Source of the DNA: Phycisphaerae bacterium
Lineage (GTDB): Bacteria > Planctomycetota > Phycisphaerae > UBA1845 > PWPN01
DNA: 35,883 nt
Assembly: GCA_012729395.1 (NCBI GenBank)
Contig: JAAYDF010000278.1
Coordinates: forward strand, 1-35,883
Direction: 5' to 3'
A model generated the notes under the pieces. The model saw nothing but the letters and a program-made list of their open reading frames with translations. It ran no database searches and had not been told where the DNA came from. The translations under genes and the position numbers were made by a program. How positions within the stretch are numbered: the stretch's first letter is position 1; each line of letters opens with the position of its first letter. Shown here piece by piece: positions 1 through 35,883 of the stretch.

Positions 1-213
1 ACCTTCGGGCGAGCGAACCTATCCAGGCGGAGACGGATCTCCAAGCCAATACACGTTGTATCTGATTCCTGTGGTGTCTCTGGCACCCGGTGATCTACGG
101 CTTCCTGCGCCGGGGGCGTGGAGAGCTTGTCTGGACTGATCTCATAGGGGGCACTCGGACGACGGGGAACGGATACCCCACGCTGATAGTTCCCATCAAA
201 CGCGGTAAGCGGG

Positions 214-351
214 CGCCAAGGAAGGCACTCGCGAAAGGTGTCGTGCGAGCCAGGGATGGCGAGGGTCATCGTGCCGGGAAGACGCCAAGGAAGGCAGCCG
301 GCAGGGTGAATGCGGGCCAAGGATGGCTACCGGCATATCAAGTGCCGGAGG
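214..351. repeat. 69-bp imperfect direct repeat, two units
   Basis: Two adjacent units start with the same 14 bases (CGCCAAGGAAGGCA at 214 and again at 283). They share further blocks in the same order, including TGCG, GGATGGC and TGCCGG, which gives a 69-base period. The period is a multiple of three, but the open frame across it does not look like a real protein. Function unknown. Confidence 0.6.
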
Positions 352-496
352 TGGCGGGCGGCGTCGGCCAGTACGTGAGAACCGGTCGGTGTGGGCCCAG
401 AAGTGTTTCTCCTGAAGGGACTGAGAAGGAAAGGAGAAGCCATAATCGGCATCCGGGGCGGCCAGCGGAACAGCCAGGCGGCCGCTTCGGACAGAA

Positions 497-530
497 GACA
501 TCGATGAAGAAAGGATGCTTCATCGATGTC
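497..530. repeat. Perfect 13-bp inverted repeat (hairpin)
   Basis: GACATCGATGAAG at 497-509 is the exact reverse complement of CTTCATCGATGTC at 518-530, with an 8-base loop. No T-run follows, so it is not a standard intrinsic terminator. It could be an RNA hairpin or a protein-binding palindrome. Confidence 0.75.
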
Positions 531-862
531 ATGATTTCAGCGTAGCTCAGGCCCCGGCTGTGTGGTCGGGATCCTGATGGTCTGGTCGGTTCCGTCTGTT
601 CGCAGCGGACGGGGCCGACAAGTGACCGGTGGCGTTCGCGTCGAACGTTCCGGTTTGGTCCGGCGGGCCCGGAGGTCATGCGCCTCCTTGTACTGTCAAG
701 TGGAATGCGTTTGGACCGCAGTCAGAAGCTTGATGGTTCCCTCGCTCAAAGCCAATCTCAGGAAGCATCGGCTTTCGGGCCCGCCCCAGTTTTCACGATG
801 TGTCGTCGAACCTTGTCTCCCCGGCCGGCGCGGTGTCGCCCCACGAGAAGAACCGACAGGCC

Positions 863-1180
863 ATGATCATTCATCCCGCCGATCGTGATGTCGTCAAGTG
901 GGCCGTCGATCAGGGCTTCGTCTACGAGTACACCCGCGAGTACGGACTCCCCGAGCCCAGTCTGCGCATCCGGCTCGGGCTCAGCAGCGCGTTCTTTCTC
1001 GCCGGCCAGCTCATCCACTGGCGCGCCGACGTCGACGCCGGTTATCTCGACCAGCTCATGGCCGAGCTGACCTGGCTCTTCGGTTGGTGCGCTATCGCCA
1101 AGGCCTATCCCCAGCAGGAAGTCTTCATCTCCCCAGCGGAGAGGTCCGCCCTGCGCTTCCCACCCTCCAAGTCGGCATAA
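863..1180 (+). CDS. Hypothetical protein, 105 aa
   Basis: I do not recognise this protein. The reading frame has the strong C-ending codon preference of a real gene, unlike the flanking DNA. The frame is open from 800, but the ATG at 863 is the most credible start; the upstream 21 codons look like non-coding sequence. The product is soluble and mixed alpha-helical in appearance. It is rich in aromatic residues (GFVYEYTREYG near the N-terminus, ELTWLFGWCAIAKAYPQQEV near residue 75) with no signal peptide or clear membrane segment. It stands alone, about 365 bp upstream of mraZ, on the same strand. Its codon use resembles addAB-comEC at the far end rather than the adjacent dcw genes. Real gene likely; function unknown. 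Confidence 0.65.
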   Translation: MIIHPADRDVVKWAVDQGFVYEYTREYGLPEPSLRIRLGLSSAFFLAGQLIHWRADVDAGYLDQLMAELTWLFGWCAIAKAYPQQEVFISPAERSALRFPPSKSA

Positions 1181-1545
1181 CCGCCGGCCCCACCGAGCTA
1201 ACGCCTGAACGCTTGAGCCTTCGACGCTGACCGGCGTATGCAGCCAAGCAGGGATACTGTCACCCCTTGCCTGACGAAGAGTCGTCGCAAACGACTGCGT
1301 GGTTATCGGGCCTTGCATGCATGCCATCGTCAGAATAGTGATCACGATCACAGTCACCCCCTATATATTGGCGCGAACATAATCCGAATTGAAAATCTGC
1401 GCTTTCCGGGATTTTACCCCGAAGATTCTTCTTGCATCGTGGCCGACCTGGTGGTAGTCTTTCCCCTGAAAGCCCTGTCCAGTGGGGGCAAGTCCCTGGC
1501 GGCGGGGACGGCGACGGGTGAGTACGAGTTCAGGTCGCGACCGGC
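1181..1545. other. Intergenic region upstream of mraZ
   Basis: No gene is visible. The stretch around 1338-1430 is more AT-rich than its surroundings and probably holds the promoter of the dcw cluster: a TATATT-like element at 1364-1369 and CATAAT at 1378-1383, just downstream of a CRP-like palindrome. A weaker pair, TTGCAT (1432-1437) and TAGTCT (1455-1460) with a 17-base spacer, lies nearer the gene. None is strong enough to name as the start point. Confidence 0.4.
1337..1352. promoter_or_regulatory. CRP-like palindromic site upstream of mraZ
   Basis: AGTGA-N6-TCACA matches 9 of 10 conserved positions of the E. coli CRP consensus TGTGA-N6-TCACA. The site lies in the AT-rich part of the mraZ upstream region, 12 bases before a TATATT element. 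Whether this organism has a CRP/FNR regulator with this specificity cannot be seen here. The match is to a consensus from another phylum, so the call is tentative. Confidence 0.35.
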
Positions 1546-2034
1546 ATGGTGCTATCCGGCACGTACGAGCTGACGATTGACGGCAAGAACCGACTCTCGA
1601 TTCCTGCGAGTGTTCGGGCAGCCCTTGATCCAGAAACGCAGGGAACGACCTTCTATATTGTGCCGGGGACGCCCATCACGACCTTGCACCTGTATCCGGA
1701 CCGCTACTTCCAGTCGTACTCGGAGCAGCGGCACGCGTCGTTGACGCCCACCGCGGAGCAGACGCAGTTCGAGCAGGTGTACTACTCGATGGTGACGTTG
1801 CTCGAGCCGGACAACCAGGGCCGGGTGGTCTTGCCCAAGTGGCTGCTGGACAACGTCGGGATTGGCAAGCAGGTGACGGTGACAGGAGCAAGGGATCACT
1901 TGGTGATCTGGAACAGAGCGGAGCACGCGATCTTCATGCGGCAAAACGGACCGCGACATCCGGATCTGTACCAGTTCGCGGTGGACAAGACGATCGAGGC
2001 CGGTCGGAGCGTTTTTCCGCCGACTCGGAGTTGA
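1546..2034 (+). CDS. mraZ: MraZ, transcriptional regulator of the dcw cluster
   Basis: MraZ is a DNA-binding protein that controls the dcw operon from its first position, and this copy is first in the cluster. The 162-aa product has the two AbrB-like half-domains of the family: DGKNRLSIP at residues 12-20 and DNQGRVVLP at 89-97, each with the conserved Asp-x-x-x-Arg spacing. VTVTGARDHLVIW-type strands follow the second one. Length is slightly above the usual 140-155. The start is the ATG at 1546, preceded by only a weak AGG. I looked upstream for the 10-base-spaced TGGG boxes that MraZ binds and found G-rich runs but not the right periodicity. A 709-bp gap with terminator-like hairpins separates it from rsmH, so it may be transcribed partly on its own. 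Confidence 0.95.
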   Translation: MVLSGTYELTIDGKNRLSIPASVRAALDPETQGTTFYIVPGTPITTLHLYPDRYFQSYSEQRHASLTPTAEQTQFEQVYYSMVTLLEPDNQGRVVLPKWLLDNVGIGKQVTVTGARDHLVIWNRAEHAIFMRQNGPRHPDLYQFAVDKTIEAGRSVFPPTRS

Positions 2035-2083
2035 GGTCGGTTGGCGAGGGGAGTCACAAACGAGCGAGGGACCGGCATCGGAC

Positions 2084-2119
2084 AGGGGCCCAAGGGTGTG
2101 TTTTCTTTGAGCCCCTTTC
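2084..2119 (+). terminator. Weak terminator-like hairpin after mraZ
   Basis: AGGGGC at 2084-2089 pairs perfectly with GCCCCT at 2111-2116, with a possible inner CAA/TTG extension, followed by a short T-run (TTT within 2116-2118). It starts 50 bases past the mraZ stop. The stem is short and the T-run poor, so confidence is low. Confidence 0.3.
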
Positions 2120-2650
2120 CGGCCGGCCATCAGGTTGCGAGCGTGGGTGGGGAAGGCGAGCGATGAGGTTGGCGGCCCCGATGGAACGACGGATCGGGGA
2201 AGTGCCGCGGTGTGTGGAAGACGGAGGGGCGGAGCATTCGCCCAGCTTTGCGTTGGGCGGATTGGCAGGGCTCGCAGTGGAAGCGGGTTCTGCGGCAGGT
2301 TCTCATGATGACCGGTTGGTCCGGACCCATGGCGTGGTCGTTCGGCCGACGCGGTCGAAGCCCGGATGAAGTCATCAGCGAGACGAACGGAGTCGCCGGG
2401 CTGATCACTTCCCGGCCAGCTAAGCAAAGGATTGCGAAGCGGGGCCGGGGTGAGCGTTTCCTGGCACGGGCGCAACGGATTGCGTCGGGATTGGCGAACG
2501 AGGCGACAGCCTGCGAGGGCTGGTCTGGCAGTGAGTTAGGCGGCCGGTCTCCCACCCGTTGACGCGGATGGGTGTGAGCGGCGCCTGTGCCGGACGGCAG
2601 GAGGCGTGGCCGACTCGTCGAACTCTGATCCCGGCCGGGACGGATAGGGC

Positions 2651-2688
2651 CAACGCCGACACGGATGGACGGCGTTGCCCCCCTTTTT
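2651..2688 (+). terminator. Terminator or attenuator-like hairpin before rsmH
   Basis: CAACGCC at 2651-2657 pairs perfectly with GGCGTTG at 2671-2677, followed by a C-run and then TTTTT at 2684-2688. It lies about 55 bases upstream of the chosen rsmH start, so it could act as an attenuator for the rest of the cluster. It overlaps the upstream alternative ATG at 2675, which argues against that start. Confidence 0.35.
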
Positions 2689-2743
2689 GGGGTCAAGGTT
2701 TGCAGGTGGCGGCAACGGTGGCCGTCTGTGGAGGCGTCCCCCG

Positions 2744-3679
2744 GTGAGCGGAGCGGAGGTCGAGCACCAGCCGGTGCTTTGTGACGCGGTGTTGTCCCTG
2801 GTGAAGCCGCAGCCTGGGGAAGTGGTTGTTGACGCGACGGCGGGGCACGGCGGGCACGCGAGTCTGCTGGCCCGGGCCATCGGTTCGACAGGCAGGCTGA
2901 TCGGGCTAGACGTGGACGCGGGCAACTTGGCGAAAGCGGCGGCTCGGGTCGAGGCGGTGTGCCCGGCTGGCGGTGGACCGAAGTGTGACTGGGTTCGGTC
3001 GAATTTTGCTGAGTTGCCGGCGGTGTTGACTGGTCTGGGCGTAGGGTCTGTGGATGTCATTCTGGCGGACCTGGGGCCGAGCACGGATCAACTGATGGAT
3101 TCGGGGCGGGGGCTGTCCTTCAGCGAGGACGGGCCGTTGGATATGCGGTTGGACGACCGTCTGGACCGCGATGCGGCGGACTTGGTGAACTCCCTGAGTG
3201 AGTCGGCCTTGTCGGATCTTTTGTGGGAGCACAGCCAGGAGCGATACAGCCGGCGGATCGCGAAGCGGATTTGCCAGGATCGGCGGGAGACGCGGATCCG
3301 TCGGACCTCGGAGTTGGTGCGGATTGTTTGTTCGGCGTTAGGGGTTTCGCCGCATTCGCATCCTGGCAAGATCCACCCGGCGACACGTACTTTCATGGCC
3401 CTTCGGATGGCGGTGAACAGTGAGGTAGCCAACCTGGAGTCGCTGTTGAAGGCATCGCCGGACCTACTAGGTATGGGGGGTCGTCTGGCGGTTATCAGCT
3501 TCCATAGTGGTGAAGACCGTATTGTGAAGCATTGTTTTCTTGATTGTCGGCGGGCTGGGGTGTATGACATACTCACGAAGAAGCCGGTGCCGGCATCTCG
3601 CGAGGAGGCCGAGCGGAATCCTCGGTCTCGGAGTGCGAAGCTCAGGGTAGCGGTGCGTGTGGCAGGGTCGGCCAGTTGA
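2744..3679 (+). CDS. rsmH: RsmH (MraW), 16S rRNA m4C1402 methyltransferase
   Basis: RsmH methylates N4 of C1402 in 16S rRNA using S-adenosylmethionine. The 311-aa product has the family marks in order: N-terminal HQPVLCDAVL, SAM-binding DATAGHGGHA at residues 30-39 with LDVDAG just after, HPATRTF at 211-217, and SFHSGEDRIVK at 252-262. The frame is open from an ATG at 2675. I choose the GTG at 2744 because GGAGG at 2730-2734 gives a good ribosome binding site 9 bases away, the length then matches the family, and the extra 23 residues upstream are glycine/arginine-rich and fall in a hairpin. It is the usual second gene of the dcw cluster. Confidence 0.95.
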   Translation: MSGAEVEHQPVLCDAVLSLVKPQPGEVVVDATAGHGGHASLLARAIGSTGRLIGLDVDAGNLAKAAARVEAVCPAGGGPKCDWVRSNFAELPAVLTGLGVGSVDVILADLGPSTDQLMDSGRGLSFSEDGPLDMRLDDRLDRDAADLVNSLSESALSDLLWEHSQERYSRRIAKRICQDRRETRIRRTSELVRIVCSALGVSPHSHPGKIHPATRTFMALRMAVNSEVANLESLLKASPDLLGMGGRLAVISFHSGEDRIVKHCFLDCRRAGVYDILTKKPVPASREEAERNPRSRSAKLRVAVRVAGSAS

Positions 3680-3764
3680 CCGTGGCGGGGCTGCTCAGGC
3701 GGCCTAGCGACGGTTTATGGTCATGGGGTGACGGGGGTACGCAGGGCGAAGCAGGGAGGTTTCG

Positions 3765-4922
3765 ATGACCCGGGAAACGAAGATTGGTCTTCTGGTCGGG
3801 TTGGGCTTCATCGTGGTATTCGCCGTGTTGCTGTCGCACACGGGGTCGGTTCCGCCGCAGGGTGACGGCCTGCCGATGGCTTCACGGGAAAGCGGGCTGC
3901 AGGACACGTTGGTGGGCCGGGCGCAGCCTGGGGTGGGCGTTTCGTTGACAGGGAGAAGCGGCACGCCCCATGGGGTTCGTGAAACGACGGAAGGGGGGTC
4001 ACCGTCGGGTGTTGGTTTGGTGTCATCGGGGATCGAGGCTGTGCGAGGTCCGTTGAATCGATTGGCTCAGGGGTTGCCTCGGCCGTCGGCGTTGGGGCCA
4101 TCTCCGACGGAGTGGACGGCGACGGATGGTCAGGATGGGAGCGGAGAGCGACAGGTGAGTCTTCCACGGTCGTCTTCGGGTGCGTTGACGGCGATTGACC
4201 GTCGGGTGGCTCCGGCGTTGCCGGCGCGGCCGATCGAGATTGCTCCTCCCGCGCCGACGGCACCGGTACCTGCGCCGCAGATGAGCCCGTCGCCGGAGCT
4301 GAAGCCGGAGCGTTCACCTTCGCTGCCTCCGACTCGTGAGGCGGTGTCGAGAGAGTACATGGTGCAGAAGGGTGAGACGCTTGGGGAGATTGCCAAGCAG
4401 CATTATGGCACGGCGAACAAAAGGGCGGTGGAATTTCTAGCCTCGACGAACCAGATGAAGGATGTGCACACGATTCGTGAGGGTCAGAAGCTGGTTATTC
4501 CGGCACTTCCGGCTGAGTTGGCGGCGATTGTGGAGCCGGCTCCGAGTTTTGATGTTCGACGGGTGACGGGCGATGCGCGGACGGTGAGTTCGGAGGAGCT
4601 GGCTTCGCGGCCGGTGCGGAGCGAGGGTCGGCAGGCTCCGTCGCTGGTGCGTCGTGAGGAGGTCGCGTCGCGGGTGGCGAGCACGGAATCGCCGGTGGAG
4701 CGGCGGGTGGCTCCGCAACCGGGGGGAGCCCGGACGTATGAAGTTCGGCCGGGTGACATGCTGAGCACGATTGCGGCGCGGGAGTTGGGTTCGGCGGCCC
4801 GGTGGCCTGAGATTTTGAAGTTGAACCAGGATTTGGATCCCAAGCGGATGAAGCCGGGGACGAAGATCAAGCTGCCGAACGGGGAAGAGAAGCCGGAGGG
4901 GGATAAACGGGTGTCGGCATGA
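3765..4922 (+). CDS. Membrane-anchored double-LysM protein in the dcw cluster
   Basis: The 385-aa product has a single N-terminal membrane segment (around residues 6-24), then a long low-complexity linker rich in Pro, Ser and Arg. Two LysM domains follow: the first at about 198-245 (YMVQKGETLGEIAKQHYG at its start) and the second at about 325-372 (TYEVRPGDMLSTIAAREL). LysM modules bind the glycan chain of peptidoglycan, so this is probably a wall-binding protein anchored in the cytoplasmic membrane with its domains outside. AGGGAGGT at 3753-3760 is a strong ribosome binding site for the ATG at 3765. Its stop overlaps the start of the ftsL-like gene (ATGA), indicating coupled translation. It is not a standard dcw member. 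A role at the division site, analogous to septal wall-binding proteins, is an inference from position and domains. Confidence 0.85.
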   Translation: MTRETKIGLLVGLGFIVVFAVLLSHTGSVPPQGDGLPMASRESGLQDTLVGRAQPGVGVSLTGRSGTPHGVRETTEGGSPSGVGLVSSGIEAVRGPLNRLAQGLPRPSALGPSPTEWTATDGQDGSGERQVSLPRSSSGALTAIDRRVAPALPARPIEIAPPAPTAPVPAPQMSPSPELKPERSPSLPPTREAVSREYMVQKGETLGEIAKQHYGTANKRAVEFLASTNQMKDVHTIREGQKLVIPALPAELAAIVEPAPSFDVRRVTGDARTVSSEELASRPVRSEGRQAPSLVRREEVASRVASTESPVERRVAPQPGGARTYEVRPGDMLSTIAARELGSAARWPEILKLNQDLDPKRMKPGTKIKLPNGEEKPEGDKRVSA

Positions 4923-5185
4923 CCATACCGCGGATGGTGGGACTGTTGGTTTCTCTGGCGGCGATAGGGATCGCGGTGGTAGTGGTTCGGGTGGACCAGA
5001 TGCTGGTGATGCGTCGGATCCAGCAGTTGCAGTTTCGGCAGACAGACCTACGGCGTGAGATTTGGACGCAGGAGATGGAGTTGGCTCGGTTGCGTTCGCC
5101 TCGGATGATTCGTGAGCGAGCGGAGCGGATTGGGTTGGACACAGGCCGGCCGAGTGGTGAGAAGATAGCCGGGGCTCGGCGGTAG
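4919..5185 (+). CDS. ftsL: FtsL-like (or FtsB/DivIC-like) division protein
   Basis: This small 88-aa protein has one membrane segment near the N-terminus (about residues 6-23, VGLLVSLAAIGIAVVVV) and then a charged heptad-like coiled-coil stretch (RIQQLQFRQTDLRREIWTQE) ending in RIGLDTGRP. This is the FtsL/FtsB architecture, and the IGL motif near the end is common in FtsL. Sequence alone does not separate FtsL from FtsB, but the slot between rsmH and ftsI is the classical ftsL position. The ATG overlaps the TGA of the LysM gene. In other bacteria FtsL forms a complex with FtsB and FtsQ that activates FtsWI; ftsQ is at the end of this same cluster. Confidence 0.75.
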   Translation: MTIPRMVGLLVSLAAIGIAVVVVRVDQMLVMRRIQQLQFRQTDLRREIWTQEMELARLRSPRMIRERAERIGLDTGRPSGEKIAGARR

Positions 5186-5240
5186 GCCGCGGCGGGGAAG
5201 GCGATTTGAGTATTTGAGACCGGATTTTGGGTGCGGTCAG

Positions 5241-7064
5241 ATGGAGCCGAAGGAGACATCCGGGCGTCATGGGGGTTGGGTCCGGGATGCGAGCTCCGGG
5301 CGCGACGAGGTGCGTCTGCGGGCGTGGGCAGGTCACATCCTTCTTGGGTTGATTTGTGTTGCGATGGCTGGTTTGGTGGGTCGCCTGGCGTATATCCAGG
5401 TAGAGATGCGGCCTGCGCTGTTGGCGTGGTCTGAGCGGCGGCAGTGCAGCGAGGTTCCGCTTCCGGGCCGGCGTGGGGCGATTCTGGACCGTCGCGGGCG
5501 GGTATTGGCGGGTAGCCATGATGCCCCGATGGTGTATGCGGATCCGCGTGCGATTGAGGATCGGTCGGCGGCGGCGCGTGATCTTGGGATGGTGCTGGGC
5601 ATGCCGGCCGAGGAAGTCAGTCGTCTGCTGAGTCGTCCGACCTCGCCGGGTTTTGTGGTGATCCGCAGGGGTGTGCCCGCACACGAAGCCCGGGAGGTGG
5701 AGTCGTTGAAGATCCCCGGTGTGGGGGTTGCGAATCAGCCGACTCGGACTTACCCGATGGGTCCGGTGGCGGCCCACGTGATTGGTTTTGTGGGTTCAGA
5801 TGGGGGGGGGTTGGAGGGTATCGAGCGATCGCTGGACAAGGTGCTTCGTGGCCGGGACGGCAAGCGGGTGGTCTACCGGGACACGAAGCGGCGGGCGGTG
5901 TTCCAGCAGCCCGACTCGTACGAGTCGCCGGAGGACGGCAAGCATGTGGTGCTGACTTTGGACTCGGCGATGCAGGAGGTGTTGGAGACGGAGATTCGTG
6001 GGGCGGTTGAGCGGTTCAAGGCGGAGAGCGGATTGGGTCTGCTCATGTGCCCTCAAACGGGGGCGATTCTGGCGCTGGCCTGCTATCCGACATACAATCC
6101 GGTGGAGGCGGGCAAGGTGGCTGCGGATCTGCGGCGTAACCGTGTGCTGACGGATCCGGTGGAGCCTGGGAGCATTTTCAAGCCGTTCGTGATGGCCGGT
6201 GCGTTCGAGCACAACCTGGCTCGCCCGAGCGAGACGATCTTCTGTCACAACGGGTTGTACGCGACCGGGAAGCGGCGTCTTCACGATCATCACCCGTATG
6301 GTCATTTGACGGTTGAGCAGATTCTGACGAAGTCGAGCAACATCGGGATGGCGATTCTGGGGCAGCGGTTAGGTAATGCACGGATGCACGAAACGCTGTC
6401 GAAGTTCGGGTTTGGGCGGCGGACAGGGATTGATTTACCCGGAGAGGGCTTGGGGTTGTTCATGCCTCTGAAGGCATGGAACTCGTTCACGACGACCTCG
6501 GTTCCGATGGGTCACGAGATGGCGTTGACGCCGATCCAGTTGGCGACGGGTTTCGCGGTTTTAGTGAACGGGGGGCGTCTGGTTCGCCCGTATGTGGTGT
6601 CGGCGATCGCGGACTTGGATGGGCAGGTGATCGAGGATCGCAGGCCGGAGGTTGATCCGCCACAAGTGATCAGTGCTGAGACGGCGGCGACGATGCACGA
6701 GCTTCTGGTGAAGACGGTGAACGAGGGGACGGGGCGTCCGAGCCAGCTGGCGAAGTGGCAGGTCATGGGCAAGACGGGGACGGCCCAGATTCCGCGGTTT
6801 GGCGGACGGGGTTATGAGCCGAACGCATATTTGGGTTCGTTCATGGCGGCGGCTCCGGCATCCGATCCGGCCGTTGTGGCCTTGGTGATGATCCGCAAGC
6901 CGGATCGGCGGATCGCGTATTATGGCGGTGCGGTGGCGGCACCCACGGTGAAGGTGGTTTTGGAGCAGGTCCTGGCCTACATGGGGGCTCCGCCGGACAA
7001 GGGCGAAACGGCGCAGAGCCGCCTGGCGTTGAGCACGCCGGAGGCGTTCAGGGCGAGTGATTAG
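5241..7064 (+). CDS. ftsI: FtsI-type class B penicillin-binding protein
   Basis: This is the septal peptidoglycan transpeptidase that cross-links stem peptides during division. From the ATG at 5241 the product is 607 aa. It has an N-terminal membrane segment (HILLGLICVAMAGLVGRLAY), a PBP dimer domain starting RRGAILDRRGRVLA, and a transpeptidase domain. The catalytic motifs are complete: SIFK with the nucleophile Ser at 311, SSN at 365-367, and KTG at 511-513. The frame also allows a TTG start at 5214, which has a GGGGAAGG upstream at a long spacing; I favour the ATG, without strong evidence. No PASTA domains are present at the C-terminus. It lies between ftsL-like and murE, the normal dcw position, and should partner FtsW encoded at 11940. 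Confidence 0.93.
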   Translation: MEPKETSGRHGGWVRDASSGRDEVRLRAWAGHILLGLICVAMAGLVGRLAYIQVEMRPALLAWSERRQCSEVPLPGRRGAILDRRGRVLAGSHDAPMVYADPRAIEDRSAAARDLGMVLGMPAEEVSRLLSRPTSPGFVVIRRGVPAHEAREVESLKIPGVGVANQPTRTYPMGPVAAHVIGFVGSDGGGLEGIERSLDKVLRGRDGKRVVYRDTKRRAVFQQPDSYESPEDGKHVVLTLDSAMQEVLETEIRGAVERFKAESGLGLLMCPQTGAILALACYPTYNPVEAGKVAADLRRNRVLTDPVEPGSIFKPFVMAGAFEHNLARPSETIFCHNGLYATGKRRLHDHHPYGHLTVEQILTKSSNIGMAILGQRLGNARMHETLSKFGFGRRTGIDLPGEGLGLFMPLKAWNSFTTTSVPMGHEMALTPIQLATGFAVLVNGGRLVRPYVVSAIADLDGQVIEDRRPEVDPPQVISAETAATMHELLVKTVNEGTGRPSQLAKWQVMGKTGTAQIPRFGGRGYEPNAYLGSFMAAAPASDPAVVALVMIRKPDRRIAYYGGAVAAPTVKVVLEQVLAYMGAPPDKGETAQSRLALSTPEAFRASD

Positions 7065-7138
7065 GGGGAAGGCTGAAGGCTGGCGGATGGTGTGGTGGTG
7101 ACGGGGGTCGTTTTCAGGTGACGGCAGGTGTTGGCGCC

Positions 7139-7234
7139 GGCCGCCACGGGGGGCGGCCGCTACGGTGGGCGGCTGCCGCGGGGGGCGGCTGCTACGGGGG
7201 GCGGCTGCTACGATGGGCGGCCGCTACGGTGGGG
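7139..7234. repeat. Six tandem copies of a 16-bp GC-rich repeat
   Basis: Six uninterrupted 16-base units (7139, 7155, 7171, 7187, 7203 and 7219) follow the consensus GGCYGCTACGGKGGGC with one to three changes each. The period is not a multiple of three, so the array is unlikely to be coding even though an open frame runs through it. It sits between ftsI and the likely murE start at 7263. Confidence 0.9.
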
Positions 7235-7262
7235 TGGTGCTGGGCGGAAGGTGGGATGCGGG

Positions 7263-8813
7263 TTGAAGTGGAGCCAACTGGTCACGCGTGCGGGCTTGGT
7301 GACCCGGTGGGATGGGTCCGTGGATCCGGAGATCACGTCAGTGGTCGAGGATTCGCGGCAGGCGGGGCTGGGCTCGTGCTTTGTGGCGGTTCGGGGTACG
7401 CGGGCGGATGGACACGGGTTCGTCGAGGCTGCTTGCCAGGCGGGTGCTGCGGCGGTGGTGTGCGAGCGTCCGGTGAAGGCGATTCCTGGTGTAGCTGTCT
7501 TGCAGTTGGCCAGTGCTCGCGGCGTGGTAGGCCGGTTGGCGGCGGTGTTGTACGGGCTGGATGAGCGTCTGCGGTCCGGCCGGCTCAACGTGGTGGGGGT
7601 TACCGGAACCAACGGGAAGAGCACGTTCTGCTACCTGATGCAGGCGATCCTGCGGCAGGCGGGGTATCCGACCGCCATGCTGGGGACGGTTCAGTACGAT
7701 CTGGTATCGCGGACGATCGAGTCGGGTTGGACGACGCCGCCGGCCGCGACGTTGATGGGTTACCTGGCGGAGGCGGCGGAGGCGGGTGCGACGCACGCGG
7801 TGATGGAGGTATCGAGTCATGCCCTGGACCAGGGGCGGTGTGATGGCGTCCGGTTTGCGGTGGGAGTATTCAGCAACCTGACGGGCGACCACCTGGACTA
7901 TCACGAGACGATGGAGTCGTACTTGCGGGCGAAGAAGCGGCTGTTCGACGGGTTGGACGCGAATGCGGTGGCGGTGGTGAACGCGGAGGATCCAGCCGGT
8001 CGCCGGATCGTGGCGGACTGCCAAGCGTCTGTTTTGTGGTACGGCATCGCGAGCGGCGATGATGCGGTGGGCGGGCGGTCCGCGGAGTTGGATGTGGAGG
8101 CCCGGATCGAACGGATTGCCGCGACGGGGAGTCGGTTCGAATTGACTTCGCGCTGGGCGGTTGGGCGAGGTCATTCGGCAAGCCCGGTTTCGCGATGGAT
8201 CGATTCGGCACTGGTTGGTCGGCACAACGTGCAGAACTGCTTGGCGGCGGCCTCGGCGGCGCTGGGTTTGGGCATTGGTCTGGATACGATTGCGGCGGGC
8301 TTGGACAGTGTGCGGTGTGTGCCGGGCCGGCTGCAGCGGGTGGAGGGGACCGGGCGGGCGTGCACCGTGCTGGTGGACTACGCACATACGGACGACGCGT
8401 TGGAGAATGTGCTCTCGGCGGTGCGGCCATTGGCGACCAGGCGGCTGATTGTGATGTTCGGCTGTGGCGGTGATCGGGACAAGAGCAAGCGGCCTCGGAT
8501 GGCAGCCGTGGTGGCGAAGTACGCGGATCGCATTGTGGTGACGAGCGACAACCCGCGGACGGAGGAGCCGGAGGCGATCATCGCGGATATTTTGCCGGGC
8601 TTCGACGCGGCGGCGATGCGGCGTGTGACGGTGGAGTCCGATCGGCGGGCTGCGATCGGGCAGGCTATCGCGATGGCTGAGGCGGATGATGTCGTCGTGC
8701 TGGCGGGCAAGGGACACGAGACGTACCAGGAGATCGGGCGGCAGCGGGTGCCGTTTGATGATGTTGTGGTGGCGGGAGAGAGGCTGAAGGTGACGGGTGA
8801 ACGCGGCGGATGA
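7263..8813 (+). CDS. murE: MurE, UDP-MurNAc-tripeptide ligase (meso-DAP type)
   Basis: MurE adds the third amino acid of the peptidoglycan stem in the cytoplasm with ATP. Motifs in order (numbered from 7263): P-loop GTNGKST from residue 115, then TTPPA, EVSSHALDQGR, FSNLTGDHLDYH, HNVQNCLAA, DYAHTDDALENVL, FGCGGDRDKSKRP, DNPR at 429-432, and AGKGHE. DNPR is the known signature of enzymes that accept meso-diaminopimelate rather than lysine. The frame is open from a GTG at 7128, but this would put a 16-bp tandem repeat in the protein. The TTG at 7263 gives an N-terminus (M)KWSQLVTRAGL typical of MurE, with GGAAGG about 11 bases upstream; a GTG at 7251 is the alternative. The chosen length is 516 aa. 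Confidence 0.94.
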   Translation: MKWSQLVTRAGLVTRWDGSVDPEITSVVEDSRQAGLGSCFVAVRGTRADGHGFVEAACQAGAAAVVCERPVKAIPGVAVLQLASARGVVGRLAAVLYGLDERLRSGRLNVVGVTGTNGKSTFCYLMQAILRQAGYPTAMLGTVQYDLVSRTIESGWTTPPAATLMGYLAEAAEAGATHAVMEVSSHALDQGRCDGVRFAVGVFSNLTGDHLDYHETMESYLRAKKRLFDGLDANAVAVVNAEDPAGRRIVADCQASVLWYGIASGDDAVGGRSAELDVEARIERIAATGSRFELTSRWAVGRGHSASPVSRWIDSALVGRHNVQNCLAAASAALGLGIGLDTIAAGLDSVRCVPGRLQRVEGTGRACTVLVDYAHTDDALENVLSAVRPLATRRLIVMFGCGGDRDKSKRPRMAAVVAKYADRIVVTSDNPRTEEPEAIIADILPGFDAAAMRRVTVESDRRAAIGQAIAMAEADDVVVLAGKGHETYQEIGRQRVPFDDVVVAGERLKVTGERGG

Positions 8814-8905
8814 AGGAGGAAGGGACAGGTCGGAAAGCTGGAGTGCTCATGGGACGGGGGATGTGGGGGGGGCATGGATGAGAGTGGGCAGCGAGAGAGA
8901 CGGCG

Positions 8906-8982
8906 GATTTGAGATCTGAGATTCGAGATTCGGGATCTGAGATTTGAGATTGGGGATTTGAGATTCGGGAACCGGGATTTGA
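8906..8982. repeat. Eleven tandem heptamers, consensus GATTYGR
   Basis: From 8906 to 8982 the sequence reads as eleven consecutive 7-base units, four of them exactly GATTTGA and the rest variants such as GATCTGA, GATTCGG and GATTGGG. It lies in the 202-bp murE-murF gap, which has no gene. Short heptameric arrays of this kind are known between genes in various bacteria; their role is unclear. Confidence 0.9.
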
Positions 8983-9015
8983 GGCAGGGTTGGGTGGCGG
9001 GACGTCGGATCTGAT

Positions 9016-10644
9016 ATGAAGGCAATGACGCTGGAAGAAGTTGTGACCGCATTGGAGGGGACGGCGGATCGTTCCTTGCCAGTGGGGACGGTCAGCCGGG
9101 TGACGATCGACTCTCGGGCGGTAAGTCCGGGCGATTTGTTCGTGGCGGTCCGTGGTCTGCAGTTTGATGGGCATGATTTCGTGGGGGAGGCGTTTGCGCG
9201 CGGGGCGATGGCGGCGGTGGTGCGGGACGATTACCACCTGCCACGGATGGACTATTCAGCAGTTCGGCCGGGCGCGGGATCGGTGGTGCCGGTCGAAGAT
9301 CGGCCGGGGCATGGAGCGGGTGGAAGCGGACAAGGTGTCGATCGGCGGCCGCTGACGGGGTCCGAAGTTGGGGGATATGCGTCGCCGGCGATGTTGATCC
9401 GGGTGGATGACCCGGTGCAGGCGTTGGGGCGACTTGCCCGCTACTACCGTCGCTCGGTGATCGAGGGTTCGGTGGCGGTGGTCGCGGTGACGGGTAGCAA
9501 TGGAAAGACGACGACGAAGGCGATGATCGCGCATGTGCTGGGCGGGCGTTACAAGGGTCGGGCGTCGATCAAGAGCTACAACAATGCGATTGGAGTGCCG
9601 CTCACGCTGCTGTCGACGGAGCCGCCGGACGAGTTCGTGGTTTGCGAAGTGGGCACGAACGCGCCGGGCGAGATTGCGGCGTTGGCCCGGCTGATCGAGC
9701 CGGAGGTGGCGGTGCTCACGGGTATTGCGGAGGTTCATCTGGAGGGGCTGGGGAGCCTGGAGGGTGTGGCGGCTGAGAAGCTGTCGCTGCTTGCGGCATT
9801 GCGGCCTGACGGGTTCGCGGTGGTCAACGTGGATCCGGAGTTGCTGCGTTGGTCGTTGGAGCATGATCGGCAGTACATGCGGATCAAGCGGGTGACGTTT
9901 GGCGAGTGGTCGGGTGCGGATCTGCGATTGACGAGCTTGCGGCATGTGGCGGGAGCCTCGGGTACGGCGGCCGGTCTGGAATTCACGGTGAACGACCGGT
10001 TTGAGTACCAGTTGGGCATCCCGGGTCGGCATAACGCGTTCAATGCCTTGGCGGCGATCGGGGTGGCCCGACGTTTTGGGATGGACCACGAGGAGATCGC
10101 GGCCCGGCTGGCGACGTTTGAGTTGCCGCCGATGCGTTTGCAGGGGGAGCGGTTGGGCAAATTGACGCTGATCAACGATGCGTACAACGCGAACCCGGCC
10201 TCGGTGCAGGCGGCGATGGAGGTGCTGGTCTCGATGCCGGCTGCCGGTCGGCGAGTCATGATTCTCGGCGACATGCGTGAGCTGGGTGCGGCGGCGGCGG
10301 ATCGGCATCGGGCGGTGGCGGAGCGTCTGGCCGCAAGCGGCGTGGACTTGGTGATCGCGGTGGGGGAGCACTCGAAGCTGGTCAGTCGAACGGTGCAGCA
10401 GGCGAGCGGCGGGCGGGTGCGGGTGCATGCGTATGCGTCGACCGCGTTGGCCCGGCGTCGGCTGGTGTCGCATCTGGAGCCGACGGATACGGTGTTGGTG
10501 AAGGGTTCGCGGCTTCTGGCTTTGGAGCAACTTGTGGAGGTGATCCGGGGTTGGGCGTCGTCACCACCAGAGCGCAAACCGGCTGGCAAGAAGAAGGTGG
10601 CGGCCAAGCGGAGCGTTTCTCGCGGCAGGGTGCGGGGAAAGTAA
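9016..10644 (+). CDS. murF: MurF, D-Ala-D-Ala adding ligase
   Basis: MurF joins D-Ala-D-Ala to UDP-MurNAc-tripeptide, completing the pentapeptide precursor. The 542-aa product has the Mur ligase signatures: N-terminal VTIDSRAVSPGDLFVAV, P-loop GSNGKTTT from residue 160, SYNNAIGVPLTLL, EVGTNAPGEI, GRHNAFNALAAI, LINDAYNANPAS and ILGDMRELG. It is longer than usual (about 450-480) for two visible reasons. There is a glycine/arginine-rich insert at about residues 81-125 between the N-terminal domain strands, and a Lys/Arg-rich tail after residue 515. The start ATG at 9016 has no strong ribosome binding site; a second ATG at 9025 is possible. Ddl, which makes its substrate, is encoded downstream at 17732. 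Confidence 0.94.
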   Translation: MKAMTLEEVVTALEGTADRSLPVGTVSRVTIDSRAVSPGDLFVAVRGLQFDGHDFVGEAFARGAMAAVVRDDYHLPRMDYSAVRPGAGSVVPVEDRPGHGAGGSGQGVDRRPLTGSEVGGYASPAMLIRVDDPVQALGRLARYYRRSVIEGSVAVVAVTGSNGKTTTKAMIAHVLGGRYKGRASIKSYNNAIGVPLTLLSTEPPDEFVVCEVGTNAPGEIAALARLIEPEVAVLTGIAEVHLEGLGSLEGVAAEKLSLLAALRPDGFAVVNVDPELLRWSLEHDRQYMRIKRVTFGEWSGADLRLTSLRHVAGASGTAAGLEFTVNDRFEYQLGIPGRHNAFNALAAIGVARRFGMDHEEIAARLATFELPPMRLQGERLGKLTLINDAYNANPASVQAAMEVLVSMPAAGRRVMILGDMRELGAAAADRHRAVAERLAASGVDLVIAVGEHSKLVSRTVQQASGGRVRVHAYASTALARRRLVSHLEPTDTVLVKGSRLLALEQLVEVIRGWASSPPERKPAGKKKVAAKRSVSRGRVRGK

Positions 10645-10686
10645 TGAGTGCTGAGCACTGAGTACTGCGTACTGAGTGCTGGGTGG
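10645..10686. repeat. Six tandem heptamers, consensus TGAGTRC
   Basis: Starting immediately after the murF stop, six 7-base units run head to tail: TGAGTGC, TGAGCAC, TGAGTAC, TGCGTAC and further variants, ending with TGGGTGG. The unit differs in sequence from the heptamer array at 8906 but has the same length. Several units are self-complementary (GTAC, GAGCAC with GTGCTG), so the RNA or DNA could fold back. Confidence 0.85.
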
Positions 10687-10729
10687 CTTCTGTGGATTCC
10701 ACGGGTTGGGTTTGAGGATATGCTGAGGC

Positions 10730-11875
10730 GTGCTCTACCATCTGATTGACTATCTTCAGGGTTACCCGGCCGGCCCGTACGCCTACAAGGACGTGCTGTT
10801 TCGGGCTACGTGTGCGGTCCTATTAGGTTTTGGCGTGGTGGTAGTCCTAGCGCCTCGGGTGATTCGTGCGCTGGTCAGATACAAGATCGGCGACCAGGCG
10901 GAGTTTGATCACGATCTGCTGAACCGCCAGAGCCAAGACAAGAAGGACACGCCGACGATGGGCGGCATCCTGATTGTGGTGGCGATCCTGGTTTGTCTGC
11001 TGCTGCTGGCGGATCTGCACAACTATTACATCCGCATGTCGATCTTCTGCATGATGTGGCTGGCTTTTCTGGGGGGGATCGACGACTGGTTGAAGTTGAC
11101 CGTGGGCCGGCGGAGCGGATCGCGAGATGGGCTGAAGACCTACGAGAAGCTGCTGTTCCAGATTGCGCTGGGGATTCTGCTGGGTAACTTCATTTATCGG
11201 TACGGGCAGCAGAACATGGCGTTCGCGACGATGGTGGGCGGTGAGTCGGTAGAGGCGTTCCGTATTCTAACTGTACCGTTTTACAAGCAGGGCATCCTGC
11301 TGGGCACGCCGTTGTTCTTGATCGTGACGGTGCTGGTGACGGCGGGGACGTCGAACGCGGTGAACCTGACGGACGGGATGGATGGGTTGGCGGCGGGGTG
11401 CATGGCGCTATGCAGTTTTGTGTTCATGGTGTTCGCGTTTCTGGGCGGTGATCCGGGTCGGGCGAGCAGTCTGCTGTTCCCGTACATTCCGTTTACGGCT
11501 GAGCTGGCGGTTTTGTGTGGGGCGATGGTGGGGGCGTGCCTGGGCTTCCTGTGGTACAACGGCTATCCGGCGCAGGTGTTCATGGGGGATACGGGCTCGC
11601 TGCCATTGGGCGGGCTGATCGGTTATGTCGCGATTGTGACGCGGCAGGAGCTGATGCTGTTCATCATCGGCGGGGTTTTCGTGATCGAGGCCGTGTCGGT
11701 GATCATGCAGGTCGGCTACTTCAAGATGACAGGGGGCAAGCGGATTTTCCGGGTGGCGCCGATTCACTATCACTTCCGGCTGGGCGGTTGGACGGAGACG
11801 CAGACGGTGATGCGGTTCTGGCTGATCGCGGCGATCTTCGCGACGTTGGCTTTGGCGACGGTGAAGCTGCGGTGA
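10730..11875 (+). CDS. mraY: MraY, phospho-MurNAc-pentapeptide transferase
   Basis: MraY moves phospho-MurNAc-pentapeptide from UDP to undecaprenyl phosphate, making lipid I in the cytoplasmic membrane. The 381-aa product is multi-pass (about ten hydrophobic segments). It carries the signature DTPTMGGILI near residue 75, the Asp pair GGIDDWLKL, NLTDGMDGLA from residue 212, VFMGDTGSLPLGG, and the C-terminal PIHYHFRLGGWTE with its catalytic histidines. The start is a GTG at 10730 (VLYHLIDYLQGY), which matches the family N-terminus; GAGG at 10714-10717 lies upstream. The adjacent ATG at 10720 is out of frame. Length and order after murF are standard. Confidence 0.96.
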   Translation: MLYHLIDYLQGYPAGPYAYKDVLFRATCAVLLGFGVVVVLAPRVIRALVRYKIGDQAEFDHDLLNRQSQDKKDTPTMGGILIVVAILVCLLLLADLHNYYIRMSIFCMMWLAFLGGIDDWLKLTVGRRSGSRDGLKTYEKLLFQIALGILLGNFIYRYGQQNMAFATMVGGESVEAFRILTVPFYKQGILLGTPLFLIVTVLVTAGTSNAVNLTDGMDGLAAGCMALCSFVFMVFAFLGGDPGRASSLLFPYIPFTAELAVLCGAMVGACLGFLWYNGYPAQVFMGDTGSLPLGGLIGYVAIVTRQELMLFIIGGVFVIEAVSVIMQVGYFKMTGGKRIFRVAPIHYHFRLGGWTETQTVMRFWLIAAIFATLALATVKLR

Positions 11876-11939
11876 GGCCGGCCGGTTGTGCGGGAGGCGG
11901 TACAGCGGACACGAGGGTGCTGTTGAAGGGAGTAAGGCC

Positions 11940-13145
11940 ATGAGCGACGCGGTATCTGCGAGCATGGCGGGTGCTGACCGATGGCCGGGCGCGGCAGAGC
12001 CCACCCTGATTGGCGTGACGACGCCTGGGCGGGCGACCTCGACGGGCATCGTGGCGATTGCGACGGGGTTGATGGGGGTCGGAGCGGTGATGACCTTCTC
12101 GGCGACGGCGTCGATCGATCGTCCGGTTCTTGGCTGGCCGCTGTGGGATTACCCGGCGATGCGTCAGTTGGTGTTTCTGGTTGCCGCGTTGGTGGCGATG
12201 TTGGCGACCGCGCTGGTGCCCTACCGGGTGTTCGTGGGGCAATCTGGGCGTCGGGCTCTTCTGTTGATGTTGCTTGCTTTAGCGGGTTCGGCGCTAGTGT
12301 TGATGCCGGGCGTTGGATACATGGCCAACAACGCGCGTCGATGGATCCCGCTTGGCCCGGAGAGCTATGGGTTACGGATCCAGCCTTCGGAGGTGGTGAA
12401 GCTGGGGTTGCCGGTGTTCCTGGCCGCGTGGATGGGCCTCCGGGCGGACGTGCGGAAGTTCTGGACGGGCTTTTTGCCGATGGTTTTGGTGATTGGAGCA
12501 GCGGCTGGGCTGGTGGGGATCGAGGATTTCGGGACGGCTGCGTTACTGGCGGTGGTGGGTGGGGGCATGTTGATGGTTGGGGGGGCTCGTTGGTTTCACC
12601 TGTTGCTGCTGGTGCTGCCTACGGTACCGGCCTTCGGGTATCTGCTCGTCAGCCGAGCCCACCGGATGGAGCGGTTGCTGATCTTTCTGGATATCTGGCG
12701 TGACCCTGAGGGCAAGGGCTACCAAGCGATCCAATCGTTGTGCACGATCGCCAGCGGGGGCTGGTGGGGTCGAGGTTTGGGGGCGGGGTTTGTGAAGGGC
12801 TATCTGCCGGCCGCCCGTACGGACTTCATCTTCTCCGTGCTTTGCGAGGAATTGGGTTTCGTTGGCGCGGTCGCGGTGATCGGTTTGCTGGTGGCGTTAG
12901 TCTGGCAGGGCTGGAAGGTGTTCAATCGTTGCGGTGACCCGGTGGGTCGGCTGCTGGCGTTGGGTATCACGTTGACGATCGGGGTTCAGGCGGTGATCAA
13001 CGTGGCGGTGGTGACCGTCTCGGTTCCGACGAAGGGGATCGCTCTGCCGCTGGTGTCGGCGGGCGGCTCGGGGGCGGTGTTTCTGGCGATCATGGTGGGC
13101 ATTCTGGCGAACATCCCGCGATTGCGGGTTTCTGAGCGTTCGTGA
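11940..13145 (+). CDS. ftsW: FtsW, septal lipid II polymerase (SEDS family)
   Basis: FtsW is the SEDS glycosyltransferase that polymerises lipid II at the septum together with FtsI. The 401-aa product has about ten membrane segments and the family blocks NNARRWIPLGPESYGLRIQP (residues about 122-141), YLPAARTDFIFSVLCEELG from residue 288, and LVSAGGSGAVF near the C-terminus followed by NIPR. The frame extends upstream to a TTG at 11886, but the ATG at 11940 has AGGGAG at 11927-11932, seven bases away, and gives a sensible cytoplasmic N-terminus. RodA is a close relative, but the dcw position favours FtsW. MurD, normally near here, is not present between mraY and ftsW. Confidence 0.94.
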   Translation: MSDAVSASMAGADRWPGAAEPTLIGVTTPGRATSTGIVAIATGLMGVGAVMTFSATASIDRPVLGWPLWDYPAMRQLVFLVAALVAMLATALVPYRVFVGQSGRRALLLMLLALAGSALVLMPGVGYMANNARRWIPLGPESYGLRIQPSEVVKLGLPVFLAAWMGLRADVRKFWTGFLPMVLVIGAAAGLVGIEDFGTAALLAVVGGGMLMVGGARWFHLLLLVLPTVPAFGYLLVSRAHRMERLLIFLDIWRDPEGKGYQAIQSLCTIASGGWWGRGLGAGFVKGYLPAARTDFIFSVLCEELGFVGAVAVIGLLVALVWQGWKVFNRCGDPVGRLLALGITLTIGVQAVINVAVVTVSVPTKGIALPLVSAGGSGAVFLAIMVGILANIPRLRVSERS

Positions 13146-13301
13146 CGGAATCGGCGGGGTTCGGGGTAGGGCCAAGGCGACTCGTTGCTGTTGGTCAGAT
13201 GCGTCAAGGCATGTCCATTGACACGGTGACTGGGTTCTGGGTCAATCGGCACTTGATGGGTTCACCCGCGGGTCCGGTCGCTGGCGCAGTGAGTATCGAG
13301 G

Positions 13302-13330
13302 TTCGCACTCGCGGCGATTGTTGGTACAAT
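13302..13330 (+). promoter_or_regulatory. Candidate sigma-70 promoter upstream of murG
   Basis: TTCGCA at 13302-13307 (4 of 6 to the -35 consensus) and TACAAT at 13325-13330 (5 of 6 to the -10 consensus) are separated by 17 bases, within the 271-bp ftsW-murG gap. The murG ATG lies about 85 bases downstream. This would give murG its own promoter inside the cluster. Confidence 0.45.
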
Positions 13331-13416
13331 GGCGGTACCGCGGACTCAGTTCTCATGCCGCGGAGAGGGAAGCCTCAGGTCGGATGGGGGGCGGTTCAAT
13401 GGGGCAAGGCGACCCG

Positions 13417-14628
13417 ATGACCGAGCGTGTTTGGTTTGTTTTTGGGGGGGGCGGAACCGGGGGGCACCTGTTCCCCGCGCTGTCTGTGGCGGATGTTCTG
13501 TCGGCGCGGTGCGGTGGTGTGGACGTTTCGTTTCTGTGCACACAGCGTCCGATGGATGCGGAACTGCTGCGTGCGGCGAAGGTTGAAGCGATTCCCCAGT
13601 CGGTTCGCCCGATTCCATCTCGTCCCTGGCAGTGGCCGGGCTGTCTGTTGCGCTGGCGGGAGTCGGTGGGCCTGTGTCGGAGGCTGTTTGCCCAGCGAAG
13701 GCCTGCCGCGGTCGTGGGGGCGGGAGGCTATGCGTCGGGTCCGCCGGTTCATGCGGCCTTGCGGATGGGCATTCCGACCTTCCTGTTAAATCCTGACGCG
13801 GTTCCGGGGCGGGCGAATCGTTACCTGGCGAAGCGGCGGGGTTTGGCGGGGATTTTCGCACAGTGGGAGGTGACTCGGGACCACCTTCCGGCGGCGGCTC
13901 CGGTGATAGTGACCGGTTGTCCTGTGCGGCGGGCGTTCCGGGAGGTTCGGCGGTCGGATGTGCCGGCGATCGTGCAGTCGTTTGGTTTGGATCCTGGGCG
14001 TCGGACGCTGCTGGTGACGGGGGCGTCGCAGGGAGCCCGGACGATCAACGAGGCGATGATGCGGCTGGCGGGGACGCTGAACTTTGCGGGGTGGCAGGTG
14101 CTGCACTTGACGGGTCCCGCGGACGCGGATCGGGTGGGCGCGGCGTATGCTCGGGCGAAGTCTTCGCTGGGGATGTGGCGGTTCCACGGCCGGGTGCTGG
14201 CGTTCACCGAACGGATGGCGGAGGCTGTGGCGGCAGCGGATCTGATCGTGTCGCGGGCGGGTGCTTCGACGTTGGCGGAGATCATCGCGGCAGGCAAGCC
14301 GTCGGTGTTGGTGCCCTACCCATATCATCGGGATCAGCATCAGCGGCACAATGCCACGGTGTTGGTGTCGGCGGGTGCGGCGTTGCTGGTGGATGATGCT
14401 CGAAACGCGGAGATGAACGCGAACCGATTGGGTTCGGTTTTGGCTCCGGTGTTGGCTGACGACGAGCGGCGGACCGCGATGGCCGAGGCGGCTCGCGGAT
14501 TGGACCGCGTGGATTCCGCGGAGCGGATCGCGGATCGTCTTCTGTCGGCGGTGGAGCACTCGTCGGAGCGGTCGCCGGATGGTGATTTGCCGGCTCATCC
14601 GCCGGTCTTATCACGACAGACAGCATGA
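13417..14628 (+). CDS. murG: MurG, lipid II-forming GlcNAc transferase
   Basis: MurG transfers GlcNAc from UDP-GlcNAc to lipid I at the inner face of the membrane, giving lipid II. From the ATG at 13417 the product is 403 aa, a little longer than the usual 360 because of a C-terminal tail. Motifs: GTGGHLFPAL at residues 13-22, GGYASGPPVHAALRMGIP, GASQGAR at 202-208, and SRAGASTLAEIIAAGKPS with PYPYHRDQHQRHNA, the UDP-GlcNAc binding block. The HEQN stretch found in many MurG proteins is replaced by LNPDAVPGRAN. The frame is open from 13318 and an ATG at 13399 is also possible; AAGG at 13406-13409 supports 13417. A candidate promoter lies upstream at 13302-13330. Confidence 0.94.
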   Translation: MTERVWFVFGGGGTGGHLFPALSVADVLSARCGGVDVSFLCTQRPMDAELLRAAKVEAIPQSVRPIPSRPWQWPGCLLRWRESVGLCRRLFAQRRPAAVVGAGGYASGPPVHAALRMGIPTFLLNPDAVPGRANRYLAKRRGLAGIFAQWEVTRDHLPAAAPVIVTGCPVRRAFREVRRSDVPAIVQSFGLDPGRRTLLVTGASQGARTINEAMMRLAGTLNFAGWQVLHLTGPADADRVGAAYARAKSSLGMWRFHGRVLAFTERMAEAVAAADLIVSRAGASTLAEIIAAGKPSVLVPYPYHRDQHQRHNATVLVSAGAALLVDDARNAEMNANRLGSVLAPVLADDERRTAMAEAARGLDRVDSAERIADRLLSAVEHSSERSPDGDLPAHPPVLSRQTA

Positions 14629-14876
14629 GTGCACAGCTCGGCCTCAAGGAATTGGCGAGCGGCACCCGATACAATAGAGGTTGTGCTTTGAGCGGGTGTG
14701 CGGTTCAGTGAGCTAACGGCGTTTGGCGCGTCGAGCTCGGCTTTCATTCTGGCAGCCTTTTCTTTAGCCCAAGCGGCGTCTCTCCGGTGATCGCTTGACG
14801 GCCGATCCTGACAGTGAACGGCTTATGCGGTCAAGAGCGTGAGGCGGGTGGGCATCGAAGGTTTCAGGACGGGCTC

Positions 14877-14905
14877 TTGGAACCCACTCCGCGACGGATT
14901 ACAAT
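14877..14905 (+). promoter_or_regulatory. Candidate sigma-70 promoter for murC-murB
   Basis: TTGGAA at 14877-14882 (4 of 6) and TACAAT at 14900-14905 (5 of 6) are spaced by exactly 17 bases. The next base run is A-rich, which is unusual in this GC-rich region. It points toward murC, whose ATG is at 15124. Confidence 0.5.
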
Positions 14906-14982
14906 AAGCAAAACAGCGCCGGCGCAGCGCGGCGTCGGGGTATGTGCATCGGAGCGACGCGACCCACCGCAGTCAACCTGGC

Positions 14983-15072
14983 CTGCCGGGCGGGAGCCCG
15001 GGGCAGTGCCTGATGGCGAGACGGCAGAAGCTGCCAGAGACTCTTGAAGGGGCCTTTGGGAGGTTGTGGCAG
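14983..15072 (+). promoter_or_regulatory. Alternative hairpins in the murC leader
   Basis: CTGCC blocks at 14983-14987 and 15031-15035 can pair with GGCAG blocks at 15002-15006, 15023-15027 and 15068-15072. The block at 15031 can form either a tight hairpin with 15023-15027 (loop AAG) or a longer one with 15067-15072 (CTGCCA with TGGCAG), but not both. Mutually exclusive pairing is what an attenuator or translation switch needs. No known riboswitch motif is recognisable and no T-run follows. Confidence 0.3.
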
Positions 15073-15123
15073 GTCTAGTTCGCGGGTGATGGTGTTGCCG
15101 TCAAGAGACGGAGGGAGCAGTCG

Positions 15124-16629
15124 ATGACCCAAAGCGCAAGGACGCGCAGACTATCCAGCGGGAAGCTGAACGCGGAGGCCCTGTACCCACCGGTTGGAGC
15201 GGGGGATGCGGCGATCCCGGCGGCGGGTCCGTTGACCTGTCCCGGGTCTGGTTCGCGGGTGCACATGGTCGGCGTGGGTGGTTGCGGCATGCGTGGTGCG
15301 GCCGCGGTGTTGTTGCGGCGCGGCGTACGGGTGAGCGGGTCGGATCTGTCGGACTCGGCGGAGTTGGGCGCTCTTCGCGCGGCGGGCGGGGAGATTCACA
15401 TCGGGCAGGGGGCGGAGAATGTTCCGGCCGACTGCGACTTGGTGGTATGTTCGGCCGCGGTGAAGGATGTCAATCCGGAAGTGGTCGCGGCACGCGAGCG
15501 TGGCTGCGCGGTGGTGAAGTACTCGCAGCTTTTGGGCCTGCTGATGGCGGACCGGCTGGGTGTCGGGGTAGCCGGCACGCACGGCAAGAGCACGACGACG
15601 GCCATGACGGCTTTCGTGCTTCGCCAGGCCAGCATGGACCCTTGTTTCGTGATTGGTGCGCAGGTTGAGCAGTTGGGCGGCGGCTCGGGTGTGGGCGACG
15701 GCCCGCATTTCGTCGTCGAGGCATGCGAATACGATCGTTCCTTTCTGAATCTGCATCCACGGTACGCGGCGATCCTCAATATCGAAGAAGATCATCTGGA
15801 TTACTACAAGGACCTCGATGAGATCATCGGGGCCTTCCAGGCGTTTGCGGGCCTGGTGCCGGAGTCGGGCGTGCTGGTGGTCAATGGCGAAGATGGGCAC
15901 GCGTTGCGGGCGGTGAGGCGTGCGGTTGCCCGGGTGGAGACCTTCGGGCTGTCGAGCGACGTGAATTGGCGTGCGGAGTTGCAGGGCACGGTGCGCGGTT
16001 GCTGGCGGTTCACCGTGTTGCGGGACGGCAAGCCGTTGACGGATGTCCAGTTGGCGATTCCCGGCAAGCATCAGGTGAGCAATGCCTTGGCGGCGATGGC
16101 CCTTTGCCTGCATGGCGGGGTCGAGCCGGAGACCATCGCCAAGGCCCTGGGCGATTTCAAGGGTGCGTATCGGCGGTTGACGTGGCGCGGTTGCGTGCAC
16201 GGCGTCAATGTGGTCGACGATTATGCCCACCATCCGACCGAGCTGCAGGTGACGATCCGGGCGGCGCGGGAGTATTACAGGCCGCGTAAGATGTTCGTGG
16301 TTTTCCAGCCGCACCAGCATTCACGGACGCGGTTCCTGCTTGATGATTTCGCGCACAGCTTCCAGGATGCGGACGTGGTGGTCGTGCCGGACATTTACTT
16401 TGTGCGGGACAGCCAGGCGGAGCGTGAGCTGGTCGATGCCGAGGATCTGGTTCGGCGGATAGGGGAGAACGGTCGGGATGCCCGTTACGAGGGCGGCTTC
16501 GGGCAGATCGTGTCGCAGCTTTGCGGCGAAGTGGAACCGGGTGATCTGGTGGTCACGATGGGGGCGGGGGACGTCTGGCGTGTGGCGGACGGGCTCTTGG
16601 ATTGTCTGACCAAGCGGTACGGAGGGTAG
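15124..16629 (+). CDS. murC: MurC, UDP-MurNAc-L-alanine ligase
   Basis: MurC adds L-alanine to UDP-MurNAc, the first stem-peptide step. The 501-aa product shows VHMVGVGGCGMRGAA (the N-terminal Rossmann glycine loop), P-loop GTHGKSTTT from residue 151, LNIEEDHLDYYKDLDEI, KHQVSNALAAMALC, DDYAHHPTEL, FQPHQHSRT and TMGAGDVWRV. An extra stretch of about 47 residues before the Rossmann motif is not typical. It is included because the ATG at 15124 has an excellent ribosome binding site (GGAGGGAG at 15110-15117, six bases away). murB follows after nine bases, so the two are probably one transcript from the promoter at 14877. Confidence 0.95.
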   Translation: MTQSARTRRLSSGKLNAEALYPPVGAGDAAIPAAGPLTCPGSGSRVHMVGVGGCGMRGAAAVLLRRGVRVSGSDLSDSAELGALRAAGGEIHIGQGAENVPADCDLVVCSAAVKDVNPEVVAARERGCAVVKYSQLLGLLMADRLGVGVAGTHGKSTTTAMTAFVLRQASMDPCFVIGAQVEQLGGGSGVGDGPHFVVEACEYDRSFLNLHPRYAAILNIEEDHLDYYKDLDEIIGAFQAFAGLVPESGVLVVNGEDGHALRAVRRAVARVETFGLSSDVNWRAELQGTVRGCWRFTVLRDGKPLTDVQLAIPGKHQVSNALAAMALCLHGGVEPETIAKALGDFKGAYRRLTWRGCVHGVNVVDDYAHHPTELQVTIRAAREYYRPRKMFVVFQPHQHSRTRFLLDDFAHSFQDADVVVVPDIYFVRDSQAERELVDAEDLVRRIGENGRDARYEGGFGQIVSQLCGEVEPGDLVVTMGAGDVWRVADGLLDCLTKRYGG

Positions 16630-16638
16630 GGATCGGCC

Positions 16639-17610
16639 ATGATGAGTTTCGTTCCTGAGTTCAGGGACATTCTTCGCGACCAGGAGCCGTTGGCCGGGTA
16701 TACCAGCTACGGTCTGGGTGGGCCGGCGCAGTGGCTGGCCTGTCCGCGGACGATTGACCAAGTAGCGCGGCTGGTCGGGTATTGTCGGGGGGAGGGGATC
16801 CCGCTTTACGTGCTGGGGCTCGGGGCCAACGTGCTGGTTAGTGACGAGGGCGTTGCGGGCTTGGTTGTGCGGCTCAACGCTCCTGGTTTTCGGCATGTGG
16901 ACTGGCCGCGGCCGGGTAGCGCGAATGGAAGTGGGCGTCGTCGGCAGGCGACGAATGGCGACAAGGTGACGATCGTGGCGGGCGGCGGTGCCGATATGCA
17001 CCGCTTGGTGCTCGAGGCAGTTCGGCGCGGTTTAGAGGGTGTCGAGGGGCTCGCGGGCATTCCCGGCACGCTGGGCGGGATCATCCGGATGAACGCGGGT
17101 GGCCAATGGGGGCAGATCGCCGACGTCGTCCGCGAGGTCACGGTGGTGGATGAGCGGGGGGCAATGCGGCACTTGCCGGCCAGTGAGGTTGGTTTTAGCT
17201 ACCGGAATACGCGGTTGGGGGATGCTGTGGTATGTCAGGCGAAGCTGGAGCTTCGGCCGGGCGATCCGGTGGCGCTTCGCGAGCGGTTCATGGCCATCTG
17301 GGAGCAGAAGAAGCGGTGTCAGCCGCTCAGCGAGCCGAGCGCCGGTTGCGTGTACAAGAATCCGCCGGGACATCGGGCGGGTGAGTTGATCGACCGTGCG
17401 GGGCTCAAAGGCAAGGCGATAGGTGGGGCAAGGATTTCGCAGTTGCACGCCAACTTCATCGTGACCCAGGAAGGGGCGACGGCCGAGGATGTGTTCAGCC
17501 TGATCGGGGAGACCCGCCGGGTGGTGGCCGACCGGTTTGGCGTGGAGTTGGAGCTGGAGATCAAGGTGTGGGGTCGGCAGCGGGCTCGGAGTTTGGAGCC
17601 GGCCTGCTAG
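16639..17610 (+). CDS. murB: MurB, UDP-N-acetylenolpyruvylglucosamine reductase
   Basis: MurB is a flavoenzyme that reduces UDP-GlcNAc-enolpyruvate to UDP-MurNAc with NADPH. The 323-aa product has the FAD-binding blocks YTSYGLGGPAQW, LGLGANVLVSDEG, GLAGIPGTLGG and RMNAGGQWGQIADVV, and ends with LHANFIVTQEGAT. It lacks the long insertion of E. coli-type MurB, so it is a type II form. The catalytic proton donor, Ser in E. coli (AGSFFKNP), is replaced by Cys at residue 237 (SAGCVYKNP); I recall cysteine being reported at this position in some type II enzymes. Between residues about 85 and 105 there is a basic glycine-rich insert (GSANGSGRRRQATNGD). Two adjacent ATGs (16639, 16642) are possible starts. 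Confidence 0.94.
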   Translation: MMSFVPEFRDILRDQEPLAGYTSYGLGGPAQWLACPRTIDQVARLVGYCRGEGIPLYVLGLGANVLVSDEGVAGLVVRLNAPGFRHVDWPRPGSANGSGRRRQATNGDKVTIVAGGGADMHRLVLEAVRRGLEGVEGLAGIPGTLGGIIRMNAGGQWGQIADVVREVTVVDERGAMRHLPASEVGFSYRNTRLGDAVVCQAKLELRPGDPVALRERFMAIWEQKKRCQPLSEPSAGCVYKNPPGHRAGELIDRAGLKGKAIGGARISQLHANFIVTQEGATAEDVFSLIGETRRVVADRFGVELELEIKVWGRQRARSLEPAC

Positions 17611-17660
17611 CGGAAGACGGGTGGCTTCGAGACTGAGGCAGTGTGTTGCTGGTGTCCGGG

Positions 17661-17700
17661 GACCACGAACAAGTTCGCTCGGTCCGACCACGAACAAGTT
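17661..17700. repeat. 15-bp direct repeat spaced by 25 bases upstream of ddl
   Basis: GACCACGAACAAGTT occurs exactly at 17661-17675 and again at 17686-17700, so the two starts are 25 bases apart. It falls in the 121-bp murB-ddl gap. Two identical sites on about the same helix face would suit a paired operator, but it may be just a short duplication. Confidence 0.8.
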
Positions 17701-17731
17701 TGTGGGGTTCGATGGAAGGCAGGGTGCGGTG

Positions 17732-18808
17732 ATGACTCGCATGGTTGACCAGGCGATGCGGCGGGCGGCGGCGAGCAACGTGGCTGCTCGGAAAGGGGCG
17801 GCGACGATGCCGTTGCGGGATTTGGCTTCGCCTTCGCAGGTGGCGGTCCCGAGCGGGGCGATTCTGGTGCCTGAGTACCCGCCTGTGCCGGAACTGGAGC
17901 GGGGTCTCAAGATCACGGTGCTGTCCGGGGGGGCGAGTGCGGAGCGTGAGGTCAGCCTGAAGAGTGGCCGGGCGGTTGCCGCATCGCTGACATCTTTGGG
18001 TCACGAGGTTCGGTTGGCGGACATCACTCCTGGGGATCTGCGGGCTCTTGACCAGCCCATGGATATGGTGTTCATCGCGCTGCATGGCAGTTTTGGCGAG
18101 GACGGTCGGCTTCAGCGGATTCTGGAGGAGCGTGGCATTCGGTACTGCGGCTCGGGGCCGGAGGCTTCGGCTGTGGCGATGGACAAGGTGGCGGCCAAGC
18201 GGCGGTTCGACGCGGAGGGCATTCCCACGCCACGGTTCGAGGTGGTCACACGGACGAATGCGGTGGATACATTGCACAGATGGGTTGGTCCGGCAGTGAT
18301 CAAGCCTGTCGCCGAGGGCAGCAGTGTCGATTGCGAATTGGCGGATGATCGGTACACGCTGATCCGGCGAGTCGGCGAGTTGACCGAGCGTTATGGGCGA
18401 TGCCTGATCGAGGAGTACATCCGGGGTCCGGAATTGACGGTGGGTATTCTGGGCGAGCAAGCGCTCCCGCCGATTGAGATTCGTACCAAGCGGCGGTTCT
18501 ACGATTATCAGGCGAAGTATGTGGATGATGACACGCAGTACTTGTTCGACATTGATTTGCCGCCGGATGTGTTGGCCGAGGTGATGACCTTGAGCGAGCG
18601 CGCGTCGGGGGCTTTGGGCTGTCGGGACTTTTGCCGTGTGGATTGGATGATTGACGCGGCGTCCTGTCGGCCCTATGTCTTGGAGATTAACACGATCCCC
18701 GGCTTCACGGATCATTCGTTGCTGCCGAAGGCGGCGTTGCGAGCGGGCTTGAGCTTTCCGGCTCTATGCCAGCGGATCATTGAGCTGAGCTTGCAGCGGG
18801 ATTCGTGA
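17732..18808 (+). CDS. ddl: Ddl, D-alanine-D-alanine ligase
   Basis: Ddl joins two D-alanines with ATP, supplying MurF. From the ATG at 17732 the product is 358 aa. The ATP-grasp and Ddl motifs are complete: LSGGASAEREVSLKSG, HGSFGEDGRLQ from residue 118, SAVAMDKVAAKRRF, VIKPVAEGSSV, EEYIRGPELTVGIL, YDYQAKY, and the metal-binding FCRVDW and LEINTIPGFT near the end. About 55 residues before the first motif are extra compared with typical Ddl and are Ala/Arg-rich. The frame is open further upstream to 17537 (overlapping murB), but that part is not protein-like. Placement between murB and ftsQ is classical. Confidence 0.94.
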   Translation: MTRMVDQAMRRAAASNVAARKGAATMPLRDLASPSQVAVPSGAILVPEYPPVPELERGLKITVLSGGASAEREVSLKSGRAVAASLTSLGHEVRLADITPGDLRALDQPMDMVFIALHGSFGEDGRLQRILEERGIRYCGSGPEASAVAMDKVAAKRRFDAEGIPTPRFEVVTRTNAVDTLHRWVGPAVIKPVAEGSSVDCELADDRYTLIRRVGELTERYGRCLIEEYIRGPELTVGILGEQALPPIEIRTKRRFYDYQAKYVDDDTQYLFDIDLPPDVLAEVMTLSERASGALGCRDFCRVDWMIDAASCRPYVLEINTIPGFTDHSLLPKAALRAGLSFPALCQRIIELSLQRDS

Positions 18809-18847
18809 TCGGGTGGACGTTTTGAGATTGGGAATCGCGTGGGTTTG

Positions 18848-19768
18848 ATGAAGAAGAAGCATCGCAAGGATCGCGCGAAAGAGGCCGCCCCGTCGGCAGA
18901 GGCTGAGGTGCGGGGTACGATTCTGCGCCCGTTGTTGCCGGTGGTTTGTATGGCCGTGCTGGTTTGTGGGGCGGTCTGGGGACTGGAGCGGCTTCGCGCC
19001 CATGTGTTCGCCTTGCCCGAGTATCGCCAGCCGATCCGTGTGGAGTTGCAGAATCCGCCGGACTGGCTTGAACGCGAGCGCTGGGGTCCGCGGATTCTGG
19101 CGGGGATCAAGATTCCCGCCGATGCGAGTCTACCGGACGCGACGTTGGTCAAGCAGATTGCCCAGGACTTGGCGGGCAGCGGCTGGGTGAAGCATGTGCA
19201 CGCGGTGCGGAAACGGATGGATGGGGCGGTGTTGGTTGACTGTGAGTATCGTCGTCCGATCGCGATGTTGCAGACGGAGTACGGCTATGTGCCGGTCGAT
19301 CGGGAGGGCGTGCGACTGCCGGAAGTGTACGAACGGGTAGACAACAGTTCGGGGTGGCTGCGGATCGTTGGGGTGAAGACGGAGATTCCGCAGGTTAACG
19401 GCAGGTTCGTGGGTGAAGACGCGAATGCGGCGATTGAGATTGCGTCGGGGATTTTCGACCAGGGTTGGGAGATTTCCTCGCGTCTGTGTGCGGTGGATGT
19501 GAACAATTTCCGGGGGCGTGTGGACCGGCGGAAGGATTACATCCTGGTGTGGCGGCCGGATCATCCGCACCCGATCATCTGGGGATCGGCGATTGGGGAG
19601 GAGATCGAGGAGCCGACGGCGGCGGAGAAGTTGGCGACGATCGCCGTGATGCTGAAGCAAGGTGGCCCGCAGGCCCAGGCGAATGTGAGCGTTTTCCCGG
19701 GCGCGGCCATTTATCCTGTGGCACCATCCGTCGAGACGGCCGACAGTTCCACTCGCCGCGACCGATAA
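18848..19768 (+). CDS. ftsQ: FtsQ/DivIB-like division protein
   Basis: FtsQ links the early division proteins with FtsL/FtsB. The 306-aa product begins with a Lys/Arg-rich cytoplasmic tail (KKKHRKDRAKE), one membrane segment (about residues 25-46), then an extracytoplasmic part. That part has the FtsQ pattern: a POTRA-like region followed by WVKHVHAVRKRMDGAVLVDC, YRRPIAML and YGYVPVDREGVRLP. The ATG at 18848 is chosen over a GTG at 18839 three codons earlier; neither has a strong ribosome binding site. It is in the usual ftsQ slot after ddl. Unlike most bacteria, no ftsA or ftsZ follows. Confidence 0.85.
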   Translation: MKKKHRKDRAKEAAPSAEAEVRGTILRPLLPVVCMAVLVCGAVWGLERLRAHVFALPEYRQPIRVELQNPPDWLERERWGPRILAGIKIPADASLPDATLVKQIAQDLAGSGWVKHVHAVRKRMDGAVLVDCEYRRPIAMLQTEYGYVPVDREGVRLPEVYERVDNSSGWLRIVGVKTEIPQVNGRFVGEDANAAIEIASGIFDQGWEISSRLCAVDVNNFRGRVDRRKDYILVWRPDHPHPIIWGSAIGEEIEEPTAAEKLATIAVMLKQGGPQAQANVSVFPGAAIYPVAPSVETADSSTRRDR

Positions 19769-19774
19769 CCGCGT

Positions 19775-19803
19775 TTGCCAGCCTGAGTCTGCAGGGATAG
19801 AGT
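19775..19803 (+). promoter_or_regulatory. Candidate sigma-70 promoter for the membrane-protein pair
   Basis: TTGCCA at 19775-19780 (5 of 6 to -35) and TAGAGT at 19798-19803 (4 of 6 to -10) are 17 bases apart, just after the ftsQ stop. The first membrane protein starts about 40 bases downstream, which suggests the pair can be expressed independently of the dcw genes. Confidence 0.45.
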
Positions 19804-19844
19804 ATATCCAGAGGGGACTGTGTCCTTGGGGGTTGAGGTGCGCT

Positions 19845-20720
19845 GTGTTCGATTTGCCCGCCGTGCTCGATCAGCTCTCCAGATGGGGAGCGTTTATCCG
19901 GGAGTACCGGTTGGTTGATCTGGGTTCTCACCCGGTCGCGGCGGCTGTCGGGGCGGTGGCGGCTGGTCTGCTGCTTTGTCTGTGGGGCGCTCGGATCCTG
20001 CGTACCGTGTACATTCTGGTGTTCATGTCGGTAGGGGCCGGGCTGGGCATTCAACTGGCACGGCAAGCGGAAGTCGACGTTCTGATCGGGTTGGTGCTGG
20101 GTGCGGGCGTGCTTGCCCTGGTTGGTCACCTGCTGTTTCGGTTGTGGGTAGGGGGCACGGTGGGGCTGGTGGCTTTGACCGCCGTGCTGGCTCTGGGTGC
20201 ACCGTGGATTGGCGACGAGGCACAGCGGTACGCGGACCGACTGTTGGAGCTGGCGACGGGCGATCGGGTTTTCGCGGCCGCGGTGGAAGCGGCGGTGGAG
20301 GCCGAACTCGAGCGCGGCCCAGTTCTGCCGTCGACGGCTGAAGAGCGGTTTTCCCTGTATGAGGCGGCCTCCCAGCTTGGGTCGTTTCTGTGGGCCGAGC
20401 GGCATGAGGAGCTATGGCGGGTTGTGTTTTTGGGAATGGTTGCCGGCCTGTTGGGATTAGCTCTTGGGGTGGTATGGCCGCGGCTGGTGATGATTGTTGG
20501 CACGTCGGCTGTTGGTGCGATTTTGGTGACCGGCGGCGTGTTGACTCTGGCGGTTCGACTCTGGCCCGCGGCCTGGGATTGGATTGAGTCGAGGCCGTCG
20601 GGCGTGCCGATCGCGGTCGGTGTTGTGTTGCTTCTTGCCATGCTCCGCCAGGGGCTGCGGCGTTCGGCACTGGCGGTCACTCCGGCTGTGGTGCCAGCGA
20701 CGCCGGCGAAGGCCGCCTGA
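19845..20720 (+). CDS. Multi-pass membrane protein (DUF4203/TM198-like, tentative)
   Basis: The 291-aa product has about seven hydrophobic segments. Four lie in the first 125 residues (including GAVAAGLLLCLWG and VYILVFMSVGAGLGI). A charged soluble loop of about 55 residues follows (YADRLLELATGDRVF to ERHEELW), then further segments to residue 275. The glycine-rich, regularly spaced segments resemble the DUF4203/TM198 fold, but I cannot confirm this. The GTG at 19845 is chosen because GAGGT sits five bases before it; a TTG at 19833 is the alternative. It follows ftsQ where ftsA/ftsZ are normally found and precedes a second membrane protein of similar style, so the two may act together. Function unknown. 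Confidence 0.75.
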   Translation: MFDLPAVLDQLSRWGAFIREYRLVDLGSHPVAAAVGAVAAGLLLCLWGARILRTVYILVFMSVGAGLGIQLARQAEVDVLIGLVLGAGVLALVGHLLFRLWVGGTVGLVALTAVLALGAPWIGDEAQRYADRLLELATGDRVFAAAVEAAVEAELERGPVLPSTAEERFSLYEAASQLGSFLWAERHEELWRVVFLGMVAGLLGLALGVVWPRLVMIVGTSAVGAILVTGGVLTLAVRLWPAAWDWIESRPSGVPIAVGVVLLLAMLRQGLRRSALAVTPAVVPATPAKAA

Positions 20721-20747
20721 TCGACCGGGTCAGAAAGTGCTGGGGCC

Positions 20748-21368
20748 ATGTCTTCAATCTCGTTTCGGGCATTGGTGGAGGGGATGGAGGGGCAGGATCT
20801 GGTATTGGGGGTGGTGCTGCTCGGCGCGGGCCTGGTGTTCATGATCGTGGGTGGTCGGCTTTTCAAGATGCTCTTGGCATTGAGTTTCGCGGGGGTGGGC
20901 TTGGTTCTGGGGGCGTCTCTGCCGATTTCGGAACCCTATCACTGGGTGGTGGGCGCCGTGGTGGGGTTGGGTTTGGCGTTGATCAGCACGCTGGTAGCGA
21001 AAGTGGCCGTTGGGGTCTTGGCGGGCGGCTGGGCAGGGCTGGCGGTGGCGGCTGCTTTGATGGGTGTGGGGGTGAGCGACCAAGTCGTGCTGATTGTTGG
21101 GGGGGTGATCTGTGCCGTGGTCATCTCGCTGACCTTTGTGTTGTACCAGGAGATCATCGCGGCAGTGATGAGTTTTGAGGGGACACTGCTGTTCCTGGCG
21201 GGTCTGATTGTCTTCCTGAGTCACTCGGCTTCGGGCTGGGCGCCCTTGCGAGCGATGTTTTTGGATATGCCGTTTTTCGGTGCGTTTCTGCTGATAGCGG
21301 GGACGGTGACCGGCTTCTATCTTCAGGTGACGGAGTTGCAGAAGCGGCAGGTCGGCACATCGGGTTGA
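20748..21368 (+). CDS. Multi-pass membrane protein, partner of the preceding gene
   Basis: The 206-aa product is almost entirely hydrophobic, with six or seven glycine-rich membrane segments (for example LVLGVVLLGAGLVFMIVGGR, LVAKVAVGVLAGGWAGLAVA and AFLLIAGTVTGFYLQV). The early GGRLFKMLLALSFAGVGLVL resembles the DUF4203/TM198 pattern. It starts with an ATG at 20748, 27 bases after the preceding stop, with no strong ribosome binding site. Similar topology and adjacency suggest these are two paralogues or subunits of one membrane complex. It is the last gene with the G/T-ending codon style of the dcw region. Confidence 0.75.
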   Translation: MSSISFRALVEGMEGQDLVLGVVLLGAGLVFMIVGGRLFKMLLALSFAGVGLVLGASLPISEPYHWVVGAVVGLGLALISTLVAKVAVGVLAGGWAGLAVAAALMGVGVSDQVVLIVGGVICAVVISLTFVLYQEIIAAVMSFEGTLLFLAGLIVFLSHSASGWAPLRAMFLDMPFFGAFLLIAGTVTGFYLQVTELQKRQVGTSG

Positions 21369-21722
21369 CTTCCGGCGGATTGGGCGGAGCGACTGCTACG
21401 ATGAATCGTGATACGCGCTAGCGCCGGCCAAGTCGGTGCGGTGTTCGGAATGAAGGCTCCTCAGCAGAATCCGTGGGTGAGTACGCGCCTGGGTAGCCGT
21501 CCAAGTGCATGACAGATCGCGACTTGTACCCCTTTCAGATCCCGATCATGGTACGTTTTTCTGATGGTCGGTATGGTCTTGTAGTTCAAGCCCTCCGCGC
21601 TCCCGCTGGTCAATCATCTTGCCAGACCTCGCCTTGAGCATGGTTTGTGGTCGGGCCTCGCGGCGGCTGGCAGTGGCGGGGCGGTACTGGTATGCTGTCG
21701 GAGGTGATTCGGAGGTGCGGCG
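21369..21722. other. 354-bp intergenic boundary between the dcw block and addB
   Basis: No gene is visible. It contains a perfect 10-bp palindrome GCGCTAGCGC (21415-21424), a short ACGAT-GA-ATCGT palindrome (21398-21409) and a weak terminator-like hairpin. TATGCT at 21691-21696 with CTGGCA 18 bases upstream is a weak promoter candidate for addB. Codon style changes across this interval. Confidence 0.45.
21526..21560 (+). terminator. Weak terminator-like hairpin
   Basis: GTACC at 21526-21530 pairs with GGTAC at 21550-21554, followed directly by G and TTTTT (21556-21560). The stem is only five bases with a 19-base loop, so it is marginal, though it lies where the upstream transcript should end. 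Confidence 0.3.
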
Positions 21723-24700
21723 ATGGCGGTTCGTTTTGTGGTCGGACGCGCGGGAGCGGGCAAGACCTGGCATTGCCTCGAAGCGATCCGGGCCGGCCTG
21801 CGCCGCGACGCCGCCCGCGGGCCGCGATTGCTGCTCCTGGTGCCCGAGCAGGGCAGCTTCCAGATGGAACGGGCCCTGATCGAGACGCCCGACCTGCCCG
21901 CCTACACGCGGTGCGAGGTGCTGAGCTTCCAGCGACTCGCCTACCGCATCTTCGCCGAGACCGGAGCGGATCCCCGGCGAGGCGACCAGACCATCGGCGG
22001 CCTGGGACGCATGATGGTTGTGCGAAGGCTGATCGGGCAGGAACGCGGGGGGCTGAGCATCCTCGGCCCGGTGGCTGACAAGCCCGGGCTCGTCGGGCAG
22101 GTGGTGAGAGCGGTTGACGAGCTGATGCGCGAGAACGTCGAGCCGGCGGTTCTGGAAGAGCTGGCCGCGAGAACACAGGTCGACAACCCACTCGGTGGAG
22201 CCAGGCTGAGCGACCTGACCCGGCTCTACCGGGCCTATCTCGATTACCTGAGCGAAGACCGACTGGACCCCGCCCAGTACCTGCGACTGGCGGCCGAACG
22301 GTTGACGCACTGCCGGTGGATTGACGGAGCTGAGGTTTACGTCGACGGCTTTGCCGGCTTCACCCGGCAGGAGTCGGCCCTGCTGGTGGAACTGGCTCGT
22401 CGGGCGGAACGGGTCGAGATCGCCTTGCTGATGGACCCCGCCGCCGCCGCGGTTACCTCTGATACGCTGCCTTCGTTGTCTTTCTCGCTGTTCGCCCGGA
22501 CGGAACGCACGCTGGTGCAGTTGCGCAAGGATCTGCGGGCCGCGGGTGTTACCGAAGACGAGCCGCTGCGATTGGGCGACCAGGTGCCGCGGCGTTTCCG
22601 TGGGCCGGGGCTGGCGGAACTCGAACGTCATGTGTTCGCCGAGCGGGCACCGAAAGTCGACGCCATTTCGTCGCCGTCGGTACGGGTGCTGGAACTCCCC
22701 GATCGGCGGGCGGAGGTGGACGCGGCCGTGACCGAGATTCTGCGCCTCACCCGCGAGGCCGACCCGCCCATGCGCTATCGCGACATCGCGGTGATCGTGC
22801 GCGACCTCGAGGCCTACCACGACCTGCTTTCGGCAGCCATGCGGGCCCACCACATCCCCTGTTTCATTGATCGCCGCCAGCCGACGACGCACCATCCGCT
22901 CATCGAGCTGGTGCGCTCGCTTTTGGCCGTCGCCCAGGATGATTGCCGGCTCGACGCGGTCCGTCTGATGCTCAAGACCGGGTTGCTGCCGATCGCCGCC
23001 GGGGACGCCGACCTGCTGGAGAACTACTTACTGGCTCACGGGATCGAGGGCCGCACGCGATGGCTCAATGAATGGCAGCAGCGTCGATTGTTCAAGCACC
23101 GCGGCCCGGACGACCAGTTGCGGCCCTATCAGCAAGAAGCCCTGGCGCGGGTCAATCGTGCCCGCGAAATCTGGCTGGAGCTGATGGGTGAGTGGTTGGA
23201 TGCCGCGACCGAGCCAACCACTCCCGGTCGCCAACGCATCGAGGCCCTTTACGCGTGTCTGGACAGGCTGGCGGTGGGGCGGCAGCTCATGGACTGGGCG
23301 GCCCAGGATGAGGAGGATGGACTGCCCGATCAGGCGGCAACGCACCGTCAGGTGTGGGGCGACTTCCTGGAACTGCTCGACGAGTTTGCCCACGCGTTGG
23401 GTGACGAACCGCTGACCTCGGCGGCTTTCCGTGAGATCATCGAGGCGGGGCTCGGCGAGTTCGACCTGGGCCTCGCACCGCCGACCCTCGACCAAGTGCT
23501 CGTCGGAGCGATCGAGCGCAGCCGGCAGCCGGCCATCCGCGCCGCCCTCGTTTTGGGTTTCGACCAGACGTTCTTTCCGCGACGGCGATCCGAGGATCCG
23601 CTGCTCGGCGATGAAGAGCGCGAGGCCCTCGAAGCGGCGGGAGTGGGCATCGGCCCCTCACGACGTCGCCAGTTGCTCGACGAACGGATGGTCGCGTACC
23701 TGGCGTTGACCCGGGCCTCGCAGCGGCTGTGGATCAGCTACCCGCGCGTAGAGGTCGACGGTGGACCGTTGGAGCCGTCGCCGTTCCTCGTGCATGTGCT
23801 GGAGGCTCTGCCCGGCCTGGCGGTCGAGAAGGTCCAGGATCCGCGGCAGGACCGCAAGCCGGCTTGGGTGAACCGCGTCGGCGAGTTGGGGGGGCGACTC
23901 GCGGCGGAGTTCCGCTATCGGCCGACCTTGGCGGCGGATCGTGGAGGCGATGAGCGGGCGGTCTGGAATGCGCTGTACGAGGCGGGTCGTTCTCGCTCCG
24001 AGTGGGCCGCGGGGCTGCGACGGACGCTGTCGGGTTTGGCCTACCGCAACCTCGCTCAGCTGTCGCCGAGCTTGGCCGCCCAATCGCTCGCCGAGCCGTT
24101 CATGGCCAGCGTCAGCCGGCTCGAACGGTTTGCCGCCTGCGCGTTTGCCCACTTCGCCGAATACGCCCTGCGGCTTGAACCACGGGTCGAGGCCGAGATG
24201 ACCGCCCTGGAAGTGGGTACGCTCTGCCATGGGATTCTCGAACAACTTATTGACGGTTGGGCCGGCGAGGGCCGGCGACTCGCGGATATCGAGGACGACC
24301 AGATCGCGGCGGATATCGAGTCGGTGACGGAGAGAATCCTGCCGCAGTTGCTCGGCGACCTGGTAGTGGAGGGGCCGCAGAACGACTACCTTTGCGATCG
24401 CAGTCAGGCCCTTGTGAAGCGGGTGACCTGCTGGCAGCGCGACTCGGCCCGGGCGGGGCGGTTCAATCCCAAGGCGGTCGAGTTCCCCTTCGGGTACCAC
24501 GGGCCGGGCAATGCCCTCACTCTGGCCACGCCCAAGGGCCGCACCATTCACCTGCGCGGTCGGATCGATCGCGTCGATATCGCCGAACTCGCCGATGAAC
24601 TGGTCGGCATGGTCATCGACTACAAGACGACCTACGATCGCCGGTTGGATCTTACCGCCGTTTATCATGGTCTGTCCCTGCAATTGGTGGGATACTTGCT

Positions 24701-25205
24701 GGCCCTCCAGCAGCAGGGTCACACGTTGACCGGCCGCCCGATCCGCCCGGTGGCTGCCGTCTATCTGCCCTTGCTTGAACAGTACGAAACCGTCGCGCAT
24801 CCCACGGTCGGTAAGGGCAAACGCTACCAGTGGCGGGGCGTGCTGGATCTGTCGGCTTTGGATGTCTTGGACGCGGGGGCTCGTGACGCGGGCGGCTCAG
24901 CGTTCTTCTCCGCCCGAATCACCAAGGCGGGCGAGCCATACGCGGTCTCCGATTTGGCTTCGCGAGACGAGCTGGCGGCGGTGATGCGGCACGTGGGGCT
25001 GAGGATGGGCGAGCTGGCCGACGGGATCATCGACGGGTGCGTCGACGTCAACCCCTACTCCCTGCGGCGATACACCCCCTGCACCTGGTGCGTCTATCAG
25101 TCCGTGTGCCGGTACGAGATCGAGACCCAACCACCGCGCCCCCTGGATTCGTACCAGGGCCGTGAGGTGCTGGCCCTGCTCAGCGGCGGAGGTGGCCATG
25201 CCTGA
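21723..25205 (+). CDS. addB: AddB, helicase-nuclease subunit with iron-sulfur cluster
   Basis: AddB pairs with AddA to resect double-strand breaks for recombination, replacing RecBCD in many bacteria. The 1160-aa product starts with a Walker A (GRAGAGKT, residues 8-15) followed by LLLVPEQGSFQME, a known AddB signature. Its C-terminal nuclease has RIDRVD and VIDYKTT (Asp966, Lys968). The four cysteines of the iron-sulfur cluster are visible: Cys806 in FAACAFAHF, and Cys1120, 1123 and 1129 in CTWCVYQSVC, the AddB spacing. GGAGGT at 21711-21716 is a strong ribosome binding site. Its end overlaps addA by 8 bases. From here on codons end mostly in C. Confidence 0.94.
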   Translation: MAVRFVVGRAGAGKTWHCLEAIRAGLRRDAARGPRLLLLVPEQGSFQMERALIETPDLPAYTRCEVLSFQRLAYRIFAETGADPRRGDQTIGGLGRMMVVRRLIGQERGGLSILGPVADKPGLVGQVVRAVDELMRENVEPAVLEELAARTQVDNPLGGARLSDLTRLYRAYLDYLSEDRLDPAQYLRLAAERLTHCRWIDGAEVYVDGFAGFTRQESALLVELARRAERVEIALLMDPAAAAVTSDTLPSLSFSLFARTERTLVQLRKDLRAAGVTEDEPLRLGDQVPRRFRGPGLAELERHVFAERAPKVDAISSPSVRVLELPDRRAEVDAAVTEILRLTREADPPMRYRDIAVIVRDLEAYHDLLSAAMRAHHIPCFIDRRQPTTHHPLIELVRSLLAVAQDDCRLDAVRLMLKTGLLPIAAGDADLLENYLLAHGIEGRTRWLNEWQQRRLFKHRGPDDQLRPYQQEALARVNRAREIWLELMGEWLDAATEPTTPGRQRIEALYACLDRLAVGRQLMDWAAQDEEDGLPDQAATHRQVWGDFLELLDEFAHALGDEPLTSAAFREIIEAGLGEFDLGLAPPTLDQVLVGAIERSRQPAIRAALVLGFDQTFFPRRRSEDPLLGDEEREALEAAGVGIGPSRRRQLLDERMVAYLALTRASQRLWISYPRVEVDGGPLEPSPFLVHVLEALPGLAVEKVQDPRQDRKPAWVNRVGELGGRLAAEFRYRPTLAADRGGDERAVWNALYEAGRSRSEWAAGLRRTLSGLAYRNLAQLSPSLAAQSLAEPFMASVSRLERFAACAFAHFAEYALRLEPRVEAEMTALEVGTLCHGILEQLIDGWAGEGRRLADIEDDQIAADIESVTERILPQLLGDLVVEGPQNDYLCDRSQALVKRVTCWQRDSARAGRFNPKAVEFPFGYHGPGNALTLATPKGRTIHLRGRIDRVDIAELADELVGMVIDYKTTYDRRLDLTAVYHGLSLQLVGYLLALQQQGHTLTGRPIRPVAAVYLPLLEQYETVAHPTVGKGKRYQWRGVLDLSALDVLDAGARDAGGSAFFSARITKAGEPYAVSDLASRDELAAVMRHVGLRMGELADGIIDGCVDVNPYSLRRYTPCTWCVYQSVCRYEIETQPPRPLDSYQGREVLALLSGGGGHA

Positions 25206-28200
25206 CCTGCCGGAGCTGCGTGAACTCTTCGCCCACTTGACCGAGCCGCAGCGCCGCGCGGTGCTGGCCGTCGATCGCAGCCTGCTGGTGTCCGCGGCGG
25301 CCGGAGCCGGCAAGACCATGGTCCTCGCCGAACGCATCGCCGCCTTGGTTTGCGATCTGCCCGCTCCCCGGCGATGCCGGGTTGATGAACTCCTGGTGGT
25401 CACCTTCACCGAGGCGGCGGCTCGCGAGATGCGTACGCGGATCGGCTCTGCGATCCAGAAACGCATCGCCGCCCGCCCGCGCGACGATTATCTCCGCGAG
25501 CAACTCTACCTGTTGGACAACGCGTCCATCTCGACCATCCACGCCTTCTGCCGGGCGCTTATCCAGCGCTGGTTCCCGCAGGCCGAGGTCGACCCGCAGG
25601 TCGCCGTTCTCGCCGAGGACGAGGCCGAGCTGCTGCGACTCGAAGTCATCGAGGATCTCTTCGAGGATCGGTTCGGCTCAGGCGACGATGCCGGGGCTCG
25701 TTTCCGGCAGTTCCTTGAGGAGTATGCTGATGGCAGCGAGGCTCGGGTGCGGCCCATCGTCCTGCAGTTGTCGAGCTTCCTCGGCAGCTTGCCCGCCCCC
25801 GAGGACTGGATGCGCATGGCCCACGGCCGACTCGCCGCCGGCGCCCAAGGCAGTCTCGTGGGGCATGTCGACGAATGCCAGAAGCAACGCCTGCTGCGCG
25901 AGCTGAGTCTCCAGGCGGAATACGCCCAGGAACTGGCCGCCACCGTCCGCTCCGCCTGGCCTGTGGCGTCGCTCCGCGCCGAAGCCCTCGATGCCCATGC
26001 CGCGCAACTCCAGGAATGGCATGCCGCGCTCGGCGAGGCCAAGGCCTCCGCATGGACCTTCATCGCCGACGCGATCAGCAACTACGACCTGAAAACCAAA
26101 CGCAAGCCCTCCAAGCTTTCGCCGGAAGACAGCGCCGCCTACGACGCGGCCAAGGACCTCGTGGATGAGGCCAAGCGGTTGCTCAAAAGCCGGCTTCGGG
26201 ATGCCCTCTGCCGGTTCACTACTGAGGAATACGAGACAGGTCTGCAACTCATCGCTCCGCACGTACACACGCTGCTGGAGCTTGTCTACGAGTTCAACGA
26301 GCGTTATCGCGAGGCCAAGCGGAACCAGGCGGTTGTGGACTTCGAGGATCTGCAGCGATCCGCCTATCGCCTGCTGATTGATCCGGACAACCGGACCGGG
26401 CCCTCTGAAGTCGCTCGCCACTTGCAGCGGCAGTACCGCCACGTCCTGGTGGACGAGTTCCAGGATGTGGACCCGCTGCAAGAGGCCATTCTCCGGATGG
26501 TCAGCCGCGAGTCCGCCGACCCGCCGGCCGGCAACCTGTTCACCGTCGGCGACATCAAGCAGAGCATCTACCGCTTCCGCCTCGCCGAGCCCGACCTCTT
26601 CGCCAAGCGGACGGAGCAGTTTGCCGACGGCTCCGACCTCGGCGAGGTCATCCATCTGCAGGAGAACTTCCGCAGCCGCCGCGAGGTGCTCGACGCGGTG
26701 AACGCCGTCTTCCGCCCGCTGATGCGGCCGACGTTCGGCGGCACCGATTACGACGCGCACGCCGAGCTGCGGGCGGGCATGGCCTACCCCGAGGCGGCCG
26801 AGGATGGACCGGTCTTCGGTCGGCCGGCGGTCGAACTGCACCTGCTCGAACCCATCACCAGCCGAAACGCCCCCACGGTCGCGCATACCGATGACGAGGA
26901 TGATGGCTCCGCGGATGCAAACGGCGGCGACGAGGAACTCGACGGCCTCGACCGTGAGGCCCTGCTGATTGGCCGGCGTATCCGGACCTGGATGGGGCTT
27001 GAAGGCGACGGCAGGCGCTGGCAGGTGGCGGATCGGCCGGCCACACCCGGCGGAGCGCTCGTCACCCGACCGGTCGAGTTCAGCGATATCGTCATCCTTC
27101 TGCGATCCATGCTCCACAAGGCCGAGCCCATCGCTGAGGTGCTTCGCCGCATGGGTATCCCCGTGCGCATCGAGCGAGCCGAGGAAAGCATCGACTCGAC
27201 CGAGTATCGCGACCTGCTCAGCCTGCTCCAGGTGCTCGACAATCAGCAGCAGGATATTCCTCTGGCCGCTGTGCTGCGATCGCCGCTTCTGGGCCAGTCG
27301 TTCAGCGAGAGCGAATTGCTGGAGATCCGCTTGCTGGACCGCGAGGTGCCGTTCCACGCAGCCGTCGCCCGATATGCCCGCGAAGGGAAGAAGAAAGCAC
27401 TGCGAGAGAGAATCGCGGCGGTGCTCAGCCAGCTCGACAGGTACCGCACGCGCATGCGACGCTCGCCCGTGGCCGACGTGCTCTGGGAGATCTACCAGGA
27501 GACGGATTACCTGGCCTATGTCTCCGGGCTGCCCGGCGGCCTGCGACGGCAGGAGCACCTCATCAGCTTGCATGAGGTGGCCCGGCAATTCGGCGGCTTC
27601 GCCCGTCAGGGTCTGCGCCGCTTCCTGCGATTCGTCGAGGATCTTATCGCCCAAGAGCGCCAACCCGTGCCCGGCATGCCCGGAAGCGCCAACGACAACG
27701 TCGTCCGCATCATGTCCATCCATGCCAGCAAGGGCCTTGAGTTCCCCATCGTCGTCCTGCCCGACCTGAGCAAGCGATTCAATCTCCAGGATCTCCGCGG
27801 CAACGTCATCGTCGACCGCAAACTGGGTATTGGCCTTCGGGCGGTCAACGCCGACCAGCGCATCCGCTACCCGACCCTCGCCCACCAGCTCGCCGCCGAG
27901 CAAGTGTTGCGCGAGACCCTCTCAGAGGAACTACGCATCCTGTACGTCGCTCTGACCCGTGCCCGCGAGCACCTCGTTCTCGTCGCCCGCCTGTCACCCC
28001 AGCGAATCGAGCGCTGTCGGCACTGCGGTCGCTCGGGCGGCGGCCCGGCCATCTCGCAGCTTCAGCTCGAAACCGCCGGCCAACCCATCGATTGGCTGCT
28101 GCCGGCCGTCTGCACCGTGCCCGAGCTTGCCAACTGGCCCGAGGACGAGCGGACCGGCAAGCCGTCTGCCGCCTTGTTCGAGGTGCGGATCTACCCGCGA

Positions 28201-29112
28201 TCGGTGACCGATGAGTGGAACCTGCCCTCGCCGATCGAGCCGGCCGTGCGAACCGAAGCCCTCGCCGCCCTTGCCCAGTTGCGACCCCTCCCGCCCGACG
28301 AGCCCCTCGCTGATGCCCTCACCGTCGAGCCGTTGATTCGCGCTCTGACCCATGACTACCCGGCCTGGGAACTGACCAGCTTGCCGGCCCGCATCGGTGT
28401 GACCGAGCTCAAACGTCGCTGGGATGCCCTCTCCGAAGCCGACGAGCGAGCGGATGAGCGCAGCGCGGCCGCGGTCAAGCATGGCCCCCGTGCCAAGTCG
28501 GAGCCGGTGCCCCGGCCGCAGTTCCTCGGCCCTCAGCCCGCGGGTGAGGCCCTGGCTCGGGGGACCGCCACTCATAGGTTCCTTCAGCAGGTTGACCTGC
28601 GGAGAGCCTGCGATGCCGCCGACCTCGCCGACCAGCTCGCCGCGATGACCGCGAGCGGGGCGATCTCCGCCGAGGACGCTGCCCAAGTGATGATCGACGG
28701 GGCCGCTTGGTTCTTCACCAGCCCGCTCGGCATCCGCCTGCGAGATCATGCCGACGCCGTCCAGCGAGAGGTGGCCTTCGTCTGGCGTATGTCGCCGTCG
28801 CAAGTCGATCCGAGCGTCCAGCCCCGCGACGAGCGCGACGTAGTCCTGATCCGCGGCATGGTGGATGTGGTCCTCGCGGATGGGGACCACCTCGAGATCC
28901 TCGACTACAAGACCGACCGGGCGGAGCCCGCGGACTGTGCTCGCCTGGCGGAGGGCTATCGTCACCAGTTGCGACTCTACGCCGCCGCTCTCGCCGACGC
29001 CTACCGCTGCCCGGTCGAGCGTCAGTATCTCGTATTCCTCCATCCGCGACAGATCATCGAGCCGGGGGTGAAAACCCCCGGTTGTGACAACGAGCGAGTA
29101 AAACGCAAGTAA
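25198..29112 (+). CDS. addA: AddA, UvrD-family helicase and nuclease subunit
   Basis: AddA is the ATP-driven 3'-5' helicase of AddAB with a C-terminal nuclease. From the ATG at 25198 the product is 1304 aa. SF1 motifs in order: AAAGAGKTMVL (Walker A, GAGKT 36-40), VVTFTEAAAREM, STIHAFCRALIQRWFP, VDEFQD from residue 418, VGDIKQSIYRFR, QENFRSRREV, MSIHASKGLEFPIVVLPDL and LYVALTRAREHLVLV. Nuclease: GTATHRFLQQVD and RGMVDVVLADGDHLEILDYK, with Asp1236 and Lys1238. GGAGGT at 25188-25193 supports the start. The last ~16 residues (PGVKTPGCDNERVKRK) are encoded by a REP-like palindrome and flank, so the native C-terminus probably ended near IIE. Confidence 0.95.
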   Translation: MPDLPELRELFAHLTEPQRRAVLAVDRSLLVSAAAGAGKTMVLAERIAALVCDLPAPRRCRVDELLVVTFTEAAAREMRTRIGSAIQKRIAARPRDDYLREQLYLLDNASISTIHAFCRALIQRWFPQAEVDPQVAVLAEDEAELLRLEVIEDLFEDRFGSGDDAGARFRQFLEEYADGSEARVRPIVLQLSSFLGSLPAPEDWMRMAHGRLAAGAQGSLVGHVDECQKQRLLRELSLQAEYAQELAATVRSAWPVASLRAEALDAHAAQLQEWHAALGEAKASAWTFIADAISNYDLKTKRKPSKLSPEDSAAYDAAKDLVDEAKRLLKSRLRDALCRFTTEEYETGLQLIAPHVHTLLELVYEFNERYREAKRNQAVVDFEDLQRSAYRLLIDPDNRTGPSEVARHLQRQYRHVLVDEFQDVDPLQEAILRMVSRESADPPAGNLFTVGDIKQSIYRFRLAEPDLFAKRTEQFADGSDLGEVIHLQENFRSRREVLDAVNAVFRPLMRPTFGGTDYDAHAELRAGMAYPEAAEDGPVFGRPAVELHLLEPITSRNAPTVAHTDDEDDGSADANGGDEELDGLDREALLIGRRIRTWMGLEGDGRRWQVADRPATPGGALVTRPVEFSDIVILLRSMLHKAEPIAEVLRRMGIPVRIERAEESIDSTEYRDLLSLLQVLDNQQQDIPLAAVLRSPLLGQSFSESELLEIRLLDREVPFHAAVARYAREGKKKALRERIAAVLSQLDRYRTRMRRSPVADVLWEIYQETDYLAYVSGLPGGLRRQEHLISLHEVARQFGGFARQGLRRFLRFVEDLIAQERQPVPGMPGSANDNVVRIMSIHASKGLEFPIVVLPDLSKRFNLQDLRGNVIVDRKLGIGLRAVNADQRIRYPTLAHQLAAEQVLRETLSEELRILYVALTRAREHLVLVARLSPQRIERCRHCGRSGGGPAISQLQLETAGQPIDWLLPAVCTVPELANWPEDERTGKPSAALFEVRIYPRSVTDEWNLPSPIEPAVRTEALAALAQLRPLPPDEPLADALTVEPLIRALTHDYPAWELTSLPARIGVTELKRRWDALSEADERADERSAAAVKHGPRAKSEPVPRPQFLGPQPAGEALARGTATHRFLQQVDLRRACDAADLADQLAAMTASGAISAEDAAQVMIDGAAWFFTSPLGIRLRDHADAVQREVAFVWRMSPSQVDPSVQPRDERDVVLIRGMVDVVLADGDHLEILDYKTDRAEPADCARLAEGYRHQLRLYAAALADAYRCPVERQYLVFLHPRQIIEPGVKTPGCDNERVKRK

Positions 29113-29151
29113 GTGACGACGCCAACGAGCCGGGGGTGACAACCCCCGGTT
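29058..29151. repeat. Two copies of a 26-bp REP-like palindrome
   Basis: Copies at 29058-29083 and 29126-29151 differ at one base. Each folds into a perfect 8-bp stem, CCGGGGGT with ACCCCCGG, with a four-base loop (GAAA in the first, a GNRA loop; GACA in the second). They begin CGAGCC and end GGTT. The first is inside the 3' end of the addA frame; the second is in the addA-comEC gap and is followed by TTTAGT. In that position the pair may also end transcription or protect the mRNA end. Confidence 0.85.
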
Positions 29152-29216
29152 TAGTCCGCAAGCAAGCAGATAAGCACTATCGCGAACGCGCCACTTACTG
29201 GGGTTACCCCTTCGCG

Positions 29217-31790
29217 ATGAACCACAACACGGACCCACAAACGCCTCCTGCGTCCACCCCGACGCCTCCGCGCCTCACCATCTGTCGCCGTTGGCTCGAA
29301 TCCGAGCCTCTCGTCGCCCCGGTCGCAGGGCTCATCACCGGCATCATCCTGGACAGTCGCTGGCCGATCCCTCTCTCCGTCGCACTGCTCGTCTTCGCCC
29401 TCTCCGGCCTGCTTCTCTGGCAAGCCCGCCGCCGCGACTGGCTCGGCTACGCCGCGGTATTCGTCGCCGCGATGGCTCTCGGAGCCGCCCGGCACGACCT
29501 GGGCTTCCGCCGCATCCGTGCCGACCACGTCGTCCGCCGATGTGTCTCGCCCGTTACTCCCGTCCGCATGGTCGGCACCGTCCTCTCGCCCCCGCGAATC
29601 GCCCCCATCGACACCGGCCAACTCCAGGCCTTCACGCAATCCCCGCGAACGCGAATGCTCGTCGAGGCCGAGCAACTCGCCGGCGTCAAAGGCACGATCC
29701 CGGTCTCCGGTGCGGTCGCCGTCGTGGTCCGCGAGCCGGTCCTGCATGTCTCCGCAGGCGATCGGGTCGAGCTTTTCGGGCACGTGTACCGTCCAAGCAG
29801 CCCGGAGAACCCCGGCGAGTGGGATTGGTCCCTGGTCGGCCAGAGGCAGGGGGTGCTCGCGGGCCTGTCTTGCGGCAAGGCGGGCAACGTGCGTGTCCTC
29901 GGCGAGTCGAGCCCCTGGGCACGACGGCTGGCGGTCCTGCGCCGCCAGGCCCGGCACGCGATGCTCGATAACACCTTCCGTGCCGAACAGCCCGGCGCCC
30001 AACTGCTCGCCGCTATGGTGCTCGGCCAGCGCAGCGCCGTCAGCCCGCAACTCAACGACCAGTTCGCCGCCGCCGGCACCGTCCACTACCTCAGCGTCAG
30101 CGGGGCTCACGTGGGCATGCTCGCCTCTGCCGTGTGGCTGGCGGGTCTGGTCCTCGGGGCCTCACGCCGGGCCTGTGCCGCCTGGGTCATGATCGCTATC
30201 ACCCTCTACGCCGTGGTCACCGAGCCACGCCCGCCGATCCTCCGCGCCGTTCTGGTCGGCGATCTTCTCTGCCTGGCCATCCTGCTACGCCGCCCGGTGC
30301 GCTCGCTCAACTGGCTTGCCCTCGCGGCCATCATCCTGCTCATGGTTCAGCCTACGCAGTTGTTCGATCCCGCGTTCCAGCTGTCGTTCGGTACGGTGAC
30401 GGCCCTGCTGCTCCTTACCCCCCGACTGCACGAGACCGGACGCAGGCTGTGGCATCGGGCGCTCGGCCGAGATGACCCGCTGCTCATGCCCGAGATCCAG
30501 CGGCTGCTTAACCCTCGTTCGCTGCCGCGCCGCAGTCTCGAAACCGCCACCCGCATGGTCGGCGCCGCCCTCACTGTGACCGTCGGGGCCTCGCTGGCCA
30601 GTCTGCCCCTCGCCGCTTATCACTTCCAACGTATCGCCCCGTGGGGCTGGTTCAATAACCTGCTCATCCTGCCGGTCGTCTGGGTGGTCGAGGTACTCGG
30701 GCTGGTCAAGACCGCCGTTGCGTTCATACTTCCACCCGCAGCGGAGTTACTGGGCGCGCCGCTGGCCTGGGCCACGGAGCTACTGGTCGGCTTGGTGGAA
30801 CGACTCGCAAGGCTGCCCGGGACCGGGATGGCCGTGCCTCGTTGGCCCGCCTGGCTGGCCCTCGCCGCGGTCGGCGTCATGGCTCTTTGGGTGATCGCCC
30901 ACGCGCTGCGCATCGACCGCCGCTGGATCTTGACCGTGGCCCTCGCATGGTCCGTGCTCGCTGCTTGGCGGCTGGCTCCACCATCACCCACGAACTCCTG
31001 CCGGGTGGATGTCCTCGCGGTGGGGGCCGGCACCGCTTGCGTGATTCAGTTGCCTGACGGGCGGGCTATCCTCTACGACGTCGGCGCCATTCCACCCTAC
31101 AACCTGAATAAGTGGACCGTAAGCCCGTTTCTGGCCGACCGTCGCATCCGCCGCCTCGAGGCCGCGGTAATCAGCCACGCCGACCTCGACCACTGCGTGG
31201 GCCTGCTCGACGTCGCCGACCAGTACCCGATCCGCCGAGTACTGGCTCCGCCGCACATGGCCGACGACGCCAAGCCCTACAGCCTCGCCGTCTGGGTCGA
31301 GGCGGGCATGCGAGCCCGCGGCGTACCCTGGCAGAGCGTGGTGCGCGGCGATCGGCTCACCGGCACCGGCGACGTGACCATCGAGGTGCTCTGGCCGCCA
31401 CCGCCCGCACAGTTGACAATCGCCAAGGCCAACGACACCGCCGTCGTGCTCCGCCTCAGCTACGCCGGCTGGCGCGTGCTGCTCTGCGGGGACATCGAGG
31501 AGCTGGCCCAACACCATCTGCTCGCGTCCGCGGACCTCAAAGCGGACGTACTACTCCTACCGCATCACGGCTCCGTCGAGCCGACCACCGAGGCCTTTAT
31601 CCAAGCCGTCAATCCCCAATACTGCATCCGCTCGAGCGGGCAACGCGACGCCCACACCCGCAACGGCCTGCTGCCCCTGATCGCTGATCGAGGTTACCTC
31701 AACACCGCCGACGACGGCGCGATTAGCATCCACCTCGCCCCCGGCCGCCTTGCGGTCTCCGCCAACCGCCCGCGTCCCGCCGTCAAGTAG
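29217..31790 (+). CDS. comEC: ComEC/Rec2-type DNA uptake channel protein
   Basis: ComEC is the inner-membrane channel that carries single-stranded DNA into the cytoplasm during natural transformation. From the ATG at 29217 the product is 857 aa with the full domain order. An N-terminal membrane and DUF4131-like region comes first, then the Competence domain with SVSGAHVGMLAS (Ser at 295) and many membrane segments. A C-terminal metallo-beta-lactamase-like domain follows, with VLAVGAGTACVIQLPDGR, the metal motif HADLDH at 654-659 and LLPHHGS. The frame opens upstream at a GTG within the REP-like hairpin (29136), but the added 27 residues are not family-like. The ribosome binding site is weak. 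It follows addAB by about 100 bp; linkage of uptake and recombination genes makes functional sense. Confidence 0.92.
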   Translation: MNHNTDPQTPPASTPTPPRLTICRRWLESEPLVAPVAGLITGIILDSRWPIPLSVALLVFALSGLLLWQARRRDWLGYAAVFVAAMALGAARHDLGFRRIRADHVVRRCVSPVTPVRMVGTVLSPPRIAPIDTGQLQAFTQSPRTRMLVEAEQLAGVKGTIPVSGAVAVVVREPVLHVSAGDRVELFGHVYRPSSPENPGEWDWSLVGQRQGVLAGLSCGKAGNVRVLGESSPWARRLAVLRRQARHAMLDNTFRAEQPGAQLLAAMVLGQRSAVSPQLNDQFAAAGTVHYLSVSGAHVGMLASAVWLAGLVLGASRRACAAWVMIAITLYAVVTEPRPPILRAVLVGDLLCLAILLRRPVRSLNWLALAAIILLMVQPTQLFDPAFQLSFGTVTALLLLTPRLHETGRRLWHRALGRDDPLLMPEIQRLLNPRSLPRRSLETATRMVGAALTVTVGASLASLPLAAYHFQRIAPWGWFNNLLILPVVWVVEVLGLVKTAVAFILPPAAELLGAPLAWATELLVGLVERLARLPGTGMAVPRWPAWLALAAVGVMALWVIAHALRIDRRWILTVALAWSVLAAWRLAPPSPTNSCRVDVLAVGAGTACVIQLPDGRAILYDVGAIPPYNLNKWTVSPFLADRRIRRLEAAVISHADLDHCVGLLDVADQYPIRRVLAPPHMADDAKPYSLAVWVEAGMRARGVPWQSVVRGDRLTGTGDVTIEVLWPPPPAQLTIAKANDTAVVLRLSYAGWRVLLCGDIEELAQHHLLASADLKADVLLLPHHGSVEPTTEAFIQAVNPQYCIRSSGQRDAHTRNGLLPLIADRGYLNTADDGAISIHLAPGRLAVSANRPRPAVK

Positions 31791-32191
31791 CCCTGGGCCC
31801 ACGACATAGTCCGGTACGTGCCGATCGGTGAGGGACCGGTTCAGCCTGTGTCCAAGTGAACATCGCCGAGAGGGTATCTCGCGATGTTACGTGACAGCAG
31901 TACCCGCCGCGCGGACAGCAAACAGCGCATCAACGTGCCGGCCGGCGTCGGCGTTTCAGTCTCTCGGCCGGCCTTGCCTGGTCGGATTCTGTGTCCTCCA
32001 TGTGATGCCGAGAAGATCAGTTCCATTGTATGATCTCCCGGTGCTCGGCGAACGACAAATCCGGGCCTTGACGCAGGTGGGCGGATTATGGAATTCACAC
32101 AGTAGGAGTTGTTCGCAAATCGATCCGCCATGGGCACGGGATTCCGCTCGATCGGGCGGAAGCCTCACGGCGCTGTGCCTCTGTGAAGAGG
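31791..32191. other. Intergenic region after comEC
   Basis: No gene is visible in 401 bp. It contains an imperfect hairpin ACATCGCCGAGA / TCTCGCGATGT at 31860-31887 (one bulged C, no T-run), and an 8-bp inverted repeat GCCGGCCG / CGGCCGGC at 31937-31944 and 31965-31972. A TATGAT at 32029-32034 without a good -35 could belong to the downstream gene. Confidence 0.4.
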
Positions 32192-32575
32192 ATGAAGGAG
32201 ACGTCTCGACAGGTTCTCCGACTTGGCTGTGCGGCGGCGGTCTGTCTGTGTGTGGCCGCCATCGCCCAGGCGAACATCATGGTTTACGATGACCTCTGGG
32301 ACGTCAGCCGAGACACGTCAATTGTCGCTCACAGCGGCGTGCTGGCCAGCAGCGATGCACGGAACATGATCGGGTTCGCTGGTATGGGAGGCGAGCCATC
32401 CACCTTGCTGTTCGACGACAACAAGCCGGCAGGTTCGTTGCATTACATCGAGTGGCATACCTTCTCGCCCGTCAGAATCGAATCGTTCAACATTGTGGCT
32501 GCTCATGATTATGACGCGTCTGACCGACGGGCATTCAGTGGATTTGAGCTGTTCGCTTGGTCCGGTCAAACCTGA
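32192..32575 (+). CDS. Secreted hypothetical protein, possibly truncated
   Basis: The 127-aa product begins with a clear signal peptide (charged KETSRQ, hydrophobic LGCAAAVCLCVAAIA, probable cleavage after AQA). It is followed by a beta-rich stretch without cysteines (YDDLWDVSRDTSIVAHSGVL, then FSGFELFAWSGQT at the end). I do not recognise the family with confidence; the style recalls N-terminal parts of planctomycete surface or PEP-CTERM-type proteins. No C-terminal sorting signal is present. The protein ends abruptly where similar proteins continue, and the next frame reads SNLTYHARITVEQAS, so a frameshift or deletion is likely. A GTG at 32183 is an alternative start. Confidence 0.55.
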   Translation: MKETSRQVLRLGCAAAVCLCVAAIAQANIMVYDDLWDVSRDTSIVAHSGVLASSDARNMIGFAGMGGEPSTLLFDDNKPAGSLHYIEWHTFSPVRIESFNIVAAHDYDASDRRAFSGFELFAWSGQT

Positions 32576-32895
32576 CATATCACGCAAGGATCACCGTGGA
32601 GCAGGCGAGCGGAAGGCAGTGCCGAGTAGATAGCACCAGGGGGCTATACCGATGTGTTCGCTGCCCCGCGTTTGGCAGCGGCCACCTTCCGAGTTCGAAA
32701 TCGCTCAAGGTGGCGGCGCGAACGGGTCTGTTAACTGGGCGAGGGCTGCTTGCGAGAGAGTCCGAGAGTTCGGGCCGTTGCTCTCGGCGTGCGGTTCATT
32801 CAGCCCTTCCGTCTCGCAAGAAAGGACTCATGAGCACAGTTGCCTGAGTGCCTCCGATGCGTCTGTTCCCGGAAACCGCCGAAGCAGCGTGAACG
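32576..32895. other. Non-coding stretch with dispersed repeat copy A
   Basis: Between the truncated secreted gene and the minus-strand gene there is no complete gene. Open frames here run through the dispersed repeat (32691-32794) and out of it without any recognisable domain. The first part may be the decayed 3' end of the secreted-protein gene. Confidence 0.45.
32691..32794 (+). repeat. Dispersed 104-bp repeat, copy A
   Basis: Starting with GAGTTCGAAATC, this 104-base block matches the block at 35589-35692 at 91 of 104 positions with no gaps. In one frame both encode a similar peptide containing NGSVNWARA and ERVREFGPL. The block can form a CGAGGGC / GCTCTCG stem (one G-T pair). Confidence 0.85.
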
Positions 32896-33396
32896 TCACC
32901 CTGGATCCACTTCACTCAAGAATGAGACGATGTCAGATTCAAAGGCGCGGATACCATCAAGAATCTGGTTCGTCAGGCTTTCTTGGTCCTCCAAAGAGCA
33001 GCCTTCTGCAAGCGTAGCTGTTACGATGGCATCTATGCCAGCACCGGGCTTCATGAGCCGGTGCTTGTGGTATCCTGCGTTGAGAAGTAGATCCCAATAG
33101 CGGCTCTGTACCCTTCGGTTCCGTGCAGCGAGCCAGATTTCAAAGCCGAAGGTTTCGTAGTTGAAGACGATCGCGAGCTTGAGATTGCGTTCCTTAAGCG
33201 TGTCGGATAGCAGCGCAAAGTAGGTCATATCGAAGTAACCTTGGTACAATGCGGATACGAAACGTTCGCCTCTTTGCTCGGCACACAACGTTCGCAATCG
33301 AGACATGTACGATATGATTCCTTTGTAGGCACGCCGTATCGACCCATCACGCAAGCGTTTCTGCAGCTCTCGAATGTCCTTGTCGAGCATATCCAT
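32896..33396 (-). CDS. DUF7000-like protein (tentative family)
   Basis: The 166-aa product has features I associate with the DUF7000 family: an N-terminal helix (DIRELQKRLRDGSIRRAYKG), then YMSRLRTL, YQGYFDMTYFALL, LKLAIVFNYETFGFEIWLAA, and RVQSRYWDLL. Function of the family is unknown to me. The ATG (complement of 33394-33396) is preceded on its strand by GTGGAGATCGCGA, a good ribosome binding site. The frame runs on upstream to 34188, but that part crosses repeats and is not protein-like. It is visibly less GC-rich than the genes to its left, points against all other large genes here, and lies between dispersed repeat copies A and B. These features fit a transferred cargo gene. Confidence 0.75.
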   Translation of the reverse strand: MDMLDKDIRELQKRLRDGSIRRAYKGIISYMSRLRTLCAEQRGERFVSALYQGYFDMTYFALLSDTLKERNLKLAIVFNYETFGFEIWLAARNRRVQSRYWDLLLNAGYHKHRLMKPGAGIDAIVTATLAEGCSLEDQESLTNQILDGIRAFESDIVSFLSEVDPG

Positions 33397-33567
33397 TCGC
33401 GATCTCCACGATTTCGTTGTCCACTTCGTCACTGCCGCCGTTGCGAAGGCTGTCACACGGACATTGCCTCGCAAGCATCGTGAATCATCCCAACAGTACC
33501 GCTTCCAGCACTGCAAGCCAAGGCTCTTCTTGCTGCCCACTGGGGAATGAGCTCTCCTATTCTGCTG

Positions 33568-33765
33568 GGTGTAACTCGCCATCCGCGGACGAAATGACCC
33601 ATGGCGAAGCCCCAATGACCAATGAAGTCCGAATGACCCATGACGAACGTCCCCGCCCGCGGCTGGCGTTCTGGCTTCGGGCTTGGTCATTGATTGGTCA
33701 TTGGGCCTTGGGCATTCGCCATTTTGCCCCGGGAGCCAGGCGGACAGCGAGTTGCACCCTATTCT
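33568..33765. repeat. Foldback (inverted-repeat) element of about 200 bp
   Basis: The outer arms are GGGTGTAACTCGC (from 33568) and GCGAGTTGCACCC (to about 33760), complementary except for one base. Inside, ATGGCGAAGCCCCAATGACC on the left matches the reverse complement of the right arm (ATTGGTCATTGGGCC...GCATTCGCCAT) with small gaps. GAACG (33645-33649) and CGTTC (33667-33671) close the centre. Neither arm encodes a protein. It resembles a miniature inverted-repeat element, but no target duplication is obvious. Confidence 0.65.
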
Positions 33766-34003
33766 GCTGTCATCGTTCGGCCGGTGCAATCTGGTCCTCG
33801 TGCGACGCGGGCAGCTCGATCTCCTCCGGGCGGCCCCAGACAACCTTGCTGTCGCGCCACTGATGTTGAGGAGCGCCCAAAACCAGCCACTCGGAGGCGC
33901 CTCAAACCCAGCCATCATTGAGGAGCCAACGGTTGGCCACGTAGCCTGGGCCACGAGCATGTCGCTCGCGGAGGCCGGGCATGGCGAGTAGCCGTTCACG
34001 AGC

Positions 34004-34109
34004 TGAACCACCAAGGCACCAAGACACAAAGAATGCAGCCCGGTCAAGCAGCCGTACGCTCGATTCTCGCAGATCATGCCTCTTGGTGTCTCTGTGTCTT
34101 GGTGGTTCA
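34004..34109. repeat. Second foldback element, CACCAAG type
   Basis: The left arm 34004-34031 and right arm 34082-34109 are reverse complements at 24 of 28 positions. The arms contain seven-base-like units (AGGCACC, AAGACAC). Sequences of the type ACCACCAAGACACCAAG recur in many bacterial genomes between genes, as far as I recall. The 50-base centre shows nothing recognisable. Confidence 0.75.
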
Positions 34110-34233
34110 AGTTACTCGCGATGTCACCCGTCGGCAGTGTTGAATCGCCGCGACACACGAAGCCCCGTGAACGGTTACGAAGAAACAAACGGTTTGCAGT
34201 GCAGATAGGCTGGCTACGATCATCAGGCCTCCA

Positions 34234-34260
34234 ATCTGCGTCATCTGCGAAATCTGCGGA
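34234..34260. repeat. Three tandem nonamers, consensus ATCTGCGNN
   Basis: ATCTGCGTC, ATCTGCGAA and ATCTGCGGA follow one another exactly. A weaker CTCTGCGG lies 14 bases further on. It is a short non-coding repeat in the gene-poor zone. Confidence 0.8.
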
Positions 34261-34298
34261 TCGTCACTCCCTGCCTCTGCGGTTCACACCTCCTCACG

Positions 34299-34544
34299 CT
34301 ACCGCCCAGGTCGCCAAGGGCCCACAAACACGAACCCGTCCCGTGTTCCAGCCCCGTTTTTCGTCCCTACCCCTGCCCAGGCCCGCTCCGAATTGGCTTG
34401 CGCCCCTTCTTCTCCGCCCCGAATTGGCTTGTGACCCTTTTTCTCCGCCCGCAGGCGAAGCACGCCTCGGGCGAGAATGGCCGCGATCTCGTGGCGGCGC
34501 TGCTGCGGGGTCATGGTGGCCGGGTCGTCCAGCGATTGTGGCAT
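34299..34544 (-). CDS. Small conserved-type protein of mobile regions
   Basis: The 81-aa product begins MPQSLDDPATMTPQQRRHEI and continues AAILARGVLRLRAEKKG. Short proteins with the core QRR-x-EIAAILARGVLRL are, to my knowledge, common in planctomycetes beside serine recombinase and DUF2924 genes; no recombinase is in this window. The start (complement of 34542-34544) has AAGGAG at an ideal distance upstream on its strand, which is the best argument that it is real. The second half is shaped by a 31-bp tandem duplication that changes frame between copies (RAEKKGHKPIRGGEEGAQAN), so the C-terminus is probably altered. It is likely a relic of a mobile element. Confidence 0.55.
   Translation of the reverse strand: MPQSLDDPATMTPQQRRHEIAAILARGVLRLRAEKKGHKPIRGGEEGAQANSERAWAGVGTKNGAGTRDGFVFVGPWRPGR
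34388..34449. repeat. 31-bp tandem duplication inside the small minus-strand gene
   Basis: Units 34388-34418 and 34419-34449 both start CCGAATTGGCTTG and end TTCTCCGCC, with three differences in 31 bases. As 31 is not divisible by three, the duplication shifts the reading frame of the gene it lies in. Confidence 0.9.
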
Positions 34545-34643
34545 TGCGGGCTCCTTCCGATGTGCCCACAACGGCCTTCGCTTGGCGACCGGCTCGCTGT
34601 CTGGCGGGGTTGGTGGTTCGTCCTCTGTTTACTTACCCGGCGG

Positions 34644-34686
34644 GAGTTCGAAATGGCGGTGGGGTCCGAGACGAACGGGTCTGTTA
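34644..34686 (+). repeat. Dispersed repeat, copy B (truncated to 43 bp)
   Basis: It matches the first 43 bases of copy C (35589 onward) at 40 of 43 positions, then diverges sharply after GTCTGTTA. The divergence point lies 40 bases before the nucleotidyltransferase start. Confidence 0.85.
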
Positions 34687-34726
34687 TGTTCTGGACGAAT
34701 CGCCACGATATGCCGACAATGCGATC

Positions 34727-35566
34727 ATGAGCGCTCCCCTCGCATCCAAGCTTGACGACAGGATCAACAGATTGCGCATCATCGCGCAGGCCGAGCCGCG
34801 TCTAGACGGGGTGTTGCTATACGGGTCGTGGACGACGGGAGAGGCTGACCAGTATTCCGACCTCGAGGCCTATGTGTATGTCTACGACGACCAGGTTGGC
34901 AGCTTTGACGGTCGAGCGTTCGTTGAGCAGCTAGCGCCCCTGAAGTTGGCCTACACCAATATGTATGGCATCCTCGCAGTGGTCTTCGATGACCTGATGC
35001 GCGGGGAGTTTCATGTCGCGCCCGCCAACCAAGGCATTGACGAGATTGCCACGTGGCGAGGACTGGTGCATTTGCCTGATCCGAACGCCGCCATTCTGCT
35101 GGACCGCAACGGGCGATTGGCCGAGGCAACCGCCTGCCTGCGGCAACCCTGTCGTCCCGATCCGGTCAAGACCGCGCAGCAGATCAGCAGCGAATTGGCC
35201 AACTGGACGCTCTCGCTGGCGCAGATACTGGCCCGGGGCGAGATCGCCCGTGCTCACGCCCTAATGCAGACAACCATTGCCCCGCAGCAACTGCAGCTCC
35301 TTCGCTTGCTTCGCGGCTCGACCGATCACTGGCTGACACCCAGCCGTGCGCTGGAGCGCGATGTATCTGTCAAAGACCAGTCACGCTACGCCGTCACGAC
35401 GGCCCGACTTGGTGAATCGGAGGTTCGCCGAGCAGCAGCGGCCAGCTGGCAGTGGAGCCGCGAGCTGGTCGCCGAAGCCGCCGAGCAATGGGGCATTTCC
35501 ATGCCTCACGATCTTCATCATGACATCACCGCCTTGCTGGTGGCGGATCATCAGTCATCGCACTGA
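34727..35566 (+). CDS. Lincosamide nucleotidyltransferase-like protein
   Basis: The 279-aa product has the nucleotidyltransferase signature GVLLYGSWTTGEADQYSDLE (GSW...SDLE, with the metal-binding Asp-x-Glu) near residues 28-47. It then has LAPLKLAYTNMYGILAVVFD, MRGEFHVAP, and a helical C-terminal half with NWTLSLAQILARGEIARA and HWLTPSRALERD. This order is that of Lnu(B)/Lnu(F)-type enzymes, which adenylate lincosamide antibiotics; activity here is inferred only from family. The frame is open far upstream (34076), but those residues are not protein-like. The ATG at 34727 has no visible ribosome binding site. The gene is flanked by same-direction repeat copies B (truncated) and C, which suggests arrival as a unit. 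Confidence 0.75.
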   Translation: MSAPLASKLDDRINRLRIIAQAEPRLDGVLLYGSWTTGEADQYSDLEAYVYVYDDQVGSFDGRAFVEQLAPLKLAYTNMYGILAVVFDDLMRGEFHVAPANQGIDEIATWRGLVHLPDPNAAILLDRNGRLAEATACLRQPCRPDPVKTAQQISSELANWTLSLAQILARGEIARAHALMQTTIAPQQLQLLRLLRGSTDHWLTPSRALERDVSVKDQSRYAVTTARLGESEVRRAAAASWQWSRELVAEAAEQWGISMPHDLHHDITALLVADHQSSH

Positions 35567-35588
35567 GCTTGAGTTGCCGCAACGGATA

Positions 35589-35692
35589 GAGTTCGAAATC
35601 GCCCTGGGGTCCGAGACGAACGGGTCTGTTAACTGGGCGAGGGCTGTTTACGAGAGAGTCCGAGAGTTCGGGCCGTTGCCCTCGGCGGGCGG
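35589..35692 (+). repeat. Dispersed 104-bp repeat, copy C
   Basis: This full-length copy starts 22 bases after the nucleotidyltransferase stop. It is identical to copy A at 91 of 104 positions with no gaps. The internal pair CGAGGGC / GCCCTCG can form a stem, and the matching change in copy A keeps the pairing as G-T. In frame it reads EFEIALGSETNGSVNWARAV, then YERVREFGPLPSAGG. Whether it is a protein fragment, a recombination site or a structured RNA is open. Confidence 0.85.
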
Positions 35693-35706
35693 GCGAGAAC
35701 GTGTAG

Positions 35707-35742
35707 GTTCACCGCCGCGACGTGGTGGAGGCGGATTGAAAC
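35707..35742 (+). CRISPR. Solitary CRISPR-like repeat (single 36-base unit)
   Basis: The 36-base segment begins GTTCACCGCC, ends GGCGGATTGAAAC, and has an internal CCGCC / GGCGG inverted repeat. The ATTGAAAC ending and length are typical of many type I and III CRISPR repeats. No second copy follows in the remaining 141 bases and no cas gene is in the window, so this is at most an orphan unit or the edge of a lost array. Confidence 0.25.
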
Positions 35743-35802
35743 AGAGAGCGCAGCCCGTGGTGGTGGGTGCGTCGTAACCCTTTGACGGCATAGAGATACG
35801 AA

Positions 35803-35832
35803 AACGCCCGGCCAGTTTCCTGGTCGGGCGTT
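35803..35832. terminator. Strong, probably bidirectional terminator hairpin
   Basis: AACGCCCGGCCAG at 35803-35815 pairs with CTGGTCGGGCGTT at 35820-35832 (13 bp with one G-T pair, loop TTTC). On the + strand it ends GTTTCC. On the - strand the bases before it (GAAAA) read as TTTTC after the stem. It could end transcripts from both sides. Confidence 0.65.
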
Positions 35833-35846
35833 TCCGTTAACTTGGA

Positions 35847-35866
35847 CTGGCGAAAAAGTTCGCCAG
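35847..35866. other. Second hairpin at the window end
   Basis: CTGGCGAA at 35847-35854 and TTCGCCAG at 35859-35866 form a perfect 8-bp stem with a 4-base loop, followed by GTTGATTTT. It may be a second terminator or the start of a neighbouring element cut by the window edge. Confidence 0.5.
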
Positions 35867-35883
35867 GTTGATTTTGGCTCCCC

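Follow-up and report, generated by a model that had tools for sequence, protein, structure and literature searches.

A membrane-protein gene follows ftsQ where ftsA would sit in the dcw cluster of an order of Phycisphaerae that appears to lack FtsZ

We examined a 35,883-nucleotide stretch of DNA from a Phycisphaerae bacterium (contig JAAYDF010000278.1 of assembly GCA_012729395.1; the whole stretch is called the window below). All features described here lie on its forward strand. The upstream part of the dcw cluster (positions 2675–18808) has the mra-mur-fts order that defines such clusters, and Pfam matches at 2675–18805 identify, in order, mraW (starting at 2675), a gene for an FtsI-type PBP (5214), murE (7128), murF (9016), mraY (10730), ftsW (11886), murG (13318), murC (15124), murB (16639) and ddl (17537). 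A LysM protein gene (3765, also from Pfam) and an ftsL-like gene (4919) lie between mraW and ftsI, the latter named solely because the NCBIfam FtsL model matches it below threshold (E 1.9e-5, 24.5 of the 55 bits needed); no murD was found by Pfam between mraY and ftsW. The cluster runs from mraW to ddl and on through ftsQ (18848–19768) into two open reading frames that we call tmA (19845–20720) and tmB (20748–21368), and Pfam-assigned DNA-repair and neighboring genes (addB, addA and a comEC-like gene, 21723–31790) form its right-hand boundary. A sequence-only reading of this DNA had placed ftsI, ftsW, an ftsL-like gene and ftsQ in the cluster, with two glycine-rich multi-pass proteins in the usual ftsA-ftsZ slot. 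Both statements held, with ftsQ recognized by family profile and position.

The ftsQ gene encodes a 306-residue protein with a single N-terminal transmembrane segment, and FtsQ is the best reading of it. This assignment, and the identification of the slot behind it as the same one, are supported because homologous FtsQ genes precede ftsA-ftsZ in two draft genomes from a different planctomycete class: on the gene immediately ahead of ftsA-ftsZ in each, the profile of the window's FtsQ family scored 130–135 bits. Its single N-terminal segment and its position after ddl are likewise those of FtsQ/DivIB proteins. The same profile scored 2.8 bits on E. coli FtsQ, and identity to the window's protein falls as low as 26% among relatives. 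Pfam gave no match for the window protein, including to the FtsQ/DivIB model PF03799; that model is insensitive, finding a match in no more than 6 of the 14 genomes used as controls, and it matched one of 25 relatives in one alignment (A3; E 0.074) and one of 14 in another (A7; E 0.0042). Comparison of the planctomycete FtsQs with E. coli FtsQ by hhalign returned E 0.0013 at a probability of only 18% for A7, and E 0.029 at 1.7% for A3. A search of PDB sequences with the FtsQ profile returned S8 and S100A9 chains only and no FtsQ, and a contig search with the window FtsQ sequence as sole query returned no match.

The tmA gene, located where ftsA sits elsewhere, encodes a 291-residue multi-pass membrane protein; its GTG start codon follows a GAGG motif by 6 nucleotides, and the longest open reading frame begins at 19833. 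TmB, at 206 residues, is predicted to contain about seven transmembrane helices. Judged by their sequences, the two are paralogous, glycine-rich membrane proteins (10.7% glycine in TmA, 14.1% in TmB; hhalign probability 97.8, E 7.7e-13). Each carries a near-invariant glutamine (Q273 in 28 of 29 TmA proteins, Q193 in all 24 TmB proteins), a few arginines are the only well-conserved charged residues, and TmA identity to the window's protein falls as low as 21% among relatives. The candidate promoter proposed earlier for the pair is present between ftsQ and tmA (TTGCCA-17-TAGAGT, 19775–19803) but is a weak sigma-70-like match, since it agrees with the consensus at 9 of 12 positions and two such sites occur in 3.2 kb, versus 0.6 expected from shuffled sequence.

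The window's own TmA and TmB have no Pfam match at E ≤ 1. Their relatives do produce matches to PF13886 (TM7S3/TM198), which we take to be the former DUF4203, in 9 of 29 TmA and 10 of 24 TmB proteins at that threshold. Where the curated cut-off was shown, three of ten relatives scanned matched and the best score was 24.3 against 29.2 bits required; the best E among TmB members was 1e-6, with no cut-off shown. Members of PF13886 have about seven transmembrane helices. The AlphaFold2 model of TmB (mean pLDDT 91.7) contains about the same number, and the TmA model (84.7) is less certain. Similar size, a glycine-rich many-helix layout and sub-threshold matches that span most of the family model weakly suggest that TmA and TmB are distant relatives of TM7S3/TM198, and they lend the earlier guess of DUF4203 weak support.

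Structural comparisons pointed to no biochemical role. Foldseek found no usable PDB relative of TmB (best E 0.95), and with VIA-align its best match was TMEM45A (Z 6.1, rmsd 5.8, 156 residues aligned), tied at 6.1 by an unrelated enzyme; TmA reached Z 5.2 (rmsd 9.4, 183 aligned), again with no usable relative, and values this low may, as the tool itself notes, reflect no more than a common arrangement. Both models are all-helical, and neither an actin-like or tubulin-like fold nor a match to PF14450 or PF00091 was found.

A search of the source genome (99.55% complete) recovered MreB and MreC and no FtsZ. Three proteins in it match the PF14450 'FtsA' model, and we rejected all of them as FtsA, one being MreB and two PilM. 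We extended the search to the order to which the genome belongs, probably UBA1845 in the GTDB taxonomy of Phycisphaerae. The SHS2 domain of FtsA was found in none of 114 genomes, and FtsZ in none of the 65 of good quality and in two overall. Both of these FtsZ matches are doubtful and likely represent contamination: one, in a genome 94% complete and 8% contaminated (G363), is 47% identical to E. coli FtsZ and lies on a 3.8-kb contig, and the other (G376, 63% complete) is a fragment that looks canonical and sits at one end of a 4.7-kb contig. No ftsA-ftsZ pair turned up elsewhere in the source genome to undercut the sequence-only reading.

TmA is present in 107 of the 114 genomes (64 of the 65 good ones), and in 87 of the 102 that have both proteins it lies directly after FtsQ on the same strand, a count that omits most secondary matches within a genome. 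The remaining genomes lack TmA (7) or FtsQ (9), including five with TmA only and three with FtsQ only. The adjacency is seen in six families of the order (f1, f2, f4, f6, f7 and f8). In the 15 exceptions the two genes are on different contigs (13 genomes) or lie 2.5 kb and 1.4 Mb apart on one contig (one genome each). The split-contig cases are draft assemblies, some with the genes at contig ends; four come from one genus, and they include f3 and f5, each represented by a single genome. TmB was detected in 92 of the 114 genomes and adjoins TmA in 77 of those, leaving 22 in which it was undetected; linkage to ftsQ, a point on which the sequence-only reading could have failed, is thus conserved across the order for TmA, while TmB is often lost or unlinked.

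Beyond the pair, gene order is scrambled among relatives while the ftsQ adjacency is kept, even though TmA and FtsQ themselves have diverged to the identities given above. AddB, AddA and ComEC recur behind the pair in none of 28 relatives' loci (21 extend at least 6 kb beyond it, so that the zero for AddB includes seven shorter ones), and the commonest type of first gene behind it is common to 9 of 28. Some contigs of the named loci also occur among the order genomes, which leaves the count over loci and the count over genomes dependent on each other. The linkage of FtsQ and TmA far exceeds chance, and it looks selected because the neighbors on the far side do not recur. The dcw cluster of the order thus ends in ftsQ-tmA, usually followed by tmB, with no ftsA or ftsZ beside ftsQ.

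Other planctomycetes differ at this position. Other orders of Phycisphaerae carry the tmA-tmB pair away from the dcw cluster, and the pair's function therefore cannot require that linkage; in 7 of 23 such loci it lies next to a member of a single gene family, whose scanned representative is pheA-like. In Phycisphaerales-type clusters, ftsQ is followed by a cardiolipin-synthase-like gene at 6 of 7 loci, and the two draft genomes mentioned above keep ftsQ-ftsA-ftsZ. The claim that the pair 'replaced' ftsA and ftsZ is accordingly right only in part: other orders have the pair elsewhere, many genomes have lost or moved TmB, and a different gene follows ftsQ in Phycisphaerales-type clusters. Likewise, absence of FtsZ, described earlier as established for planctomycetes, agrees with the order but seems not to be phylum-wide, given those two genomes.

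We favor, at somewhat under an even chance (about 0.45), a part for TmA and TmB in division, as membrane-embedded accessories to septal peptidoglycan synthesis without FtsZ whose production would be coupled to that of FtsL, FtsI, FtsW and FtsQ. They would probably organize the membrane, or hold the FtsQ/FtsW/FtsI complex together, at sites of MreB-guided wall synthesis, and would not be FtsZ-like force generators. This reading is favored because the TmA-FtsQ adjacency persists while downstream genes change, because FtsZ is absent from the good genomes of the order and SHS2-containing FtsA from all 114, while the source genome has MreB and MreC, and because the slot behind a homologous FtsQ carries ftsA-ftsZ in two genomes elsewhere in the phylum; it is weakened by the off-dcw pairs of other orders, the unlinked TmA genes and the genomes with no detected TmB. 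Only somewhat less likely is that the two are passengers at the operon tail: proteins for membrane homeostasis or transport in general, which benefit from dcw expression tied to growth and have no part in division. A dispensable or movable TmB, unlinked copies in other orders (some beside a pheA-like family), a possible weak promoter for tmA itself, and the lack of any mention of DUF4203 together with bacteria in the literature searched all fit that account; retention of the ftsQ adjacency across a deep order with changing far-side neighbors, at the position where a different class has ftsA-ftsZ, does not.

Proteins of this shape in the cluster of ftsW could also be transporters or scramblases that move a wall precursor or lipid for septal synthesis, in keeping with paralogous multi-helix bundles, conserved glycines and a near-invariant glutamine in each. 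We consider this improbable, as well-conserved charge is confined to a few arginines and the structure searches matched transporters weakly and without specificity. Outright functional replacement of FtsA-FtsZ as organizer and driver of septation would suit the slot and the near-universal presence of TmA, yet it is very hard to credit for all-helical membrane proteins without a nucleotide-binding or polymer fold, whose relatives sit elsewhere in other orders and whose slot holds another gene in Phycisphaerales-type genomes.

The accessory role that we prefer has a precedent in membrane organization: one report (PMC9499288) places cardiolipin synthase and membrane organization upstream of MreB in Chlamydia, an FtsZ-less relative, and the Phycisphaerales-type gene after ftsQ resembles that enzyme. 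FtsA-FtsZ might have been lost within Planctomycetota after ddl-ftsQ-ftsA-ftsZ arose (some members of one class keeping it), with FtsZ-less lineages refilling the slot with membrane-organizing genes. The refill would be TmA/TmB in the window's order and the cardiolipin-synthase-like gene in Phycisphaerales-type genomes, and division sites would be set by domains in the membrane to which MreB and FtsW/FtsI are drawn, in line with the Chlamydia proposal for cardiolipin. We regard this scenario as rather unlikely.

What drives binary-fission-like division in FtsZ-less Phycisphaerae is a question posed in PMC6952346. A gene tied to ftsQ throughout an order, in most cases accompanied by its paralogue, supplies named and testable candidates, and planctomycetes with ftsQ-ftsA-ftsZ would represent the state before loss, making comparison of the slot direct. 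Neither turned up in the literature searched, which included few subscription papers.

Compared with the canonical dcw cluster, the window retains mraW, murE-murF-mraY-ftsW-murG-murC-murB-ddl and ftsQ and differs in lacking murD between mraY and ftsW. Its end reads ddl-ftsQ-tmA-tmB, without ftsA and ftsZ, where E. coli K-12 has ddlB-ftsQ-ftsA-ftsZ. In its absence of FtsZ and FtsA and its retention of MreB, FtsW, FtsI and FtsQ, the bacterium resembles FtsZ-less PVC bacteria such as Planctopirus limnophila and Chlamydia, the latter with MreB and cardiolipin synthase; it differs in the tmA-tmB pair, a gene type not named in the available portions of the two reports on that mode of division (PMC12283558, PMC6952346).

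The window, contig C254 of a genome of 5.74 Mb in 370 contigs that is 99.55% complete, carries on its + strand, in this order, mraW, a gene for a LysM protein, a small ftsL-like gene, an FtsI-type PBP gene, murE, murF, mraY, ftsW, murG, murC, murB and ddl. Behind ddl, on the same strand, lie ftsQ (306 aa, starting at 18848) and two genes for multi-pass membrane proteins, TmA (19845–20720, longest open reading frame from 19833) and TmB (20748–21368), followed by addB, addA and a comEC-like gene. The LysM-domain protein (3765–4922) sits within the cluster, with mraW on one side and the ftsL-like gene on the other, and mraY is followed by ftsW with no murD between them, where that gene normally lies (10730–13142).

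Elsewhere, division and cell wall (dcw) clusters end in ddl-ftsQ-ftsA-ftsZ. A search of the window's genome for the last two genes found neither: the FtsZ/tubulin model PF00091 matched nothing (the same search was positive in 13 of 14 control genomes), and the three matches to the FtsA model PF14450 were MreB, with MreC behind it, and two PilM proteins. Across the window's order, probably UBA1845, the FtsA SHS2 domain was found in none of 114 genomes (8 of 14 controls were positive), and PF00091 matched in two of the 114 and in none of the 65 with completeness of 90% or more and contamination of 5% or less. Of those two matches, one is a canonical FtsZ, carried by a 3.8-kb contig in a MAG with 8% contamination, and the other a fragment at a contig end in a 63%-complete MAG. 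The sequence-only reading, that this cluster ends in ftsQ and a membrane pair without ftsA-ftsZ, is thereby confirmed, on stronger grounds than the window could provide. One genus of the window's class encodes divergent tubulin/TubZ-like proteins (L081, L083 and L084, in G269, G321 and G217; open frames of 445–460 aa), of which the L081 protein scores over the Tubulin cut-off and also touches Tubulin_2 and TubZ-like_C.

The 306-aa product was unrecognised by Pfam, whose FtsQ model, PF03799, was itself positive in just 6 of the 14 controls; it touched one relative in a set of 25 and one in a set of 14. Profile alignments to E. coli FtsQ were weak both for a wider planctomycete FtsQ set (E 0.0013, probability 18%) and for that of the window's order (E 0.029, probability 1.7%), and E. 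coli FtsQ scored 2.8 bits on the window FtsQ-family profile. Two genomes from a different planctomycete class, G174 and G205, have between ddl and ftsA-ftsZ a gene that scores 130–135 bits on that profile; the gene at 18848 is therefore best read as ftsQ, and the position behind it as the ftsA-ftsZ slot.

Those two genomes are among three drafts of that class that encode FtsZ (loci L166 in G174:C529, L168 in G205:C187 and L167 in G101:C206). In L166 and L168 the order is murC-murB-ddl-ftsQ-ftsA-ftsZ, and the FtsQ is of planctomycete type. All three genomes are fragmented MAGs (81–89% complete, 2–6% contaminated), so the FtsZs may have been mis-binned, but the planctomycete-type FtsQ found on the same contigs argues against this. 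The three FtsZs are 30–39% identical among themselves and 23–30% identical to E. coli FtsZ. A membrane protein lies behind FtsZ in all three loci; two of these proteins are clearly related (E 4e-11) and the third weakly so (E 5e-7 and 0.06). Overall, FtsZ was found in three of nine genomes of the class, and in neither of the two that are more than 90% complete and less than 5% contaminated. Two published reports state that no planctomycete genome has ftsZ (PMC6952346; PMC11032199), and a third that Planctomycetota ‘largely lack’ it (PMC11929135). The earlier premise that planctomycetes lack FtsZ holds for the window's genome and the 65 good order genomes, while the three drafts speak against its absence from every planctomycete.

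A single-sequence search found TmA in 29 of 61 genomes (the window's own counted), and a profile search found it in 107 of the 114 order genomes, including 64 of the 65 good ones. FtsQ was found in 105, and TmA lies behind it on the same strand in 87 of the 102 genomes having both, with 91–505 nt between the matched parts. In the 15 others, TmA and FtsQ lie on separate contigs in 13 (contig ends in some cases; one genus accounts for four) and on one contig, 2.5 kb and 1.4 Mb apart, in two. TmB was found in 92 of the 114, behind TmA in 77; it is absent from the search results or unlinked chiefly in families f4 and f7. When 28 loci were read in detail, FtsQ preceded TmA in 24; one of the remaining four begins at a contig end, and three have TmA away from the dcw cluster. 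AddB, AddA and ComEC were found behind the pair in none of the 28 (at least 6 kb was available in 21), and the commonest first gene there, for a TIM-barrel epimerase-like protein (PF01261), is common to nine. These nine copies (L023, L031, L035, L037, L039, L041, L042, L045 and L047) lie on the same strand as the pair, and PF01261 was matched in that of L039. Thus the FtsQ-TmA junction and what lies to its left are conserved, whereas the genes to the right have been reshuffled, a pattern that favors selection for the linkage over recent shared ancestry.

TmA and TmB are paralogous to each other (hhalign probability 97.8, E 7.7e-13); glycines make up most of the conserved positions, joined by a few arginines and, towards the end of each protein, one Gln. 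AlphaFold2 models TmB with confidence as a bundle of some seven TM helices (pLDDT 91.7) and TmA, less certainly, as likewise helical (pLDDT 84.7); no similar solved structures were found beyond noise. The window proteins gave no Pfam match at E 1 and no NCBIfam match at E 0.1. The only family touched by several members was PF13886 (TM7S3/TM198-like), the former DUF4203, with 9 of 29 TmA and 10 of 24 TmB proteins at E<=1; the three matches with a cut-off shown all fall under it. The initial guess of DUF4203 thus survives as sub-cut-off similarity among relatives, with the window proteins themselves unmatched. TMEM198 is reported to help form double-membrane vesicles in animal cells under infection (PMC12157921), which at this distance would be only a loose hint of membrane shaping by TmA and TmB.

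The cluster supplies wall precursors (Mur enzymes and MraY) and the septal synthase pair FtsW and FtsI with their activators, FtsL-like and FtsQ, FtsA-FtsZ not being included. Because TmA and TmB are added to this gene run, they are probably produced in coordination with the building of the septal wall. The simplest interpretation is that they act as an accessory membrane factor of FtsZ-less machinery, which might stabilize or place the FtsQ/FtsW/FtsI complex or shape the membrane for MreB. Almost as likely, they are passengers that take no part in division, as their occurrence outside dcw clusters in other orders would allow. The TmA profile matched 30 genomes in a 294-genome phylum sample, the window's own among them, and 15 of these belong to the 21 same-class genomes of other orders. 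Of the remaining 29 loci, 20 were read (15 from the class, five from outside it), and none shows FtsQ or Ddl beside the match, L087 and L102 having less than 1.5 kb upstream. Matches outside the class are weak (best E 7e-7), the five read being TmB-like. Of 23 unlinked loci, 7 have the pair beside one gene family, whose scanned member is a PheA-type chorismate mutase-prephenate dehydratase. This distribution suggests a function independent of dcw linkage. The proposal that the pair are candidates for linked division function is accordingly upheld in part, by the conserved TmA-FtsQ linkage, and tempered by loci away from dcw clusters.

An FtsQ alignment used to scan named genomes retrieved 35 loci, partly the same contigs as in the order set; TmA is behind FtsQ in 23 and TmB as well in 22. 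The titles of 32 read Phycisphaerae, Phycisphaerales, Phycisphaeraceae or Planctomycetota, one being ‘Phycisphaerales bacterium UBA1845’. It is from this last title that the window's order is taken to be UBA1845. The other 12 loci, in none of which TmA was seen behind FtsQ, comprise two that end at FtsQ, one with FtsQ but no dcw genes around it, seven Phycisphaerales-type clusters, and two from Laterigemmans and Roseimaritima (Pirellulales). One record titled Alphaproteobacteria bacterium IP29b_bin.190 (L110) has the dcw cluster of this planctomycete order and is probably mislabelled. UBA1845 is listed as an order of Phycisphaerae in a published study (PMC11266412). The order-wide dcw variant is new and gives candidate genes, with a mechanism that we infer, for an explicit open question.

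Phycisphaerales-type clusters have a phospholipase-D-type gene after ftsQ in six of the seven loci, the seventh contig stopping 0.9 kb past FtsQ. Its PLDc and PLDc_N domains are the reason for the name used here, cardiolipin-synthase-like; three copies were scanned with Pfam (L131, L136 and L140), and the other three, of which two are fragments cut off where the contig stops, were matched by a profile built from these. The gene is directly behind ftsQ in L136 and L140, separated by one gene in L131, and 0.5–0.9 kb away in L132, L135 and L138. Chlamydia lacks FtsZ too, and there cardiolipin made locally is reported to guide MreB to the site of division (PMC9499288).
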